64,000 nucleotides of DNA from an uncultured Euryhalocaulis sp. (GTDB lineage: Bacteria; Pseudomonadota; Alphaproteobacteria; Caulobacterales; Maricaulaceae). The number at the start of each line of letters is the position of its first letter. The stretch's first letter is position 1. The position numbers were made by a program, and so were the translations under genes. Shown in pieces: positions 1 to 64,000 of this stretch. The DNA lies in the NCBI GenBank assembly GCA_913055605.1, contig CAJXKJ010000001.1, positions 1-64,000 of the forward strand, written 5' to 3'. The notes below the pieces were generated by a model that saw only the letters and a list, made by a program, of their open reading frames with translations, was not told where the DNA came from and did no database searches.

Positions 1-324
1 CTTGGACGCCTCCGGCGGCTCGGCCTCCTCGAGTTCAAAATCCTCGTCGTCGAAGTCGTTGTCGTTGGCGCTCCATTCGTCCGCCTCGTTCGACGGTTCG
101 AACAACGGTTCGACGCGGCCGTCGGCACCGAGCGGCAGAGGCTCCTCCCGGTAAGTCGCCCGGGCGACGGCGCGGCGCGTCAGGCGGCGCGCGGTGCCGC
201 CGAGGCGCAGCCCGAGATGGGCGGCGGCGCCGAGTTCGAAGGCTTCGATGAGGTTGTGATTGACATAGGCATAGACGCCCGGCTGCAGGAATGTGTAGAG
301 CGCCGCGCCGCCCGCCCCGCCTGC
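1..324 (-). CDS. nirK: Copper nitrite reductase (NirK-like), C-terminal part, 5' end missing
   Basis: Only the C-terminal end of a NirK-type copper nitrite reductase is present; this periplasmic enzyme reduces nitrite to nitric oxide. Seen on the minus strand from about position 321 downward: [11 protein letters not shown], then [12 protein letters not shown] and FELGAAAH, which match the end of the second cupredoxin domain. The His of VNHN is the type 2 copper ligand in known enzymes. The family normally ends about 20 residues after this motif, but here the frame stays open to the window edge with an acidic tail (for example [13 protein letters not shown]), so a C-terminal extension is likely. 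Upstream of position 324 the frame no longer resembles NirK and there is no start codon: the first two thirds of the gene are absent, replaced by a TPR gene on the other strand. The product as it stands cannot be functional. Confidence 0.72.
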
Positions 325-967
325 GCAGAGCGCCGCCGGAGAGGCCGCGCCGACGCCGGAGGAGCTGGACGCCGCCGCGCAGCTGCACCGCGCCCAGGCA
401 AGCGATGCGCGCCGGGCGGGGGATACGGCCGCCGAGTCGGACGCGCTGCGCGAGCTGTACCTGACCCAGCGGGCGACGCCGGCGGAGATCGCGCGCTATG
501 CCGAGCTGGCGGACGGGACGGTCAGCGCCGATATCGGCCGCGATTTCCAGATCGCCCAGCTGGCCACGATCGGCGGCCATACCGCGCTGTCGCTGGCGCT
601 GTTCCGCGCGGTGGAGGCGGCGGGCGAGGTGTCCGGCAACAATCTGGCCATCCTGCGCACCAATATCGCCACGGCGCTGCTGTCCTCCGGCGACGCGCAG
701 GGCGCGCTGGACAAGGCGAACGAGGCCATCGACGCCAACGAAGAATACGCCAACGCCTGGGGCGTGCGCAGCCTGGCGAAACAGGAATTGGGCGATCTGG
801 GCGGGGCGCTGGAAGACGCAAAGTACGCATACGACCGCGGCGTGCAGGCGCCGCCGGTGCTGGCGCTGCTGAACGCCGCGGGTTTTGCCGTGGAGGTCCC
901 GCCGCAACCGCAGGACATGGCGCCGCCAGCGGGCGATCCGGCGCCGCTGCGCGGGGCGCAGAACTAG
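302..967 (+). CDS. TPR-repeat protein, 5'-truncated
   Basis: Unidentified protein with tetratricopeptide-like helices. The frame is open from 299 (a TAG stop lies at 296-298) to the stop at 965-967, about 220 residues. The coding character is clear from about residue 15: a charged helical segment ([20 protein letters not shown]), then TPR-like helices such as [20 protein letters not shown] and [20 protein letters not shown], where the [12 protein letters not shown] and [12 protein letters not shown] spacing is typical of TPR loops. There is no ATG in the frame; the first alternative start is a GTG at 611, inside the repeat region, and the helices continue well upstream of it. The true 5' end therefore appears to be missing. 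The family is probably a periplasmic or membrane-anchored TPR protein, but no signal is left to judge. Confidence 0.6.
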
Positions 968-981
968 CGTCCGGACGCGGC

Positions 982-1371
982 CTACAGGACGATATGGGTG
1001 ATGAAGGGGGCCAGAAGCATCAGGCCCAGCCCGCCCTCGATGGCCACATTCATGCGGTTATAGGGCGTGTCCGTGCCGTCCAGCGCCATGGAAACCACGC
1101 GGCCGACAGCCGAGCCGAGCCAGGCGAGACCGGCGGCGAAGCTGGCGCCCATGACGCCGTTTCCCGCGATCAGCGCCAGCAGCACCGCGCCGTTGAAGCC
1201 CAGAAACAGCCCGCCATAGGAGGAGCGGAACTCCGAAAACCCGCCGGGTTTGGCGGGGTCGGGAACGAGCCGCACCACGCCCTGGCCCCATTTCGGGCGG
1301 ATCAGGCTGAGAAATCCGAGGAACGCGCCGAACGCCGCGGCCAACCCTGCGAGAATTTCGGCGACGAGCAT
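982..1371 (-). CDS. DUF4345-like small membrane protein
   Basis: A 129-residue, four-helix inner-membrane protein. Hydrophobic stretches are at about residues 3-22, 50-68, 72-90 and 108-128, and the central GGLFLGFNGAVLLALI and WLGSAVGRVVSMALDGT segments are those of the DUF4345 family. The function of that family is not established. The ATG overlaps the aroC stop by one base (TGATG), so it is probably translated together with aroC. No catalytic motif is visible. The assignment rests on pattern resemblance. Confidence 0.65.
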   Translation of the reverse strand: MLVAEILAGLAAAFGAFLGFLSLIRPKWGQGVVRLVPDPAKPGGFSEFRSSYGGLFLGFNGAVLLALIAGNGVMGASFAAGLAWLGSAVGRVVSMALDGTDTPYNRMNVAIEGGLGLMLLAPFITHIVL

Positions 1372-2444
1372 CAGCCGATCTGGCCGCGATGGCGCAGTTT
1401 GTGGTCGGCCAGGACCAGCGCCATCATCGCCTCGGCCACCGGCGCGGCGCGGATGCCGACGCAGGGGTCATGGCGGCCTTTCACGCTGATCGTGGTTTCC
1501 TGCATGTCGCGGTTCAGCGTCCGCCGCTCCGAATGGATGGAGGATGTGGCCTTCACCGCGAAGCGGCAGACGATATCCTGTCCCGTGGAGACGCCGCCCA
1601 GCACGCCGCCATTGTGATTGGTCAGGAATTCGGCCGTGCCGTCGTCGGCCAGCCGCATCTCGTCGGCGGCGACGCGGCCGTCCAGCCCGGCGGCGGCGAA
1701 GCCGGCCCCGATCTCCACGCCCTTCACGGCGGGGAGCGACATCATGGCGTTGGCCAGTTCGGCGTCGAGCTTGGCATAGACCGGCGCGCCCCAGCCGGCG
1801 GGTACGCCATGGGCCACGACCTCCACCACCGCGCCCAGGGACGAGCCGTCGGAGCGGGCCTGATCCAGATCCTCTTCCCACAGTTTGGCGGTCTCGGCGT
1901 CCGGCCCCCAGAAGGGGTTCGCCTCGGTCTGGTCCCAGTCCCAGGACTGGCGGTCGATGGCGCGCGGGCCGATCTGGACGACGGCGGCGCGGATCACGAT
2001 GCCTGCGCCCAGGACGCGGCGCGCGATCCCGCCGGCGGCCACGCGCATCGCGGTTTCGCGGGCGCTGGAGCGGCCGCCGCCGCGATAGTCGCGGAAACCG
2101 TATTTGCGGTCCCAGGGATAGTCGGCGTGGCCGGGCCGCCATTTGTCCTTGATGTCGGAATAGTCCTTGGACCGGGTGTCCTCGTTCTGGATCACGACGC
2201 CGATCGGGTGGCCGGTGGTGCGGCCCTCGAACACGCCGGACTGGATCTGGGCGGTGTCCGGCTCCCGCCGCTGGGTGACGAAGCGGCTGCCGCCCGGCTT
2301 GCGGCGGTCCAGCCAGTGCTGGAGCCAGTCTTCGTCGAGCGGCAGGCCCGGCGGGCAGCCGTCGACGACACAGCCGATGGCCGGCCCGTGGCTCTCGCCC
2401 CAGGTGGTGACGCGGAAAAGATGACCGAACGTGTTGTGCGACAT
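1371..2444 (-). CDS. aroC: Chorismate synthase
   Basis: Catalyses the last step of the shikimate pathway, converting EPSP to chorismate with reduced FMN, in the cytoplasm. The 357-residue product starts [20 protein letters not shown], the classic N-terminal signature, and shows [17 protein letters not shown] (second signature) and the C-terminal [17 protein letters not shown] (third signature). The length is normal. The start at 2444 is chosen because the signature begins there; the 48 extra in-frame codons upstream have no homology. An ATG-overlapping DUF4345-like gene follows. A cupin gene and a dnaJ-like gene lie upstream on the same strand, about 40 bases away. Confidence 0.97.
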
Positions 2445-2484
2445 GGGGGTCTTTAAGCAGAGCGCGGCGCGCGAGGCGAGGGGC

Positions 2485-2823
2485 TTAGGCTTTGCCCCCG
2501 TCCGGCCCCCAGAAGATCGCCCAGGCGGAGAAATCGTCCGTGAAATCCACGAAGCAGTGCTCCGCCCCGGCCTCCACAAAGATCGCATCGCCGGGGCCGA
2601 AGGGCTTGCGCTCTTCGTTCTTCAGGAATGCGCCGGAGCCTGAGGTGACGACATACAGTTCGTCCTGTGTGTGAGGGCCCTGGGTGTCTTCGCCGCGCGG
2701 GGCGTAGAGGCCGATCTTCATCGTGCCGTGGCGCAGCGCGTAGCGGAAGCGCATGACGCCCGGCGCGTCGGGCAGGCTGTCCAGCATGGCCGGGTAGGGG
2801 AAGAGCCAGCCCGGCTCGTCCAT
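2485..2823 (-). CDS. Small cupin protein
   Basis: A 112-residue single-domain cupin. The two conserved motifs are visible: [18 protein letters not shown] (motif 1, with His and Glu as likely metal ligands) and [17 protein letters not shown] (motif 2, with the second His). Such proteins bind a metal and either act as small dioxygenases or isomerases or bind ligands; the substrate cannot be told. The ATG at 2823 overlaps the stop of the dnaJ-like gene (TGATG); a GTG one codon earlier is also possible. It probably shares a transcript with the J-domain protein and aroC. Confidence 0.8.
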
Positions 2824-3284
2824 CACGCCGCTTCGCCGGGTTTCGCGAAATCGGAGACGAAGCGCTTCAGCGATTCCGCGAAGGTGCGCTGGGGCGAGAT
2901 CTGGACGGTGATGACCACGTCCGGCTCCGCCCCCGGGCCGCGCACGCGCAGCCGGTCGCCGGACTGGATATCGGTGGGCAGGGGAACGCGGATTTTCCGG
3001 GTCGGGATTTCGACCTCGATCGTCTCGCCCATGCGGACGGCGAGCCAGGACACTGCGATGATGACCTGGACCGGCTCCAGCCGGTCGCCCATCGCCGCGC
3101 GGGGGCGGGATTCGCTCTCCAGCGCGCGCCAGGCGGCCACGACCTCTTCATAGGCGGCGCGGCGGCGGCCGCCGGCCCGGTCGGGGTGCAGGCGCTTCAC
3201 CTTGGCGCGGAAGGCGCGGCGTGCGTCCTCCAGCCCGTCGGTGGGCTTCAGATTCAGGATTTTGCGGGCGCGATCGGGGCTCAT
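2823..3284 (-). CDS. J-domain protein (DnaJ-like, short)
   Basis: A 153-residue cytoplasmic co-chaperone-like protein. Residues 3-55 are a J domain (RARKILNLKPTDGLEDARRA, then KRLHPDRAGG with the HPD tripeptide needed to stimulate DnaK). Residues 75-120 look like part of a DnaJ substrate-binding beta domain (IEVEIPTRKIRVPLPTDIQS, then GDRLRVRGPG). The Gly/Phe linker, the zinc fingers and most of the C-terminal domains of full DnaJ are absent. The start at 3284 is the first ATG before the J domain; the in-frame sequence upstream is antisense to pdxH. It is divergent from pdxH and translationally coupled to the cupin gene. Confidence 0.8.
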   Translation of the reverse strand: MSPDRARKILNLKPTDGLEDARRAFRAKVKRLHPDRAGGRRRAAYEEVVAAWRALESESRPRAAMGDRLEPVQVIIAVSWLAVRMGETIEVEIPTRKIRVPLPTDIQSGDRLRVRGPGAEPDVVITVQISPQRTFAESLKRFVSDFAKPGEAA

Positions 3285-3353
3285 ATGGTCGTCCGGCGGC
3301 GGTTCCTGCGAACGGTAGGCCGCAGACGGTAACCGCATGGTAAACAGAACCTT

Positions 3354-4028
3354 ATGAGCCGCTCCGATCTGATCCCGCCGACGCCGAGCCAGGAGGACTA
3401 TGAGTCCCGGGAAGCGGCGATGCAGGCCGAAAACGGCGGCGAACTGGCCGCGCAGGACCCGTTCGCCCTGTTCGCCGAATGGCTGGTCGAGGCGCGCGGC
3501 AAGGAGCCGGAGCCGACCGCCATGACGCTGGCCACCGCCGACGCGGACGGCGCGCCGGACGCGCGCATGGTCCTGTTGAAGGATTTCGACGCGCGGGGCT
3601 TCGTTTTCTACACCAATCTGGAGAGCGTGAAGGGCCGCCAGCTGGCCGCCAATCCGCACGCCGCGCTGGTCTTTTACTGGAAGGCGCTGCGCCGTCAGGT
3701 GCGGGTGCGCGGCGTGGTGCAGCCGGTAAGCGAGGAGGAGGCGGACGAATATTTCGCGTCCCGCGCCCGGGACGCGCGGATCGGGGCCTGGGCGTCCAGC
3801 CAGTCCCGCCCGCTGGAGGGGCGGATGGAGCTGCAGGCCGCCATCGCCAAGACCGCCGCGCGGTTCGGCCTGGGCACGATCCCGCGGCCGGAATTCTGGA
3901 GCGGTTACCGCCTGGTCCCCGGCGCGATAGAATTCTGGCGCGACCGCGCGTTCCGTTTGCACGACCGGCTGGCGTTCGTGCGCGATAGCGAGGCCGGCGC
4001 GTGGCGCACGCGGCGGCTGTATCCCTAG
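3354..4028 (+). CDS. pdxH: Pyridoxamine/pyridoxine 5'-phosphate oxidase
   Basis: FMN enzyme that oxidises PNP or PMP to pyridoxal 5'-phosphate, the last step of vitamin B6 synthesis and salvage. The 224-residue product has the expected layout: [13 protein letters not shown] at the start of the fold, [20 protein letters not shown] (FMN/substrate region), [17 protein letters not shown], the RQVRVRGVV strand and the C-terminal [18 protein letters not shown] and WRTRRLYP motifs. The length is typical. It is divergent from the J-domain gene with 69 bases between them, and is followed 11 bases later by a DUF1499 gene. Confidence 0.96.
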
Positions 4029-4039
4029 GAGGCGGACGG

Positions 4040-4891
4040 ATGAGCGAAACAGGCGAAACCCGTTTACGCGTGGAGTCCGCCGCGCCGGTCTCCCGCGGCC
4101 CGATGAGCGGCGCGCGCGACGCGCTGGTCTGGCTGGCGCTGATCGTCGCGCTGGCCGGGCCGCTGACCTTCGCCCTGGCCGGTCTCGGCACGCGCGCCGG
4201 GCTGTGGGATTTTCGCTTCGGCCTGGGCGTCATGGCGCGGCAGGTCGCGCCGGTGGTGCTGTTCGCGGGGCTGGGCCTCGCCATTCTGGCGCTGATCGCG
4301 ACGTTCCTGGTGCGCCCGCGCGGGCGGGGCATCGTGATCGCGCTGGTTGCGCTGGTGATCCCGGCGGCGGCGCTGTACCAGGCCGGCGCGACGCAGGCCG
4401 CCGCGCGCGCCATTCCGCCGATCCACGACGTCACCACCGATCCCGACGATCCGCCCGAGTTTTCCGAGGGGATCGCGGAGCGCCGGGGGCCGGACGCCAA
4501 CCCGCTGGATCTGGATTTCGTGCTGCCGGAGTTCGCCGGAGAGTTCGCGGGCCGCAGCGTCCGCGTCGTCGGCGGCGAGTTCTACGACAATCTGGCGACC
4601 ATGCGGGTCGTGTCGGGGACCGGCGAAACCTTCGATGCGGCGCTGGACGCCGCCGAGGACATGGGCTGGGAAATCGCGTTGGCCGACCCCGAAGAGGGGC
4701 GGATCGAGGCGGTGGCGACCACGTTCTGGTTCGGCTTCAAGGACGATATCGTCGTGCGCATCCGCCCGGCCGGCATGGGCAGCGAGGTGGACGTGCGCTC
4801 GGTCTCCCGCGTCGGGTTCAGCGATCTGGGGACCAATGCGGCGCGGATCGCGGACTATTCCGAAGAGCTGGCGGACGAACTGGCGGATTGA
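4040..4891 (+). CDS. DUF1499 membrane protein
   Basis: A 283-residue protein with three N-terminal transmembrane helices (about residues 30-50, 67-90 and 95-118) followed by a DUF1499 domain in which the segment LATMRVVSGTGETFDAALDA and IEAVATTFWFGFKDDIVVRI are recognisable. The function of DUF1499 is unknown. The start at 4040 is preceded by AGGAGG at 4027-4032, which decides it against an ATG-like start further upstream inside pdxH. It probably forms an operon with pdxH. Confidence 0.85.
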   Translation: MSETGETRLRVESAAPVSRGPMSGARDALVWLALIVALAGPLTFALAGLGTRAGLWDFRFGLGVMARQVAPVVLFAGLGLAILALIATFLVRPRGRGIVIALVALVIPAAALYQAGATQAAARAIPPIHDVTTDPDDPPEFSEGIAERRGPDANPLDLDFVLPEFAGEFAGRSVRVVGGEFYDNLATMRVVSGTGETFDAALDAAEDMGWEIALADPEEGRIEAVATTFWFGFKDDIVVRIRPAGMGSEVDVRSVSRVGFSDLGTNAARIADYSEELADELAD

Positions 4892-4911
4892 AGTTCGCAG
4901 TCCGAGGGCGG

Positions 4912-5688
4912 TCAGACCGCGCCTTCGGTCTCGATATGCAGGGTCTCGCCGCAATGCTTGCAGTGCACGGCGTCCGGATCGTGCCGGTTCAGGCCGCATT
5001 CGGGACAGGTGAAGCGCACCTTTGGCGGCCGGAACAGGACCTGCGCCAGGCGCAGGAACAGCGTGACCCCGAAAATCATGATGGCGACCGACAGCATCCG
5101 CCCGCCGACGCCGGGCAGGGTGATGTCCCCGAACCCGGTCGTGGTCAGCGCCGTCACCGTGAAATACAGCGCGTCGGCATAGTTCCCGATATCGGGATTG
5201 GTCCGGTACTGGGTGGCGTAGATCAGGCCGGTCATCACGAACAGGAAGACCAGAAGGTTCACCGTCGCCAGGAAGACGTGCTCATGCTCCCGAAAGAAGG
5301 CGTGATCGGTCTTCAGCCGGCCCATCAGCTCATAGGTGTGCAGGAGGCGGATCGTGCGCACCACGCGCAGGAAGCCCAGCCCCTCGCCGGCGATCGGCAG
5401 CAGGAAGGAGATGGAGGCGGCGAGGTCCGCCAGCGTGACCGGGCTGGCCAGGAAGCGCAGCCGCCGCCGCTCCACCACAAGGCGGGCGGCCAGATCGGCC
5501 AGGATCAGCACGCCGAACGCCATGTCCGCGATCTCGATCGCCGGGTTGGCCGGAACGAACGAGGTGACGATGACGAAGGTCACCGTGACCAGGTCGAAAA
5601 TAATCAGGCCATAGCGGAACGCCTGCGCCCGGCGCGTGCTTCCACAATACAGTTCGCGCAGCCGGGCCTGGAGATCGCTGGCGGTCAT
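4912..5688 (-). CDS. Voltage-gated potassium channel-like protein with C-terminal zinc ribbon
   Basis: A 258-residue inner-membrane ion channel. Six hydrophobic segments occur between residues 25 and 215; an S4-like segment carries spaced arginines (FLRVVRTIRLLHTYE), and the pore loop TALTTTGFGDITLPG contains the potassium selectivity filter TGFGD. After the last helix (S6) the tail has a zinc-ribbon pattern, CPEC then eleven residues then CKHC, which is not usual for such channels. Known proteins with this pore conduct potassium; voltage gating is inferred from S4. It is convergent with the DUF1499 gene and divergent from the DUF4399 lipoprotein. Confidence 0.88.
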   Translation of the reverse strand: MTASDLQARLRELYCGSTRRAQAFRYGLIIFDLVTVTFVIVTSFVPANPAIEIADMAFGVLILADLAARLVVERRRLRFLASPVTLADLAASISFLLPIAGEGLGFLRVVRTIRLLHTYELMGRLKTDHAFFREHEHVFLATVNLLVFLFVMTGLIYATQYRTNPDIGNYADALYFTVTALTTTGFGDITLPGVGGRMLSVAIMIFGVTLFLRLAQVLFRPPKVRFTCPECGLNRHDPDAVHCKHCGETLHIETEGAV

Positions 5689-5792
5689 GGCTCTGTTTCG
5701 CGCTGCGCCCGGGCAAATTCAAGCCGGCATGCTTTGGCGCGTCACAGGCTTGGGCTAGGGTGGCGCGCGCAATCACGAGGAGGAAATCGCGG

Positions 5793-6398
5793 ATGATCGA
5801 GCGGAATAGAACGGGTCTTCGTACGGCGGCGCTGCTGGCCGGCGCGGCGGTGCTGGCGCTGGCGGCGTGCGGCGAGGAACAGCCGCAGACGGTCTCCGAA
5901 GCCGCGGATGCGCTGGAGGAACAGGCCGACGCGCTGGGCGAATCCGCGGACGAGCTGGCGGACATGGCCGAAGCCGCGGCCGACGAGGCCGAAGAGGCGA
6001 TCATGGACGCGCAGGAGGCCGCGGCCACCGCGGCGATGCGCACGCCCTCGCCGGACGGCGCCCGGGTCTATTTCGCCAATCTGGAGGACGGGGCCGTCGT
6101 CTCCAGCCCGCTGACCATCGAGTTCGGCGCGGAGAATATCGGCGTCACCCAGGCCGGCGACCAGACCGAGGGCACCGGCCACCATCACATCCTGATCGAC
6201 ACCACGGTCGACGCGCTGGATACGTCCATGCCGATTCCGGCCGACGACACCCATGTCCATTTCGGCATGGGCCAGACCGAGACGACGCTGGAGCTCGCCC
6301 CCGGCGAACATACGCTGCAGCTGGTCATGGGCGACTGGACGCACATCCCGCACGACCCGGTCGTGGCGTCGGAGGTAATCACCGTCACCGTCGAATAG
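5793..6398 (+). CDS. DUF4399 lipoprotein with a helical stalk
   Basis: A 201-residue predicted lipoprotein. The signal peptide ends in the lipobox LALAAC, so Cys is at about residue 26. It is followed by a 45-residue Ala/Glu/Asp helix (EALEEQADALGESADEL-like heptads) that resembles an Lpp-type stalk, and then by the DUF4399 domain, with GTGHHHILIDTT, DDTHVHFGMGQTET and GEHTLQLVMGDWTHIPH. The His clusters are typical of this domain, whose role is unknown; metal binding is a guess. The start at 5793 follows GAGGAGG at 5777-5783; the earlier in-frame ATG has no ribosome site. Confidence 0.85.
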   Translation: MIERNRTGLRTAALLAGAAVLALAACGEEQPQTVSEAADALEEQADALGESADELADMAEAAADEAEEAIMDAQEAAATAAMRTPSPDGARVYFANLEDGAVVSSPLTIEFGAENIGVTQAGDQTEGTGHHHILIDTTVDALDTSMPIPADDTHVHFGMGQTETTLELAPGEHTLQLVMGDWTHIPHDPVVASEVITVTVE

Positions 6399-6419
6399 GC
6401 GCCCCTACCGGGGCGCGGC

Positions 6420-8510
6420 TCAGCGCCGCGCCCGCAGGGTGAGGAACAGGCTGCGCCCGGCTTCGGGGAAGCCGTCGGTCAGCGTGTAGTTCGCGTCGAA
6501 CAGGTTGCGCGCCCCGGCGCCGACGCTGAACCGCTCATCGATGTCATATTCGATGGACAGGCTGGCCAGCGCATAGCCGCCGGTCTTGTAATAGGCCGCG
6601 CCCGAGGTCGTGACCGTGTAGCGTTCGGACGCCAGGTCGAGGCCGGGCGTGACGGTCAGCCGGGGCAGAGGCGTCCATTCGGAGTACAGAAACGCCTGAT
6701 GCTCCGGAACGCCGGTTGGCTCGAAGGCCGGGGCGGAGGGATCGTCGACCTGCCGCTTAGTCCAGGCGTAATTGCCGCCGAGCGTCAGCGCGTCGTTCAG
6801 CCGCGCGGTGACGGACAGCTCGGCGCCATAGGTCTCGCCCTGGCCCGCATTGCGGCTTTGCGTCACCGGATTGGCGACGCAGGTCCCGCTGGAGCAGTCC
6901 GTGTATATGAAGGGGTAGGCGACGATCACGTCGTCCAGCGCGGCGTAGAAGACCGCGCCTTCGGCGCGCAGCGCGCCGAACCGGCGCGCGCCGCCGACCT
7001 CCACCTGCGTCGCGCGCTCCGCCTTCAGGTCCGGGTTGGAGACCGCCCCGCCGAAGCGGGAGGAGAACCGCTCGAAGATCGTCGGGAAGCGCGCGCGGGA
7101 GGAGACCGCGGCGTGCGCCTGCGCGTCTCCGGCGCCGGTCCAGTCCAGCCGCGCCTGGCCGTTCCAGGCGTGCGCGTCCGCGATGGGGTAGGAGAACAGA
7201 GCGGGCGCCCCGCCGCCCGGCGGCGTTCCGTATTCCTCCGCCCGTTTCAGGTCGCGCCAATCATAGGACACGCCCGCGGTGAGGCGCAGCGCCGGCGAGA
7301 CATCCAGCCGGTTCTCCGCCGCCAGGCTCCAGGTGTCTTCCCGGTTGGTCTGTTCCGGCTCGGTCGCGCCGGACGGAAAGCCCTGCTGGTATTCGACATG
7401 CTCGTCGGCGCGGTAATGCGCCGCCAGGCTCAGCGCATCGGCGCCGGACAGCGCCAGATCCAGCTGGCCGGAGCCGCCCCAGGCTTTGTCGGCGTACCAG
7501 GAATTGAACGCCCGGCCGCGCGTCTGGCTGCTCTGGGTCGCGTCGTCGTACGCGCTCAGCAGATTGTCGAACGTGTTGCGGTAGATCCGGGTCTTCAGCA
7601 GGGCCGCGTCCGTCACCTGCGTGCGGGACAGGAAGTACAGGCTGTCGATATCCCAGAACGGCCAGGTCCAGTTGCGCTGGAGCGCCGCCGGGTCGCCGAC
7701 ATGCAGCGGCGCGTTCTTCGACCCCTCCTGCCGCGTATAGGACAGCGAATATTCGTCCGTCGCGTTCGGCGTGATGCCGGCCTTCAGGTTCAGGCGCGCA
7801 TCGCGCGCGCCGGAAAAGCCGCGCTCGCCGCCGTCCTCCGGCGAGCCGGGCGGGGGCGAATAATCCTCCGACAGGTTCCAGTGATCGACATAGGTCTGCG
7901 CCCAGGACGCCTGCGCGTACCATGTCTCCTGCCGCGTCCCGGCCAGCGCGAACACGGTCTGGCCGGCATAGTCCGCGTCGCCGTCCAGGCTCAGCGTCGC
8001 GCGCAGCTCGCCCTCCATCGGCTGCGACGGGGTGCGGGTGACCAGATTGATCGCCCCGCCCATCGCGCCCGGCCCGTCCAGCACGCTGGCGTAGCCCTTG
8101 CTGACCTGCACCTCCGCCACGTCGGGGGTCAGGAAGCGGCCATAATCCAGCCGGTTGTCGGCGGGCAGATAGACGCGCACCCCGTCGATGCCGAGCGGGA
8201 CCTGGAAGCGGTCGAAGCCGCGCACATAGATCAGCCGTTCGTTGCGCGACCCGCCGCTGTTCGACGCCGCCACGCCGGGGATCAGGTCCGCAGCCGCGTC
8301 CAGCGTGTTGCGGTTGAAGGTGCGGATCGCCTCGGCCGACAGGGTCTGCGGCGTGATCTCCAGCCCCTCCGGCCGGCGCCCCGTCACCACGATCCGCCCC
8401 AGATCGAAGGCGGGATCGGCGGCCGGGGCGCGGTCCTGCGCGGCGGCGGGCGAAGCGAGACCGACCAGAAGGGCGGCGGCGGAGACGGACGCGAACGCGC
8501 GAAACGGCAT
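6420..8510 (-). CDS. TonB-dependent outer-membrane receptor
   Basis: A 696-residue outer-membrane beta-barrel that takes up a ligand using TonB energy. It has a cleaved signal (SAAALLVGLASPAAAQ), a TonB-box-like GRIVVTGRRPEG at about residue 38, a plug domain (LIYVRGFDRFQVPLGIDGVR, then VSKGYASVLDGPGAMGGAIN) and a barrel ending GAGARNLFDANYTLTDGFPEAGRSL. Two cysteines in one extracellular loop (TDCSSGTCV) probably form a disulfide. The ligand is not evident: siderophore and metal complex are both possible. The start at 8510 is placed at MPFRAF, which begins the signal peptide. It is divergent from a small secreted protein, with palindromic repeats in the shared upstream region. Confidence 0.92.
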   Translation of the reverse strand: MPFRAFASVSAAALLVGLASPAAAQDRAPAADPAFDLGRIVVTGRRPEGLEITPQTLSAEAIRTFNRNTLDAAADLIPGVAASNSGGSRNERLIYVRGFDRFQVPLGIDGVRVYLPADNRLDYGRFLTPDVAEVQVSKGYASVLDGPGAMGGAINLVTRTPSQPMEGELRATLSLDGDADYAGQTVFALAGTRQETWYAQASWAQTYVDHWNLSEDYSPPPGSPEDGGERGFSGARDARLNLKAGITPNATDEYSLSYTRQEGSKNAPLHVGDPAALQRNWTWPFWDIDSLYFLSRTQVTDAALLKTRIYRNTFDNLLSAYDDATQSSQTRGRAFNSWYADKAWGGSGQLDLALSGADALSLAAHYRADEHVEYQQGFPSGATEPEQTNREDTWSLAAENRLDVSPALRLTAGVSYDWRDLKRAEEYGTPPGGGAPALFSYPIADAHAWNGQARLDWTGAGDAQAHAAVSSRARFPTIFERFSSRFGGAVSNPDLKAERATQVEVGGARRFGALRAEGAVFYAALDDVIVAYPFIYTDCSSGTCVANPVTQSRNAGQGETYGAELSVTARLNDALTLGGNYAWTKRQVDDPSAPAFEPTGVPEHQAFLYSEWTPLPRLTVTPGLDLASERYTVTTSGAAYYKTGGYALASLSIEYDIDERFSVGAGARNLFDANYTLTDGFPEAGRSLFLTLRARR

Positions 8511-8536
8511 GGAATTTCCCCCTGAAGCGATACGCA

Positions 8537-8589
8537 ATATCCATTCGGATATAGCGGTTCCATGTCGCTATATACCGTCGTATATAGCG
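8537..8589. promoter_or_regulatory. Cluster of nested palindromes, likely operator
   Basis: Between the divergent TonB receptor and secreted-protein genes lie three related AT-rich inverted repeats in an otherwise GC-rich region. At 8566-8589 CGCTATATA and TATATAGCG flank CCGTCG. At 8549-8573 ATATAGCG pairs with CGCTATAT around a 9-base spacer. At 8537-8552 ATATCC pairs with GGATAT around ATTC. The same half-site (TATAGCG) thus occurs three times in alternating orientation, as expected for a dimeric repressor or two-component regulator controlling both genes. The regulator is unknown. Confidence 0.6.
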
Positions 8590-8617
8590 GAGCCAAGCCG
8601 CCGAAGGAGAAAAGCCG

Positions 8618-9133
8618 ATGACATCTCGCCGCATGTGCGCCGCCGCGTTCGCCCTTACCGCCCTGACGGCCGCAGGCGCGGCGTCCGCGCAGGACGCCGG
8701 GGCGGGGGAGGATTGCGCGGCCTATGCCGGATGGGAGGCGCGGGGGGCGTTGAAGGCCGCGCCAGCCGCCTATGACCTGCCCGTGGCGCGCGTGAATATC
8801 GGCCGCCCGGTGGAGGCGGCGCTGTCTCCGGTGGAGTCGGTGACGTTCCCGGTTCCGCCCGAGCGCTGGCCGGAGCCGGGCGGCTATGCCGGGCTGATCG
8901 GGCTCACCGCGCCCGTGGCGGGGACCTATCGCGTGTCGCTGGGCGAGGGCGCGTGGGTCGACATGACGGACGCCGAGGGCGCGCTGCTGCCGGCCGCCGC
9001 GTTCGGGCACGGGCCGGACTGCGAGGGGCCGGTCAAGGTGGTGGAGTTCGTTCTGTCGCCGGGCGACTACACGATCCAGATTTCCGGCGCGCCGCGGCCG
9101 GCCATCGCGCTGATGGCCAGCCGCGTGCGCTGA
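8618..9133 (+). CDS. Small secreted protein paired with the TonB receptor
   Basis: A 171-residue exported protein of unknown function. The signal peptide ends ALTAAGAASAQ (about residue 25). The mature part has two cysteines (EDCAAYAG and GPDCEGP, probably a disulfide) and a beta-rich segment ending in VVEFVLSPGDYTIQISG, which suggests a jelly-roll or beta-sandwich carbohydrate- or ligand-binding fold; no catalytic motif is seen. The ribosome site is GAAGGAGA just before the ATG. Its divergent pairing with the TonB receptor, sharing the palindromic region, suggests a periplasmic partner for the imported ligand. Confidence 0.75.
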   Translation: MTSRRMCAAAFALTALTAAGAASAQDAGAGEDCAAYAGWEARGALKAAPAAYDLPVARVNIGRPVEAALSPVESVTFPVPPERWPEPGGYAGLIGLTAPVAGTYRVSLGEGAWVDMTDAEGALLPAAAFGHGPDCEGPVKVVEFVLSPGDYTIQISGAPRPAIALMASRVR

Positions 9134-9137
9134 GGCG

Positions 9138-10349
9138 CTATTTCAGCGCCGCCGCCAGGTTTTCGTCGACGGCGTCGAGGAATCCTTCGGTGGTCAGCCA
9201 GGACTGGTCGTCGCCGACCAGCAGGGCCAGATCCTTGGTCATCTTGCCGGACTCGATGGTCTTGATGACCGAGGCCTCCAGCGCGTCGGCGAAGCCGATC
9301 AGGTCGTCGTTATTGTCCTGACGCCCGCGGAAGCGCAGCCCGTTCGACCAGGCGTAGATCGAGGCGGTGGAGTTGGTCGAGGTCGGCTCGCCCTTCTGCC
9401 AGTTGCGGTAGTGGCGGGTGACGGTGCCGTGCGCGGCCTCGGCCTCCACCGTATTGCCGTCGGGCGTCATCAGGACCGAGGTCATCAGGCCGAGCGAGCC
9501 GAAGCCCTGGGCCGCCATGTCGGACTGAACGTCGCCGTCATAGTTCTTGCAGGCCCAGACATAGCCGCCGTTCCACTTGAGCGCGGAGGCGACCATGTCG
9601 TCGATCAGGCGGTGTTCGTAGGTGAGGCCGGCTTCCTTGAACTTGGCCGTGAACTCTTCCTCGAACACCTTCTGGAACAGGTCTTTGAAGCGCCCGTCAT
9701 AGGCCTTCATGATCGTGTTCTTGGTGGAGAGGTAGAGCGGCAGGCCGCGCGCCAGGCTGTAGTTCATGCTGGCGCGGGCGAAGTCGATGATCGACTCGTC
9801 GGTGTTGTACATCGCCATGGTGACGCCCGACCCATCGAAGTCGAACACTTCGCGCTCGATCTTGTCGCCGTTCTCGCCTTCCCAGGTCAGGGTTAGCTTG
9901 CCCTTGCCGGGGACCAGGAAGTCGGTGGCGCGGTACTGGTCGCCGAAGGCGTGGCGGCCGACCACGAAGGGGCGCGTCCAGCCCGGCACCAGCCGGGGCA
10001 CGTTCTTCAGCACGATCGGCTCACGGAAGATCACGCCGCCCAGGATGTTGCGGATCGTGCCGTTCGGGCTGCGGTACATCGCCTTCAGGCCGAATTCCTC
10101 GACCCGCGCCTCGTCCGGGGTGATGGTGGCGCACTTGATTCCCACGCCGTATTTCTTGATGGCGTGGGCGGCGTCGACGGTGATCTGGTCGTCGGTCTCG
10201 TCGCGCTTCTGGATCGACAGGTCGTAATATTCCAGGTCGATATCGAGATACGGAAGGATCAGTTTTTCCTTGATGAGCGCCCAGATAATCCGGGTCATCT
10301 CGTCGCCGTCGATGTCGACGACGGGGGTCGCCACCTTGATCTTCGCCAT
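9138..10349 (-). CDS. icd: NADP-dependent isocitrate dehydrogenase
   Basis: TCA-cycle enzyme converting isocitrate to 2-oxoglutarate and CO2 with NADP. The 403-residue protein is of the homodimeric type shared by alphaproteobacteria and eukaryotes: [13 protein letters not shown] at the N-terminus, [20 protein letters not shown] (substrate loop), [19 protein letters not shown] (metal Asp and catalytic region) and [11 protein letters not shown] (NADP binding). The length is normal and the start is unambiguous. It ends 4 bases from the stop of the small secreted protein (convergent) and is divergent from trmJ. Confidence 0.97.
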
Positions 10350-10393
10350 CTCGTATCCTGTTTCTGCCGATCGGGCCGGGGGAATGTCGCGCG

Positions 10394-11170
10394 GTGGATA
10401 ACAGAGCGGATCACCAAGCGGAAGCCAAGGCGCCGCAATTGCGAAGCGCGGCCCCCGCCATCGTGCTGGCCCGGCCCCAGATGGGGGAGAATATCGGGGC
10501 CGCCGCCCGGGTGATGGCCAATTTCGGCCTGTCGGATCTGCGCATCTCCGCCCCGCGCGACGGCTGGCCGAACGAGAAGGCCGACGCGATGGCCGCCGGC
10601 GGCGTGGCGGTGGTGAAATCAGCCCGCGTCACGGGCGATTTCGAATCGGCGATCAGCGATCTGACCGTGATCTACGCGGCGACGGCGCGGACGCGGGACA
10701 TGGAAAAGCCGGTGCTGACCCCGCGCGCGGCGATGGCGCAGGCGCGCGCGGAGATCGCGCAGGGCGGGGCGCCGGGCTTCGTCTTCGGGGCGGAGGCCTC
10801 TGGCCTCACCAATGACGAGGTGGCGCTGGCCGATGCGGTGCTGAGCATTCCGGTCGACGCGGCGTGCTCCTCCCTCAACCTGGCGCAGGCGGTGGCGGTG
10901 ACGGCCTATGAATGGATGGCGGGCGACCCGGCGCCCGGCGGCGGCGAGGGGCCGGTCCCGGCGCCGCGGGACGAGCTGCTGGGCCTGATCGATCAGTTCG
11001 AAGAGGCGCTGGAGGCGAAGAATTATTTCTTCCCCGAGCACCGCGCCGCCACGATGCGGCGCAATCTGCGCGCGGCGCTGTCGCGCGGCGGGCTGACCTC
11101 GCAGGAAGTGCGCTCCCTGCGCGGGGCGCTGAAGGCGCTGACGCGCGGGGAGGGGCCGGAGGGCGGCTAG
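10394..11170 (+). CDS. trmJ: SpoU-family tRNA methyltransferase (TrmJ-like)
   Basis: A 258-residue RNA 2'-O-ribose methyltransferase with a SPOUT knot fold. It shows [20 protein letters not shown] (motif 1, with the Asn-Gly-Ala core), [20 protein letters not shown] (motif 2) and [20 protein letters not shown] (motif 3, the knot). The C-terminal helices ([19 protein letters not shown]) are typical of TrmJ, which modifies nucleotide 32 of tRNAs. The start is a GTG at 10394, because no ATG precedes motif 1. It is convergent with the M28 peptidase gene (4-base overlap). Confidence 0.88.
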
Positions 11171-12957
11171 CCCCCGTCCGCCAACTGGGCGTCGCGCAGC
11201 GAGCGGAATTCGTTGCCGTCGTACCAGTTCGGCCAGGCGTCCGAATTGGCCAGCTGCGACCCCACCTCGAACAGGATTTGGGTGTCGTCGATCATGCCGT
11301 CGAAATTCCACGTCTCCGGATCGTATTCGTCCTCGACGCCGTGATAGCGGCCGGCGCGATAGTCATCCGACGCCGCGCGCCCGGCCTCCGGCCCGCCGTC
11401 GACCAGATCCTCGCCGGCCTTCGAATACAGGGCCGGGACGCCGCGCTTGGCGAAGCTGATATGGTCGGAGCGGTAGAAGCTGCCGTTCTGGGGCTGCGGG
11501 TCGGGGCCGGTGACGCGGCCGTGCGCCTCCACGATCGGTTGCAGGATGTCCTCCAGCTCCGACGCGCCGGCGCCGATGACGATCATGTCGTTGGCCATGC
11601 CGGAGGGCATCATGGCGTCGATATTGATGTCCGCGACGATGTTCTTCAGCGGCAGGGTCGGGTTGGCGGCGAAATAGTCGGAGCCGAGCAGGCCCGACTC
11701 CTCCGCCGTCACCGCCAGGATCATCACCGAGCGGTCGGGCGGGGTCTCGCCGCGCGCGAACGCCTCGCCGATCTCCAGGATGGTGGCGACGCCCGTGGCG
11801 TTGTCCACCGCGCCGTTATAGATCGCGTCCTCGCCCGGGGCGGCGTCCGGCTCCAGCCCCAGATGGTCCCAGTGGCCGGTATAGATGATCGTCTCGTCCG
11901 GCCGCTGGGCGCCCGGGACGACGCCGCCGACATTGCGGGACTCCAGACGCTGCACGTCGCTGAGGATGTGCGCGTCCAGCGTGACGCCGTCCAGCGGCAC
12001 GGCAGTGAAGCCGGGCTGGGCCGCGGCCTCTTTCAGCGCGTCGTAATCCTGTCCGGCGGCGGCGAAGATTTCGCGCGCCTTGTCGGCGGTGATCCAGCCT
12101 TCCATGGCGGCGCGGGGGGCGTCGCTTTCCAGATAGAATTGCGGGCCGGACCAGCTGTTGCGCACGACGTCCCATCCATAAGCGGCCGGCGCGGTTTCGT
12201 GCACGATCAGGATGCTGTCCACGCCCTGGCGGCCGGCTTCCTCGTATTTATAGGTCCAGCGGCCGTAATAGGTCATGGCGTTGCCGGTGAAGAGGTCCGG
12301 GTCGCCGGTCGCGAAGCCGGGATCGTTGACCAGCACGATCACCGTCTTCCCGGCCGGATCGAAGCCGGCGTAATCGTCCCAGTCATATTCCGGGGCGACC
12401 GCGCCGTAGCCGGCGAAGATCACCTCCGACCCGTCGATGGAGATTTCCGGCTGGAGCTGGCTGCTGTTGAACACGGTCTGGTCGGGGCGGCTGAGCGGGA
12501 TCTCGCCGTCCGGACCGGTGATCGTCATGGTCGAGCCGGGCTCCAGCTCGGCGGAGACCAGCGGCACGGTCTGGAACCAGGAGCCGTCGAAGGCGGGCTC
12601 CAGCCCGATCCGGGCCATCTCGTCGGCGATCCACTGGGCGGAGGCCTCGCCCGCCGGCGTGCCGGGAGCGCGGCCCTCGAACCGGTCGTCGGCGAGGATC
12701 GCGACGCGGTCGGCGAAGTCCTGTTCGGTAATGTCGGCGGTGGAGCTTTCGAGGCGCTGTGCGTGCGCCATCTGGCTTTCGGAGAGACCGTCCGGGGTCC
12801 CGGCCTCAGCCGTTTCCGCTGGCGCGGCCGGCTCAGTGGCCAGGGCGGGTTCGGCCTCCGGCGCCGGCTGGGCGGCGCTGATTTCGGGTTCGGATTCGCT
12901 GCATGCCGCGGCGAGGGCCAAAGCCCCGGCGGCCATCATCAAAGCTCTGCTCTTCAC
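11167..12957 (-). CDS. M28-family zinc aminopeptidase lipoprotein
   Basis: A 596-residue exported metallopeptidase. The signal peptide ends LALAAAC (lipobox), followed by an Ala/Glu/Pro-rich linker. Residues 130-330 carry a protease-associated (PA) insert around FAGYGAVAPEYDWDDYAG, and the M28 catalytic domain follows with the zinc ligands in order: YTGHWDHLGL (His), GAVDNATGVATIL (Asp), LAVTAEESGLLGSDYF (catalytic Glu and Glu ligand), NIDAMM (Asp) and YRSDHISFAKRGVP (His). It probably removes N-terminal residues from peptides outside the inner membrane. Its 3' end overlaps trmJ by 4 bases. A terminator hairpin and two tiny lipoprotein genes lie just upstream. Confidence 0.92.
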   Translation of the reverse strand: MKSRALMMAAGALALAAACSESEPEISAAQPAPEAEPALATEPAAPAETAEAGTPDGLSESQMAHAQRLESSTADITEQDFADRVAILADDRFEGRAPGTPAGEASAQWIADEMARIGLEPAFDGSWFQTVPLVSAELEPGSTMTITGPDGEIPLSRPDQTVFNSSQLQPEISIDGSEVIFAGYGAVAPEYDWDDYAGFDPAGKTVIVLVNDPGFATGDPDLFTGNAMTYYGRWTYKYEEAGRQGVDSILIVHETAPAAYGWDVVRNSWSGPQFYLESDAPRAAMEGWITADKAREIFAAAGQDYDALKEAAAQPGFTAVPLDGVTLDAHILSDVQRLESRNVGGVVPGAQRPDETIIYTGHWDHLGLEPDAAPGEDAIYNGAVDNATGVATILEIGEAFARGETPPDRSVMILAVTAEESGLLGSDYFAANPTLPLKNIVADINIDAMMPSGMANDMIVIGAGASELEDILQPIVEAHGRVTGPDPQPQNGSFYRSDHISFAKRGVPALYSKAGEDLVDGGPEAGRAASDDYRAGRYHGVEDEYDPETWNFDGMIDDTQILFEVGSQLANSDAWPNWYDGNEFRSLRDAQLADGG

Positions 12958-12993
12958 ATCTCTTCCTTGCTGGATATGGAAGTAGAGGAAGGC

Positions 12994-13024
12994 GGGGAGG
13001 CCCCGTCAACCGGCGGGCCTCCCC
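12994..13024 (-). terminator. Hairpin terminator after the small lipoprotein genes
   Basis: A perfect 10-base stem, GGGGAGGCCC at 12994-13003 and GGGCCTCCCC at 13015-13024, with an 11-base loop, lies 19 bases past the stop of the second small lipoprotein. Only a weak pyrimidine run (CCTTCCTCTACTT on the minus strand) follows. It would separate the lipoprotein pair from the M28 peptidase gene. Confidence 0.55.
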
Positions 13025-13042
13025 GAATTGCATGTGCTGCGG

Positions 13043-13192
13043 TCAGTTTTCGTCGATGTCGATATCGCCGTCTTCCTCGATGGACAGCTCGCCATCGGGG
13101 GTTTCGATCTCCACCACGTCTTCTTCGCAGGCGGCCAGGCCGATCGCGCCGAGGACGCCGGCGGCGGCGAGGATTTTCGTGAAACGCGCCAT
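13043..13192 (-). CDS. Tiny acidic lipoprotein, copy 2
   Basis: A 49-residue predicted lipoprotein of unknown function. MARFTKILAAAGVLGAIG is a lipoprotein signal with lipobox GLAAC, and the mature part is only 28 residues and strongly acidic, ending EEDGDIDIDEN. GGAG sits 7 bases before the ATG. The neighbouring upstream gene is a paralogue with the same lipobox region and the same EEDGDIDIDE end. With this charge it may bind divalent cations at the membrane surface, but that is inference. The two genes are 24 bases apart and are probably co-transcribed. Confidence 0.75.
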   Translation of the reverse strand: MARFTKILAAAGVLGAIGLAACEEDVVEIETPDGELSIEEDGDIDIDEN

Positions 13193-13216
13193 GATAATCT
13201 CCTGTATTCCGCTGAC

Positions 13217-13360
13217 TTATTCGTCGATGTCGATGTCGCCGTCTTCCTCGATCTCGACCTCGGCGTCGCCCAGATCGATCTCCGCTTCGTCTTCGCAGGC
13301 GGCGAGGCCGATAGCGCCCAGAACGCCGACAGCGGCGAGAACTTTGGTCATGCGGGACAT
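13217..13360 (-). CDS. Tiny acidic lipoprotein, copy 1
   Basis: A 47-residue predicted lipoprotein. The first residues MSRMTKVLAAVGVLGAIG and the lipobox GLAAC form a lipoprotein signal; the mature 26 residues are nearly all Glu, Asp and Ile and end EEDGDIDIDE. GGAGA precedes the ATG by 6 bases. It differs from copy 2 mainly in the middle (DLGDAEVE instead of ETPDGELS), so the pair arose by tandem duplication with the signal and tail conserved. I recognise no named family. It lies downstream of the pirin gene beyond a terminator. Confidence 0.75.
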   Translation of the reverse strand: MSRMTKVLAAVGVLGAIGLAACEDEAEIDLGDAEVEIEEDGDIDIDE

Positions 13361-13457
13361 GGAATTCTCCATCTGAGGGGCCGGCGGTCCGCCGGTCCCG
13401 GAATGGGCTGAAAACCCGTCAGACGGGGCGCCGGTTCCTCCCTTCGGAAAATATTCC

Positions 13458-13491
13458 CGCCGGACTCCGGTCAGTCGGAGGCGGTCCGGCG
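13458..13491 (-). terminator. Rho-independent-like terminator after the pirin gene
   Basis: The outer stem CGCCGGAC (13458-13465) pairs with GTCCGGCG (13484-13491), and an inner stem CTCCG/CGGAG closes on GTCAGT. On the minus strand it follows the pirin stop codon immediately and is itself followed by GGGAATATTTTCC, a short T-containing run. Confidence 0.55.
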
Positions 13492-13492
13492 C

Positions 13493-14437
13493 CTAGGATT
13501 CCGGCAGCGGGATGTGCTCGCCCTCGTCCGGGGGCAGGGTGAAGCGCCCCTCCGCCGGAAAGCCGGACGCGATCGCGGCGGACCAGTCGGCCTTCGCCGC
13601 CTCGATCTTCGCGGGGTCGGAGGCGACCAGATTCCACCAGATCGTCCGCTTGCCGAGCGGCGCCCCGCCCAGCAGCATCAGGCGCGCCGGACCGCGCGCG
13701 GTCACCTCAGCGTCCGCGCCGTCCGCCAGCACGGCCATGTTGCGGTAGGCGAAGACCTCTCCGCCGATCTCCGCCTCGCCCTCCACGACATAGACCGCGC
13801 GTTCGCCCCATTCGGCGGGCAGGGTCACGCGGGCGCCGTCCTGAAGGTCGGCCTGCAGATAGACGATGGGGGAGCAGACGCGCGCCGGTGAGGTCTCGCC
13901 GAAGGCCGATCCCGCAATCAGGATCATCCGCACGCCGTCCTGCTCGATCACCGGCATGGCGTCGGCGGGGTAGTGGTCGAAGGCGGGGTCGGTCTCCTCA
14001 TGGTGCTCCGGCAGGGCAACCCAGGACTGGATGCCGTGCAGGCGGTGGCCGGCCGCGCGCGTCGCCGGGGCGGTGCGCTCCGAATGCACGATGCCGCGCC
14101 CGGCGGTCATCCAGTTCAGCGCGCCGGGATGGATCTCGATGTCGAAGCCCAGCGAATCGCGGTGGCCGAGCCCGCCGTCGAACAGCCAGGTCAGCGTGGC
14201 CAGCCCGATATGCGGATGCGGGCGCACGTCCACGCCCTTGCCCGGCGGGAACTCGGCCGGGCCGATATGGTCGAAAAAGATGAAGGGGCCGACCATGCGC
14301 CGGCCCGCCGAGGGCAGCACCCGGCGGACGGAAAACCCTCCAAGATCATGCTCTTTCGGCGCGATCACGCGCTCCACCAGCGGGTTGGCGCTGTCGTCCC
14401 GCTGGCCGGACGAAACCTCTTCATTGTATCGGGACAT
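13493..14437 (-). CDS. Pirin family protein
   Basis: A 314-residue bicupin of the pirin family. The N-terminal cupin has the metal site motifs RPHPHIGLATLTWLFDG and GRGIVHSER, and residues 185-290 form the second cupin (VYVVEGEAEIGGEVFAYRNM). Some pirins have quercetin 2,3-dioxygenase activity and others act as redox-sensing regulators; which applies here cannot be seen. It is divergent from accA with 138 bases between, and has its own terminator, so it is probably monocistronic. Confidence 0.92.
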   Translation of the reverse strand: MSRYNEEVSSGQRDDSANPLVERVIAPKEHDLGGFSVRRVLPSAGRRMVGPFIFFDHIGPAEFPPGKGVDVRPHPHIGLATLTWLFDGGLGHRDSLGFDIEIHPGALNWMTAGRGIVHSERTAPATRAAGHRLHGIQSWVALPEHHEETDPAFDHYPADAMPVIEQDGVRMILIAGSAFGETSPARVCSPIVYLQADLQDGARVTLPAEWGERAVYVVEGEAEIGGEVFAYRNMAVLADGADAEVTARGPARLMLLGGAPLGKRTIWWNLVASDPAKIEAAKADWSAAIASGFPAEGRFTLPPDEGEHIPLPES

Positions 14438-14575
14438 TGCAGACCCTTTCGTCTGTCGTGCTATTAGCCTCGCTTTAAGCCGCTGAACCTAAAGGCGGCA
14501 AAGGCGCTTGTTCGCCCAGATTGGCCCGTCTAGGGTCGCCGCGCCCCGGGCCGGGCTCCGTATTCACCCTATTTG

Positions 14576-15553
14576 ATGACTGATCCCAAGCGAACATATC
14601 TCGACTTCGAACGGCCGATCGCCGAGATCGAAGCGAAAATCGAAGAGCTGGAGGCAGCCGTCAAATCCGGCGAGAGCGGCGTCGACGCGGCCGAGGAGAT
14701 CGGCAAGCTGCGTGCGAAGGCGCGCGACCAGCTGGAAAAGACCTATGGCAGCCTGTCGCCCTGGCAGAAGACCCAGGTGGCGCGCCATCCGGGCCGCCCG
14801 CATTTCGCGGACTATCAGGCCTCGCTGATCGAGATGTTCACCGAACTGGCCGGGGACCGCGGGTTCGCTGACGACCCGTCCATCATGGGCGGTCTCGGCT
14901 GGATCGCGGGCACGCCCGCCGTCGTGCTGGGCCATGAGAAGGGGCGGGACACCGCCTCCCGCGTGCACCACAATTTCGGCATGGCGCGGCCCGAAGGCTA
15001 TCGCAAGGCGGTGCGACTGATGGACCTGGCCGACCGGTTCGGCGTGCCGGTGGTCACCTTCGTCGACACGGCCGGCGCCTATCCCGGCAAGGGCGCGGAG
15101 GAGCGCGGTCAGGCCGAGGCCATCGCCCGCTGCACCGAGCGCTGCCTGACGCTGGGCGTGCCGCTGGTCGCGGTGATCACGGGCGAGGGCGGCTCCGGCG
15201 GGGCGGTGGCCATCGCCAGCGCCAATTCGGTCATCATGCTGGAGCATTCGATCTATTCGGTGATCACGCCTGAGGGCTGCGCCTCCATCCTGTGGCGGGA
15301 CTCGGCCAAGTCCGAGGACGCGGCCGAGGCGATGAAGATCACCGCCGCCGACCTGCAGACGCTGAAGATCGTCGACCGGGTGGTGAAGGAGCCGGTGGGC
15401 GGCGCCCATCGCGACCCGTCCACTACGATCCGCCGCGTCGGCGAGGCCGTGCGGCAGGAACTGAACCAGTTCGGCGGGTTCGGGCCCGACCAGCTGCGCG
15501 CCCAGCGCCGGGACCGGTTCCTGGCCATCGGCCGCAGCGAAATGGCGCTCTGA
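14576..15553 (+). CDS. accA: Acetyl-CoA carboxylase carboxyltransferase subunit alpha
   Basis: The alpha half of the carboxyltransferase that moves CO2 from biotin to acetyl-CoA to make malonyl-CoA for fatty acid synthesis; it pairs with AccD, which is not in the window. The 325-residue product has TYLDFERPIAEIEAKIEEL at the N-terminus, DTAGAYPGKGAEERGQAEA and ITGEGGSGGAVAIASAN (oxyanion and CoA site), and EGCASILWRDSAKSEDAAEA. The ATG at 14576 is taken as the start, with MTDPKR before the conserved region; a TTG lies one codon upstream. The length matches the family. Confidence 0.97.
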   Translation: MTDPKRTYLDFERPIAEIEAKIEELEAAVKSGESGVDAAEEIGKLRAKARDQLEKTYGSLSPWQKTQVARHPGRPHFADYQASLIEMFTELAGDRGFADDPSIMGGLGWIAGTPAVVLGHEKGRDTASRVHHNFGMARPEGYRKAVRLMDLADRFGVPVVTFVDTAGAYPGKGAEERGQAEAIARCTERCLTLGVPLVAVITGEGGSGGAVAIASANSVIMLEHSIYSVITPEGCASILWRDSAKSEDAAEAMKITAADLQTLKIVDRVVKEPVGGAHRDPSTTIRRVGEAVRQELNQFGGFGPDQLRAQRRDRFLAIGRSEMAL

Positions 15554-15653
15554 CCCCGAAAAACGGCCCAAAACCGGCCAATCCGCCCTTTTCGCACCTG
15601 CGGCGCCCGCGTAACATGGTTAACGGGCGAGCGGATGGGGGCGTTACGTCGGC

Positions 15654-16442
15654 ATGGGACGGATTCTGCTTGGCGCACTGGCGGCCGGCGCGGTCGCCTT
15701 CCTCGCCTTTCACCTGATCCTCGACCTCAGCAGTTTCGTCCTGACGCCGGAGGCGGCGTTCCTGAGCGCGCCGGGGGGCCTGTCCGGCGCGGCGCTGGCC
15801 GAATTCCTGGAAGGCTCCTCCTACGCCTATTGGACGGCGGGGGCGGTGGCGCTGATCGTGGCGGTCGTCACGCCGCTGGTGCGCTGGAGCGCGGCGCGCG
15901 ACGGCGAGATCGCGCCGGCGCCCGCGCCGCTGGCGAAGGCGGCGCCGAAGCCCGTCTCGACGCCGGCCAGGGCTGCGGGCAAACCGGCGGCCAGTGAATT
16001 CTGGAAGGGGCGCAAATCCGGCGAGGCCGCCGCGAAGCCCGTAAAGGCGGCGTCAGCGGCGCCAGAGGCCCGCTGGACGCCGCAAAGCGGGGCCTACGCC
16101 GCGTCGGTCGGCGAGCGCTATGGCGCGACAGGTGCGCCGCGCAAGGCGACTGGCGCAGCCCCGGGAAAGCGGCGCGCGCCGAATACGCCGGCCTGGCCGT
16201 TTCCCGAGCGCGCGCCGGTCAAAGAGGTTAAACAGGCCGAACCCGCCAAGCCCGCCGAACCAGCGCCGAAGCCGGCCGCGAAACGCATCGTGACGGCCGC
16301 CGACTGTCCGCCATGTCCCGATCCCGCGCCGAAACCGGCGCCCGCCGCCGAAGCCGCTCCCGAACCCGCCCCCGAACCCGCCAGGGAGGCCGCCAAGGAA
16401 ACCGGGGCGGCGCCCGCGCGTGAGCTGGAGCCCGTCAGCTAG
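15654..16442 (+). CDS. Membrane-anchored Pro/Ala-rich protein of unknown function
   Basis: A 262-residue protein. Two transmembrane helices (about residues 5-30 and 58-78) are followed by a long low-complexity region rich in Ala, Pro, Lys and Glu with repeats such as EPAKPAEPAPKPA and EAAPEPAPEPAREAAKE. A CPPC motif (DCPPCPDPAP, about residue 220) is the only notable motif. No known domain is recognisable. Base composition and frame usage look coding, although the low complexity makes homology calls unreliable. It precedes the esterase gene by about 40 bases on the same strand. Confidence 0.6.
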   Translation: MGRILLGALAAGAVAFLAFHLILDLSSFVLTPEAAFLSAPGGLSGAALAEFLEGSSYAYWTAGAVALIVAVVTPLVRWSAARDGEIAPAPAPLAKAAPKPVSTPARAAGKPAASEFWKGRKSGEAAAKPVKAASAAPEARWTPQSGAYAASVGERYGATGAPRKATGAAPGKRRAPNTPAWPFPERAPVKEVKQAEPAKPAEPAPKPAAKRIVTAADCPPCPDPAPKPAPAAEAAPEPAPEPAREAAKETGAAPARELEPVS

Positions 16443-16479
16443 GCGCGACGGAAAGCGCGGCCCGGCGCGTTTGACCGGC

Positions 16480-17358
16480 ATGAACGCCATTGCCGCCGCA
16501 TTGCTCACCGTCCTGCTGCTGGCCGCTGGGCCGGCTCATTCCCGGAAATTCGAACTGGAGGCCGGGGGGCGGGAGCGGGACTATCGCCTGTACGTCCCGC
16601 CCGGAGCGGGCCAAGAGCCGATGCCGCTGGTCGTGGTGCTGCACGGCGCGCTGGGGTCCGGCGAGCAGGCGGAGGATTCCTATGGCTGGAACGCTGTCGC
16701 CGATGCGCGCGGCCTGATCGTCGCCTATCCGGACGGGGTGCGGCGCACCTGGAACGCCGGGGGCGGATGCTGCGGCCGCGCGGCGCGCGATTCCGCGGCC
16801 GACGTGGCGTTTCTGGACCGGCTGATCGGGACGCTGGTGGACCAAGGGCGGGCCGACCCGGCGCGCGTCTATCTGGCCGGAATCTCGAACGGCGGGGCGA
16901 TGGCCTATCGCTATGCTTGCGAGGGCGGGCGGCCCGTGGCGGCCATCGGCTCGGTCGCCGGCGCCATGACGTTTGCCTGTCCGTCGCCGCGTCCGGTTTC
17001 GGTGATGGAAATCCATGGCCTGCAGGACCGCACCATCCCGATCGCAGGCGGCGAAGGCCGGCGCAAGGCCGCACGCACCGTCTGGCCGGCCGCCGATACG
17101 ACGCTGGCGCGGTTCCGCGCGGCGAACGATTGCGGGGAGGCGGGGCGCAGCGCGCGGGGCCCGGTGGAGCGCACGCGCTGGTCCTGCGCCGAGGGACGGG
17201 CGGTGGAGCTGATCACCATCGCGGGCGCCGGCCATCAATGGCCGGGCTCCGACCCGCATCGCGGGCTGGGCGCGCGCCTGCTGGACCTGGACCCGCCCAG
17301 CAACGCGCTGGACGCCACGGCCGTGCTGGCGGACTTCTTCGCGGAAAATACGCCCTAA
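16480..17358 (+). CDS. Secreted PHB-depolymerase/feruloyl-esterase-like hydrolase
   Basis: A 292-residue exported alpha/beta hydrolase of the LpqC/poly(3-hydroxybutyrate) depolymerase family. After a signal peptide (LLTVLLLAAGPAHS) come PLVVVLHGALGSG (oxyanion), YPDGVRRTWNAGGGCCG (the typical W-N-x-G-CC motif), VYLAGISNGGAMAYRYAC with the nucleophile Ser in GISNGG, the acid in HGLQDRTIPI and the His in TIAGAGHQWPG. It hydrolyses ester bonds; family members act on polyesters, feruloyl or acetyl esters, and the substrate here is open. The start is taken as the Met that begins the signal peptide. It is convergent with secA. Confidence 0.88.
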   Translation: MNAIAAALLTVLLLAAGPAHSRKFELEAGGRERDYRLYVPPGAGQEPMPLVVVLHGALGSGEQAEDSYGWNAVADARGLIVAYPDGVRRTWNAGGGCCGRAARDSAADVAFLDRLIGTLVDQGRADPARVYLAGISNGGAMAYRYACEGGRPVAAIGSVAGAMTFACPSPRPVSVMEIHGLQDRTIPIAGGEGRRKAARTVWPAADTTLARFRAANDCGEAGRSARGPVERTRWSCAEGRAVELITIAGAGHQWPGSDPHRGLGARLLDLDPPSNALDATAVLADFFAENTP

Positions 17359-17381
17359 GGGCGCGCCGGCCACGCGCCTGG

Positions 17382-20231
17382 TCAGGCCTTGGCCGTGACC
17401 GCGCCGTGGCAGTGCTTGTATTTCCGGCCCGAGCCGCAGGGGCAGGGGGCGTTGCGCGGCACCCGGCCCCAATTGCTGTCGTCCGCGTTGCGCTCGGCGG
17501 CGGCCAGCGGCCCTTCGGCCTGGCCGGCGTCCGGACCCATTTCGTTGCGGCCCGTGGACGGGTCGATATGGGTTTCGCGCATCTGCTGCGGCGCCTGGGG
17601 CGGCTGCTGTTGCTGCTGCGGATCGGCCAGGCGGATATTCATCAGCGTCAGCGTCACCTTTTCCCGCAGGCCGGACAGCAGCGCCTCGAACAGCGAGAAG
17701 GCCTCGGTCTTGAACTCGTTCAGCGGGTCGCGCTGGGCGTAGCCGCGCAGGCCGATGACCGAGCGCAGATGGTCCAGCTCGCGCAGATGCTCGCGCCAGG
17801 ATTCGTCGATGGAGCGCAGCAGGACCTGCTTCTCCACCCGGCGCATCAGGTCGGGGCCGATGCTGGCGGCCTTTTCGGCATAGGAGCGGTCGGCGGCCTC
17901 GGTCAGGCGCTCGATGATCTCCTCGTCCGCGATGCCTTCCTCGGCGGCCCAGTCGGCCAGCGGGGCGTCGACGCCGAACACGCGGCGCACGGCCTCGGAC
18001 AGGCCCTCGATGTCCCATTGCTCGGCATGGGCCTTGGCCGGGACGTGCACGGCGACCAGATCCTCGGCCACCTGGTGGCGCATGTCGCGGACGACCTCGT
18101 CCACGTCGTCGGCGGTCATGAAGTCGATGCGCTGTTCGAAGATCGCCTTGCGCTGGTCGTTCATGACGTCGTCGTATTTCAGGAGGTTCTTGCGGATCTC
18201 GAAGTTCCGCGCCTCCACCTTGCGCTGGGACGTCTCCAGCGCCTTGGACATCCAGGGGTGCTGGATGGCCTCGCCTTCCTTCATGCCGAAGGTGCGCATG
18301 ATCCCGTCCAGCCGCTCCGGCGCGAAGATGCGCAGAAGGTCGTCCTCCAGACAGACATAGAATTTCGCCTTGCCGGGGTCGCCCTGTCGGCCGGACCGGC
18401 CGCGCAGCTGGTTGTCGATGCGGCGGCTTTCGTGCCGCTCGGACGCCAGGACATAGACGCCGCCGGCGTCCAGCACCTGTTTCCGCTTTTCCGCGATCTC
18501 CTGCTTGATCTCCGCCATGCGCGCGCGCACCGCGTCGTCGTCCGGCTCGCGCCCGGCGGCCTGTTCGGCGGCCATCCAGTCGGCCAGCTGCATGTCGGCG
18601 TTGCCGCCCAGCTGAATGTCGGTGCCGCGGCCGGCCATGTTTGTGGCCACGGTGATGGCGCCGGGCTGTCCGGCCTGGGCGACGATGCCCGCTTCGCGCT
18701 CATGGTGGCGGGCGTTCAGGACTTCATGCTCGATCGGCAGCAGGGCCAGCATTTCGCCGAGCGTGTGCTTGCGCGCGATCGGCGCGTCCTTGGCGTCGGT
18801 GTCGGTGTCGTGGCTCTCGGGATAGAGGTGGCCCAGCACCTCCTTGAACGTCTTCTTGTCGCTCATCAGGCGCGACAGGACTTCGGACTTCTCGATGGAG
18901 ACCGTGCCGACCAGGACCGGCTGGCCGCGCTCGTGGCAGTCCACCAGGTCGTCGATGATGGCGGCGTATTTCTCTGCTGCTGTCCGGTAGACCTCGTCGT
19001 CATCGTCGATCCGCGCCACCGGGACATTGGTGGGGATTTCCGCGACGCCCAGGCTGTAGATGTTCTCGAACTCCGCGGCCTCGGTGGCGGCGGTGCCGGT
19101 CATGCCGGACAGTTTTTCGTACAGGCGGAAATAGTTCTGGAAGGTGATGGAGGCCAGCGTCACGTTTTCGGGCTGGATCTCCACATTCTCCTTCGCCTCG
19201 ATGGCCTGGTGCAGGCCCTCGGACAAACGCCGGCCCTCCATCATCCGGCCGGTGAACTCGTCGATCAGGACGACCTTGCCGCCCTTGACGATATATTCCT
19301 TGTCCTTGGCGTAGAGCGTGTGGGCGCGCAGCGCCTGGTTCACGTGGTGCACGACCGAGACATTGGCGACGTCGTAGAGGTCCGCGTCCTCCTCGATCAC
19401 GCCGTTCTCTTTCAGCAGGTTCTCGATCTGCTCGTTGCCGTCCTCGTTCAGGATGACCGAGCGCGCCTTTTCGTCGATCTCGTAGCCTTCGGGATCCAGC
19501 AGCGGGATCAGGGCGTCGATGGTGCGGTAGAAATCGGAACGGTCGTCGGTCGGCCCGCTGATGATCAGCGGCGTGCGCGCCTCGTCGATCAGGATGGAGT
19601 CGACCTCGTCGACGATCGAGTAGTGGTGCCCGCGCTGCACCATGTCCTCGATGGAATACTTCATGTTGTCGCGCAGATAGTCGAAGCCGTATTCGTTGTT
19701 GGTGCCGTAGGTGATGTCGGCGCCGTAGGCGGCCTTGCGCTCCTGATCGTTCAGGCCGTGCACGATGCAGCCGACGGTGAGGCCGAGGAAGCCATAGACC
19801 TGGCCCATCCATTCGGCGTCGCGCTTGGCCAGATAGTCGTTCACCGTGACCACGTGCACGCCCTTGCCGGGCAGGGCGTTCAGATACGCCGCCAGCGTGG
19901 CGACCAGCGTCTTGCCCTCGCCGGTCTTCATTTCGGCTATCTTGCCGGAATGCAGGACCATGCCGCCGACCAGCTGGACGTCGAAATGCCGCATGCCGAG
20001 CGTGCGCTTGGCCGCCTCGCGCACCGCCGCGAAGGCTTCGGGCAAGAGGGCGTCCAGTTTTTCGCCCTTGTCCAGGCGGTCCCGGAATTCGGCGGTTTTG
20101 TCCCGAACCTGTTCGTCGCTGAGGGCCTCGAACTCGGCCTCCAGCGCGTTGATGCGGTCGATGGTCGGCCGCATGGCCTTGACCATGCGCTCGTTCGAAG
20201 AGCCGAAAACTTTACGGGCGATGTTCAGCAT
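17382..20231 (-). CDS. secA: Preprotein translocase ATPase SecA
   Basis: Motor that drives unfolded preproteins through SecYEG at the inner membrane. The 949-residue product starts [20 protein letters not shown]. It has the Walker [21 protein letters not shown], a DEAD-type Walker B in [17 protein letters not shown], the preprotein-binding region, [15 protein letters not shown] of the second motor domain and a C-terminal zinc-binding [14 protein letters not shown] that contacts SecB and phospholipid. The length is normal. The start at 20231 is chosen because upstream in-frame codons are non-homologous. It is divergent from the parvulin gene, with 173 bases between them. Confidence 0.98.
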
Positions 20232-20404
20232 TGGGTGCGAATCTATAAATCGAGCTGGGCCGGAAGGTCCGAAATCCCTTGAAGTGGCTGGCAGATGGCC
20301 TGATTGGCGGCCTCGACTCAAGCCTGCGGCTCACTTAAGAGCGGGGCGCCGGGGTGTCAACGAAACGCCCCTTTCGCCATATGGCGATCCGCAAGGGTTC
20401 CGCA

Positions 20405-21457
20405 ATGAAGCGCTCCCGCCCCTCTGTCCGCCCCGTGGCCGCCGGAATCGCGGTCCTGATCGTCATTGTGGGCGGTTTGACCCTTTGGATGGCGGTCCGC
20501 GACCGTCCGCCGGAAGCCGTTTCGGCGGTTGCCGAAATCGCGCCCGTGGCCGGCCCGGTGGGGCAGGTCGCCGCACGCGTGGCGGGCGAGCCGATCTATG
20601 TCTACGACATCACGCGGGAGGCGGCGGCCCAGAGCATGATCGCCCCGCGCGACGTGCTGCGCCCGGGCGACGAGGTCTATGAGCGTATCCTGCAGGAGCT
20701 GATCGACCAGAAGCTGCTGGCGCAGGAAGCCGCCGCGCGCGGGCTGGACGAAACGCCGGAGGCGAGCCGCCGGCTGGAGACCGCGCGCGAGCGCATCCTG
20801 GGCAATGTCCTGCTGGAGAACGAGGTCAGCAATTCGGTCACCGACGAGGCGATCCGCCGCATGTATGACGAACAGGTGCGGCTGGTGGAGATGGGCGACG
20901 AGGTGCATGCGCGGCACATCCTGGTCGCCACGCGCGAGGAGGCCGAGGAGCTGCGCCGCCAGATCGCCGAGGAGGACGCCGATTTCTCCCAGCTCGCCTT
21001 CGAGCATTCGCTGGACGAGGCGACGCGGCTGGAGGGCGGGGACCTTGGCTATTTCACCGCCGACACGCTGACCGGCCCGCTGGCCACCGCCGCCTACGCC
21101 ACGCCGGTGGGCGAGGTGTCCGCGCCGGTGGAGAGCAGTTTCGGCTGGCATCTGGTGATGGTGGAGGACCGGCGCGCGTCCGAACGGCCGAGCTTCGAAA
21201 ACCTGCGGCCGCGGATCGTGCGCTTCATGACGTTCGACGCGATCCAGCAATTGCTGGCGGGCCTGCGCGAGAGCGCGGAGATTCAGCTGCTGACGCCGGA
21301 GATCGAGGAGCCGTCTCCCGGCGCCGATGACGGCGCCGATCCGATGACCGAATTCCTCAATCCCGGCCCGGCCAATCCCGCCGCCGGCATCGAGGAGGGC
21401 GCGGGCGAGGCCGCCGCGGCCCTGCGCGGCGATAATGCGGGCGCCAGTCCGCAATGA
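20405..21457 (+). CDS. Membrane-anchored parvulin-type peptidyl-prolyl isomerase
   Basis: A 350-residue periplasmic foldase of the PrsA/SurA type. One N-terminal transmembrane segment (AAGIAVLIVIVGGLTLWMAV) is followed by a helical SurA-N-like chaperone region (RILQELIDQKLLAQEAAARG) and a parvulin domain at about residues 170-265 (VHARHILVATREEAEEL, AFEHSLDEATRLEGGDLGYF, SSFGWHLVMVEDRR). The tail is acidic and disordered. It probably helps outer-membrane or exported proteins fold. The start is uncertain: an ATG 24 bases earlier is also possible. It overlaps mutT by 4 bases (ATGA). Its place beside secA fits a role in protein export. Confidence 0.85.
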   Translation: MKRSRPSVRPVAAGIAVLIVIVGGLTLWMAVRDRPPEAVSAVAEIAPVAGPVGQVAARVAGEPIYVYDITREAAAQSMIAPRDVLRPGDEVYERILQELIDQKLLAQEAAARGLDETPEASRRLETARERILGNVLLENEVSNSVTDEAIRRMYDEQVRLVEMGDEVHARHILVATREEAEELRRQIAEEDADFSQLAFEHSLDEATRLEGGDLGYFTADTLTGPLATAAYATPVGEVSAPVESSFGWHLVMVEDRRASERPSFENLRPRIVRFMTFDAIQQLLAGLRESAEIQLLTPEIEEPSPGADDGADPMTEFLNPGPANPAAGIEEGAGEAAAALRGDNAGASPQ

Positions 21458-21951
21458 GCGATTCGCCGCGGCGCGACCGCATAAAACTGGACGCTTCGGA
21501 CACACCCCGGATTAACGTCTCCCCGCTAGCGTACCGGCCGGATCGCGCGGGTCCTCTGCTGCTGGTCGTCGCTGTCGCACTGATCGACGAAGGCGGCCGG
21601 GTGCTGATCACCCGCAGGCCCGAGGGAAAGCCGATGGCCGGGCTGTGGGAGTTTCCCGGCGGCAAGGTGGAGCAGGGAGAAACGCCGGAACGGGCGGCGC
21701 TGCGCGAGTTATGGGAGGAACTGGGGGTGGAGCCGTGCCGCGGCTGTCTGGACCCGTTCGCCTTCGCAAGCTGCCCAAACGGCGACACGCATCTTCTGAT
21801 GCCGCTCTATCTGTGCCGGCGGTGGGACGGTCTGCCAAGACCCCTCATCGGTCAGGAGCTGGCCTGGGTCGCGCCCGCGCGGCTCGCCGACTTTGACATG
21901 CCGCCCGCGGACGTTCCGCTGGCGGCCGCATTGAGGGACCGGTTGGGATGA
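21454..21951 (+). CDS. mutT: 8-oxo-dGTP diphosphatase (MutT-type Nudix hydrolase)
   Basis: A 165-residue Nudix hydrolase that removes oxidised dGTP from the nucleotide pool. The Nudix box is complete: FPGGKVEQGETPERAALREL followed by WEELGV, with the REXXEE metal-binding core. RRPEGKPMAGLWEFPGGK is the usual MutT lead-in, and the C-terminal LPRPLIGQELAWVAPARL is also MutT-like. There is an N-terminal extension of about 30 residues. It overlaps the parvulin gene by ATGA and the Flp pilin gene by ATGA, so the three are probably translated as a coupled set. Confidence 0.92.
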   Translation: MSDSPRRDRIKLDASDTPRINVSPLAYRPDRAGPLLLVVAVALIDEGGRVLITRRPEGKPMAGLWEFPGGKVEQGETPERAALRELWEELGVEPCRGCLDPFAFASCPNGDTHLLMPLYLCRRWDGLPRPLIGQELAWVAPARLADFDMPPADVPLAAALRDRLG

Positions 21952-22184
21952 AGACGCTCACCAATCTGCTCGCCCGTTTCGGGACGGACCGCAGCGGCGC
22001 GACGGCCATCGAATATGGCCTGATCATCGCGCTGATCTTCCTGGCCATCCTGTCGGCGGTTACGCTGCTGAGCGGCAATCTGGGCGCCAGCATGACCAGC
22101 ACCAGCGACGCGATCTCCGCCGCGCATACGTCCAGCACCGGCTCGTCCTCCAGCAGCACGAGCAGCAGCACCAGCGGCGGTTAG
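21948..22184 (+). CDS. Flp/Fap-type pilin
   Basis: A 78-residue type IVb prepilin. The family signature GATAIEYGLIIALIFLAILS is seen at residues 17-36, with the Glu and Tyr after the expected prepilin-peptidase cleavage site. The C-terminal 25 residues are almost only Ser, Thr and Gly (STGSSSSSTSSSTSGG), which may be glycosylated or sticky. Flp pilins are assembled by Tad machinery for adhesion; no tad/cpa gene is in this window, so the machinery must be elsewhere or the pilin is an orphan. The ATG overlaps the mutT stop. Confidence 0.88.
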   Translation: MKTLTNLLARFGTDRSGATAIEYGLIIALIFLAILSAVTLLSGNLGASMTSTSDAISAAHTSSTGSSSSSTSSSTSGG

Positions 22185-22191
22185 GCGGGCG

Positions 22192-23565
22192 TCAGAACAG
22201 ATCGGCCTGCGGGCCGTTCGCGGCGATCCAGGCTTTCAGGTCGAATTTCCGCTTCAGCGCGGCGGTCGTGTAGGGGCGGACCTTACCCAGCACCTTGCGC
22301 TCCTGAAACGGCCGGTCGTGCCGGCCGAACAGCCAGGCGATATTGGCGAAACTGTTCGGGTCGCGCCCGTCCAGGAACCAGCGATTGTTCAGCGCCAGAG
22401 CGGTCTCGTAGGCGTAGCGGGGCGTGCCCGTCCATTCGATGATCTTCTTGCCCCAATACATGCGCACCGCATTGTTCAGCGCGCCGGTGCGCTTCATCTC
22501 CCGCATCGCGGCGTCCCAGGCCTCGTCGCCGGTCTCCGCCGCCTCCATCCGGGCGCGGGTGAAGATCGCGGGGCGGGCATCGTCTTTGTGCGCGTTCAGG
22601 GTGGCCTTCGCCCAGTCCGGGACCGCGCCATCATAGGAATCGTAGCCGGCGCAGAAGCGCACGAAATTGAACGCCAGCTCCCGCCGCACGATCAGCTCCT
22701 CCAGGAAGCTGGCGCGGGAGTCGCTGCGGGGCTGGCGGCGGACGCGCCAGGCGATCTGGACCGGGCTGATCTGGCCGAAATGCAGGAAGGCCGACAGGTC
22801 CGACGAACCGTTGGACAGCGGGTCGCTGCGCCCCGGCTCATAGCGCTCGATGCCGTCGTCCAGGAACCCGTCCAGCCGGTTCTGCGCCGCGCGCTCGCCC
22901 CCTGAGCGGTCCAGCGGCGGGACGTCGTGATCCAGCTTCAGCGCCTTCAGCAGGGCGCGGGGCTTTGAGACGTCCTCGCTTTCCAGCGACAGGCCGCGCG
23001 CGGTCTTTTTCGGGAAGGGGACGTGGATCTCGCGGATGAAGTCGTCCAGCCGCTTTTCGATCTTCGGGCGGATGGTGCGCGCGGCGTGCTCAAGTTTATC
23101 GGTGACCGTATCGACCGGGACGACGGCGTCGGTCTCCACCTCGATCACCGGGCAGGGCGCCCTGTCCGCCACCGTCTGCCGCCACTGGACCTGATGGCGC
23201 AGATAGCCCCGGTCGCAGACGACCACCGCGGCCTGTTTCGCCAGCGCCAGCGCCACGTCCGGCGGGGCGCCCCGGCGCAGGACGAAGGCGACGCCCTTGT
23301 CCTTCAGCGCGGCGGCGACGTCGCGCAGCCCGTCCAGCATGAAGGCGTAATGGCGGGCGTTCGCCTCCGGATAATCGTCCATCAGGCCGAACCCCACGAC
23401 CACCGGCAGGCCCAGCGTGTCGGCCCGCGCGATCGCTTCGGCGAGGGCGTGATTATAGAGGACCCGCTGGGACGCCTGCATCCAGTACAGGACATAGGCC
23501 GCGCCCTCCGATTCCGGGCGCGGATCGCCGTCTTTCAGGACGCGGATGCGTTCGTCTTCGACCAC
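22192..23565 (-). CDS. Class II deoxyribodipyrimidine photolyase
   Basis: A 457-residue light-driven DNA repair enzyme that splits cyclobutane pyrimidine dimers using FADH-. Class II features are seen: YVLYWMQASQRVLYNHAL at the N-terminus (antenna domain), DLSAFLHFGQISPVQIAWRV, the FAD-binding RTGALNNAVRMYWGKKIIEW and the C-terminal NIAWLFGRHDRPFQERKVLG and KVRPYTTAALKRKFD. The length is typical. It is convergent with the Flp pilin gene, with only 7 bases between the stops. A red-light photoreceptor elsewhere in the window suggests a light-exposed life. Confidence 0.94.
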   Translation of the reverse strand: MVEDERIRVLKDGDPRPESEGAAYVLYWMQASQRVLYNHALAEAIARADTLGLPVVVGFGLMDDYPEANARHYAFMLDGLRDVAAALKDKGVAFVLRRGAPPDVALALAKQAAVVVCDRGYLRHQVQWRQTVADRAPCPVIEVETDAVVPVDTVTDKLEHAARTIRPKIEKRLDDFIREIHVPFPKKTARGLSLESEDVSKPRALLKALKLDHDVPPLDRSGGERAAQNRLDGFLDDGIERYEPGRSDPLSNGSSDLSAFLHFGQISPVQIAWRVRRQPRSDSRASFLEELIVRRELAFNFVRFCAGYDSYDGAVPDWAKATLNAHKDDARPAIFTRARMEAAETGDEAWDAAMREMKRTGALNNAVRMYWGKKIIEWTGTPRYAYETALALNNRWFLDGRDPNSFANIAWLFGRHDRPFQERKVLGKVRPYTTAALKRKFDLKAWIAANGPQADLF

Positions 23566-23606
23566 GCATCCTTTGTGGCGCGCCGGGGCGCGCGCGTCGA
23601 CCCGGG

Positions 23607-25244
23607 TCAGTCGAGGCGGGTGATGCGGTCCTGCGGGCCCGGCGCGACGGGGGAGTTGGCGGCGAAATACAGGCGCAGCGCCTCGATATCGAGCAGGCCG
23701 GGGATGGGATCGCGCGCCTGTTCGAACACCGTGAAGCCGTCGCCGCCCGAAGCGAGGAAGTCGTTGGTGACGAGGCGGTAGCCGGCGGCGGGGTCGAGCG
23801 GCGCGCCGTCCAGCATGATGTCGCTGACCTTGTCGCCATAGGGGCGGGAGTCGTCCCAGGAAAAGGCGAAGCCCTGCGACACCTGCAGGATGCGGTAATA
23901 GTCCGGGTCCTGGAACTGCTCCTCCAGCAGGGCGTCGATCTGGGCGCCCGTCAGGGTCAGCGAGACCAGCGTGTTGTTGAAGGGCTGGACCGTGAAGAGG
24001 TCGTTGTAGGTGACCACGCCGTCCGCGCCGCCGGCGATGTCCGCCCGCAGGCCGCCGGGGTTCATGATCGCGATCTCTGCGTCCGGCTCGGCGGCCAGCA
24101 TGGCGTCGGCGACCACGTCGCCCAGCGTCGATTCCTCCGACTGGTCGCGGGAGCGGGACAGCTCGCCGCTGACCGACCCGACGACCTCGAACATCAGCGG
24201 CTCGGCCAGCGCGCGATAATCCGACAGCAACGCGGTGAGGGCGGGGGCGGCCGGATGGTCCGCCGTCGTCACAATCAGGTTTTCCGCATCTGCCAAGACG
24301 ATGTCGCCCGACGCCGGGTCCAGCACGGCGTCAATGCGCGTCAGCAGGCGGCCATAGGAGCCGGCGCTGGTGACCAGCCGGCCGTCGATGCGGCAGAGAT
24401 AGGCGTTATGGGTGTGGCCGGTCACGACCAGGTCCACCGCGTCGTCGAAGCCGTTCACGATGTCCACGATGGGGCCGGAGATGGAGGGGCAACCGTCATA
24501 GGCGCCGCCCGCCTCGCCGCCCTCGTGCAGCAGGACGACGATGGCCTCGATCCCCTGCGCCTGTAGCGCGGGGACCAGCGCGTTCACCGTCTCGACCTCG
24601 TCGCCGAAGGCGAGGCCGGCGTGCGAGGCGGGGGGCAGGACGTCCGGCGTGCCCTCCAGCGTCAGCCCGATAAAGGCGACCGGCACGCCGCCGAACTCGC
24701 GCACCGCATAGGGCGGAAACACGGTCTGGCCGGTTTCGAGGTCGACCGTGCTGGCGGCCAGATACTGGAACCCCGCGCCGGCGAATTCGCGCGGGCCGCG
24801 GCAGCCGTCGACCGGGTGGCAGCCGCCATTCTGCATGCGCTGCAATTCGGCCGGGCCTTCGTCGAATTCGTGATTGCCGACAGCAGCCAGCGCGAAATCC
24901 ATTTCGGTCAGCGCCTCGATGGTCGGCTCGTCATGGAACAGGCTGGACAGAAGCGGGCTGGCGCCGATCAGGTCGCCGGCGCCGACCATGATCGTGTTCG
25001 GGTTCCGGGCGCGCAGCGCCTCCACCATCGTCGCCATATGCTCCACCCCGCCGGCCTGTACGGCGATGTGGGAGCCGGGATTATCCGGATCGGGAATATT
25101 GAAGCCGCCCTCGGGCGGCAGCAGATGGCCGTGCAGATCGTTCAGCGCGATGATCTGGAGCGCGACCGGTTCAGGGGGCGGCGCCTGGGTCGCGCACCCC
25201 GCCAGCAGCGCCGCGCACGCCCCTGCCGCAAACCGTCCGCTCAT
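23607..25244 (-). CDS. 5'-nucleotidase / 2',3'-cyclic phosphodiesterase-type lipoprotein
   Basis: A 545-residue exported metallophosphatase that dephosphorylates nucleotides. The lipobox is LLAGC (about residue 17). The metal-binding motifs of the calcineurin-like domain appear in order: LNDLHGHLLP, VGAGDLIGASPLL, AVGNHEFDEGP, VVLLHEGG and VVTGHTHNAYLC. The C-terminal domain carries the substrate region (ADAMLAAEPDAEIAIMNPGG, then TYNDLFTVQPFNNTL). The start at 25244 is preferred because GGAGA precedes it and the signal peptide begins there; an ATG five codons earlier is possible. Confidence 0.92.
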   Translation of the reverse strand: MSGRFAAGACAALLAGCATQAPPPEPVALQIIALNDLHGHLLPPEGGFNIPDPDNPGSHIAVQAGGVEHMATMVEALRARNPNTIMVGAGDLIGASPLLSSLFHDEPTIEALTEMDFALAAVGNHEFDEGPAELQRMQNGGCHPVDGCRGPREFAGAGFQYLAASTVDLETGQTVFPPYAVREFGGVPVAFIGLTLEGTPDVLPPASHAGLAFGDEVETVNALVPALQAQGIEAIVVLLHEGGEAGGAYDGCPSISGPIVDIVNGFDDAVDLVVTGHTHNAYLCRIDGRLVTSAGSYGRLLTRIDAVLDPASGDIVLADAENLIVTTADHPAAPALTALLSDYRALAEPLMFEVVGSVSGELSRSRDQSEESTLGDVVADAMLAAEPDAEIAIMNPGGLRADIAGGADGVVTYNDLFTVQPFNNTLVSLTLTGAQIDALLEEQFQDPDYYRILQVSQGFAFSWDDSRPYGDKVSDIMLDGAPLDPAAGYRLVTNDFLASGGDGFTVFEQARDPIPGLLDIEALRLYFAANSPVAPGPQDRITRLD

Positions 25245-25315
25245 CGCCGTCTCCGTCATCCGCCACTTAACTTGGGGCGGTCCTAACGCGGCGGCGTGAC
25301 AGTTTTCGGAAGCGG

Positions 25316-25903
25316 TCAGGCCGGGTCCGTTCCGGACTCCGCCTCGGGCTCCGCGTCCGGCGCCATGTCAGGCTGCGGCGTGAAATACAGGGCGTCGGTA
25401 TTGTAGCCCATGCCCTCCAGCCGGGAGAGCAGGTCCTGCAACAGCGCATCGTCGATCTGCGGCGTGCGGGCCAGAATCCACAGGTAACGGCCCTCCGGCT
25501 CCCCGACCAGAGACCAGCTATAATCCTCCGCCCGGTCCAGCACCCAGTAGTCGGCCCAGAACGGGCCGAAGAAGCTGACCTTCAGCTTTGCGTTGTTGGA
25601 GCCCTCCACGATGCGGGCGCGGCCTTCGGCGCGGTCGATTTCGCCGTCCAGCGCGCCCTTGCGGCAGGCGTTCACGACCGACAGCAGGCCGTCGTCCCGC
25701 CGCGCATATTCGGCGGTGACGGCCTGGCAATGGTCCTCGAACCGGTTGGGGAAGCGGGCGATTTCGTACCACAGGCCCAGATAGGCGGGCAGCTCCACGC
25801 TGGCCGCCACCGGCGGCGGGCTCTCCGCGCTGCGGTTCACGGGCGGCTGGCCGCAGGCGGACAGGATCAGGGCGGCGGCCAGCACGATCAGGGGAAAGCG
25901 CAC
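25316..25903 (-). CDS. blc: Bacterial lipocalin (Blc-like lipoprotein)
   Basis: A 195-residue outer-membrane lipocalin. The lipobox LILSAC is followed by the lipocalin signature YLGLWYEIARFPNRFEDHC, conserved strands (AKLKVSFFGPFWADYWVL) and EGRYLWILARTPQ (third signature). Such proteins bind fatty acids or lysophospholipids and act in envelope maintenance under stress. The 20-residue acidic tail (DAEPEAESGTDPA) is an addition. It is 5 bases upstream of the end of the DUF3775 gene, on the same strand, and probably co-transcribed with it. Confidence 0.92.
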   Translation of the reverse strand: MRFPLIVLAAALILSACGQPPVNRSAESPPPVAASVELPAYLGLWYEIARFPNRFEDHCQAVTAEYARRDDGLLSVVNACRKGALDGEIDRAEGRARIVEGSNNAKLKVSFFGPFWADYWVLDRAEDYSWSLVGEPEGRYLWILARTPQIDDALLQDLLSRLEGMGYNTDALYFTPQPDMAPDAEPEAESGTDPA

Positions 25904-25908
25904 GGCGT

Positions 25909-26307
25909 TTAGAATTCGCAGGGCTGGCCGATCGCCGAGAGTCCTTCGGCCAGAAGGTCGCCCAGCATGGGCTGGCCCAGCAGATAGTCGGTCGTGGGGC
26001 CTTCATGGCGGGACCGCGCGTCCGTCTTGGCGGCGGCGAACTGGTCCGGCGTGTAGTCGCCGCGGCCGAGCCAGGCGAGGGCGACAAGCTCCGCCTGTTC
26101 TTCCTCGTTCATCGCCTCGATTTCGGAGCGTAGTACGTCTTCGATCGAGTCGCGGGCGGTGGTCTGGAGCGTGTCCTTGAAGGGCACGTCGTCGGCCTCT
26201 GTGTCGCCGGGGTCGGAGCCGGAATCGGGGTCCACATTGGCTTCCTTGCCGTCGAACTGGCGGATCTGAAGGATCAGGCCGCACACCGTTTCGGTGTTGA
26301 GTTCCAT
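25909..26307 (-). CDS. DUF3775 protein
   Basis: A 132-residue cytoplasmic protein of the alphaproteobacterial DUF3775 family. It shows ELNTETVCGLILQIRQFDGK, an acidic DPDSGSDPGDTEADD region and the conserved MNEEEQAELVALAWLGRGDY. The function is unknown. The start at 26307 is supported by GAGGAAG upstream and by the usual N-terminus of the family. It is divergent from the S41 peptidase gene and followed by the lipocalin gene. Confidence 0.85.
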   Translation of the reverse strand: MELNTETVCGLILQIRQFDGKEANVDPDSGSDPGDTEADDVPFKDTLQTTARDSIEDVLRSEIEAMNEEEQAELVALAWLGRGDYTPDQFAAAKTDARSRHEGPTTDYLLGQPMLGDLLAEGLSAIGQPCEF

Positions 26308-26434
26308 CGGGGACTTCCTCCTTGTTTTCGCCCCAGCAACGCCCGGCCCCGGGGAAAGGTTCGCGCCGCCTGCCGCGCGCAGCGCTGGGCTCAGACCGTT
26401 GGGGCGGGGCGCGGCCTCGGCTAGTGTCCCGGCC

Positions 26435-27964
26435 ATGCGCCTTGTCCTGATCCTTCTGGTCCTGGCCGCCGCCGGGGCCGCGCGCGCCGACGCGCTGACC
26501 CCCGCCGAGGCGCGGGAGGAAGTCGCGCTGGTGCGCCGGGCGATGGACTATGCCTATCCGGGCTTCGGCCGGTTCGCGGAGCGGGCCGAATTCGACGCGG
26601 CGCTGGACGCCATCGCGGCCGACCCGCCGGCCGATTCCGACGCCATGTACGCGGCGCTGGCCGGCGCGGCGGCGCGGCTGAAGGATTCCCATCTGGTAAT
26701 GCAGCCGGCGTCCGCCATCACGCGCCGGGCGCGGCGGGCGGCGGTGTACGCGCCCTGGCGCTGCGACATCAGGAACGGGCGGCTGTTCGCGACGGAGGTC
26801 ACGGCGGCGGCGCAGGCGGCGGGTCTGGCGCCCGGCGACGAGGTCCTGTCGGTCGACGGCGTTGCGGCGGCGGACTATCTGGCCGCGGCGCGCGCGCTGG
26901 TGGCGCAGGACGGCGATAATGACCGGGCGCGGGACGCCCAGCTGTGCGGCGGGGGCGGGGATTTTTCCGGCTCCGACCTCGACCATTATTCGGCGATGCT
27001 GTTTCCATCGGCGGCGGATCAGGCGCTGACCGTGCGCACGGGCGAGGGGGCGGAACGGGCCGTTTCGGCGCCGCGCATCACGCTGGACGGGCTGATCGAC
27101 GCCTTCGGCGGGGCATGGGCGGAGCGCGGGGCCAGCGCCCGGCGGGACATCCTGTATCTGCCGCTGTCGGCCGAGGCGGCCTATCTGCGCGTCGGCAGTT
27201 TCCAGACCGGGCCGGACGGGCCGCGCATCCTGTCCCGCGCCTTCGAGGACATGTTCGCGCGCGGGACCAGGGCGCTGATTCTGGACCTGCGCGGCAATGG
27301 CGGCGGCTCCTCGCTGATGGCGCTGACGCTGCTGCGCTATCTGGCGGAAGAGCGGGTGCAGCTGATCACGCTGGCCCAGGCGGCGGCGGAGGATTTCGCG
27401 CCGATCGCGGACATCGCGGCGATGACCGACGAGCGGCTGCTGGAGCCGGGCCTGTTCGCGCCGTTCGCCGGCGGCGGCTGGCGGGCGCACGGACCGGAAT
27501 TCGACGGCATGCTGGCGCCGCACCCGCCGCTGCAGCCGGGCTTCCGCGGCGACCTTTATGTCCTGATCGACCCGCTGACCGACTCCAACGCCGCGCTGGT
27601 CGCCGCGCGGCTGAAGCGCTGGGGCGCGGGCACGCTGATCGGGGAGATGACGGGCGGCAGCGCGCAGGGGCCGGTGGGGGGCATGTTCGCCTTCGTGGCG
27701 CTGCCCCATTCGGGCCATTCGCTGCGCATTCCGCTGCTGCGCCAGTATGCGCAGTCGGCTGGCGATCCCGGGCATGGCGTCGCGCCGGACATCGAAATGC
27801 GGCCCGAGCTGGCGGACCTCGCCGCCGGGCGCGACCCGGTGCTGACGCGGGCGCTGTCGCTGGCGCGGATACAGATGGCCGGCCCCGCGCCGGTGCGGCC
27901 GGGCACGGGCCGGTCCGCGCCGCTGCTGGCGCCGCTGGGGCCGGCCGAGATTCCGGACCGCTAG
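26435..27964 (+). CDS. Secreted S41-family (tail-specific-protease-like) peptidase
   Basis: A 509-residue exported protein. The signal peptide is MRLVLILLVLAAAGAARA. A helical region with DSHLVMQP (S41 N-terminal core) is followed by a PDZ-like segment (AAGLAPGDEVLSVDGV) and the S41 protease core: ALILDLRGNGGGSSLMALTL, YVLIDPLTDSNAALVAARL with the probable nucleophile Ser in TDSNAA, and GEMTGGSAQGPVGG. A Lys in LKRWGAGTLIGE may complete the Ser/Lys dyad. The substrate is unknown. The stop overlaps that of the threonine aldolase gene (shared CTAG). Confidence 0.85.
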   Translation: MRLVLILLVLAAAGAARADALTPAEAREEVALVRRAMDYAYPGFGRFAERAEFDAALDAIAADPPADSDAMYAALAGAAARLKDSHLVMQPASAITRRARRAAVYAPWRCDIRNGRLFATEVTAAAQAAGLAPGDEVLSVDGVAAADYLAAARALVAQDGDNDRARDAQLCGGGGDFSGSDLDHYSAMLFPSAADQALTVRTGEGAERAVSAPRITLDGLIDAFGGAWAERGASARRDILYLPLSAEAAYLRVGSFQTGPDGPRILSRAFEDMFARGTRALILDLRGNGGGSSLMALTLLRYLAEERVQLITLAQAAAEDFAPIADIAAMTDERLLEPGLFAPFAGGGWRAHGPEFDGMLAPHPPLQPGFRGDLYVLIDPLTDSNAALVAARLKRWGAGTLIGEMTGGSAQGPVGGMFAFVALPHSGHSLRIPLLRQYAQSAGDPGHGVAPDIEMRPELADLAAGRDPVLTRALSLARIQMAGPAPVRPGTGRSAPLLAPLGPAEIPDR

Positions 27965-28977
27965 GCGAGCGCGCTCAGCAGCGCCTCGATTTCCGCGTCC
28001 TCGGTGTTCCAGGAACAGACCAGCCGGGCCGAGCCCTGACGGGCGTAGGAGCCGGCGCCGGCCGCGGCGGCCTTGCCGGCCACGGCTTCGGGCATCTGGA
28101 CGAAGACCAGATTGCCCTGGACCGGATACAGCACCTCCACCCCCGGAATGGCGGCCAGCCCCTCGGACAGCTTGGTTGCGGCGCGGTTGGCGGCCGCGGC
28201 CAGGTCCAGCCACAGCCCGTCCTCCAGCAGCGCCAGCGCCTCGGCGGCGGCGAAGCGGGCCTTGGCCGGCATCTGGCCGGCGCGCTTGCGGCGGGCCTCC
28301 AGCTCGTCCCCGCGGGCGGCGAGGGGGCCGAACAGGATCATCATCTCCGCCGACATGCCGCCATTCTTGGTGAGGCCGAAACTGACCGCGTCGGCCCCGG
28401 CGCGCCAGGTGAGGTCCGCCGGGGCCGCGCCGGTGGCGGCGATGGCGTTGGCCAAGCGCGCGCCGTCGACATGGACGCCGAGGCCGGAATCCTTCGCCAT
28501 CCCGCACAGGCGGGACGCCTCCGCCGGGCTGTAGACCGTGCCGCTCTCGGTCAGGTTGGAGATCGAAAGGGCGGAGGCCAGGGGCAGATGGACGAAGCCC
28601 GGGTCGCGCGCGGCCAGCGCCGCCTCCAGCGCGTCCGGGTCGATGCGGGCGTGGTCGCCGGGCAGGCCGGTCAGCTTCGCGCCGGTGAAGAATTCCGGCG
28701 CCCCGCGCTCATGCGTGTTGATGTGCGCGATGTGGTGGCAGAGCCCCCCGCCGGTCGGCGGGGTCAGCATGGACAGGGCCAGGGCGTTCGCCGCGGTGCC
28801 GGTGGTGGCGATGGCCACGGCCAGATCGTCGGTCTCGAACACCTCGCGGAGGCGGCCGGCCAGGCGGGCGCTATAGTCGTCTGCGCCGTAGGATGGGGCG
28901 AAGCCGGTATTTGCGGCGGCCTGCGCTGCGAGGACCGCCGGGTGCGCCGGCGCGCACGTATCGGATGAAAAGCTCAT
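27961..28977 (-). CDS. Low-specificity threonine aldolase-like PLP enzyme
   Basis: A 338-residue fold-type I PLP enzyme that probably cleaves threonine or related beta-hydroxy amino acids to glycine and an aldehyde. It begins MSFSSDTCAPAHPAVL and has FAPSYGADDYSARL, ATGTAANALAL (phosphate loop), HINTHERGAPEFF, the cofactor Asp in LGVHVDGARLANAI and the Schiff-base Lys in SFGLTKNGGMSAEM. The start at 28977 matches the family N-terminus; an upstream ATG gives an unlikely extension. It is convergent with the S41 peptidase gene and divergent from the aminotransferase gene. Confidence 0.88.
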   Translation of the reverse strand: MSFSSDTCAPAHPAVLAAQAAANTGFAPSYGADDYSARLAGRLREVFETDDLAVAIATTGTAANALALSMLTPPTGGGLCHHIAHINTHERGAPEFFTGAKLTGLPGDHARIDPDALEAALAARDPGFVHLPLASALSISNLTESGTVYSPAEASRLCGMAKDSGLGVHVDGARLANAIAATGAAPADLTWRAGADAVSFGLTKNGGMSAEMMILFGPLAARGDELEARRKRAGQMPAKARFAAAEALALLEDGLWLDLAAAANRAATKLSEGLAAIPGVEVLYPVQGNLVFVQMPEAVAGKAAAAGAGSYARQGSARLVCSWNTEDAEIEALLSALA

Positions 28978-28994
28978 GACCGAGCCAAGCGTAA

Positions 28995-30341
<1,347 letters not shown>

Positions 30342-30351
30342 CGCGGCTGTC

Positions 30352-30924
30352 GTGACCGGGCCGGCCGGCGACCGGCTTCCGCCGTTCCAGATCCTCGCCA
30401 ATGCGTCGGGCCTGCTGACGCCGGAGGAGATGGACGGGCTGATCGCCGAGCACGCCTCGCTGCAGGACAAGGGCCTGCTGGGCGCGGGGGGCGTCGATCC
30501 GAAGATCCGGCGCTCCCGCGTCGCGCTGCTGAAGCCCGACGAGCGCCACGGCTGGCTGTACCGGCGCATCTGGGAAGGCGCGGGCGACATGAACCGCGCC
30601 TGTTTCAACGTGGAGGTCGACTCCATCGGCGCGGTGCAGATCGCCTGCTATCACGCTGATGACGAGGGCCATTACGACTGGCACCTGGATTTCAGCAATC
30701 TGGCGCCGCGGCGGAAAATCTCCATCTCCGTCCAGCTGTCCGACCCGGCCGACTACGAGGGCGGGGACCTGGAATTCTCGCTCGGCGACGGCTTCTACAA
30801 GGGCGAGGCGGCGCGCGGGACGGTGATCGCCTTCCCGAGCTTCGTCCTGCACCGGGTGACGCCGGTGACGCGGGGCGTGCGCTGGAGCCTGGTGGCCTGG
30901 ATCACCGGGCCGCGCTGGCGCTAG
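30352..30924 (+). CDS. 2-oxoglutarate/Fe(II)-dependent oxygenase (PKHD/prolyl-hydroxylase type)
   Basis: A 190-residue oxygenase. The iron site is visible: HYDWHLDFSN gives the His-x-Asp pair and SFVLHRVTPVTRGVRWSLVA the second His and the Arg that binds 2-oxoglutarate. This arrangement matches PiuC-like PKHD hydroxylases, some of which are iron-regulated. The substrate may be a protein or small molecule. The start is a GTG at 30352, since the coding character begins there. It follows the aminotransferase gene closely and precedes dps. Confidence 0.85.
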   Translation: MTGPAGDRLPPFQILANASGLLTPEEMDGLIAEHASLQDKGLLGAGGVDPKIRRSRVALLKPDERHGWLYRRIWEGAGDMNRACFNVEVDSIGAVQIACYHADDEGHYDWHLDFSNLAPRRKISISVQLSDPADYEGGDLEFSLGDGFYKGEAARGTVIAFPSFVLHRVTPVTRGVRWSLVAWITGPRWR

Positions 30925-31002
30925 GCGGCCGCGAAACCGCGATAAGGCGAATTGATCGCGTCATCATTATTTTCACGGGCGAATCTATCTTGAAACGCGG
31001 GC

Positions 31003-31027
31003 GGAAACCCCGACCTTAGCGAACGTA
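31003..31027 (+). promoter_or_regulatory. Possible EcfG-type stress promoter before dps
   Basis: GGAAA at 31003-31007 and CGTA at 31024-31027 are separated by 16 bases, close to the alphaproteobacterial general stress consensus GGAAC-N16/17-CGTT but with one mismatch in each element. It lies 30 bases before the dps start. Stress control of dps is common in this class; the match alone is weak. Confidence 0.3.
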
Positions 31028-31056
31028 AAACGGGACTGCCCGAAGGAGAATTTTCG

Positions 31057-31524
31057 ATGGATATCGACATCGGCATCAAGAAAGAGGACCGGGAGGACAT
31101 CGCTGAAAAGCTGCAGGTCCTGCTGGCCGACACCTACAACCTCTATTTCAAGACGCACGCCTATCACTGGAACGTCACCGGCCCGCGCTTCCAGCCGCTG
31201 CACGATATTTTCGAGCAGCAATACAACGAGTTGTGGACCGCGACCGACGAGATCGCCGAGCGCATCCGCTCGCTGGGCTTCAACGCCCCGATCGGCTGGA
31301 GCGACATCGAAAAGCGCACCACGATCACCGAGGACAACGGCGTGCCGGGCGCCGACACGATGATCGCCAATCTGGTGAAGGGTCACGAGGCGCTGTCGCG
31401 CACAGCCAAGACGCTGGTCGACGCCGCCGACAAGGCCGGCGACACCGCGACGGACGATCTGGTCAGCCCGCGCGTGTCCTATCACGAAAAAACCGCGTGG
31501 ATGCTGCGCGCGCTTCTGGAGTAG
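31057..31524 (+). CDS. dps: Dps ferritin-like DNA-protection protein
   Basis: A 155-residue subunit of the dodecameric mini-ferritin that oxidises and stores iron and shields DNA under stress. The ferroxidase residues are in YFKTHAYHWNVTGPRFQPLH and DIFEQQYNELWTATDEIAER (His, His, Asp, Glu pattern). The N-terminal tail is short and acidic (MDIDIGIKKEDRED), so direct DNA binding is doubtful. GAAGGAGA precedes the ATG. It stands alone, convergent with the long TPR gene. Confidence 0.95.
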   Translation: MDIDIGIKKEDREDIAEKLQVLLADTYNLYFKTHAYHWNVTGPRFQPLHDIFEQQYNELWTATDEIAERIRSLGFNAPIGWSDIEKRTTITEDNGVPGADTMIANLVKGHEALSRTAKTLVDAADKAGDTATDDLVSPRVSYHEKTAWMLRALLE

Positions 31525-31527
31525 GCC

Positions 31528-34500
31528 CTAGCCCCGGGCGGCGGCGGTTTCGGCCGCCGCCTGCTCTCCGGCCGGGTCGCCTGCGGCCGGAGCCGGGGCG
31601 AGGCTTGAGGGCGGTTCGGCCTGCGGCTCCAGCCGGTCGCGCCGGCGGTCCAGGAAGGCCTCCAGCGCGGCGGTGTCGGCCGCACGGTCCGCGATTTCGG
31701 CCAGGCGCAGGCCGCTGGTCTCCAGCTCCTGCGTCACGGCGACAAAGGCGGTGGCGTCCGGCCCGGTGCGCATCAGCGCGCCATAGCGTTCGGCCACGTC
31801 GCCCAGCTTGTCTTTTTCCCGCGCCAGCGAATAGGCGACGGCGGCGCGCAGCACCGCGGCGCTGTCCTCCGCCCCGATCGGGCCGGGGGCGTCGGCGCGG
31901 TCGCCCAGCATCTCTTCCAGACGTTCGCCGGCCAGCGGCCAGTCGCGCAGCTTCCAGGCGATGTCGGCGCGCAGGCGCGCGGCCTCGATGCTGGGATCGC
32001 CCGCGATCAGGTCCAGCGCCGCGTCATGGGCGTCCAGCTCCGCCAGCGCGCGGGCCTCGATGATCCGACGCTCCTCGGCCAGGGCCGGGGGCAGCTGGGT
32101 CACGCGGGTGCTGCGCAGGACGCGCAGGGCCGCCTCGGGCCGACGGTCCATCAGATAGATCAGCGCCAGGTCCGCGGCGACCGACGCCTTGGCGCGCGGT
32201 TCGTGCAGCCGGTTGTCGACCTGGTGCTGCAGAAGCTCGGAGGCCTGGGGCAGCAGGTCGAAGGCGACCAGACGCTCCGACAGGCGGCGCACCATGCGGT
32301 CGCCCTCCGCGCCCGCCGGGGTCAGTTCGGCGAACTGGTAATACAGGGCGACGGCCTCCACCGGGTCCAGCCGGTCGGCGCCGCCTTCCAGGAACAGTTC
32401 GGCGAACATCGACATCATGTCGCTGAAGATCACGCGGGAGACCGGGTGGTCCGGGAAGCGGGCGACGGCGGCCTTCATCGCCTCCAGCCCCTGCCGGTCC
32501 TGTCCCAGATCCACATACAGCTTGCCGAGGGCGCGGATCGTCTCCAGCTCCACATCGTCGCCGCGCCAGCGCCAGCGCAGGCTCTCCAGCGTCTCGATCA
32601 GCTCGCTGGTGCTGCTGCCGCCGGTGGCGTGGCGCAGCCGGGCGGCGGCCAGGATGGCGCGCGCCTCGATCTCCTCGTCGCCGGAGCGGGCCAGCTCGTC
32701 ATAGGCGGTCAGGGCTTCCTCGGCCTGTCCGGCGGCCTCGCGCCAGCGCGCGGAGTTCAGTTCGACGCGCAGCGCGGTCCAGTCGTCGGCCGGTTCGGCG
32801 CCGGCGATATCCAGCTGCTGTTTCGCGGTGGACAGGTCGTTCAGCTCCAGCGCCGTGCGGGCGTATGCCTCGCGGAAGCGGGCGCGCCAGTGCGGCGGGA
32901 AATCGTTGATCGAGGCCTCGCCCTCGGCGAAGGCGCGCCGCGCGCCCAGCCAGTCCTGCGTCTGTGTGCGCATCCAGGCGCGCCAGAGCTGAGCGGCCGG
33001 ATCGCTGGTCAAAGCCGGGATGGAGAGGTCCGCCTCGGCCTGCCGCATCCGCCCCGCCAGGGCGGCGGCGACGCCGCGCAGGGCGCGGAAATCGGGATCG
33101 GAGCCCAGCTGGGCGTCGCGCTCCTCGGCCAGGGCCAGCGCGCCCAGCGCCTCGGGCGCCAGCTGCCGCTCCAGCAGGAAGCGCGCCATCTCCACCTGCG
33201 CGTCGGGCAGGGCGTCCGCGGCGACGCGGCGCTCGATGGAGGATTTGCGCGCCTCGAAGGTCGCGGCGGGCTCGCCGGACACGAAGGACACCAGCGCCGG
33301 GGAGCGGGTGGCCGATTGCGGCATCGGCACGCCCAGGCTCTGGGGCGGGGTGATCCACACGCCTTCCTCGTCGGCATGGGTCATCAGCTCGCCGGACAGG
33401 CTCTGGATGGCCAGACCCTGCGCGCTCGGCAGGATCGAGAAGCTGAGGAAGGCGCGCCCGTCCAGCACGCCGCGCGCGGGCGGCGGAGCGGGGGCCACGA
33501 TCAGCGTGTCGCCCACGCCGGGATCCGGGATGCGCAGCACGGCGCCGACGCCCGGCAGGGCGGCGAACAGGCGCGCGGGCGGCGTCGGCGGTTTCGGCCA
33601 GGACAAAGGTCCACGTCTCGCCCTCGCGGCCGGAGCTTCGCAGCGACACCTGGGCGGTTTCCGGCGCGGCGATGCGCACGGCGCTGTAGCCGCGGCCCTG
33701 CAACGCCTCCACATCGTCGACCATGCTCTGGCCGCGCTCGATTTCGGAGAGGTCCATCCCGGCTTGCGCGTCGAACACGATCCACAGCGCTCCGGCGCGG
33801 CGGAAGGCGGCGGCGCGCACCGGGGCGGCCCAGGGGAATTCCAGCAGCAGGTCGCCGCCAAGCGCGGATACACGCGCCTGAACGATGCCCGAATCCGGAA
33901 CCGGGTCGCCGGCGAAATTCGTCTGCGGACGGGCCGGCGCCTCGGGGGCGGGCGCGGCTTCGGCCTGCGCGGGCGCCTCATAAGCGGGCTCCTCGTCCGC
34001 CTCGGCCTCCACACCCTCGACCAGCTGGACCGGCGCCCCCAGAGCGGGCTCGGGCTCCTCGCGGAAGGGCTCCTCGGGGGCGGGATCTTCGTGGGCGGCG
34101 GCCTCGACCGGCTCGGAGCCAACGGCGTTGGCGTCCATCGACTCGGCCAGTTCGGCGAGCTGGGCCAGCAGCGCCGCGTCGCCGCCGTCCGCCGCCGACA
34201 GGTCGACGATCACGGTGTTGCGCTCGCGGAAGGCGCGCGGCGCGGCGCCGGGGGACGGGACGATATGGATCGTCAGCTTGTTGTCTTCGTGGCTGGCCTC
34301 GATGGACCGCAGGCGCGCGGGCGGATCGGCGCGCAGGGAGCCGAGGTCCGGCTCCGCGTCGCGCTCGAAAGTCAGGCGCCAGGCGCCGTCGCGCTCGCCC
34401 AGCATGTAGTCCACATGCTCCGGCCAGTCGAAGACGATGCGGTCGAACGCCGGGCTGGTGGCCCGGCGCACCTCGACCTGAAGAAGGGGCGGGGCTTGTT

Positions 34501-34969
34501 CGGCCTCGTCCGGCGGGGCCTCCGCGGCGCGGCGGCGGGCCTCCGCCTCCGCGGCGGCGCGGGGGGAGATCACGTCCGGCGGGTCGGACGCCTCCGGCGG
34601 CATCACGTCGACGGCCAGCACGTTGTAGGAGCGCGAGACATGGGCGCGGGCCGGCACGTTCAGCGCCACGCGCAGCGTCCGCTGGTCCGGGTCCAGGCGC
34701 ACGCGGGCGGCCTCGGCGCTCATTTCCCGCAGGATGGGGGCGTCGTCCAGCTCCACCTCGCGCGAGAAGCGGATCAGCAGGACCTGGTTCTCGACCGAGG
34801 CGTCGGCGGCGATGGGGGCGTCGCCCTGGGATTCGGGCCAGATGAAATTGATGCGCACATAGCCGTCGGCGCGCGACACATCGGTGCGCACCGTATCGGC
34901 GGCCTGCGCCGAGCCCGCGGCCAGCCACAGGGCGGCCGCGGCGATCAGATACCGGCCCGTCATGCTCAT
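31528..34969 (-). pseudogene. Large exported TPR-like protein, split by a frameshift
   Basis: One gene read in two frames. The N-terminal part (34969 down to about 33580) has a signal peptide (LIAAAALWLAAGSAQA), a beta-rich region with AMIN-like strands (ADGYVRINFIWPES, VENQVLLIRFSREVELDD) and a Pro/Glu/Ala-rich linker, then a second beta region ending GETWTFVLAETADAARA. The C-terminal part continues in another frame from ARLFAALPGVGAVLRI to the stop at 31528 and is a long run of TPR-like helices (LYVDLGQDRQGLEAMKAAVA, ALDLIAGDPSIEAARLRADI). Together they would give about 1,145 residues. A protein of this type sits at the same place next to flagellar fliL-fliM genes in Caulobacter-like bacteria, so a role in motility or pole organisation is possible. 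The frameshift may be real or a sequencing error. Confidence 0.75.
33567..33586 (-). other. Frameshift site in the long TPR gene
   Basis: On the minus strand the good frame reads ...ALAETADAARA and then must move by one base to read RLFAALPGVGAVL. The change falls in the GC repeat CGCCCGCGCGCC, where one extra base (or two missing) explains it. Such short GC runs are prone to both slippage in the cell and sequencing or assembly errors. Confidence 0.7.
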
Positions 34970-35037
34970 CCCTCTCGCCGGCGCCGGTGGGCGCCGCGAT
35001 CCTCGGGAAAGTCTAGGGGTCGCATCTTGCGGCGCCG

Positions 35038-35730
35038 TTAAGTTTCGCCGGAAAGCCCGTCGCCCACGATGGCGGTCAGGTCGGCCCGCTGGGCCAGCAT
35101 TTCGGTGATGCGCGTGGCGTCGTCGGTGGGCATGGCGCCCAGAACGGCGGCCAGATTGGTTTCCTTCATCCGCGCCACGACCAGCATGGCGGTGGGATCG
35201 TCCAGACCGGCCAGGATGCGCGCGGCATCCTTCGACTTCATCTTCTCATAGGTGGCGACCAGCGCGCCGATGCGCGTTTCTTCCTGCTCGCCGACCTGAT
35301 CCAGCAGCGCCTCGATCTCCGCCTGCACGCCTTTCAACTCCGCCAGGCGTTCCTGGACGCGCTGTTCGGCGGCGGCGACCAGCTGGGCGCGGGTCTCGAT
35401 ATCGGTCTCCCACGCCTCCAGCTCGCGGCGGCGCTCCTGCAGGCTGATCAGGATGCGGTATTCGTCGGGGCTCGCGCCGATCTTTTCGGGAAAGCTGTTG
35501 CCGGCGGCCGGGCCGTCGCCCTCCGGCGCGGGCAGGATGTCGGTCTCCGCCTCCGCCAGCGTCTCGTCATGGGCCTCGCCGCCGGCGCCCGCGGCGTCTT
35601 CCTCGGTCTCCGCGGCGGCGGCGGGGGCGGCCAGCAGCGCGGCGAGGCCGCTTCCGACCTCCAGCGCATGAAGGCTGCCGGCGCCGCCCAGCAGGACGGC
35701 GGATACGGCGAAAATTCGCAGACGGCTCAT
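35038..35730 (-). CDS. MotE-like protein with an MgtE-N-type domain
   Basis: A 230-residue protein with an N-terminal membrane anchor or signal (FAVSAVLLGGAGSLHAL), a long disordered acidic region, a coiled coil (about residues 92-150, LQERRRELEAWETDIETRAQ and following) and a C-terminal MgtE-N-like helical domain with YEKMKSKDAARILAGLDD and MKETNLAAVLGAMPTDDATR. This layout is that of MotE and of the matching gene in flagellar clusters, thought to act as a periplasmic chaperone or partner of motor proteins. It overlaps the pflI-like gene by ATGA and lies in the fliL-fliM operon. Confidence 0.82.
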   Translation of the reverse strand: MSRLRIFAVSAVLLGGAGSLHALEVGSGLAALLAAPAAAAETEEDAAGAGGEAHDETLAEAETDILPAPEGDGPAAGNSFPEKIGASPDEYRILISLQERRRELEAWETDIETRAQLVAAAEQRVQERLAELKGVQAEIEALLDQVGEQEETRIGALVATYEKMKSKDAARILAGLDDPTAMLVVARMKETNLAAVLGAMPTDDATRITEMLAQRADLTAIVGDGLSGET

Positions 35731-36203
35731 CGCACTCTCCGAAGCGCTTCGATCAGGTCAGCCCCTTGCGGCCGCAGGGATGCGGGCAGAGGGCGCGGTT
35801 CGGGGTCCATTTGCAGGTCGAGGTCCAGATCCAGGTCCAGATCCAGCGGCTCGGCCGTCGGGCGGGCGCTGCGCTCCGGCGCGGGCTGGGCGGCTGGCCG
35901 GTGGGCTGGGCGCGCCGGGCGCCGGCGGGCCGGCGCATCGTTCATCAGGCGCAACTCGTCGGCGGTGGCGCGGGCGCGTTCGATCAGGCCTTCCAGCTCC
36001 GCCGCGGCCTCCGCGCCCTCGGCGCGCAGATTGCGCACGCTGGCCTCGGCGCGGGCGACCGCCTCGGTCAGGGTCGCGGCGGCCTTCTGCATGCCGTCCT
36101 GGCCGGTGCGCAGGCGGATCAGCCGGCGTTCCAGTTTCCAGGCCATGATGGCCGCCGTAAGGGCGATCACCGCGGCGGCGGACTGGAAAACGATCGCGAT
36201 CAT
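35727..36203 (-). CDS. pflI: PflI-like flagellar positioning protein
   Basis: A 158-residue membrane protein with one N-terminal transmembrane helix (IAIVFQSAAAVIALTAAIMA), a helical coiled-coil stretch (residues 25-90) and an Arg/Pro-rich, then Leu-Asp-repeat tail. It sits directly after fliM with an ATGA overlap, which is where Caulobacter has pflI, the proline-rich protein that places the flagellum. The name is given from position and layout, not sequence identity. The start at 36203 is chosen for the overlap and for the transmembrane helix. The tail holds a run of alternating Leu and Asp encoded by a short tandem repeat. Confidence 0.7.
   Translation of the reverse strand: MIAIVFQSAAAVIALTAAIMAWKLERRLIRLRTGQDGMQKAAATLTEAVARAEASVRNLRAEGAEAAAELEGLIERARATADELRLMNDAPARRRPARPAHRPAAQPAPERSARPTAEPLDLDLDLDLDLQMDPEPRPLPASLRPQGADLIEALRRVR
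35816..35846 (-). repeat. Six-base tandem repeat coding alternating Leu-Asp
   Basis: Units AGGTCG or AGGTCC alternate with AGATCC across about 31 bases inside the pflI-like gene and encode LDLDLDLDLD on the minus strand. A change in copy number by units of six would lengthen or shorten the acidic tail without breaking the frame. Confidence 0.7.
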
Positions 36204-37273
36204 GACTGCGCCTCTTCGATTATTGCCTGGCGGGCCGGCAGGCCCAGCGCCCCTTCGGACCGGACGGCGATCTTGTTGCCGATGCGGCCCATGCGTCCCT
36301 TGGTCAGCGGAATGATCCCGCAGCGCAGGCTGACCAGGCTGTCCGGCCCGGCGCCCAGCATCAGCGTGTCGCCGACCTTCAATTCCTTGATGCGGTGCAG
36401 GGGCATTTCCTGCTCGTCCAGCACCGCGCGGACTTCCACGTCTGTCTGCCACAGCTCGCTGGCCAAGTGGCTTTCCCAGATATTGTCGCGGCCGAATTTC
36501 TCGCCCATGAACTGCTGCAGCAGCATTTTACGGATGGGCTCCAGCGTTGCGTAAGGAAGAAGGAGCTCCAGCTTCCCGCCGCGGTCCTCCATATCGATGC
36601 GCAGCTTGACCAGGATCGCGGCGTTGGCCGGCCGGGCGATGGCGGCGAAACGCGGATTGGTCTCCAGCCGGTCCAGATGGAAATCGACGCGCGTCAGCGG
36701 ATCGAAGGCCTGACCGGCGTCGGCCAGCACGACCTCCACCATCCGCTGCACCAGAACCCGCTCGATCGTGGTGTAGGGGCGGCCCTCAACCCGCATCGCT
36801 GCGGTGCCGCGGCGCCCGCCCAGCAGCACGTCGACGATGGAATAGATCAGGTTCGAATCCACCGTCATCAGCCCGTAATTGTCGAGCTGTTCGGCGCGGA
36901 ACACCGACAGGATGGCGGGCAGGGGGATGGAGTTCAGATAGTCACCGAACCGGACGGACGAGATATTGTCCAGGCTGACTTCCACATTGTCGGACGTGAA
37001 ATTGCGCAGGGAGGTCGTCATCAACCGCACCAGGCGGTCGAAGATGATCTCCAGCATCGGCAGGCGCTCATAGGAGACCAGCGCCGAATTGATGATGGCG
37101 CGAATGCCCGAGCGGTCGGAGGCGCTCTCGTCCCCGACATCGAACCCCAGCAGGGAGTCGATTTCGTCCTGATTGAGGATGCGCTCCTGGGTGGTCGGTT
37201 CGGCGCCTTCGGCCTCGGCCGCCTCCTCGTCCAGGACGTCCTCTTCTTCTTCTATGTCCGCGGCGTCCGCCAT
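36200..37273 (-). CDS. fliM: Flagellar motor switch protein FliM
   Basis: The 357-residue C-ring protein that binds CheY-P and FliG/FliN. The N-terminal CheY-binding motif ILNQDEIDSLLGF is at about residues 32-44 after an acidic leader (EEEEDVLDEEAAEAEGAE), the CheC-like middle domain contains LVRLMTTSLRNFTSDNVEVS and LGGRRGTAAMRVEGRPYTTI, and the C-terminal SpoA/FliN-like domain contains DVEVRAVLDEQEMPLHRIKE and LTKGRMGRIGNKIAVR. It is 16 bases downstream of fliL; no fliN is in the window. Confidence 0.95.
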   Translation of the reverse strand: MADAADIEEEEDVLDEEAAEAEGAEPTTQERILNQDEIDSLLGFDVGDESASDRSGIRAIINSALVSYERLPMLEIIFDRLVRLMTTSLRNFTSDNVEVSLDNISSVRFGDYLNSIPLPAILSVFRAEQLDNYGLMTVDSNLIYSIVDVLLGGRRGTAAMRVEGRPYTTIERVLVQRMVEVVLADAGQAFDPLTRVDFHLDRLETNPRFAAIARPANAAILVKLRIDMEDRGGKLELLLPYATLEPIRKMLLQQFMGEKFGRDNIWESHLASELWQTDVEVRAVLDEQEMPLHRIKELKVGDTLMLGAGPDSLVSLRCGIIPLTKGRMGRIGNKIAVRSEGALGLPARQAIIEEAQS

Positions 37274-37289
37274 ATCGGTCGGGAAACCC

Positions 37290-37895
37290 TTACTGGATCA
37301 GCATCTGGTCGATATTCACCGCCTCGGCCTCGGCCGGCGCGATGGCGAGGTTCACCCGGCGCAGCAGCTCCAGCTTCAGCCGGTAATAGCCGGCGGAGCC
37401 GGACAGATCCTCCGGCCGCAATTCGCGCAGGAAGCCCTGATAGCGGTCGATCACGCGCGGCATGCTTTCGTCGAGGACGGGCAGGAGCTCTTCCTCCGTC
37501 ACCTCGATATTCAGCTTCAGCTTCAGGAAGCTGGTCTTGCCGTTGCCGCCGTTGATGTTCACCAGCAGCTCCGGCATTTCGTAGAAGAAGAAAGGCTCGG
37601 CCTCCGCCATTTCCTGATGGCCGTCGCCGCCCTCCGCGACATGCTCGCCGCCATGCGCGGCGGTTTCGGATTCGCCGCCCAGGAACATGATCGCCGCCCC
37701 GGCGCCGCCCAGCAGCACGATCACCGCGGGCAGGCCGAACATCAGCAGCTTCTTCATCAGGCCGCCCTTTTTGGGCGGAGGGGCGCCCGCGCCGGCGTCT
37801 TCGCCGCCGCCGTCCGCCTCGGCGTCATCGCCGGCGTCCTCGGCCTCGGCCTCGGTGTCCGCCGGGGCCTCCTTTTTCGCCTTTTTCTTCAACAT
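37290..37895 (-). CDS. fliL: Flagellar basal-body protein FliL
   Basis: A 201-residue inner-membrane protein next to the motor stators. The basic-then-acidic cytoplasmic N-terminus (MLKKKAKKEAPADTEAEAED) is followed by one helix (LLMFGLPAVIVLLGGAGAAI), an Ala/Glu/His-rich segment and the periplasmic FliL domain (FFYEMPELLVNINGGNGKTS, then KLKLNIEVTEEELLPVL). The start at 37895 gives the usual MLKKK N-terminus. It is the first gene of the fliL-fliM-pflI-motE set, divergent from flgF with 244 bases between. Confidence 0.92.
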   Translation of the reverse strand: MLKKKAKKEAPADTEAEAEDAGDDAEADGGGEDAGAGAPPPKKGGLMKKLLMFGLPAVIVLLGGAGAAIMFLGGESETAAHGGEHVAEGGDGHQEMAEAEPFFFYEMPELLVNINGGNGKTSFLKLKLNIEVTEEELLPVLDESMPRVIDRYQGFLRELRPEDLSGSAGYYRLKLELLRRVNLAIAPAEAEAVNIDQMLIQ

Positions 37896-38047
37896 TTCAC
37901 GGTCCCTTCGATCCCGGACGAAATGTGCAGGCGTCAGGGTTAAGAGAGGGTGTGCGGCGGGCAAAACTTGCCGGGCGCTGCGCCGGCTTTGCCGGTATCC
38001 GGCAGCGCGATTTTCCCCAAATCACTGAATTCAAAAGACAATCGAAC

Positions 38048-38063
38048 TGGCACGCCCCCTGCT
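38048..38063 (+). promoter_or_regulatory. Sigma-54 (-24/-12) promoter of flgF-flgG-flgA-flgH
   Basis: TGGCACG at 38048-38054 and CTGCT at 38059-38063 place the GG and GC of the sigma-54 consensus exactly 10 bases apart, with only one mismatch in TGGCACG-N4-TTGCW. It lies about 75 bases before the flgF start. Late flagellar genes in Caulobacter-type bacteria are driven by RpoN and FlbD. The spacer is GC-rich; an FlbD-binding site was not identified. Confidence 0.7.
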
Positions 38064-38139
38064 ACGACCCCGGGACGAAGACGCCACTTTGCGGCCCGCC
38101 GAAAGCGGGCGGCGATCCAGAAGGGAAGCGGAGGCGGCG

Positions 38140-38880
38140 ATGGATAATGCGATGATGATCGGTCTGGCGCGTCAGATGACGCTGCGCCGGTCCATGGATA
38201 TCGCCGCGAACAATATCGCGAACATGTCGACGGCCGGTTTCAAGGCCGAACACGAGCTTCTGGCAGAGCGCCCGATGGGCAAGGCGCGCGACGCCGAGGG
38301 CGGGGAGCAGATCCGCTATGTCGCCGACTGGGGCGTGCTGCGCGACTTCCGCACCGGCGCGCTGGAGCACACAGGCCGCGATTTCGACCTGGCCATCCAG
38401 GGCGACGGGTTTTTCCAGATCCAGGTCGGCGACAACATCCAGTACACGCGCGACGGCCGGTTTTCGGTGAACGCCGAGGGCGGGCTGGTCACCTCCGACG
38501 GGTCCGCTGTGCTGGACGATGGCGGCGAGCCGATCATCTTTCCCCCGGGCTCCAACCAGATCGACATCTCGCCGGCCGGTTCGGTCGCCGTGAACGGGCT
38601 GGAGCTGACGCGGCTGGGCGTGATGACGTTCGATCGCCTGTCCAGCCTGCAGAAGGCCGGGGGCGGCCGCATCACCGCCGGGCCGGACGCCGGGCCGGTG
38701 CTGGTCGAGGCGCCGGACATCCGCCAGGGCTTTTATGAATCGTCGAACGTGAACCCGGTGCTGGAGCTGACGCGGATGCTGGAAATCACGCGCACCTACC
38801 AGTCCGTATCGAAAATGATCGAGGAAAATTCGGACCTGTCGCGCCGTTCCATCGAACGCCTTGGAAGCGTGAAGGGCTAG
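38140..38880 (+). CDS. flgF: Flagellar basal-body rod protein FlgF
   Basis: A 246-residue proximal rod protein. The N-terminal rod signature is present (MTLRRSMDIAANNIANMSTA, then GFKAEHELL), as are the middle FlgF/G motif GRDFDLAIQGDGFFQIQVGD and YTRDGRFSVNAEGGLVTSDG, and a C-terminal ESSNVNPVLELTRMLEITR with the terminal helix. The length is normal. The start at 38140 follows a G-rich stretch and precedes the conserved MDNAMMIGL; 11 bases separate it from flgG. Confidence 0.94.
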   Translation: MDNAMMIGLARQMTLRRSMDIAANNIANMSTAGFKAEHELLAERPMGKARDAEGGEQIRYVADWGVLRDFRTGALEHTGRDFDLAIQGDGFFQIQVGDNIQYTRDGRFSVNAEGGLVTSDGSAVLDDGGEPIIFPPGSNQIDISPAGSVAVNGLELTRLGVMTFDRLSSLQKAGGGRITAGPDAGPVLVEAPDIRQGFYESSNVNPVLELTRMLEITRTYQSVSKMIEENSDLSRRSIERLGSVKG

Positions 38881-38891
38881 GGGATTAGACC

Positions 38892-39677
38892 ATGAGATCG
38901 CTCGGTATCGCCGCCACGGGCATGCTGGCCCAGCAGCTGAATGTGGAGATCATCTCCCACAACCTCGCCAACATGAACACGGTGGCGTTCAAGCGCCAGC
39001 GGGCGGAGTTTCAGGACCTGCTCTATCAGAACGCGGAGGAGATGGGCGTCGCCTCCTCCGACGCCGGCACGATCGTGCCGACCGGGGTCCAGGTCGGCCT
39101 CGGCGTGAAGACCGGCTCGGTCTACCGCATCACCGAACAGGGCAACCTGTCCCAGACCTCCAACCCCTACGACCTCGCCATCAACGGCCAGGGCTGGTTC
39201 CGGGTGCAGATGCCCAATGGCGGCGAGGCCTATACGCGGGCGGGCAATTTCTCCCTGTCCGGCAACGGCGAGCTGGTGACCGCGGAGGGCTATGTCGTCC
39301 AGCCCGGCATCACCATTCCCCAGGGGACCGAAAGCGTCATCGTGAACAATACCGGCCAGGTGCAGGTTCGCATCGCCGGCGATCCGGAGGCACAGACCGT
39401 GGGCCAGCTGGAGCTGTCGAACTTCTTCAACGAGGCCGGCCTGGAAGCGGTCGGCGAGAACTATTTTCTGGAGACTGCGGCCTCCGGCCCCGCCACGCAG
39501 GGCACGCCCGGCGACGAGGGCTTCGGGACGCTGCGCCAGGGTTTTGTCGAGGCCGCCAACGTCAATCCGGTGGCCGAGATCACGGCCCTGATCCAGGCCC
39601 AGCGCGCCTATGAAATGAACGCGCGCGTGATCACCGCCTCCGACGAAATGCTGGCCACGTCGTCGCAACTGCGCTGA
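38892..39677 (+). CDS. flgG: Flagellar basal-body rod protein FlgG
   Basis: The 261-residue distal rod subunit. It begins MRSLGIAATGMLAQQLNVEI and shows ISHNLANMNTVAFKRQRAEF, PYDLAINGQGWFRVQMPNGG and YTRAGNFSLSGNGELVTAEG, ending EAANVNPVAEITALIQAQRA and YEMNARVITASDEM. The length is that of the family. It lies between flgF and flgA in the conserved order of the alphaproteobacterial rod and ring genes. Confidence 0.97.
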   Translation: MRSLGIAATGMLAQQLNVEIISHNLANMNTVAFKRQRAEFQDLLYQNAEEMGVASSDAGTIVPTGVQVGLGVKTGSVYRITEQGNLSQTSNPYDLAINGQGWFRVQMPNGGEAYTRAGNFSLSGNGELVTAEGYVVQPGITIPQGTESVIVNNTGQVQVRIAGDPEAQTVGQLELSNFFNEAGLEAVGENYFLETAASGPATQGTPGDEGFGTLRQGFVEAANVNPVAEITALIQAQRAYEMNARVITASDEMLATSSQLR

Positions 39678-39688
39678 GGAGCGAATTG

Positions 39689-40423
39689 ATGCCCCGCCTG
39701 CTGCCCAGACTGATCCTCGCCACGCTGGCCGTCGCGGTGCTTCTGGCGCCCTTCGCCGCGCGCGCCGCCGACCGCGTGATCGCGGCCGGGGAGCTGACCG
39801 AGCTGATCGCGCAGGAGCTGGCCGGGCGCCAGCCGGACATGCGCCACGAAATCTCCTTTACCGGCGCGCCGGTCCTGACGGTTCCCGAAGGCGCTGCGCC
39901 GACGGTGGTGTCGCTGGACTATCAGGACCGCACCGGGGCCTTCATCGCCCAGATCATGGCGTCCGCCGCCGCCGACCCGGTGCGCGTCACCGGCCGCGCG
40001 CAGGCGCTGGTCGAGGCGCCGGCCGTGGTCCGGCCGCTGCAGTCCGGCGAACATGTCACCGCCGCCGACCTGGTCTGGATCGAGGTTCCGGCCAACCGCC
40101 TGCCTTCGGACGCGGTGCTGGACCCCGCGATGATCGAGGGGATGGAGGCCAAGCGGACGCTGCGCCCCGGCGCCCCGATCCGCCGCTTCGACGTCACCAC
40201 GCCGTCGGTCATCACCAAGAACGAACTGGTGACTGTGTTCTATATCCGCCCGGGCATCCAGCTGGCCGCCCGCGGACGCGCGCTGGAAGACGCGCCGCAG
40301 GGCTCGGCCCTGCGCATTCTGAACCTGCAGTCCAACCGCGTCATCGAAGCGGTGGCCGAGGCCCCGGGCCGCGCCCGGGTCGAGGCGCCGCGCATGTACG
40401 CCGCCAACGGAGAAATCCAATGA
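39689..40423 (+). CDS. flgA: Flagellar P-ring assembly chaperone FlgA
   Basis: A 244-residue periplasmic chaperone for FlgI. The signal peptide contains LILATLAVAVLLAPFAARA. The SAF domain (about residues 115-180) includes RPLQSGEHVTAADLVWIEVP and the C-terminal ChapFlgA region has YIRPGIQLAARGRALEDAPQ and SALRILNLQSNRVIEAV. The start is at ATG 39689; a TTG one codon upstream is less likely. It overlaps flgH by 4 bases. Confidence 0.93.
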   Translation: MPRLLPRLILATLAVAVLLAPFAARAADRVIAAGELTELIAQELAGRQPDMRHEISFTGAPVLTVPEGAAPTVVSLDYQDRTGAFIAQIMASAAADPVRVTGRAQALVEAPAVVRPLQSGEHVTAADLVWIEVPANRLPSDAVLDPAMIEGMEAKRTLRPGAPIRRFDVTTPSVITKNELVTVFYIRPGIQLAARGRALEDAPQGSALRILNLQSNRVIEAVAEAPGRARVEAPRMYAANGEIQ

Positions 40424-41160
40424 TCCGCCGCGCCGTTCTCTGCAGCCTCGTCCTCGCGGCCCTGTCGGCTTGCGGCACCGCCCAGCGCCTGTCCCAGATC
40501 GGGGAGGAGCCGCCGATGTCGCCGATCGACAATCCGGTCAGCATCGCCGGGCGTTCGCCGATCACCATGCCGATGCCCGCGCCGCAGGCGGAGGTCTACG
40601 CCCCGAACTCGCTGTGGCGGGCGGGCGCGCGCACCTTCTTCAACGACCAGCGCGCCAACCGGGTCGGCGACATCCTGACCGTGAATATCGACATCACCGA
40701 CTCCGCCACCGTCAGCAATTCCACCCAGCGCTCGCGCAGCGGGTCGGAAGCGGTGAGCCTCGCCTCCGTCTTCGGGCTGGAGCGGGTGGTGGAGAACGCC
40801 GTGGGCGGCGATTTCGACCCCGGCAACGCGGCCGATTTCGGCTCCGACAGCTCGACCGCCGGCAACGGCGCGATCAACCGGGCCGAGAGCGTGGAGCTGA
40901 CCGTCGCGGCGGTCGTCACCCAGGTTCTGCCGAACGGCAATATGGTGATCGCTGGCCGTCAGGAGGTGCGCGTGAACTATGAGGTGCGCGAGCTTCTGGT
41001 CAGCGGCGTGATCCGCCCGGAGGACATCAGCGCCACCAACACGATCCAGCACAGCCAGATCGCCGAGGCCCGCATCTCCTATGGCGGCCGCGGCCATATC
41101 ACCGAGCTTCAGAAGCCCCGCTACGGGCAGGAGTTCTGGGAAATCGTTTCGCCGTTCTGA
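40420..41160 (+). CDS. flgH: Flagellar L-ring protein FlgH
   Basis: A 246-residue lipoprotein of the outer-membrane ring. The lipobox is LAALSAC, and the L-ring motifs NSLWRAGARTFFNDQRANRV and GDILTVNIDITDSATVSN are followed by LPNGNMVIAGRQEVRVNYEV and RELLVSGVIRPEDISATNTI, ending GRGHITELQKPRYGQEFWEI. The ATG overlaps the flgA stop. Two hairpins just after the stop probably end the flgFGAH transcript. Confidence 0.96.
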   Translation: MIRRAVLCSLVLAALSACGTAQRLSQIGEEPPMSPIDNPVSIAGRSPITMPMPAPQAEVYAPNSLWRAGARTFFNDQRANRVGDILTVNIDITDSATVSNSTQRSRSGSEAVSLASVFGLERVVENAVGGDFDPGNAADFGSDSSTAGNGAINRAESVELTVAAVVTQVLPNGNMVIAGRQEVRVNYEVRELLVSGVIRPEDISATNTIQHSQIAEARISYGGRGHITELQKPRYGQEFWEIVSPF

Positions 41161-41185
41161 CCGTCCGGCCGGGCGGCGCACATCG

Positions 41186-41207
41186 CTTCACGGCGGAAGC
41201 CGTGAAG
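41186..41207 (+). terminator. Hairpin after flgH
   Basis: A perfect 9-base stem, CTTCACGGC with GCCGTGAAG, closes on a GGAA tetraloop, 25 bases after the flgH stop. There is no T-run directly after it; it may protect the 3' end or help termination together with the hairpin that follows. Confidence 0.6.
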
Positions 41208-41218
41208 GACCCCGACGG

Positions 41219-41250
41219 AAAGGCGGCGTCCCGCAAGGGGCGTCGCCTTT
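41219..41250 (+). terminator. Rho-independent terminator after flgH
   Basis: AAAGGCGGCG at 41219-41228 pairs with CGTCGCCTTT at 41241-41250 (one G-T wobble) and is followed by CTTCTTTGC. The stem, A-rich base and T-containing tract are typical of a terminator. It closes the flgFGAH unit before the acetyltransferase gene. Confidence 0.75.
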
Positions 41251-41289
41251 CTTCTTTGCGCCGGGGCCGGGCGCGGCTAGGGGAACGCC

Positions 41290-41724
41290 ATGGACATCAC
41301 CTGCCGCGAAATCGAGATCGGATCGGACGAGTACCGGGCGGAGCTGGCGCTGCGCGACGCCGTGCTGCGCCGGCCGCTCGGCGTCGAGATCGACGAGGAG
41401 GAACTGGCGCGCGACCGCACGGGGCGGCATTTCGCGGCGCTGCTGGACGGAGCGGTGATCGCCTGCGCCGGCCTGTACCCGGACGGGCCGGGCCGGATGC
41501 GTCTGCGCCATATGGCGGTCGCCCCGGCGATGCAGGGCACCGGCGTCGGGGCGAAGCTGATCGGGTTCGCCGAGGAACAGGCGCGCGCCAGCGGCGTGGC
41601 GCGGATCGAGACGCACGCACGGTGCATGGCCCGGCGCTTCTACGAGCAGCGCGGCTATGCCGCGGCGGGCGAGGAATTCGACGAACACACCATCCCGCAC
41701 ATCCTGATGGAAAAGGCGCTCTGA
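41290..41724 (+). CDS. GNAT-family N-acetyltransferase
   Basis: A 144-residue acetyltransferase. The acetyl-CoA site motif A reads LRHMAVAPAMQGTGVGAKLI (QxxGxG type), and the C-terminal motif B is MARRFYEQRGYAAAGEEFDE. The N-terminal RDAVLRRPLGVEIDEEELA is typical of a family of small GNATs that begin with a similar L-R-x-x-V-L-R-x-P-L pattern. The substrate is unknown. It lies between flgH and a light-sensing gene set and is convergent with the latter. Confidence 0.88.
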   Translation: MDITCREIEIGSDEYRAELALRDAVLRRPLGVEIDEEELARDRTGRHFAALLDGAVIACAGLYPDGPGRMRLRHMAVAPAMQGTGVGAKLIGFAEEQARASGVARIETHARCMARRFYEQRGYAAAGEEFDEHTIPHILMEKAL

Positions 41725-41730
41725 GCGCCT

Positions 41731-42183
41731 CTAGAGGGCGTAGAAGCGCGTCATCAGCCCGGCGGCCAGGATGATCAGGGCAATGAGCGTAAGCTCGATA
41801 TGGGTGATCATGCGCGCGCGTTTGACCTGCGCGGCGGCCGGCTGCCAGTCCGGATCGGCCTTCGCCGCGGCGCGCCATTTGAAGAACATGATGGTCGGCC
41901 AGATCGACAGCAGCGCGGCGACCAGGAACAGCGTGATCTTCAGATGGAAGAACGGGTTTTCCATGTAGAAGGCCGCGCCGCGCGCGCCATAGGCGACGCG
42001 CAGGACGCCGCCGATCAGCACCAGCGCCGCGGAGACGCCATAGATCGCGTCCAGCCGCGCCATGCGCCGGACCATGGTGCGGTCCGGCCCCATCGACAGC
42101 AGGACCATTTGGGCGAACAGCGCGCCGGCCAGCGTGAAGGCCGCGAGGAAATGCAGCCAGGCGGCGAGCAGGTCGGCGGTCAT
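41731..42183 (-). CDS. Small DUF2214-like membrane protein
   Basis: A 150-residue inner-membrane protein with four helices (about residues 5-28, 45-65, 80-100 and 125-148). The LLAAWLHFLAAFTLAGALFA and MARLDAIYGVSAALVLIGG segments resemble the DUF2214 family, whose function is not known. The ATG overlaps the stop of the bacteriophytochrome gene (ATGA), so it is probably made with it. A link to light signalling is an inference from position only. Confidence 0.72.
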   Translation of the reverse strand: MTADLLAAWLHFLAAFTLAGALFAQMVLLSMGPDRTMVRRMARLDAIYGVSAALVLIGGVLRVAYGARGAAFYMENPFFHLKITLFLVAALLSIWPTIMFFKWRAAAKADPDWQPAAAQVKRARMITHIELTLIALIILAAGLMTRFYAL

Positions 42184-44753
42184 GTCTTCGCCGCCAGAAG
42201 CTGCGCCAGTTGCGGGCGCATCGTGTCGGCCGAATAGGGCTTGGTCACGACCGGGATGTCCTCCATCCCGCCGAGGTCGGCGCGGTCGCCATAGCCGGTG
42301 GCGAACAGGAAGGGCACGCCCAGCTCTGTCAGCTTTTCGGCGACCTTCAAACTGCTCTCCGACCCCAGATTGACGTCCAGGACGGCGATGTCCGGCGCCT
42401 GCTGCTCGATGATGCGCAGGGCCTCGGCCACCGATCCGGCGGTGTCCACCGAGTCCGCGCCGCATTTCAGCAGCAGCTCCTCCGCGTCCATCGCGATGAT
42501 GAGATTGTCCTCCACCAGCAGGGTGCGGCCGAGCTTCAGCTCGTCGGCGTCGCCGGCGTCGGTGTCGATCTTCCGGCCGCCTTCGTCGACGATCTCCTCG
42601 CCGACCTCGGCGATATGGATGGCCGGGATCACGAAGCGGGCGCGCACGCCGGACAGCGGGTATTCGATCTCCGCCTCGCCCTTCAAATCGTGCGGGATGA
42701 CGCGGTCCACGATCGTGCTGCCGAAGCCCTTGCGGCTGGGCGGCTTCACCGGCGGACCGCCGCGCTCGCCCCAGTGCAGCTCCAGCGCGCCGTTTTCGCG
42801 GATGCTCCATTCGACCGAAATCTCGCCGGCGGAATCCGCCAGGGCGCCGTATTTGGCCGAATTGGTCACCAGCTCGTGGATCACCAGCGCCAGCGTCGCG
42901 AACGCCTCCGCGGTCACCAGCACGCTGGGCCCCTTCATGTGGATGCGGTGGGCCTTCTCGCCGAAATAGGCGTCGGCTTCGGAGCGGATCAGGTCGCGCA
43001 GCGGGCGGGGCGCCCAGCCGCTCTCGGTCAGCTGGTCGTGGGCGCGGGCCAAAGACTGGATTCGCTCCCCGATCACCTGGACCAGCTCGTCCACCGTCTT
43101 CGCGCCGGACTTGCTCTGGGCGATCAGGCCGCGGATCAGGGACAGGATGTTGCGCACGCGGTGGTTCAGCTCCGCGATCAGCAGCTCCTGCCGCTCCTGC
43201 GCTTCCTTGCGGTTGCGCGCGGTCATGTCCGTCAGCTGCAGCACGACTTCCAGCAGCGAGACGCGCAGGGATTCCGCGATCATCTGGTCCTGCTCGCTCC
43301 AGGGCTTGGAGCGGCCGCGCACGGTTTCCTTCCACAGGTCGAAGCTCTTGCGCGGCGACAGGCGCGCGCCGTCGGGCCCGCCGATGGCCGGTTTGGCCGG
43401 GTCGCCCGCCCAGTTCACTTCCTTGACGATCTCGTCGCGGAAAAACATCAGGCAGTCGTCGCTGGTGCGCGACAGCGGAACGACCAGCAGGCCCGCGACC
43501 TTGGGCAGCATGTCGCCAGCGTTTTCGAAGAATTCCCCGACATGGTCGGTGGCGAAAATCCGGTCGGGGCCCGTGCCCTGGAAACGCTGGGCCAGCCGGT
43601 GCAGCGCGTCGCCGCCCGGCGCATCGCCGCGCTTCACGGTCTTGCCGGACAGGCGGACGGCGGCGCCGCTGGCGTCCAGCAGCTCCCGCATGGCGTCCAG
43701 CGCGTCGGTGATGTTTTCCAGCGGGTCGGCGCCGGTGGCCAGCGACCGCATCATCCCGGCATGGATGCGCCGCGCCTGGGTCTCGTGGCGGGACGTCTCG
43801 GTCTGGATGCGGGAGTCCAGCATGAAGGAGAAAATCTGGCCGAACAGCTCCGCCGCCGTGCGGATGTCGAACGGCACCGCGTGCGGGCTCATATGGTGGC
43901 AGGCGAACAGGCCCCACAGTCTGCCGCCGCGCAGGATCGACACCGACATCGAGGCGTCGACGCCGATATTCTGAAGATACTCGATATGGATCGGCGACAC
44001 CGCGCGCAGAACGCTGTGCGACATGTCGATGGGCGCGCCGTCGAAGCTGGCGTCCGGCAGGATGGGCGAGGGCGTCGCCGCCACGTCCGGAATGATGCGC
44101 AGCAGGTTGCGCATATAGAGCTTGCGGGCCTGCTGGGGGATGTCGCTGGCCGGGTAGTGCAGGCCCAGATAGGAGGGCAGGTCGGCGCGCGCGGCCTCCG
44201 CGATCACCTCGCCCGAGCCGTCCTCGGCGAAGCGATAGACCATGACGCGGTCGAACCGGGTCAGCGCCCGCAAATGGCGCGCCGCGCCGTCGGCCAGCGC
44301 CTGCACGTCGGGCGTCCCGCCCAGGCGCGCGGTGACGCGGCTGACCGCCGCCGCGGCGTCCGTGCCTTCCTTGGCGCTCGGCTGGCCCTCGACGATGGAC
44401 AGCGGGCCGGAGCGGTGGACGGCCAGGTCGAACGCCGCATCGACGCCCGGCACGGTCATGCCGAACAGACGCTCCACGCCCTCCTGCCCGCCCAGCATCT
44501 GGAGCTGGCCGCGCACCGCGTGCAGGCCGGCCTGGCCCAGAATGTCCCGCGCGGGCGCATCCAGCACGTCCTCGGGCGCCTTGCCCAGGAATTCGGCGAC
44601 ATTGGCCGAGCAGCGGCGGATGATCTCGTCCTCGTCCATCGCCAGCAGGAAACCGAACGACTGAACCCGCCCCGGAATATGGATCGGCTCACGGTCGCAA
44701 TTGGTGAGATCGACCTGATCGTCAGGCGAAATGAATTCGGAACGTTCAGACAC
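42180..44753 (-). CDS. bphP: Bacteriophytochrome HWE-type hybrid histidine kinase
   Basis: An 857-residue red/far-red photoreceptor. In order: a PAS domain with the biliverdin-attachment Cys in DLTNCDREPIHIPG (residue about 19); a GAF domain with LGLHYPASDIPQQARKLYM; a PHY domain with the PRKSF motif of the tongue (LSPRKSFDLWKE); an HWE/HisKA_2 kinase with the phospho-acceptor His in ELNHRVRNILSLIRG, the N-box VIHELVTNSAKYGA and the HWxE motif (LHWGERGG); and a C-terminal receiver domain (TLLVEDNLIIAM, Asp in AVLDVNLG, Lys in VTKPYS). Light would change autophosphorylation and pass phosphate within the hybrid or to a separate regulator. The start is a GTG at 44753, overlapping the heme oxygenase gene by 8 bases. 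Confidence 0.93.
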   Translation of the reverse strand: MSERSEFISPDDQVDLTNCDREPIHIPGRVQSFGFLLAMDEDEIIRRCSANVAEFLGKAPEDVLDAPARDILGQAGLHAVRGQLQMLGGQEGVERLFGMTVPGVDAAFDLAVHRSGPLSIVEGQPSAKEGTDAAAAVSRVTARLGGTPDVQALADGAARHLRALTRFDRVMVYRFAEDGSGEVIAEAARADLPSYLGLHYPASDIPQQARKLYMRNLLRIIPDVAATPSPILPDASFDGAPIDMSHSVLRAVSPIHIEYLQNIGVDASMSVSILRGGRLWGLFACHHMSPHAVPFDIRTAAELFGQIFSFMLDSRIQTETSRHETQARRIHAGMMRSLATGADPLENITDALDAMRELLDASGAAVRLSGKTVKRGDAPGGDALHRLAQRFQGTGPDRIFATDHVGEFFENAGDMLPKVAGLLVVPLSRTSDDCLMFFRDEIVKEVNWAGDPAKPAIGGPDGARLSPRKSFDLWKETVRGRSKPWSEQDQMIAESLRVSLLEVVLQLTDMTARNRKEAQERQELLIAELNHRVRNILSLIRGLIAQSKSGAKTVDELVQVIGERIQSLARAHDQLTESGWAPRPLRDLIRSEADAYFGEKAHRIHMKGPSVLVTAEAFATLALVIHELVTNSAKYGALADSAGEISVEWSIRENGALELHWGERGGPPVKPPSRKGFGSTIVDRVIPHDLKGEAEIEYPLSGVRARFVIPAIHIAEVGEEIVDEGGRKIDTDAGDADELKLGRTLLVEDNLIIAMDAEELLLKCGADSVDTAGSVAEALRIIEQQAPDIAVLDVNLGSESSLKVAEKLTELGVPFLFATGYGDRADLGGMEDIPVVTKPYSADTMRPQLAQLLAAKT

Positions 44754-45345
44754 GCGCGCGCTCGTCCTTGACTGGCAGCGGGAAGTACTGGCTGCAGGCG
44801 AGATGAAACGCACCGAACGCCGACAGGGCGCCATCCGATGCCGCGCAAAGGGCGTCCTCGTCAACTACATAGGATGAGGCGGCGTCCAGGAAGGACCGCC
44901 ACAGATCGGGCGATCCATGCTCCAGAAATGCGGTCGCGGCGCGGACCCGGGCGTCGCCGCTGGCGCGCACGCGGCGGATCAGAATCTGGGCTCCCAGGCG
45001 CGAGCCCTCCAGCACATAGAGCGCGCCCAGCGCCTCAGCCAGCGAGGCCGGCTCGGCGACCGGCAGCGGCGCGGCGGGCCGGGCGCCCATGGTTTCGAGG
45101 TCGGCGGTGAGGGCGCTGGTGCGGCTGCGCGCGGCCAGGTCCAGCTCCGGCGCATCGGCGCAGGCGCGCGCAATGCCCGCCTCCAGCGGCGGCAGCACGG
45201 CCGAATGCATGATCAGGAAGGCGCGGTAGGCGTCAGGCTCGCCCAGGTCGAAGCTGGAGATACGGTCGTCCAGCCGTTCGTGCGCCCGGGCGGTCGCCGC
45301 CCGCAGCCGTTCCCGGAAAGAATGCGCGCCGCCGCCCACGACCAC
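44746..45345 (-). CDS. bphO: Heme oxygenase producing biliverdin (BphO-type)
   Basis: A 199-residue heme oxygenase that opens heme to biliverdin, CO and iron, supplying the chromophore of the adjacent phytochrome. The heme-ligand His is in RLRAATARAHERLDDR (about residue 22), and the conserved YVLEGSRLGAQILIRR (distal helix with Gly) is at about residues 110-125. The start is a GTG at 45345. Overlap with the phytochrome gene implies coupled synthesis of apoprotein and pigment. Confidence 0.9.
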   Translation of the reverse strand: MVVGGGAHSFRERLRAATARAHERLDDRISSFDLGEPDAYRAFLIMHSAVLPPLEAGIARACADAPELDLAARSRTSALTADLETMGARPAAPLPVAEPASLAEALGALYVLEGSRLGAQILIRRVRASGDARVRAATAFLEHGSPDLWRSFLDAASSYVVDEDALCAASDGALSAFGAFHLACSQYFPLPVKDERARV

Positions 45346-45386
45346 GCCTTACATCCTGGAATGCCGGAAGAGCGTGGAGCGGCCCG

Positions 45387-45821
45387 TCAATCGTCGCGTC
45401 TCAGACGCTCGGACCGTTCGTGGCGTTCCTGGGCCTCCAGAGACAGCGTGGCGATGGGCCGCGCGTCCAGCCGGGCGACGCCGATGGGCTCCCCGGTGTC
45501 CTCGCAATAGCCGTAGTCGCCGGTCTCCAGCTTCCGCAGCGCCGCGTCGATCTTGGAGATCAGCTTGCGCTGGCGGTCGCGCGCGCGCAGTTCGAGCGCA
45601 CGGTCGCTTTCGGAAGACGCGCGGTCCGCCATGTCCGGCAGCGCCACGTTTTCCGCCCGCAGATTGTCCAGAGTGGTCCGGCTTTCCGCGACGATTTCAT
45701 CGCGCCACGCCAAGAGCTTGCGCCGGAAGTATTCCTGCATCCGGGCGCTCATGAACGGCTCTTTTTCCGTCGGCCGGTAGTTTTTTGGAAGCTCCACCCG
45801 GTTCTCGTCAACACACGCCAT
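45387..45821 (-). CDS. DksA/TraR-family protein lacking most zinc cysteines
   Basis: A 144-residue DksA-type protein that would bind in the RNA polymerase secondary channel. A long coiled coil (RRKLLAWRDEIVAESRTTLD and following) precedes a zinc-finger-like region GDYGYCEDTGEPIGVARLDA and RPIATLSLEAQERHER. Of the four cysteines of the classical finger only the first is kept (the others read Thr, Leu and Ala-like), so it probably does not bind zinc. The coiled-coil tip contains DMADRAS, similar to the acidic tip of DksA. In Caulobacter-type genomes such a gene sits by fliX, as here. Confidence 0.87.
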   Translation of the reverse strand: MACVDENRVELPKNYRPTEKEPFMSARMQEYFRRKLLAWRDEIVAESRTTLDNLRAENVALPDMADRASSESDRALELRARDRQRKLISKIDAALRKLETGDYGYCEDTGEPIGVARLDARPIATLSLEAQERHERSERLRRDD

Positions 45822-45860
45822 AACGAACCCCGCTTCTTTATGACGACGCGTCCCTCTTAC

Positions 45861-45908
45861 CGCTTGGTGGAGCGTTTTCCCTTAGGCGCTCCCCATCGCG
45901 CTTGGTGG
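45861..45908. repeat. Short direct repeat upstream of the DksA-like gene
   Basis: CGCTTGGTGG occurs at 45861-45870 and again at 45899-45908, 38 bases apart, between the DksA-like gene and fliX. It is short and could be a binding site pair or chance. Confidence 0.4.
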
Positions 45909-45973
45909 GGCTTTTGCGCAGCGCGCCGGGTGATTGTCAAGGATTCGAAGCTGTGAAAAACGCCGGGCACACG

Positions 45974-46390
45974 TCAGGCGGGACGGGTCTCGTGTTTGGC
46001 GAGTTCTACCATCGCGCGAGTCTCGACTTCGTCGAGCACGGTCTCCAGCTTTTCGTCGCGCGTGTCGTCGCGCGTGGCGCTGAGCGCGCCCAGCAGCGCG
46101 TTCAGCTTCGACTGCGGCACGCCGCCTTCCAGAAGCGCGATCTTGATGTCGTCCAGCAGGTCCAGAAGCGTGAAGGCGCGGCCCGTGGCGCGCTTCTTCG
46201 GACTATCGAAGTCTTCGCCCTGGAGCGCCAGCAGCGCATCGATCGAGGCGACGCCCATCGGCCCGGAGGCGGCGTTCGCCGCCCGGCTGGACGTGGTCTC
46301 CCCGGCGGCCTCGAACACCGCGCCGTCCTTGCGGGCGGCGGCCTTCTTGCGGGCCGTCGGGGGCGTGGGGGATGCGCCGTTGATCTTCAT
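45974..46390 (-). CDS. fliX: Class II flagellar assembly regulator FliX
   Basis: A 138-residue cytoplasmic regulator that couples completion of the early flagellar structure to FlbD-driven late genes. After a basic N-terminus, the conserved part is seen: GPMGVASIDALLALQGEDF, RATGRAFTLLDLLDDIKIAL and GGVPQSKLNALLGALSATRD, ending LDEVETRAMVELAKHE. It lies divergent from flgI with 214 bases between, as in Caulobacter, and a CtrA-type site is found 52-66 bases before its start. Confidence 0.92.
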   Translation of the reverse strand: MKINGASPTPPTARKKAAARKDGAVFEAAGETTSSRAANAASGPMGVASIDALLALQGEDFDSPKKRATGRAFTLLDLLDDIKIALLEGGVPQSKLNALLGALSATRDDTRDEKLETVLDEVETRAMVELAKHETRPA

Positions 46391-46441
46391 GGTCGGGATT
46401 GGGGTCCGTACGTCACGAAGCCCAAGCTGCGGGGATTAGCG

Positions 46442-46456
46442 TTAATAGCGGCTTAA
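46442..46456 (-). promoter_or_regulatory. CtrA-type binding site upstream of fliX
   Basis: TTAA at 46442-46445 and TTAA at 46453-46456 are separated by exactly 7 bases (TAGCGGC), the CtrA box pattern. The site is near the expected -35 region of fliX; fliX is a CtrA-dependent class II gene in Caulobacter. In such GC-rich DNA two TTAA with this spacing are not common. Confidence 0.6.
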
Positions 46457-46547
46457 GCGCGGCAGAAATTGCCGCCCGGCAGGCGCAATCGGCCCTGCGG
46501 GCCTATCAGGGAATCTCCCTAGGTATTGAAATCGCTCGACTAATTTT

Positions 46548-46563
46548 TGGCGCGGGCATTGCA
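46548..46563 (+). promoter_or_regulatory. Sigma-54 promoter upstream of flgI
   Basis: TGGCGCG at 46548-46554 and TTGCA at 46559-46563 give GG and GC 10 bases apart, matching TGGCACG-N4-TTGCW in all but one position. It ends about 40 bases before the flgI start, so the transcript would begin just upstream of the gene. Confidence 0.75.
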
Positions 46564-46604
46564 ACGCGCGCACCGGACCAAGCGCCCGATGGAGCTTCAG
46601 AACG

Positions 46605-47705
46605 ATGCGCGCCGCCGCTTTTGTCGTAGTAATCGCCGCCCTGATCGCGGCCCCGGCCTTTGGCGCGTCGCGCATCAAGGACATCGCCGATATCGAAGGC
46701 GTGCGGGAGAACCATCTGGTCGGATACGGCCTGGTCGTCGGCCTGGACGGCACGGGCGACTCCCTGCGCAACGCGCCGTTCACGCGCCAGAGCCTTGAGG
46801 CGATGCTGGAGCGGATGGGCGTGAACACGCGCGACGCCCAATTGAACACCGAAAACGTCGCCGCGGTGATGGTCACGGCCAACCTTCCAGCCTTCTCCGC
46901 CCAGGGCACCCGGATCGACGTCACCGTCTCCGCGCTCGGCGACGCCGAAAGCCTGCAGGGCGGGACGCTGCTGGTGACGCCGCTGCTGGGCGCCGACGGC
47001 GAGGTCTATTCGGTGGCCCAGGGTTCGGTCTCCATCGGCGGCTTTTCCGCCGCCGGCGACGGCGCCGAGGTGACCCAGGGCGTGCCGACCAGCGGACGCA
47101 TTCCGAACGGCGGGGTTGTGGAACGGGAAATCCCGTTCGACCTTGCCTCCCAGCCTTTCGTGCGGCTGAGCCTGCGCAATCCGGACTTCACGACGGCCCA
47201 GCGCGTGGCCTCGGCCATCAACGCCTATCTGGGCGCCTCGGCCGCGCACGCCGCCAACCCGTCCTTCGTCGTGCTGGACCTGCCGGGCGCCTGGCCGGGC
47301 GACATGGTCTCCCTGATCACCGAAGTCGAGCAGATCCGGGTCGAGCCCGACCTGCCGGCCAAGGTCGTGGTCGACGAGGTCTCGGGCATTATCGTGATGG
47401 GCGAGAATGTGCGCGTGTCCACCGTCGCCATCGCTCAGGGCAATTTGACCATCTCCATCTCCGAATCGCCGCAGGTCAGCCAGCCGGCGCCGTTCTCCGA
47501 GACCGGGGAGACGGTGGTGGTGCCGCGCACCAATGTGCAGGTCGACGAGGAGGGCGGCACCAATCTGGCGCTGGTCTCCGGCGTCTCCCTGCAGGAGCTG
47601 GTGGACGGGCTGAACGCGCTGGGCGTCACGCCGCGCGACATGATCGAGATCCTTCAGGCCATCAAGCGCGCCGGCGCGCTGCAGGCCGAAATCGAGGTGA
47701 TGTAA
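46605..47705 (+). CDS. flgI: Flagellar P-ring protein FlgI
   Basis: The 366-residue periplasmic P-ring subunit. The signal peptide ends LIAAPAFGA; the P-ring motifs RIKDIADIEGVRENHLVGYG and LVVGLDGTGDSLRNAPFTRQ follow, with LNTENVAAVMVTANLPAF and the C-terminal LQELVDGLNALGVTPRDMIE and ILQAIKRAGALQAEIEVM. The length is typical. The stop shares one base with the start of the rod-binding protein gene (TAATG). Confidence 0.97.
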   Translation: MRAAAFVVVIAALIAAPAFGASRIKDIADIEGVRENHLVGYGLVVGLDGTGDSLRNAPFTRQSLEAMLERMGVNTRDAQLNTENVAAVMVTANLPAFSAQGTRIDVTVSALGDAESLQGGTLLVTPLLGADGEVYSVAQGSVSIGGFSAAGDGAEVTQGVPTSGRIPNGGVVEREIPFDLASQPFVRLSLRNPDFTTAQRVASAINAYLGASAAHAANPSFVVLDLPGAWPGDMVSLITEVEQIRVEPDLPAKVVVDEVSGIIVMGENVRVSTVAIAQGNLTISISESPQVSQPAPFSETGETVVVPRTNVQVDEEGGTNLALVSGVSLQELVDGLNALGVTPRDMIEILQAIKRAGALQAEIEVM

Positions 47706-48025
47706 TGGACGGCCTGTCGCCCGACGCCGGCCTTCTCGCCTCGCTGGGCCTGTCCCAGCAGGGCGGACCGACCCTCACCGGCGGCCGGACCGAAGCCGAC
47801 GCCGAAAAGGCGGCGAAGGAATTCGAGGGCTTCTTTATCTCCCAGATGCTGCAGGCGATGTTTTCGGGCGTGGACGCGCCGGAAGGCTTCGGCGGCGGCC
47901 CGGGCGAGAGCAGCTTCAAGGGCCTGCTGGTCGAGGAATACGGCAAGCTGATCAGCAAGAGCGGCGGCATCGGCCTGGCCGACTCGCTGAAGGCGGAAAT
48001 CCTGCGCCTGCAGGAGGTTGCGTAA
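47705..48025 (+). CDS. Rod-binding protein (FlgJ N-terminal-like/CheL)
   Basis: A 106-residue protein of the rod-binding family: AAKEFEGFFISQMLQAMFSG and SFKGLLVEEYGKLISKSGGI, ending LADSLKAEILRLQ, are the conserved parts of the N-terminal half of FlgJ. The muramidase half is absent, as in other alphaproteobacteria, where a separate enzyme opens peptidoglycan. It shares one base with flgI and its stop shares one base with the next start. Confidence 0.9.
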   Translation: MDGLSPDAGLLASLGLSQQGGPTLTGGRTEADAEKAAKEFEGFFISQMLQAMFSGVDAPEGFGGGPGESSFKGLLVEEYGKLISKSGGIGLADSLKAEILRLQEVA

Positions 48026-48465
48026 TGAGCCAGCTGGCCGCGCGCGACCCGGCGGAGCGGGTGGAGCTTCTGATCAAGCTGACCCAGCGGCTGACCGCGC
48101 TGCTGGACCGCGAGACCGAGCTGTTCAACGCCCGCAAGCCGCAGGAGGCCGCGGGCTTCCAGGCCGAGAAATCGGAGCTGGCCAATATCTATCGCCGCGA
48201 GACCGCGCGCATCGGCAAGGAGCCGGCGCTGGTCGGCGGCGCGCCCGCCCCGCGCCGCGCCGCGCTGGCCGACGCGACGCGCATGTTCCATGTGGCGCTG
48301 GAAACCAATCAGCGCGCGGGCGAAGCCCTGCGCACGATTTCGGAAGGGATCGTCCGCGCCATCGCGGAAGAGGTCGCCAGCCGGCGCGGGGCCGCGCCGG
48401 GTTATGGCGGCGCAGCCCCGTCCGGCGGCGCGTCCAGCGCCATCGCACTGAACCAGATGGTCTGA
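48025..48465 (+). CDS. FlgN-like flagellar chaperone candidate
   Basis: A 146-residue mostly helical protein with RVELLIKLTQRLTALLDRET, QEAAGFQAEKSELANIYRRE and a later amphipathic helix (TRMFHVALETNQRAGEALRT). The length, helices and position (directly after flgI and the rod-binding gene, TAATG overlap) are those of FlgN-type chaperones of hook-associated proteins. The tail is Gly/Ala-rich. Sequence identity to FlgN is low by eye, so the name is tentative. Confidence 0.65.
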   Translation: MSQLAARDPAERVELLIKLTQRLTALLDRETELFNARKPQEAAGFQAEKSELANIYRRETARIGKEPALVGGAPAPRRAALADATRMFHVALETNQRAGEALRTISEGIVRAIAEEVASRRGAAPGYGGAAPSGGASSAIALNQMV

Positions 48466-48469
48466 CGGC

Positions 48470-48916
48470 CTACAGGCCCGCCAGCGTGCCCTGATGGGCG
48501 CCGTTGGAGGGCGTCTCCACGATATGCTCCATCGCCTCGCCGGCGGCGCGCTCATTGTCCTTGGAGATGTCGCCGAGCGACACGATGCCGACCAGGCGCT
48601 TGTCGCGATCCACGACGGGCAGGCGGCGGATCGCCTCGCTGCTCATATTGGCGCAGACCTCGTCCACGTCCTGATCGTCGTAGCAATAGCGGATCTTGTC
48701 GGTCATCGCCTGGCGGATCGGAGTGTCCCCGCCGGCGCCGTCGGCGATGCAGCGGATGACGATGTCCCGGTCGGTCAGCATGCCGATCAGGCGGTCGTCC
48801 TCGGCCACCGGAATCGAGCCGATGTCGCGGTCGCGCATATGGCGCGCGGCTTCGCTGACCGGATCCTCCGGCCGCAGGACGTCGACCTCGCGGGTCATGA
48901 TGTCGCGGATTTTCAT
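48470..48916 (-). CDS. Twin CBS-domain protein
   Basis: A 148-residue protein made of two CBS motifs: MKIRDIMTREVDVLRPEDPV with HMRDRDIGSIPVAEDDRLIG, and QAMTDKIRYCYDDQDVDEVC with RRLPVVDRDKRLVGIVSLGD. Such stand-alone CBS pairs bind adenine nucleotides and act as energy or stress sensors. The start at 48916 is supported by GGGAG upstream and by the typical MKIRDIM N-terminus. It is convergent with the FlgN-like gene and downstream of a Crp/Fnr regulator. Confidence 0.88.
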   Translation of the reverse strand: MKIRDIMTREVDVLRPEDPVSEAARHMRDRDIGSIPVAEDDRLIGMLTDRDIVIRCIADGAGGDTPIRQAMTDKIRYCYDDQDVDEVCANMSSEAIRRLPVVDRDKRLVGIVSLGDISKDNERAAGEAMEHIVETPSNGAHQGTLAGL

Positions 48917-49005
48917 GTCGTTAGCTCCCGTTCTTCTTGGACAGGGAGACAACTCGCGCGGACCGCCGGCTGTTCACGCAACAGTGCAGGAAATAGCAGC
49001 GCGCC

Positions 49006-49764
49006 TCAGGCGGGGATCCAGGACGTGTCGATGGCGAAATAGGCGTCGTTGAAACTGCTCGCCTCGCGCAGGCCTTTTTCGTTCAGCTCGATCAGCGAGC
49101 CCTTGCGCGTGATCAGGCCGTCCCGCTCCAGCTGGCGCAGGGTGCGGTTGGTGTGGACCTGGGTCAGGCCGACCAGATCGCCCAGCGTTTCCTGGTTCAG
49201 CGGCAGTTCGAAGACCGCCTCCCGGGACGAACTGGTGATCCGCAGGCGGGTAAGGATTTCCATGAAGACATGGGCCACGCGCTCGCGCGCCTTCATGCGG
49301 CTGATCGCCTTCATGCGCTCGATGATCACCATCTCGTCCACCATGCCGACTGCATAGAGCAGGGCCGACAGGCGGGAGGAGGAGTTGAACAGCTCGCACA
49401 GCGCCTGTTTCTCGAACGGGCACAGGACGCAGTCGGTGGCGCACACCGTGGTCGACAGCGCGTGCTTCAGCCCGATCTCCCGCGCGCCCACGATGTCGCC
49501 GGGATAGAACAGCTGGAACACCTGCCGGCGGCCGTCTCCGACGAGCTGGGAACTGTAGAGCCATCCCTTGCGCACGACATAGAGCGCATCCAGCCGGTCC
49601 CCCGCCTGGACGACGACGGATTTGCGCGACCAGTCCTCCGGCTTTTCCTCGAGCGCGCGCAGCAGGGCGCGGTCCTCGGGGTTCAGGTCAGCGTAATGTG
49701 CAAGTTTGGTCTCAAGACAGCTTTCGCTACCCGCAGTAGCCGCGGGCTCGCTCGGGCGATCCAT
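49006..49764 (-). CDS. Crp/Fnr-family transcription regulator
   Basis: A 252-residue regulator. Residues 45-165 form the cyclic-nucleotide-like sensor domain (VVVQAGDRLDALYVVRKGWL, FQLFYPGDIVGAREIGLKHA), residues 165-195 the dimer helix, and residues 195-240 the winged helix with the recognition region LNQETLGDLVGLTQVHTNRT. A cluster of cysteines (CATDCVLCPFEKQALC) lies inside the sensor domain and could take part in redox sensing, but the N-terminal Fnr iron-sulfur cysteines are not in their usual places. AAGGGAG precedes the ATG. Targets are unknown; panD and the hairpin region are divergent. Confidence 0.88.
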   Translation of the reverse strand: MDRPSEPAATAGSESCLETKLAHYADLNPEDRALLRALEEKPEDWSRKSVVVQAGDRLDALYVVRKGWLYSSQLVGDGRRQVFQLFYPGDIVGAREIGLKHALSTTVCATDCVLCPFEKQALCELFNSSSRLSALLYAVGMVDEMVIIERMKAISRMKARERVAHVFMEILTRLRITSSSREAVFELPLNQETLGDLVGLTQVHTNRTLRQLERDGLITRKGSLIELNEKGLREASSFNDAYFAIDTSWIPA

Positions 49765-49791
49765 CGTAACTCCCTTGAATTCCACCCAAAA

Positions 49792-49814
49792 CGGCGCGCG
49801 GACGGAGCGCGCCG
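49792..49814. other. Inverted repeat in the crp/fnr leader
   Basis: CGGCGCGC and GCGCGCCG form an 8-base stem around a 7-base loop, 28 bases upstream of the crp/fnr start. It could be an operator or a leader hairpin; no further support is seen. Confidence 0.35.
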
Positions 49815-49891
49815 GCCTCTCCGCGCTCCATGATCGGCAGGTTTTCAAAGATGTGAATTGATGGAAGTTAATTGGGGTTCCGGAAATATGC

Positions 49892-49922
49892 GCAAAATCC
49901 ACAGCGGCGAACGCTGTTTTGC
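49892..49922. other. Imperfect inverted repeat before panD
   Basis: GCAAA, a 4-base bulge, and ACAGCG pair with CGCTGT and TTTGC around the loop GCGAA. It lies 58 bases before the panD start in the region shared with the divergent crp/fnr gene, and has the form of a protein-binding dyad or a leader hairpin. Confidence 0.4.
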
Positions 49923-49980
49923 ATGAGCGAAAAACGCCACTATATAAGCCGCGTAAGGGCAAACCGCAGGGCGCGCACCA

Positions 49981-50346
49981 ATGCAGCTCACCATGATGAA
50001 AGCGAAGCTCCACCGGGCCGTGGTCACCCAGACCGACCCGGACTATGAGGGCTCCATCACGATCGACGCCGATCTTCTGGATCTGGTCGGGATTCTGCCG
50101 CACGAGCAGGTCGACGTGCTGAACATCAATACCGGCGGGCGGTTCACGACCTACGCCATTCCGGGGCCGCGCGGCGGCCGCGGGTTCGGCATCAACGGCG
50201 CGGCGGCGCGCCTGGCCCAGCCGGGCGACCGGATCATCGTGGTGGCCTATGCCCGGATGGAAGAGGCCGAGGCCCGCGCCCACACCCCGAAAGTGGCGGT
50301 GATGGACGAAGCCAACCGCCCGGTCTCCAAGCCCATCGCGGCCTAG
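49981..50346 (+). CDS. panD: Aspartate 1-decarboxylase (PanD)
   Basis: A 121-residue pyruvoyl enzyme that makes beta-alanine for pantothenate. The self-cleavage site is Gly-Ser in [20 protein letters not shown]; other conserved parts are [33 protein letters not shown] and [20 protein letters not shown]. The length is normal. It stands alone, divergent from crp/fnr and convergent with the VOC gene, sharing a CTAG at the stops. Confidence 0.95.
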
Positions 50347-50726
50347 GCCGGGTCTGCGGTGCCCACCGAGGGCGCCCCGAACGACAGGCCGTAGCCATTC
50401 ACGTCGCGAATGCCGAATTCGTGCGCGCCGTAATCGAAATCGTCCGGCGCGTAGATCACCTCCACCCTGTCCTTCACCGCCTCCCACAGGGCGTCGACCT
50501 GGGCGGCGGTCTCCAGCCCGATATAGACCTGTCCGGTGAAGGCCGGCCCCGTCCACGGCGCGTGGGCGTTCGGGGAGCTGAGCATGATCCGGCAATTGTC
50601 CCGGTGCACCGTGGAAAAGCCGGGCGACTGCATCAGGCATTCGAAGCCCAGAACGCCGGTATAAAACTGGACCGACGCGTCCATCCGGTCGGTCCAGAAA
50701 ATCGGCGTGAGGCCTTTGAATGTCAT
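50343..50726 (-). CDS. Glyoxalase/bleomycin-resistance (VOC) family protein
   Basis: A 127-residue VOC-fold protein: [20 protein letters not shown] with LGFE is the first half, and [20 protein letters not shown] and [14 protein letters not shown] the second. The metal ligands are not all obvious (no His in the first strand), so it may bind rather than convert its ligand. It is transcribed against panD. Confidence 0.82.
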
Positions 50727-50784
50727 GCGGCGAGCCTAGGGCGCGGCGCGGGGCCGCGCACGCAACATCGGCGTGATGGCCCGC

Positions 50785-51516
50785 CTATTGAAGGATCTCG
50801 ACCTCCACATTGACCTGCGCCTCGACCGTCAGCTGGCCGGGGGCGGTGGGGGTGGCGGCGAAGTCCGCCGATTCGGCGCGGGCGGACATCATCACCGGCT
50901 GCGGCCGGTAGCCCTGGATCTCGTTCACCGACAGGATGCGGCCGAGGCGGAAGCCGCCGGCCTCCGCATACAGGCGCGCGGTTTCCATGGCGTTCCGGAT
51001 CGCCTCGCGGCGGGCCTCGTCCATCGCCTCGCTGGAATCCTCGCGGTCGAACTGGACGTTGCCGACATTATTGGCGCCGGCCTCGACCAGCGCGTCGATG
51101 GCCGGGCCCAGCGCGTCCAGGTCGCGGACGATGACCGAGACATTGTTGTTGGCGCGGTAGGCGATGATGCGCGGGCCGGAATTGTCCGGGCCGCTCTGCG
51201 GCGCATAGACCGGGCTGACGGACAGGGACGAGGTCTGGATATCCCGCTCCGCCACGCCGGCCTGGCGCAGCTCGTCGAAGACTTTCTGCATCGCGGCGCT
51301 GTTCTGGCGCAGGGCGTCGGCGGCGTTGCCGGCCTGAGCCACGACGCCGGCGGTGATCGTCGCCATGTCCGGATCGATCAGGGAGTCCCCGGACCCGGTC
51401 AGCGTGATGGAGGGGATGCGCTCGGCCCCGCCGAATTGCTGGGCGGCGGCGGGCAGGGCGGTCATGGGCAGGGCGCAGACGGCGAGCGCGGCTGCGGCGA
51501 GGGCGGGTCTGAACAT
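50785..51516 (-). CDS. SIMPL (DUF541) periplasmic protein
   Basis: A 243-residue exported protein of the SIMPL family. The signal peptide ends ALPMTALPAAAQ. Conserved parts are ITLTGSGDSLIDPDMATITA, GVAERDIQTSSLSVSPVY, ARREAIRNAMETARLYAEAG and the C-terminal EAQVNVEVEIL strand. The family is linked to oxidative stress or outer-membrane assembly in different bacteria; the role is not clear. It stands alone. Confidence 0.9.
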   Translation of the reverse strand: MFRPALAAAALAVCALPMTALPAAAQQFGGAERIPSITLTGSGDSLIDPDMATITAGVVAQAGNAADALRQNSAAMQKVFDELRQAGVAERDIQTSSLSVSPVYAPQSGPDNSGPRIIAYRANNNVSVIVRDLDALGPAIDALVEAGANNVGNVQFDREDSSEAMDEARREAIRNAMETARLYAEAGGFRLGRILSVNEIQGYRPQPVMMSARAESADFAATPTAPGQLTVEAQVNVEVEILQ

Positions 51517-51646
51517 TGGGCGGCTCCCAGTTTCGGCAAATCGCGGGGGCCGGCGGGGGCCGGCCAGGCGCGCAACACGCCACGGGAACGGGGCCGGATG
51601 ATGGCGGTTCCGCTCACCCTGCGTTCATCGCCGGGCAAGCGGGCGC

Positions 51647-52147
51647 TCAGACCGCGCGCAGCTCGGCCCGCGCGATTTTCCAGACGCCGTCCCGTTTCAC
51701 GTAATCGGTCTCCAGCACGCGCCGGCCGGCGGCGCGCACCACGCCCTCGCCCTGCTGCCGCGCCATATCGACCAGCGGGCACCAGGGCTCCACCGGCGCT
51801 TCGGTGGCGACGCTTACCGCCAGCCGGGCGCTGGCCTGTGTCCGGCCGGGCTGGACCTCCAGGAACTCCGCGTCGGCTTCGGTGGTCACGCGGCGCACGG
51901 CGGGGTCGAAGGCGGCGTTCTGCGGCTCGGCGAACAATTCGGCCGCCGCGTCGTGGGCGCCCGCGTTCAGGCGCTGGACCAAGGCGGCCTGCAGGCCGCG
52001 CACGGCCTTTTCGTCCTCCAGCAGGGCCAGGCGTTCGGCCGCCGGGTCCGTGGCCGCGTGGGCCGCCGTGGCGGCGGTGAGCGGGGCGGCCAGGATCGCC
52101 CCGCCCTTCAGGAAGGCGCGGCGGGTGGATGCGGTCTGATCGGTCAT
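51647..52147 (-). CDS. Tat-exported NTF2/SnoaL-like protein
   Basis: A 166-residue protein with a twin-arginine signal (TRRAFLKGGAILAAPLT), a helix ERLALLEDEKAVRGLQAALV and a beta-rich cone-shaped domain ending YVKRDGVWKIARAELRAV, the typical last strands of the SnoaL/NTF2 fold. The fold serves both enzymes (isomerases, cyclases, hydratases) and binding proteins. Its gene starts 10 bases after the MoaF-like gene and closes the exported cluster. Export through Tat suggests a folded or cofactor-bound protein. Confidence 0.78.
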   Translation of the reverse strand: MTDQTASTRRAFLKGGAILAAPLTAATAAHAATDPAAERLALLEDEKAVRGLQAALVQRLNAGAHDAAAELFAEPQNAAFDPAVRRVTTEADAEFLEVQPGRTQASARLAVSVATEAPVEPWCPLVDMARQQGEGVVRAAGRRVLETDYVKRDGVWKIARAELRAV

Positions 52148-52157
52148 CGCAGCCCCC

Positions 52158-53891
52158 TCAGGTCTCGTTCGGGAAGTATTTGGCCAGATCGAACCGGCCG
52201 GCGTGACGGGCGATGGCGCCGACGGGGCTGAGGCTCAGCCCGTTCGGGCCGCAATGCAGCCCGATGCCGCAATCGTGCATGGTCTTCAGATTGACCAGCA
52301 GCGTGCCCAGCGTGCCGTTGCACGCCTCCTCCAGCCAATAGGCCAGATACAGGCCGTCGCGGATTTTCACGTATTCGGACGGGCCGCTCCATTGCATGCC
52401 CATCGAACCGTTCGCGCCCGGGATGATCCAGGACAGCGAATAGGGCGTCGAATACAGGTGCATGGAGGTCAGGCCCGGGGAGTATTCCCAGGTGATCGCG
52501 CGGCCCAGCATCTCGTCTGTGTAGCGATGGCGGCGGTATTTGGGCGGCGTCAGGCCGTCCATCTCCACCACGCCGAACACCGACTTCACCTGGGATTCGT
52601 TGGCGATGTATTCGGAGCCGACCCAGCCGTGCAGCAACGTGGCCAGGCCCTCGTCCAGGTCCACGACCATGATCTGCGCGTCATGGTCCGGCGCGCCGCT
52701 CATCAGATGGCCGAACATGAAGACATTGGGGGAGGGCTCCCACGCCTTGTACTTCTCCGTCCGCCAGCCTCTTTCGCCGGCGGGGCGCCAGCTCAGCTGC
52801 TCGGCGCCGTCGAACCGGTATTCGACCGTGCGGCCATTGTCCCAGCGCATCGTCATCGTCTTGCCGGCCAGCGCGCCCGTCGAAGGCTGCTGGTTGCCGG
52901 CCATGGCGCTGGGCTCGAAGACATGGGTGTCCTCGGCGGCGACCCGGTCGACCTCCGCCGCGGTCAGGGTCTGGAAGGTGTTCATCGGGCGGTAGACGCG
53001 GCGGGCGCCCTTGCCCTCCGGCATCTCCGCGCCGTCATAGTCGTGGAACGCCTCGAAGCGCGCGATCTGGCCCAGCCATTCGCCCTCGCCGCGGAACAGG
53101 CGGTATTCCAGCGTGTCGGTCTCGTCGAAGCCTAGGCGCACGCCGACCTGCTGCGAGGCGGCGGGCTTGTAGACATAGAGCGTGAACGTGCCGGAGAATT
53201 CGCACTCGGTGCGCGAATAGACGAAGGTCTCGTCGTCGATCCAGACATAGTCGGCCGGGGCGCAGAACCCCATCTCGCCGCCGGTGCGGGAGAGCTCGAC
53301 GAAGTTCGTGTAGAAGGTCGAGGAATAGAAATCGAGCGTCTCCATCCCGGCGTCCTGCTTCCAGTAGAAGCCCTGACCCTCGACGCGGTTGGTGCGCCGG
53401 TGGCGCGCCTCGGGCGCCGCGCCGCCGGCGTCGACATAGCCGAACCAGACCTGGCGCTGGACCTCGCGATTATACTGGCCGGGCTCGAACCAGGGCTGTT
53501 CGCTGTTCAGCGCGTCGAAGCCGCTGAACCAGACTTCGAACACGGTGACCAGATTGGTGTCCCGGTCGATGATCAGGTTGAAGCCGCGCTGCGTGCCTGG
53601 AAGCATGTGGGTGACGAATAGGAGATGGCCCAGCTCCATCGCGCCGTAGCCCGCCTCCGCCGCGCCGGCGCCGTCCTCGGACAAAGACAGGCGGTTCGCG
53701 CTGGCGAAATCGTAGGCGAGCGTCGGCCCCTCGTCGGTGACGATGCGCATCGACTGGCCGGACAGCGCGCCCGACAGGGGCGAGGTATTGGCCGGCCCGT
53801 TCGCCGTGGCCTGCAGCGCGCGCGTGATCTGCGCCTCGCTGAGCGCGGTGTAGTCGATACGGTGCAGCGGCCGCGCCGGATAATTCGGCAT
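52158..53891 (-). CDS. Double-length MoaF-like protein
   Basis: A 577-residue protein with two related halves. Residues 35-300 (LSGALSGQSMRIVTDEGPTL, ELGHLLFVTHMLPGTQRGFN, LIIDRDTNLVTVFEVWFSGF) and 335-575 (STGALAGKTMTMRWDNGRTV, VFMFGHLMSGAPDHDAQIMV, VDLDEGLATLLHGWVGSEYI) both follow the MoaF pattern of two lipocalin-like sheets. MoaF was named for molybdenum-cofactor clusters but its role is not settled, and no mo-cofactor gene is near. There is no clear signal peptide (MPNYPARPLHRIDYTALSEA), unlike its neighbours. It lies in the cluster with the tannase and PQQ enzyme. Confidence 0.78.
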   Translation of the reverse strand: MPNYPARPLHRIDYTALSEAQITRALQATANGPANTSPLSGALSGQSMRIVTDEGPTLAYDFASANRLSLSEDGAGAAEAGYGAMELGHLLFVTHMLPGTQRGFNLIIDRDTNLVTVFEVWFSGFDALNSEQPWFEPGQYNREVQRQVWFGYVDAGGAAPEARHRRTNRVEGQGFYWKQDAGMETLDFYSSTFYTNFVELSRTGGEMGFCAPADYVWIDDETFVYSRTECEFSGTFTLYVYKPAASQQVGVRLGFDETDTLEYRLFRGEGEWLGQIARFEAFHDYDGAEMPEGKGARRVYRPMNTFQTLTAAEVDRVAAEDTHVFEPSAMAGNQQPSTGALAGKTMTMRWDNGRTVEYRFDGAEQLSWRPAGERGWRTEKYKAWEPSPNVFMFGHLMSGAPDHDAQIMVVDLDEGLATLLHGWVGSEYIANESQVKSVFGVVEMDGLTPPKYRRHRYTDEMLGRAITWEYSPGLTSMHLYSTPYSLSWIIPGANGSMGMQWSGPSEYVKIRDGLYLAYWLEEACNGTLGTLLVNLKTMHDCGIGLHCGPNGLSLSPVGAIARHAGRFDLAKYFPNET

Positions 53892-53990
53892 TGGATCCTC
53901 CCCTAAATTCCAGGATCGCCCGTCTTTCGCGGGTCCTCATTCATGCTAGCGGCGCGGTGCGCCGGTGTCTTGTTGCGCCGCGGCGCCGTC

Positions 53991-55886
53991 CTATGGCACA
54001 GGCATCCGGTAGGGCAGGAAGGTCGAGACCCGCTCCACCCAGGCGATCTTGCCGTCGACGATCTTGATCAGATTGGCCTGGCCGCGGGTGTAGGGGTAGG
54101 GCACCTCCTGCACGGTCGGCTCCCCGTCCGTCACGCGCTGTTCGGCGCCGCCGAACGGCAGGTCGGCCATCGTGAACTGGACCACCACGCCGCGCGCCTC
54201 ATCGACCAGGGATGTCTGGTCCTCATAGCCGCGGATGCTCTCGATAAAGCCGCCCGGGCCGGTCTTCAGCGCCTCGCAGGAGGCGTCCTCGCCATCCTCG
54301 CCGGCCTGCACCTGTCCGTTGGTCACGATGCGGCATTCCGGATCGAACTCCAGCTCGACCGAGCCGGCGCCGCTGACGGGCGAGGTGAGGAACTCGCCGG
54401 CGATTGCCCGCATCAGGCCGGGGCGGGTGCGCGAATCCTCCGGCAGCACGGTCGAGAAGATCGGATCGAAAGAATACGGGCCGGGCTCGGCCCAGGTCCC
54501 CGGATGTTCGCGGCGGGAGGCCAGCGTGTCGACCGCCGCCACCTTGCCGTCGCGCACCGACATCGACATGGCGAAATAGCCCGGCTGTCCGTGCTCCTCG
54601 ACCACGCTGAACCAGATCAGCTGTCCGCTTTCCGGATCGGTCAGGACCAGCGGCTCGCCGGTGACCGCGCTGGCGGTGCCCCAGATCGCGTCGCCGATCA
54701 TCCATTTCACGCCGTTCTCGGAGAAATGGACCTTGTCCGCCCAGGGCACGCCCGAGGGGTCCTGTTCCAGCATCCCGGCGATATAGGACTCGGCGACCGC
54801 CGTCAGGCAGGCCTCGTCGCACGGCGCGCCATCGGCCACGGGCGGCAGCTCGCCAATGTCCGCCGCCGGACCCGTGAACGGGTTGTGCATGGAGTAGGGG
54901 ACATAGGTGAAGGTGGCCTCGATCCGCTGGATTTCGCCGTCGCGCCACCCAGCCTCCGGATCGTCATTGCCGGGGATCGGGTTCAGCGGGCCGGGTTTGA
55001 TGCGGAAGGCCTCGATCAGCGTGATCGAGTTCGGCCATTTCAGCGCCGTGCGCATCGTGCGGCCGTCGTTCAGCAGATATTCGTCGAACCAGTTATTGTG
55101 GTCGAAGAAGCCGGTGGACACGACGACGCCCCGCTCGGTGTCGATCAGGGGATAGCGCCGCTCCCGGATCCGCTTGTTGATCCGGTACATGCCCAGGCGG
55201 AACTGCGCCTCGCAGCCCGGCGTGGTGGCGGCCGCGCCGAAGCCGTTGCCGGCCGCCGTGGTGCTGATGCCGTTTTCCAGCCGGCCGCAATCGGCGGCGA
55301 ATTCGGTGAAGGTCTGGCCGTTGTTCAGCTCCACCGTGTCGAAATAGCCGTCGGCGATGGCCATCAGGCGCTCGCGCGGCAGGCGCTGCTCTTCGGGCAG
55401 GACCTGATCCCATTCTGGATCGTGATCGGCGTCCGGGTCGCCGAACGGCTTGGGACCGTCGGGCAGGCGCACGACCACGGTCTCGACCTCCGTGATCTCC
55501 TGGTCCTCGACCTTGATCCGCATCGTGTAGAAGGCCGGGTTGCCCTGTTCGGTGACCACGCCGAACCGGGCGGCGTTGCCGGTCTCCGGGTCGGCGGCGC
55601 GCATCGCCTTTTCGCTGACCCCGTCGATGGTGCGCCACAGCCCGTCGCCGGGCGCCAGCACGACATTGTTCTCCGTGAACACCACGTCGTCGGCCAGCGG
55701 CGCGTCGCCGGGCCGCTGGGCGGCCAGCGCCGCCATATAGGCGTCGACGAAGCCCAGCAGGCAGTCGCGGTCGCAGCTGTCGTCGATCACGGCGCTGTCC
55801 ATGCCCGGCGCCTGGGCCAGAGCGGGCGCGGACAGCAGCGACAGCAGCGCGGCTGCCGCCCCGGCGCGTGTGGTGATGGCGGTCAT
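53991..55886 (-). CDS. Exported protein with two copies of an NTF2-like domain
   Basis: A 631-residue exported protein (signal ALLSLLSAPALAQ). Two segments match each other: residues 36-140 (DSCDRDCLLGFVDAYMAAL, FTENNVVLAPGDGLWRTIDG, GNPAFYTMRIKVEDQEITEV) and 340-450 (APCDEACLTAVAESYIAGML, FSENGVKWMIGDAIWGTASA, GQPGYFAMSMSVRDGKVAAV). Each repeat starts with a C-x3-C pair and resembles the SnoaL/NTF2 fold, then continues with a second similar region (FTYVPYSMHNPF, VRGYEDQTS). So the gene is a tandem duplication. I recognise no named function. It is 55 bases downstream of the PQQ dehydrogenase. Confidence 0.8.
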   Translation of the reverse strand: MTAITTRAGAAAALLSLLSAPALAQAPGMDSAVIDDSCDRDCLLGFVDAYMAALAAQRPGDAPLADDVVFTENNVVLAPGDGLWRTIDGVSEKAMRAADPETGNAARFGVVTEQGNPAFYTMRIKVEDQEITEVETVVVRLPDGPKPFGDPDADHDPEWDQVLPEEQRLPRERLMAIADGYFDTVELNNGQTFTEFAADCGRLENGISTTAAGNGFGAAATTPGCEAQFRLGMYRINKRIRERRYPLIDTERGVVVSTGFFDHNNWFDEYLLNDGRTMRTALKWPNSITLIEAFRIKPGPLNPIPGNDDPEAGWRDGEIQRIEATFTYVPYSMHNPFTGPAADIGELPPVADGAPCDEACLTAVAESYIAGMLEQDPSGVPWADKVHFSENGVKWMIGDAIWGTASAVTGEPLVLTDPESGQLIWFSVVEEHGQPGYFAMSMSVRDGKVAAVDTLASRREHPGTWAEPGPYSFDPIFSTVLPEDSRTRPGLMRAIAGEFLTSPVSGAGSVELEFDPECRIVTNGQVQAGEDGEDASCEALKTGPGGFIESIRGYEDQTSLVDEARGVVVQFTMADLPFGGAEQRVTDGEPTVQEVPYPYTRGQANLIKIVDGKIAWVERVSTFLPYRMPVP

Positions 55887-55941
55887 GGTCGTCCTCCCCG
55901 GCCGGCGGGTCTGACGCCCGCCGTCCCTGCGATGATTGATG

Positions 55942-58281
55942 TCAGTGCCCCGTTCCGGAGGGCTCGGACGCCGGTTGCGGCGGGTTCGCCGCGTCCGGCG
56001 CCATTCCGGTCGCCTGGGCGTCGTAAGCGGTGTGCGCCAGGTCGATCAGATAGGCGCGGATCGCCTCGGTCTGGTCTTCGTCCAGCACGTCGTCCCATTG
56101 CGGCATGCCCTGCGGGCGCAGCGCGCCGTCCAGCACCACCGCCTCGAACCCCTCCGGCGAATGCAGCAGGGCCGAGGCGCGCAGATCGGGCGTCAGACCG
56201 TCCGGCCGGTTGGCGTGGCACAGCGCGCAGCTGCGGAACGCCGCGGCGCCCTCCGCGACCGTCTCGGCGTCCGCGAACTGCTCCGGCGGTTCGGGGATGT
56301 CCGTGGCCACCTGCGGCAGCTCGTCGGGAAGGGGCGTCTCGCCGCCGCCGAGGCGGAAGACCAGGATGCGATTGGCGTTGCCGTAGGTGACCGCCGCGCT
56401 GGTCGGGTGCGGGGCGAACCAGCCGCCGCCGCCCCAGCCGGCCTGAACCGCCACATATTGCACGCCGTCCACCGCATAGGTCATTGGGGCGGCCATGATC
56501 GAGGTGCCGACATGGATGTCGAGCAGCTGCTCGCCGGTCTCGGCGTCAAAGGCGTACAGGTGCCCGGTGTCGGCGCCCTGAAAGACCAGGCCGCCGCCGG
56601 TGGCCAGCACGCCGGCGCGGTCGTACCAGCCGACGCTGTCCTGTCGCCACACTTCCTCGCCGGTGATCGGATCGAACGCCTTCAGCGTCGCGCCCGGCGG
56701 CTCGGCGCCTTGCTCCACGGCGCCGCGCAGGGCGTCGCCCATCGGGCCGGGTACGGAGTCCGGATCTTCCAGCATCTGGTCGCCGAACATCACATTGTGG
56801 CCGGCGTTCGCCTGTTTCGGGCGATAGACGTGACCCTCGGTCAGGTCGCCGATGATGAAGCCAGCCTCGATGGCCGGGATATAGACCAGGCCCGTGTCGG
56901 GGCTGTAGGCCATCGGGTGCCAGTTGTGGCCGCCCATGGCGGACGGCTCCACGTATTTCGGCGCGTCCTTGTAATCGACCAGATCGGTGTTGATGCGCGG
57001 CCGCCCGGTCTCCAGGTCGACGCCGTCGGCCCAGTTCACCTTCACGAACGGATCGGCGGACAGCAGCTCGCCCGTGGCGCGGTCGAGGATATAGAAAAAG
57101 CCGTTCTTCGGCGCCTGCATCAGCACCTGACGGACTTCGACGCCGTTTTCTCCTGGCCACTCGATGTCGGCCATGATCATCGGCTGGACGGCGGTATAGT
57201 CCCAGCTCTCGCGCGGCGTCTCCTGATAGTACCAGACCAGCTCCCCGGTATCGGGATTGATGGCGAGGATGGAGCACAGGAACAGATTGTCGCCGCCGGA
57301 CGGGCTGCGATCGTGCCAGTTGAACAGCGCCGCGTTGCCGGTGCCGACATAAAGCAGGTTCAGCTCGGGGTCGTAGGCGAGGCCGTTCCACGGCGTGCCG
57401 CCGCCGCCGACATCCCAGCGGCTGTCCGGGTCCCAGGTCTCCAGCGCCATGTCCAGCTCGGGATGTTCCTGCGGCCCTTCGTCCGGGTCGCGCGGCACCA
57501 CGAAGAAGCGCCAGCGGAACTCGCCGGTCACCCGGTCATAGGCGGAGACATAACCGCGCGCGTCATAGTCCGCGCCGGCGTTTCCGATCACCACCACGTC
57601 GCCGGCCACTTCCGGCGCGCCGGAGGAGGTGTAGGCGCGGTCCTTGTCGTAATCGAGCGTGTCCTGCTCCCACACGACCTCGCCGGTGGCCGCGTCCAGG
57701 CCGAACAGCCGCCCGTCCAGCGCGCCGACATAGACCATGCCGCCATACACGGCGACGCCGCGATTGACCTCGTCGCAGCACGTATAGCGGTTCACCTGGC
57801 CGTCGCTCTTCGGATCGAAGGCCCAGAATTCCTCGCCCGTCGCGGCGTCCAGCGCATAGACCCGGCCCGTCGTGCCGGCGGCGTACATCACCCCGTCGAT
57901 CACCACCGGCGTGGCTTCCTGCCCCCGCGTGGTGCCCATCTGGTATTCCCAGGCGAAGCCGAGGTCCGAGACATTGTCCCGGTTGATGTCGTCCAGCGGG
58001 GAGAAATGCGTCTTGCCCTGGCTGCGGCCGGAGGTGAGCCAGTTTTCCGGCTCGGAATCCGCGTTCAGCAGGCGGTCGAAATCGACGTTCCCGAATTGGC
58101 GCTCTCCGGCCTCCGGCGCGGCGGCTTCGGCGTCTATTCCGGCCGCCGGCGCTTCCGCGACGTCCGGCGTTTCCGCCGGGGCCTGGGCTTCGCTGGCGCC
58201 GGGCGCCTCGCTCTGTCCGCAGGCGGTCAGCAGGGCCAATGCGATGAATACGGCCGCCGCGCGGCCTTCCGGTCCGGTCAT
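55942..58281 (-). CDS. PQQ-dependent alcohol dehydrogenase with C-terminal cytochrome c (lipoprotein)
   Basis: A 779-residue quinohemoprotein. A lipobox-like LALLTAC ends the signal, and an Ala/Pro/Glu-rich linker follows. Residues 90-620 form the eight-bladed propeller, with the vicinal disulfide cysteines in RYTCCDEVNRG and the propeller motifs AINPDTGELVWYYQETPRES and AFDPITGEEVWRQDSVGWY. The C-terminal domain carries the heme-c site SCALCHANRPDG and an axial Met in GMPQWDDVL. Electrons from alcohol oxidation would pass through the heme to the respiratory chain. The start at 58281 follows GGGGAG. No PQQ synthesis gene is in the window. Confidence 0.93.
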   Translation of the reverse strand: MTGPEGRAAAVFIALALLTACGQSEAPGASEAQAPAETPDVAEAPAAGIDAEAAAPEAGERQFGNVDFDRLLNADSEPENWLTSGRSQGKTHFSPLDDINRDNVSDLGFAWEYQMGTTRGQEATPVVIDGVMYAAGTTGRVYALDAATGEEFWAFDPKSDGQVNRYTCCDEVNRGVAVYGGMVYVGALDGRLFGLDAATGEVVWEQDTLDYDKDRAYTSSGAPEVAGDVVVIGNAGADYDARGYVSAYDRVTGEFRWRFFVVPRDPDEGPQEHPELDMALETWDPDSRWDVGGGGTPWNGLAYDPELNLLYVGTGNAALFNWHDRSPSGGDNLFLCSILAINPDTGELVWYYQETPRESWDYTAVQPMIMADIEWPGENGVEVRQVLMQAPKNGFFYILDRATGELLSADPFVKVNWADGVDLETGRPRINTDLVDYKDAPKYVEPSAMGGHNWHPMAYSPDTGLVYIPAIEAGFIIGDLTEGHVYRPKQANAGHNVMFGDQMLEDPDSVPGPMGDALRGAVEQGAEPPGATLKAFDPITGEEVWRQDSVGWYDRAGVLATGGGLVFQGADTGHLYAFDAETGEQLLDIHVGTSIMAAPMTYAVDGVQYVAVQAGWGGGGWFAPHPTSAAVTYGNANRILVFRLGGGETPLPDELPQVATDIPEPPEQFADAETVAEGAAAFRSCALCHANRPDGLTPDLRASALLHSPEGFEAVVLDGALRPQGMPQWDDVLDEDQTEAIRAYLIDLAHTAYDAQATGMAPDAANPPQPASEPSGTGH

Positions 58282-58392
58282 TCCGCTCCCCTTCGCCGCC
58301 ATGCGGCGGTCTTTCCCGTTAGGCATTTATCCCAGCCGCCCCGCGCGGCGGCAACCGGGCATAAGGCCCCGATCAGGCCCAATCAGGCCCGA

Positions 58393-59928
58393 TCAGGGCG
58401 CGCGGCACTCGAAACTGCCCGCGTCCTCCACGTCGCCGCCGGTATAATGGGCGTATTCCGGATAGGCGCAGAGCGGGCGGGACCGGCCGGGGAAGGCGTT
58501 CCCCGTGCTGATAACCCGCTCCGGCGCCTCGCCATTCTCCACCCAGTCGACGATGGCGGAGACCATGTCGAACCGGTCCAGCGTCGCCGAGCCGCCCGCG
58601 CAATGGCCCATGCCGGGCACCAGGAACAGGCGGGCGAAATCCTGCACCGCCGCCTCGCCGCCGTTCACCTCGGCCAGCTGCTCGTAATAGCGCCGTGTCT
58701 CGTCGGCGGAGAACCAGGGGTCGGCCATGCCGTGATAGAAAATCAGCTTGGAGCCCTCGTCGGCGAACGTGCTGAGATTGGGCGACAGGCTGTCGCCGAT
58801 GCGGCCGAACACGTCGGCCTCCACCGCCGCTGCCGCTGCGTCCACGTCGAAGCCGCCTTCGGTCTGCTGCGCCTGAACGGGGCTGGACCCGCCGCTCTGC
58901 AGGATGCCGGGCAGGCCCATGCCGGAATCGTTCAGGCCCGGATCCCACGGAAAGGCTGGATAGACCTGGTCCCCGCGCGAATTCACCGGGCCGCGGAAGG
59001 CGTTCTCCAGCCCCGCGACCTGGCCCTCGGTCAGGCAGGCCTCGGTCTTGGCCCCAGTGCAGGTCAGGTCCGCCGGCGCGAAATCGCAGGACCTTGTGTT
59101 GAAGATCAGCCCGTCCTCCGCCCCGTCATCGGCGTCGCAGGCGGCCAGCAGCGAATTCACGACCAGAGCCTTGTCGCCGTCGGACAACAGGCTCGCCGGG
59201 CCGTCCGGCGCGTATTCGGCGAAGGCGGCGTTGATATAGGCCAGCGTCATGTTGGAATGGCCGGTGCGCATCGCCGGCGCGCCGGACACGATGCCGTCGA
59301 AATACAGCGGATAGCGCTGGGACATGATCATCCCTTCGCGCCCGCCGGTGGAGCAGCCGACATAATAGGAATGGTCCGCCGGCTGGCCGTAATGCGCCGC
59401 TACCATGGCCTTGGCGATCGGCGCCATCTTGCCGTTGGAGGCGTACTGGAAATCCAGCGCCGCCTGCTGATCCTCCATGAAGGTCGCGTCGAAGCCGCCC
59501 GCGGCCTGGTGGCCCGTATCGGTGGCGATCACCGCGAAGCCCCGGTTCAGGGCCGGGTCGGCGCCCGCCGCGGCGCCCCCGACCGGCATGCCGACGCTGC
59601 CGTTCAGCCCGCCGCCGCCCTGCATCAGGAAACGGCCGTTCCATTCTTGGGGCAGGGCCAGGGCGAAGCGCGTGCCGTACTCCACGCCGTTCACGCCGGT
59701 GCGCCGGTCGACAATCCCCTCCACCCGGCAATGCGCGGGAACGGACATCGGCGGGGCGCCCGGGGGGCCGCCGGCGACCTCTCCGGCCTCGACCATCTGC
59801 GCCGACTCCACCGCCATGTCGTGGCCATCATAGCTAAAGGATTCCAGGGCGCCGCAGCTCTGCGCCAGGGCCGCGCCGGCCCAGGGCAGCATCACCGTAG
59901 ACAGCGCGAGCGTCTTGATCGTCTTCAT
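58393..59928 (-). CDS. Tannase/feruloyl-esterase family secreted hydrolase
   Basis: A 511-residue exported serine esterase of the tannase family, which cuts galloyl, feruloyl or related aromatic esters. The signal peptide ends MLPWAGAALAQ. The family's CS-D-HC arrangement is complete: Ser in HSYYVGCSTGGREGM with its flanking Cys, Asp in FYHGMADPWFSADE and His in FLVPGMGHCAGG with its flanking Cys, so the catalytic disulfide is predicted. A calcium-binding-type Asp-rich loop (ACDADDGAEDGLI) is also seen, as in fungal and bacterial feruloyl esterases. GGGGAGGAC precedes the ATG. It is the first gene of the exported cluster. Confidence 0.92.
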   Translation of the reverse strand: MKTIKTLALSTVMLPWAGAALAQSCGALESFSYDGHDMAVESAQMVEAGEVAGGPPGAPPMSVPAHCRVEGIVDRRTGVNGVEYGTRFALALPQEWNGRFLMQGGGGLNGSVGMPVGGAAAGADPALNRGFAVIATDTGHQAAGGFDATFMEDQQAALDFQYASNGKMAPIAKAMVAAHYGQPADHSYYVGCSTGGREGMIMSQRYPLYFDGIVSGAPAMRTGHSNMTLAYINAAFAEYAPDGPASLLSDGDKALVVNSLLAACDADDGAEDGLIFNTRSCDFAPADLTCTGAKTEACLTEGQVAGLENAFRGPVNSRGDQVYPAFPWDPGLNDSGMGLPGILQSGGSSPVQAQQTEGGFDVDAAAAAVEADVFGRIGDSLSPNLSTFADEGSKLIFYHGMADPWFSADETRRYYEQLAEVNGGEAAVQDFARLFLVPGMGHCAGGSATLDRFDMVSAIVDWVENGEAPERVISTGNAFPGRSRPLCAYPEYAHYTGGDVEDAGSFECRAP

Positions 59929-60120
59929 GAATGTCCTCCCCGTTCGCGGGTCGGCCGTCTGACGCGGCTCTGCCCGGTTCCGGCCGCAACGGTACCGGAG
60001 CGGCGCGCCGCCGCAAAGCGAAGGCGAGGGGAGGCCCCTCAGCATTTCCTTATCTTCCGCTCAGGACTTCCGGCCGGCTTCGCGCCATCCCGTCGCCATG
60101 GACGCAACGGGATAACGCCG

Positions 60121-60663
60121 ATGACGACGGTTCAGGGGACCAATTTTTTCAATCCGTGGCGGGTCGCGGGCTGGGGGCTCGCCGCCGCCCTGCTGGCGAC
60201 GCCGGCCATTGCGGGCTGGCCGTGGGAATTCCGCGGCTTTGTGCTGGTGGGCGTGGTGCTGACGGTGATCGGCGTGACGATGGAGCTGGGTCTGCGCCAT
60301 GCGCGCGACCTGACGCACAAGGCGGGCTTCACGATTGCGGTGGCGACCTGGTTCTTCCTGTTATGGTCGGGCTTCATCGGGGCGGCCGACGATTACGACG
60401 CCAATCTTTTCTATCTGGTCGAGATCGCCATCGCCCTCTCGGGCGCCGTCGGCGCGAAATTCCGCCCGGACGGCATGGCCCGCGCGATGGTTTTCACGGC
60501 GCTTTTTCAGCTCGCCGTGGCGGCCGGCAGCTATCGGGCGGGCTGGCAGTTCGCCGGGGAGCGGGAGCCCCTGGCACAGCTCATCCTCAATAGCGGCCTG
60601 ATCGTCCCCTGGGCGCTGGCGGGCGTCCTGTTCCACCGCACCGCCCGGCGCAGCAAGGGCTGA
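60121..60663 (+). CDS. Integral membrane protein of unknown function
   Basis: A 180-residue inner-membrane protein with five or six helices (about residues 16-34, 39-55, 68-84, 95-115, 120-140 and 155-172). The short N-terminus TTVQGTNFFNPWRVAGWGLA precedes the first helix. No residue pattern of a known transporter or enzyme is seen. It is divergent from the tannase gene with 192 bases between, and is convergent with the G8 gene across a terminator. Confidence 0.72.
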   Translation: MTTVQGTNFFNPWRVAGWGLAAALLATPAIAGWPWEFRGFVLVGVVLTVIGVTMELGLRHARDLTHKAGFTIAVATWFFLLWSGFIGAADDYDANLFYLVEIAIALSGAVGAKFRPDGMARAMVFTALFQLAVAAGSYRAGWQFAGEREPLAQLILNSGLIVPWALAGVLFHRTARRSKG

Positions 60664-60676
60664 CCGGAAAAAGAAA

Positions 60677-60700
60677 AGCCCCCGGCATGCGCCGGGGGCT
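60677..60700. terminator. Bidirectional terminator between the membrane protein and the G8 gene
   Basis: A perfect 10-base stem, AGCCCCCGGC and GCCGGGGGCT, closes on ATGC. On the minus strand it is followed by TTTTCTTTTTCC and serves the G8 gene; on the plus strand it lies 14 bases after the membrane-protein stop, with A-rich sequence before it. A nearly identical element follows the second G8 gene. Confidence 0.85.
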
Positions 60701-60723
60701 GATCTCATTCAGCGCGGTTGACC

Positions 60724-63285
60724 CTACCGGCTGACGGTGACGCTGGTTCCGCGGAAACCGCCGGGACCGGCGGTGTCGGGCGGGGCCGTATTATCGCCGG
60801 CGTCGGCGACCACGAGCTTCACCCACAGGGATTCGTCATCCTTGTAGTAGGAAGTCTCGCTGGCGTCCTTCAGCGCGGCCAGGCTGGCCTGTTCCGCCCC
60901 TTCGGCGGCGGTGCTGAAGCCCGGCAGTTCGAAAACGACCGATGAGCCGCCGTCCATGTCCGCCAGGGTCAGCGGCAGGGATTCCCGGGCCGTGTCGATC
61001 TTGACCTCGGCGCCGCTGCGGATCGTGGTCTGGCCGCGGAACTCGAACTCCCTGCCGTTGCGGCTGAGCACGACCGGATCGGCCTCGGGGTCGGCGCCGA
61101 AGCCGAAACCCGGCCCCAGGCTGAGGCGGCCGAAATCGCCCTGGCACACCGCGGCGTTCCAGGACGGCCGGACCTCGCAGGCTTCGTCGTCGGACGCGAT
61201 CCCGTTGTCGATGACGATATAGGAATCGGGGACGCCGCTGACCGAGCCGTCCAGGTCATGGATGGCGGCGGTCGCATAGGCGGCGCTGCCCCCGAAATCG
61301 TTGGCCCATTTTTCAAGCCGTTCGGGGAAGTGCACCGGCTTGGCGTTGATGAATGTCGCGCCCTGAACCGAGTTTTCGACGCTCATCCCGAAGCTGGTGT
61401 ACAGCAGGTACGAAATCGCGCCCGCCTCGCGCGTGTCGTTGTCCGCATAGTTCACGAAGGTCGTGTCCACGATGTCGTGGCGGTAGTCGTAATACTCATA
61501 GCCGCGGATCGGGAAATCCGTGACGGCTTTCGGCTGGCTGCGGCCGTAAGCAATTTCGGCTTCGGTCGTGGGGTTGCCGATATTGTCGGTCTCACCCACG
61601 AACAGCGAGTCGATGACCCGGGACGTAAATTCGTACCGGCCGAACTGGCCGGAGGCGAAGGTGAAGCCGATCGCGTTGTCGGCGATCTTCAGGTTACGGA
61701 ACTCCTTCAGCTCGCCGCGGCCCCAGATGGCGCCGTTCCGGTTCTTGTAGGCGGTGAAATCCTCGATCACCCCGATCACGGGCTCGCTGTCGTCGTTGCC
61801 CGGCTCGGTATAGCCGGTGTGGGAGCTGCCGGTGACGCCGAACGTGCCGTCGGGTCCGGCGTTCCGGTCGAACATCAGGCCATCGAAGTTGGAGTGGGCG
61901 ACATTGCCCCGGAACTCGCCGAGCGGCATGCGGCGCGGGTATGTGTTCGCGCTGATCTCCGTGCCTTCGAAGGCGCCCGTCGGGTGCTCCGCCAGCGAAA
62001 TCCAGAACCCGGTCGAGTCCGACCCCGCGGCCACGTTGCCGATGTAGTCGTTGGAGGGGTTGGTGATCCAGAACGTCGACACCGTGTTGTCGGAAGGAAG
62101 CAGGACGTCCTCGGACTGCTGGCCTTGCCCGCCGGGATCCGACGGAATCCCGAGATTTGTGGGCACGCAATCCTTGGTCGGGTGGCACTTGGTCTGGATG
62201 CCCAGATTACGAACGATCTGGTTCCCCGTCTCGATGCCGTCTTCCATGAAGTAGCAATGGCCGACGGTGTTGTAGGCCACGTTGTTCTCCACGCGCAGAT
62301 TGTGCGTGCCGTGCACCGTGACGCAGCGATTATAGGTGTCGTGGATCGCGGCGTTCTTGATGTACTGCCCCGCCACATCGTCGTTGATGTGCCAGTGGAT
62401 GGGGTAGCGGGCGAGCTCCAGATGCTGGCCCATGCGGGTCAGCTCGACGCCGGACACCTGCATCCGGGATCCGGCCATCGCCATGATGTGCCCGCCGAAA
62501 TAGGTCTCTTCGGCGTCCGCGGAGGCTTGGACCTTGATGTTGCGCGTCAGCAGGCCGACTTCGCCGCGCTCGTCGACGTCGTAGGTGATCTCGCCGAAAT
62601 GCATGTATTCCAGCGGTGCATCCAGCGTGATCGCATCGCCGTCGATCGCCGCGATATGCCGGCGCTCCGCCTGCCGCGGATTGAAGTCGGTGGAGGCCAG
62701 GACGATTTCGTCGCCCACGCGCCAGCCGCTGGCGTCGAGCACCTGGATGCTGTCCGCGCCGGCCTCCGCCGTTTCGGCCAGCTTGGTCCAGGAATTCTCC
62801 CGGTCGCCGTGCAGGCTCAGTTCGCCGCCCACCATCAGGACGCCCCGGTCGCCCATGCCGTTGATATTCTCGCCCGGCACATTGTCCGTCAGGGTGATCG
62901 TCGCGTTGCGCGTGTGCGGATTGGCCTGGGTCCCGGCCTGCAGCGCCCCGCGCACTAGAACCCACTCGGTGGTGAGTTCGACGTCCGCGTCATCGGAAAA
63001 GCTGAGCGTGCCGTCCAGATTGATCCCGTGCAGCGCCGCCGTGTCGACGTCGAGGACGACGTCCATGCCTTCGCCAATGGTGACCGTGTCGCCATCCGCC
63101 GGGACGGTCCCGCCCCAGGTCGATGCATCGGACCACAGTCCGCCCGCGACAGCCGAAGGGCCGTGCCCCTGTGCGCCGGCGGTCATGTCGTGATCGGCAT
63201 GCTCCTGCGCGTATGCGCCGCCGCCGACGGCGAAACAGGCTGGAACAAATACTGAAAGAAGCCGCGCGCGGTTGGTTGCTCGCAT
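60724..63285 (-). CDS. Secreted G8-domain beta-helix protein (CEMIP/TMEM2-like)
   Basis: An 853-residue exported protein. The signal peptide ends AVGGGAYAQ. Residues 47-170 form a G8 domain (GGLWSDASTWGGTVPADGDT, then VTIGEGMDVVLDVDTAAL), followed by a right-handed parallel beta-helix with the highly conserved stretch YPIHWHINDDVAGQYIKNAA, NRCVTVHGTHNLRVENNVAY and GHCYFMEDGIETGNQIVRNL. This stretch is the hallmark of animal CEMIP and TMEM2, which depolymerise hyaluronan. The C-terminus has a small beta domain and ends TSVTVSR. A polysaccharide substrate is likely, the identity unknown. A second copy follows upstream. Confidence 0.87.
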   Translation of the reverse strand: MRATNRARLLSVFVPACFAVGGGAYAQEHADHDMTAGAQGHGPSAVAGGLWSDASTWGGTVPADGDTVTIGEGMDVVLDVDTAALHGINLDGTLSFSDDADVELTTEWVLVRGALQAGTQANPHTRNATITLTDNVPGENINGMGDRGVLMVGGELSLHGDRENSWTKLAETAEAGADSIQVLDASGWRVGDEIVLASTDFNPRQAERRHIAAIDGDAITLDAPLEYMHFGEITYDVDERGEVGLLTRNIKVQASADAEETYFGGHIMAMAGSRMQVSGVELTRMGQHLELARYPIHWHINDDVAGQYIKNAAIHDTYNRCVTVHGTHNLRVENNVAYNTVGHCYFMEDGIETGNQIVRNLGIQTKCHPTKDCVPTNLGIPSDPGGQGQQSEDVLLPSDNTVSTFWITNPSNDYIGNVAAGSDSTGFWISLAEHPTGAFEGTEISANTYPRRMPLGEFRGNVAHSNFDGLMFDRNAGPDGTFGVTGSSHTGYTEPGNDDSEPVIGVIEDFTAYKNRNGAIWGRGELKEFRNLKIADNAIGFTFASGQFGRYEFTSRVIDSLFVGETDNIGNPTTEAEIAYGRSQPKAVTDFPIRGYEYYDYRHDIVDTTFVNYADNDTREAGAISYLLYTSFGMSVENSVQGATFINAKPVHFPERLEKWANDFGGSAAYATAAIHDLDGSVSGVPDSYIVIDNGIASDDEACEVRPSWNAAVCQGDFGRLSLGPGFGFGADPEADPVVLSRNGREFEFRGQTTIRSGAEVKIDTARESLPLTLADMDGGSSVVFELPGFSTAAEGAEQASLAALKDASETSYYKDDESLWVKLVVADAGDNTAPPDTAGPGGFRGTSVTVSR

Positions 63286-63444
63286 GATGTCAAACCCTCC
63301 CAGGTTCCGGGATTATCGAATTCCCACTTTGATAGGCAGGATAAGGCGACGATCCGAGGTCAGGCAAGCATTGGAGGGTGCGACAACCCTGCGGCCTCGC
63401 CTGGACAGCCGCCCGCCGCGACGGGACTCGCGCGCCAACGAAAA

Positions 63445-63468
63445 AGCCCCCGGCTTGCGCCGGAGGCT
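63445..63468 (-). terminator. Terminator of the upstream G8 gene
   Basis: AGCCCCCGGC, loop TTGC and GCCGGAGGCT (one mismatch) lie 24 bases after the stop of the partial G8 gene on its strand, and are followed by TTTTTCG. The element is a near copy of the one at 60677-60700. Confidence 0.8.
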
Positions 63469-63492
63469 TATCTTCGCTTCGCAGCGCGGACC

Positions 63493-64000
63493 TTACCGGC
63501 TGACGGTCACGCCGTTCGGAATCGGCGCCCCGGTCTCCGGACCGCCGGGACCGAACGGGGCCGGCGGCGGGACATTGGCGTCCGCGACCACCAGTTTGAC
63601 CCACAGGGCCTCGTCATCCTTGTAGTAGGAGGTCTGGTTGGCCTCCCGCAGCGCATCCATGCTGGATGTCTCCGCGGCGTCGGCGGCGCTGGTGAATTCG
63701 GGAAGCTCCAAGATCACGAAAGACCCTTCGTCCATTTCCCGCAGGGAAACGGACAGCGTGTCCCGGGCCGTCTCGACGCGGAGCTCCGCGCCGCTGCCGA
63801 GCGTGGTTTCCCCGGTATATTCGAACCGCTTGCCGTCCCGCTGGAGTATGATCGGGTTGGTGATGGGGCCGGTCTGGAACCCGCTGAACTGACCGGAAAT
63901 GTTGAAGCGGCCCATATCGCCCGTGCAGATGGCGGCGTTCCAGGCCGCCTTGATTTCGCACGAGTTTTCGTCGGCCGCGATTCCGTTGTCGATGACGACA
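63493..64000 (-). CDS. Second G8/CEMIP-like protein, C-terminal part (runs off the window)
   Basis: The C-terminal 168 residues of a paralogue of the neighbouring G8 protein. The open frame reaches the window edge with VVIDNGIAADENSCEIKAAW and NAAICTGDMGRFN, matching IDNGIASDDEACEV and NAAVCQGDFGRL of the neighbour; later parts (LGSGAELRVETARDTLSVSL, NQTSYYKDDEALWVKLVVAD) match too, and both end GVTVSR or SVTVSR. The N-terminal G8 domain and the helix would lie beyond the edge. The two genes therefore form a tandem pair with 207 bases between them. Confidence 0.85.
   Translation of the reverse strand, partial: VVIDNGIAADENSCEIKAAWNAAICTGDMGRFNISGQFSGFQTGPITNPIILQRDGKRFEYTGETTLGSGAELRVETARDTLSVSLREMDEGSFVILELPEFTSAADAAETSSMDALREANQTSYYKDDEALWVKLVVADANVPPPAPFGPGGPETGAPIPNGVTVSR

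Follow-up and report, generated by a model that had tools for sequence, protein, structure and literature searches.

The entericidins EcnA and EcnB (PF08085) are tiny lipoproteins, 40-50 residues long, that leave a short mature peptide and are encoded by tandem genes (compare PMC7296081). According to the same paper, an alphaproteobacterial member of this family in Agrobacterium has 53 aa, of which 32 form the mature part, is vesicle-borne and surface-exposed, and is not obviously lytic, which shows that peptides of such size can act in the envelope. A second kind of small lipoprotein, the YnbE-like proteins (PF13617, Lipoprotein_19), carries an alternating, strand-like mature part. Acidic runs around an Asp-Gly pair occur in the calcium loops of EF-hands, a motif defined by a D-x-D-x-D-G loop with Glu at position 12 and by flanking helices. 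Our literature search on small or acidic lipoproteins in alphaproteobacteria or in Maricaulis (the latter by title and start of abstract) found no paper on genes of the kind presented here.

The window, by which we mean the whole 64-kb stretch of DNA analysed, contains two such genes between a gene for a pirin and a gene for an M28-family peptidase (Table 1). Gene 1 encodes MSRMTKVLAAVGVLGAIGLAACEDEAEIDLGDAEVEIEEDGDIDIDE and gene 2 encodes MARFTKILAAAGVLGAIGLAACEEDVVEIETPDGELSIEEDGDIDIDEN. Both precursors begin with basic residues, continue into a hydrophobic stretch and reach a Cys-containing lipobox at residues 19-22, i.e., they carry the elements of a predicted type II signal. The earlier note on this DNA had described adjacent genes for lipoproteins whose mature parts have fewer than 30 residues, nearly all of them acidic, and share an identical EEDGDIDIDE end. 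Frames, coordinates and size proved right, but only about half of the mature residues are acidic (15/26 and 14/28), with no Lys or Arg among the others. The string EEDGDIDIDE is indeed common to both products; copy 2, however, carries one further Asn behind it, so the string is not the exact C-terminus in both.

Table 1. Features of the tandem lipoprotein genes and of their surroundings, in order of transcription.
Feature	Position	Strand	Details
Pirin gene, upstream neighbour	13493..14437	minus	PF02678 and PF05726
Lipoprotein gene 1 (W1)	13217..13360	minus	47 aa; lipobox LAAC; mature part 26 aa, 15 acidic; ATG 13360, stop 13217
EEDGDIDIDE coding stretch, gene 1	13220..13249	minus	degenerate pattern match; only two such places in own genome
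Lipoprotein gene 2 (W2), tandem paralogue of gene 1	13043..13192	minus	49 aa; lipobox LAAC; mature part 28 aa, 14 acidic; ATG 13192, stop 13043
EEDGDIDIDE coding stretch, gene 2	13049..13078	minus	degenerate pattern match
Intergenic hairpin after gene 2, GGGGAGGCCC...GGGCCTCCCC	12958..13042	minus	RNA fold -36.5 kcal/mol over 85 nt
M28-family peptidase gene with its own lipoprotein-type signal, downstream neighbour	11167..12957	minus	PF04389, E 8.6e-43; 127/137 family genomes

A ribosome-binding site, GGAG, lies 6 bases before the ATG of each gene. For gene 1, we prefer the ATG at 13360 to the mechanically called one at 13372, because the former aligns with the start of gene 2 and has the GGAG at this distance. 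The two genes are separated by 24 bases, and their proteins are 74% identical; at the DNA level, the repeats show 77-78% identity over 75 and 89 bases. No third copy was listed when the window's own genome was searched at the DNA level. When short open reading frames were filtered for a signal, a lipobox and an acidic mature part, genes 1 and 2 were the sole passers in the 64 kb, and none passed in any of 40 dinucleotide-preserving shuffles, which is more than chance. An antisense open frame of 157 aa (12903-13376, plus strand) spans both genes. Between the two copies, substitutions number 7, 7 and 17 by codon position and thus fall mostly on third positions of the minus-strand frame; because of this pattern, the minus-strand frames are favoured over the antisense one.

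The genus-level search comprised two genomes, that of the window (G000) and one relative (G001). The relative has two homologues in the same place, the gene order being identical to that in the window (pirin, MKKYIAALAALGMLGVAACEDEAEIETPAGEVEVEEDGDVNVNEN, MRIAAPVILAVLALAACEDEETVTIETPAGTIEAEEDGDMKIEAKDPENNG, M28), and both small frames are intact; the earlier note's ground for refutation, a lack of intact homologues in related genomes, thus does not hold. Their lipoboxes read VAAC and LAAC. In an alignment of the four homologues, all insertions and deletions comprise whole codons, and the mature parts have 26-35 residues, of which 12-15 are acidic and 0-2 basic. The M28 proteins of the window and the relative are 58% identical, hardly more than the 52-57% found with other genera among the better family matches, which implies that the lipoprotein pair survived a deep split. 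Nei-Gojobori counts put dN/dS at 0.27 within either genome (Fisher P 0.002 for the pair in the window and 0.001 for that in the relative). Across species, the ratios were 0.44, 0.52, 0.58 and 0.35 (P 0.03, 0.10, 0.09 and 0.007), i.e., three of the four exceed 0.4 and two of these three are not significantly below 1; the six comparisons derive from four sequences, are not independent of each other, and include a single other species for conservation. This indicates that both genes are coding and under purifying selection of moderate constraint.

The earlier note had taken the retained end as a sign of selection on the tail and had proposed to look for the motif in relatives. Within the window, the tail is poorer in differences: in a division into tail and rest that was chosen after the data were seen, 1 of 31 nucleotide differences falls in the tail (11 codons, 33 of 141 sites; P = 0.003), and nonsynonymous differences affect 0 of 28 tail sites as against 17 of 80 sites in the rest (P = 0.005), leaving the tail without any amino-acid change. 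Synonymous differences amount to 1 at 5 tail sites and 13 at 28 sites in the rest (P = 0.37); because synonymous tail sites are so few, selection and recent gene conversion are not separable for the window tail. Across species the picture changes. Gene 1 and its counterpart in the relative agree at 6 of 11 tail residues; the corresponding figures are 10 of 19 for the signal and 9 of 14 for the middle. Each of the five tail changes is nonsynonymous. The tails of the relative are EEDGDVNVNEN and EEDGDMKIEAKDPENNG, so that EEDGD and a following alternation of hydrophobic and polar residues are kept in all four homologues while the DIDIDE end is lost. In these alignments, the tail is no better conserved between species than the rest of the protein, and its identity in the window may stem from selection or else from a recent duplication or a gene conversion within that lineage. 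Selection on the tail, as proposed in the earlier note, is therefore supported in part.

These results bear on the possibility that the two genes are orphan ORFs of recent origin, with hardly any selected function or none, whose common tail merely reflects recent duplication or gene conversion. Their occurrence in one genus, a tail that is identical within the genome and altered across species, and the small number of synonymous tail differences, too few to exclude conversion, would all be in line with this explanation. We nevertheless regard it as unlikely, as it does not account well for two intact genes in both species despite the divergence of the flanking M28 gene, for indels that are exclusively in-frame, or for the low dN/dS within each genome.

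In wider searches, the share of genomes with any match was 22/137 for the family (E up to 0.01), 30/398 for the order (E up to 0.001), 1/385 for the class and 2/398 for the phylum (E up to 1e-4 in both); these samples overlap, the larger ones being draws from bigger groups. The family is that of Maricaulis, placed by NCBI in Maricaulaceae, since loci from two of its genomes match loci of two named Maricaulis records without a difference across more than 4.5 kb (L149 with L043, L162 with L046). None of these genomes other than the two of the genus yielded a credible full-length homologue. The family search listed 22 weak matches outside the genus, and the order search 29. Ten order loci were inspected, of which two (L123 and L124) are YnbE and eight are different proteins matched mainly via their signal peptides; the remaining weak matches were judged by partial coverage and listed open frames only. 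With the mature part alone as a query, 4 of 398 order genomes matched, namely the two of the genus and two with weak matches in longer proteins, which resemble a YbjN-like protein and a NUDIX hydrolase and were attributed to chance. A small-ORF filter, run over 145 loci, retrieved short lipoproteins of three further kinds (L028, L040 and L125/L134), none with the EEDGD pattern. The last of these is another unassigned tiny acidic lipoprotein of 40 aa ending in KAADEVEDVIDEAN (L125 1477-1599, minus; L134 1501-1623, plus); the two genomes that carry it belong to a different family of the order. Among the genomes searched, the sequence matches thus place the pair in this genus only.

The M28 neighbour provided a further point of comparison. 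In 110 M28 loci (80 named and 30 unnamed, some loci counted twice), pirin was also present in at least six, a lower bound given the short flanks that were fetched: the window, the relative, L148, L059, L115 and L053. In L148, L059 and L115, M28 directly follows pirin with no small lipoprotein gene in between; L053 has a longer open frame at this position. The absence of the pair from the other pirin-M28 loci implies that this genus acquired it or that others lost it. Derivation of the pair from the signal sequence of the M28 gene was rejected, as that sequence was not among the matches listed by the DNA search of the own genome. One could also imagine that the two products are accessory peptides of the peptidase, i.e., its inhibitor, substrate or anchor, since in either genome with the pair it adjoins the M28 gene and shares its strand. 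This appears quite unlikely, however, given that the M28 gene occurs in 127 of 137 family genomes and the pair in 2, that three of the pirin-M28 loci do without it, and that a strong hairpin lies between the pair and M28 in the window. This hairpin is a possible terminator or attenuator preceding the M28 gene. A scan for consensus promoters and terminators gave no match at the locus; the hairpins were seen by RNA folding nonetheless. The relative carries a strong hairpin with TTTTC behind it (L006 1639-1702) between its two lipoprotein genes, and not after the second one as in the window; given this placement, the regulation of the two pairs may differ.

As for known families, neither gene matched Pfam at E up to 10, and the single NCBIfam match fell below its cut-off: the PG1828 family scored 16 bits, where 50 are required, over residues 4-27 of gene 1, which are mostly signal. 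The pair thus bears out the earlier remark that such small genes are easily missed. AlphaFold2, run with the two window sequences, predicted three strands for copy 2 (26-31, 34-39 and 44-48; mean pLDDT 71, pTM 0.43) and no strands for copy 1 (mean pLDDT 65, pTM 0.31). The models are short and of low confidence, and they conflict in that the three-stranded beta-meander of copy 2 is not reproduced in copy 1, and they only weakly suggest such a fold.

With the entericidins, the pair has in common its size class and tandem layout (compare PMC7296081). By analogy, one of the two lipoproteins would harm the envelope and the other would counteract it, or both would be surface lipopeptides of outer-membrane vesicles, where the vesicle-borne Agrobacterium protein described there offers a parallel. 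We consider an entericidin-like role very unlikely. Unlike entericidins matching the profile, both window genes leave PF08085 unmatched at E up to 10, while a separate ORF of the same genome, which served as a control, matches it at 5.4e-10; this ORF encodes a 41-aa entericidin-family lipoprotein (L040, around G000:C10:28387-28446; ORF 1435-1560, minus). In addition, the mature parts are acidic without basic residues, no helix is predicted for them, and the two copies are alike rather than differentiated. Least probable of all is that the products resemble YnbE in donating beta-strands, as outer-membrane lipoproteins, to an AsmA-type periplasmic bridge: the best weak matches outside the genus do belong to the YnbE family (E about 2.5e-5, model positions 4-47) and copy 2 is modelled entirely as strands past its signal, but much of the weak similarity lies in the signal peptide, the direct neighbours are pirin and M28 rather than AsmA-type genes, and PF13617 is unmatched by both genes although it recognizes strong separate YnbE proteins in the own genome (L176, around G000:C30:3014-3115; E 4.3e-17) and in the relative (1e-15). 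With an entericidin gene and a YnbE gene present elsewhere in the genome, both roles seem to be taken. EF-hands were rejected as well; the window peptides likewise have an acidic run with Asp-Gly, but Ser or Glu stands at position 1 of the loop, one homologue has lost position 12, no helix is adjacent, and no Pfam match was obtained.

The two genes are real, tandemly duplicated and, among the genomes searched, genus-restricted. With moderate confidence, we take them to encode tethered polyanionic envelope peptides that would bind cations or a basic partner. Judging from the signal sequences, the Sec pathway would export each precursor, which would then be lipidated and cleaved at its Cys22. 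This would yield peptides of 26-28 residues with a net charge of about -14 to -15, presumably anchored in an envelope membrane. Once tethered, the anionic peptide may hold divalent cations or attach to a basic partner. For this it might fold into a short beta-meander with acidic residues on one face. Taken by itself, this binding role is a tentative proposal, and the role of the pair is probably modest. A bolder version of the tethered-peptide reading, which we consider very unlikely, sees in the pair a new family of polyanionic mini-lipoproteins, specific to this genus and anchored in the membrane, that form a three-stranded sheet with a hydrophobic and an acidic face and whose copies pair, for example as a strand polymer or as a cation-holding layer of the outer membrane.

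An identical tail in tandem copies of one genome does not alone show selection on that tail. Tiny lipoprotein genes are easily overlooked by annotation, and the pair is a clear example of such genes under purifying selection. If expressed, it would add a lineage-specific family of envelope peptides.

Follow-up and report, generated by a model that had tools for sequence, protein, structure and literature searches.

The closest described relatives of the proteins considered here are human TMEM2/CEMIP2 (PDB 8c6i) and its paralogue CEMIP/KIAA1199/HYBID, with which they have in common a G8 domain, a right-handed CEMIP_beta-hel region and a domain X. There is open dispute as to whether TMEM2 and CEMIP act as enzymes in the first place, and as to the position of any active site (PMC10206443, PMC10474455, PMC12254123). 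The TMEM2 structure paper assigned no active site, described the middle of the helix as covered by two loops and found no activity for the purified ectodomain; the mutations reported to abolish TMEM2 activity (R265, D273 and D286) all lie in lectin-like domain 1 (PMC10206443). Intrinsic hyaluronan degradation by purified TMEM2 has been reported (PMC10474455), and a review calls the question of TMEM2 activity open (PMC12254123). Our literature search, whose coverage left out most subscription papers, returned nothing on the function of bacterial CEMIP/G8 proteins, and in the passages available from two reviews on microbial hyaluronidases there is no description of CEMIP homologues from bacteria. 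Bacterial G8-domain proteins that carry automatic, domain-only annotation (e.g. WP_053833711 of a Croceibacterium atlanticum plasmid, and those of Deinococcota) belong to the same family as the proteins described below, the best C. atlanticum copy being ~62% identical.

The stretch of DNA analysed (hereafter the window) comprises the first 64 kb (64,000 nucleotides) of a contig of 161,851 bases in a genome of 3.16 Mb. A sequence-only reading of the window had proposed two adjacent exported CEMIP/TMEM2-like proteins at its far end; both are real, and Sec-type signal peptides can be read by eye in each, but the array consists of four genes rather than two, and a whole-genome profile search finds exactly these four (A–D):

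60724–63285, minus strand: gene A, a complete CEMIP/TMEM2-like protein of 853 aa (Pfam, TMEM2 match, AlphaFold model)
63493–64000, minus strand: gene B, 3′ end only in the window (168 codons)
Contig 63493–66129, minus strand: gene B, whole (878-codon ORF, more probably translated from the ATG of codon 23)
Contig 66789–69503: gene C, tandem copy (profile match)
Contig 70677–73397: gene D, tandem copy (profile match)

The gene A product can be divided into a signal peptide (residues ~1–26, by eye), a G8 domain (56–170), a beta-helix core extending to ~720 and a domain-X-like beta-sandwich to ~828, followed by a linker and a last strand. Its Pfam matches lie far above the curated cut-offs, both for CEMIP_beta-hel (PF24606; residues 262–468, E 8.6e-82, 274 bits against 27.3) and for G8 (PF10162; residues 56–170, E 3.3e-26, 92 bits against 22.9). 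Gene B, complete on the contig with its 878 aa, matches the same family, and all four products are predicted to be exported. A small cytochrome c gene in divergent orientation lies between B and C, and a gene for an exported 326-aa protein with no Pfam match lies between C and D.

The kinship to the animal hyaluronan-depolymerizing proteins, suspected in the initial reading from a beta-helix signature, is stronger than was claimed. When gene A was compared with all solved structures (phmmer), the sole match was human TMEM2 (E 1.4e-85), and a profile built from 47 bacterial relatives matches human TMEM2 with 497 bits (E 1e-147); the bacterial proteins and TMEM2 are 34% identical over 717 aligned residues. 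An AlphaFold model of the gene A protein (pLDDT 87, pTM 0.88) superimposes on the TMEM2 crystal structure with Z 39.3 (749 residues at 3.4 Å, 32% of them identical). The next fold group, the alginate (mannuronan) C5-epimerases AlgE4, AlgE6 and AlgG, follows at Z ~19, and further matches are other beta-helix proteins at Z 15–19, mostly polysaccharide enzymes (lyases) together with tailspikes. The likeness to the epimerases and to other beta-helix polysaccharide lyases and hydrolases, for which chondroitinase B was also considered, is that of the right-handed beta-helix, a comparison by fold only; identity to the gene A protein is ~12%, and these enzymes lack both G8 and domain X. The profile match and the Z of 39.3 thus place the bacterial proteins within the CEMIP/TMEM2 family, beyond a loose resemblance of folds, and homology to TMEM2 is certain, even though the architecture is reduced.

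The nature of this reduction is clear from the profile alignment, which covers the G8 coils, beta-helix and domain X of TMEM2, skips an insert containing a small sandwich and lectin-like domain 1 (construct residue 166 is followed directly by 340), and stops at residue 1050 of 1301, before lectin-like domain 2. Profile and model agree that G8 forms the first beta-helix coils and that domain X follows the helix, as in TMEM2. Both lectin-like domains are absent from the bacterial proteins, which are therefore members of the domain family that fall outside the animal CEMIP/TMEM2 architecture. The transmembrane anchor of TMEM2, its lectin-like domain 1 (set in behind the third coil) and its C-terminal lectin-like domain 2 have no counterpart in the bacterial members, which have a Sec-type signal (by eye) and tandem multi-copy genes; distant homologues (Leisingera, G044) retain no more than the N-terminal half of the matching region. 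A tree that held human TMEM2 as its one animal sequence, without CEMIP or PKHD1L1, places it among the core bacterial sequences, a position made unsafe by long branches; a tree in which the core bacteria are held together is not rejected (p-AU 0.184).

We then asked which positions are common to the bacterial and human proteins. The alignment of 47 bacterial sequences has 217 columns conserved to at least 95%, and human TMEM2 carries the identical residue at 137 of them (TMEM2 numbering being construct index + 82, in agreement with the published loops 627–662 and 733–756). A broader 11-row alignment, in which human TMEM2, plasmid proteins of Vitreoscilla, Planctomyces and Leisingera, a protein from the same order and divergent Deinococcota were included, leaves only ten columns invariant in all 11 rows: E281, G286, R293, Y294, H297, H299, H325, G342, E348 and E352. 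Eight of these ten are charged, His or Tyr, and all fall within 72 positions of gene A:

62230–62445, minus strand: proposed active-site stretch, gene A codons 281–352 (E281, R293, Y294, H297, H299, H325, E348, E352)

The eight are conserved to at least 98% in the 47-sequence alignment, fall within or close to the motifs RYPxHxH, VHGT and GHCFFLEDGIE, and correspond to E535, R546, Y547, H550, H552, H585, E608 and E612 of TMEM2; H266 and R248 are also invariant among the rows that reach that far. In the gene A model, strands 296–299, 322–324 and 345–347 recur at intervals of 26 and 23 residues, one per coil, a spacing from which H299, H325 and E348 would plausibly be stacked on neighbouring coils. 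Taken from conservation, the eight residues are likely to form the active site of the bacterial proteins. The equivalents of R265, D273 and D286 are absent from them in the profile alignment, as the domain that holds these residues is missing.

That a bacterial family of several phyla should keep the beta-helix core and these eight residues, and the human protein likewise, speaks for a catalytic role of the core. Against this we must weigh the reading that denies the proteins any catalysis and takes them for surface or polymer-binding beta-helices with an adhesin or matrix role: beta-helices also serve as binding surfaces, some structure matches of the gene A model are not enzymes, and the purified TMEM2 ectodomain was inactive in one study (PMC10206443). 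Binding alone, however, rarely demands eight residues invariant from several phyla to human TMEM2, and intrinsic TMEM2 activity has been reported elsewhere (PMC10474455); we regard the non-catalytic reading as unlikely.

The reading we favour, and hold to be rather probable, is that A–D are secreted, reduced beta-helix enzymes of the CEMIP/TMEM2 family, most probably polysaccharide depolymerases, which cut at the eight-residue site. In this scheme, the exported proteins, which consist of an unbroken right-handed beta-helix and domain X and have neither of the animal lectin-like domains, would cleave the polymer at the eight residues, probably arranged on neighbouring coils, where the candidate site resembles either a metal site (H-x-H with a further H and E) or an acid/base set. 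TonB-dependent receptors would afterwards import the cleavage products; a gene for such a receptor lies near the array (contig ~76–78.5 kb; another is found on the Croceibacterium plasmid), and the four paralogues would probably differ in substrate. In TMEM2, the same eight residues would be the active site, with animal lectin-like domain 1 an addition for hyaluronan binding. Export, enzyme activity, the assignment of the active site, metal use, substrate and uptake are the parts of this scheme that we infer; export, the beta-helix fold, the TonB neighbourhood and strong diversification together suggest extracellular or periplasmic polymer degradation. Among the 25 commonest Pfam families in each of two batches of neighbouring genes (229 neighbours), no glycoside hydrolase or polysaccharide lyase recurs. 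If the depolymerase reading is true, an unstudied bacterial family of polymer-degrading proteins has been identified; the eight residues are named targets for mutation in TMEM2, and the small bacterial proteins may be simpler to produce and to crystallize with ligand. A bolder version, which we advance only tentatively, would have the lectin-less bacterial proteins be the minimal catalytic unit, metal-dependent at an H-x-H…H…E site undescribed for other beta-helix polysaccharide enzymes, such that animal hyaluronan depolymerization arose from a bacterial depolymerase that gained a hyaluronan-binding lectin domain.

The distribution of the family bears on the choice of substrate. None of the other 36 genomes in the family-level group has it; within the class, a search at E 0.001 finds it in three of 289 genomes, two of which exceed the curated cut-off. 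It occurs in ten of 149 genomes of one Sphingomonadaceae group and in 39 of 111 Deinococcota, about a third of those sampled; such a distribution is patchy and horizontal. Copy number is high where the family occurs (113 copies in 29 genomes, with a maximum of 12 per genome, in small Alphaproteobacteria genomes), which suits diversified, substrate-specific enzymes. The fold core and conserved residues being those of TMEM2, the proteins could be true hyaluronidases or glycosaminoglycan lyases acting on animal or bacterial hyaluronan. Against this stand the absence of lectin-like domain 1, which is thought to bind sugar in TMEM2, and the many free-living hosts (Croceibacterium from deep-sea sediment, Thermaceae and other Deinococcota), and we consider it very doubtful. 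Hyaluronan as the main substrate of A–D is likewise possible but unlikely, given the missing sugar-binding domain and the deep-sea and thermophilic hosts.

The initial reading had also noted a common stem in the terminators of genes A and B, from which it proposed that a gene had been copied together with its 3′ end. The stem is real in both places and differs by one base:

60677–60700, minus strand: intrinsic terminator of gene A (10-pair stem AGCCCCCGGC, T-rich tail)
63444–63469, minus strand: intrinsic terminator of gene B (the gene A stem with one altered base)

The core string AAAGCCCCCGGCNNNCGCCGG occurs at two places in the 3.16 Mb genome, these two terminators only. The 3′ end of gene C has a similar stem with no T run, and that of gene D a degenerate stem only. 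A core found just twice speaks for a recent tandem duplication of one gene plus its terminator; the sequences of the genes themselves speak against such timing. The four paralogues are 61–71% identical to one another (A and B, 71%), whereas gene B is 77–78% identical to genes from Gammaproteobacteria and Acidobacteria MAGs, and is thus nearer to genes of other phyla than to its neighbour. The tree puts A, B and D each into a different supported clade, alongside sequences from other species (SH-aLRT 98, 100 and 98, respectively; C is weaker).

Gene order in other species leads to the same result. In L021 and L022, an A-clade gene comes immediately after a B-clade gene; Gammaproteobacteria again have the B–A pair together with its divergent cytochrome c gene, and the small cytochrome c gene adjoins, and diverges from, the B-clade gene in L009, L021, L022, L023, L027 and L042. 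Recurring order and clades together indicate that cytochrome c–B–A forms an old module which has travelled from one lineage to another. Terminator hairpins are present in other species also (L021, L022 and others), after B-clade genes and some A-clade genes, and are gene-specific. Since the orthologues have hairpins of their own, the stem common to A and B is most readily explained as having come down with each gene from an ancient, not a recent, duplication. A recent copying event is contradicted by the identities, the tree and the orthologous terminators, and we give it next to no credence; the copying of a gene with its 3′ end stands only as a very old event, within an array that is itself old and paralogous.

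The array occupies one end of a larger block, the window part of which holds the following:

51647–64000, no strand: window part of a ~22 kb block (contig 51647 to ~73400) absent from congener G001
52158–53891, minus strand: MoaF-domain protein (Pfam), same island
53991–55886, minus strand: exported 631-aa protein with no Pfam match, relatives of which lie near some other CEMIP-like genes
55942–58326, minus strand: PQQ-dependent alcohol dehydrogenase with C-terminal cytochrome c domain, same island
58393–60045, minus strand: exported protein of the Tannase/feruloyl-esterase family (Pfam Tannase, E 2.6e-107), same island
Contig 73448–73524: tRNA-Met, ~50 bases beyond the 5′ end of gene D, its 3′ end facing the array

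In G001, the only congener sampled, the same tRNA-Met (99% identical) lies ~3.4 kb from homologues of genes 49006–51516, and none of the genes of 51647–73397 is present; relative to this congener, the MoaF, PQQ dehydrogenase, tannase and CEMIP-like genes are therefore extra DNA at tRNA-Met. The flank to the right of the block is also not conserved with respect to G001, and the right border is accordingly approximate. A search for an integration repeat found no att-like copy of the tRNA 3′ end for the island; the array genes are slightly AT-richer, with GC3 within 1.5 s.d. of the contig.

The companions of the array on this island bring in a different substrate, namely plant phenolic or lignin-related material (tannin-like, or lignin–carbohydrate), on which the proteins would act as part of aromatic catabolism rather than on free polysaccharides. 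The tannase and PQQ dehydrogenase adjoin the array, and the same contig encodes a 4-oxalomesaconate tautomerase, a LigK-type aldolase and lignostilbene-type dioxygenases (a gallate/protocatechuate-type pathway); gallate dioxygenase, lignostilbene dioxygenase and tannase genes are found beside several CEMIP-like copies. Among the 149 Sphingomonadaceae, all ten hosts of CEMIP-like genes have 3–8 RPE65/lignostilbene-type oxygenases (mean 4.8, against 1.0 in the 139 non-hosts; Mann–Whitney 1e-7, a statistic that ignores phylogeny, with five genera involved), a genome-level link that may, however, reflect lifestyle. Within 15 kb of CEMIP-like genes in the 29 genomes, RPE65 genes occur at seven loci against 4.0 expected (P 0.11) and LigB at three against 3.8 expected, and RPE65-type and LigB-type genes are both lacking from two Deinococcota genomes that carry the family. 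An aromatic or gallate role drawn from gene neighbours thus failed the local-clustering test, in which family copy numbers were counted, and we judge the phenolic reading improbable; what remains of it is the genome-level correlation.

Genes of the B-clade, the group of CEMIP-like genes that comprises array gene B and its relatives in other species, are adjoined at six loci (L009, the array region of this contig, and L021, L022, L023, L027 and L042) by a divergently oriented gene for a small exported cytochrome c. The example on this contig is as follows.

66249-66731 (8250-8732 within L009), divergent from the adjoining B-clade CEMIP-like gene: small exported cytochrome c

A redox partner would be surprising for the putative CEMIP-like enzyme class.

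In the A1 alignment of CEMIP-like family members, many sequences carry a His/Met-rich stretch directly after the signal peptide (e.g. QEHADHDM and QDHDGHSM; see the N-terminus of gene A, window 60724-63285), which resembles copper- or zinc-binding tails.

Adjoining the array, contig positions 74835-78556 contain genes for a DUF6152-like protein and a TonB receptor; on the Croceibacterium atlanticum plasmid NZ_CP011453.2 (L100), a pair of DUF6152 genes lies between two CEMIP-like genes, together with genes for a TonB receptor and a MarR regulator. The gene for a distant G8 protein on a plasmid of Leisingera sp. M527 (L103) is surrounded by glycosyltransferase genes together with one sulfotransferase and one O-antigen ligase gene. 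Exopolysaccharide clusters are a frequent setting of beta-helix lyases, and by this analogy the L103 neighbours hint at a polysaccharide substrate.

Repeated genes break assemblies, such that a position at contig ends is expected; CEMIP-like copies often lie there in MAGs (genomes G354, G362 and others), rendering copy numbers in such MAGs uncertain. In Erythrobacter cryptus and E. tepidarius (L069/L079, 9818-12652), the CEMIP-like gene is divided between two ORFs (560 and 371 aa), and is perhaps a decayed copy.

Elsewhere on the same contig lies a gene set resembling a gallate/protocatechuate 4,5-cleavage region.

134518-148000 (L093, L094): genes for 4-oxalomesaconate tautomerase, LigK-type aldolase, LigB-type dioxygenase and lignostilbene-type dioxygenase
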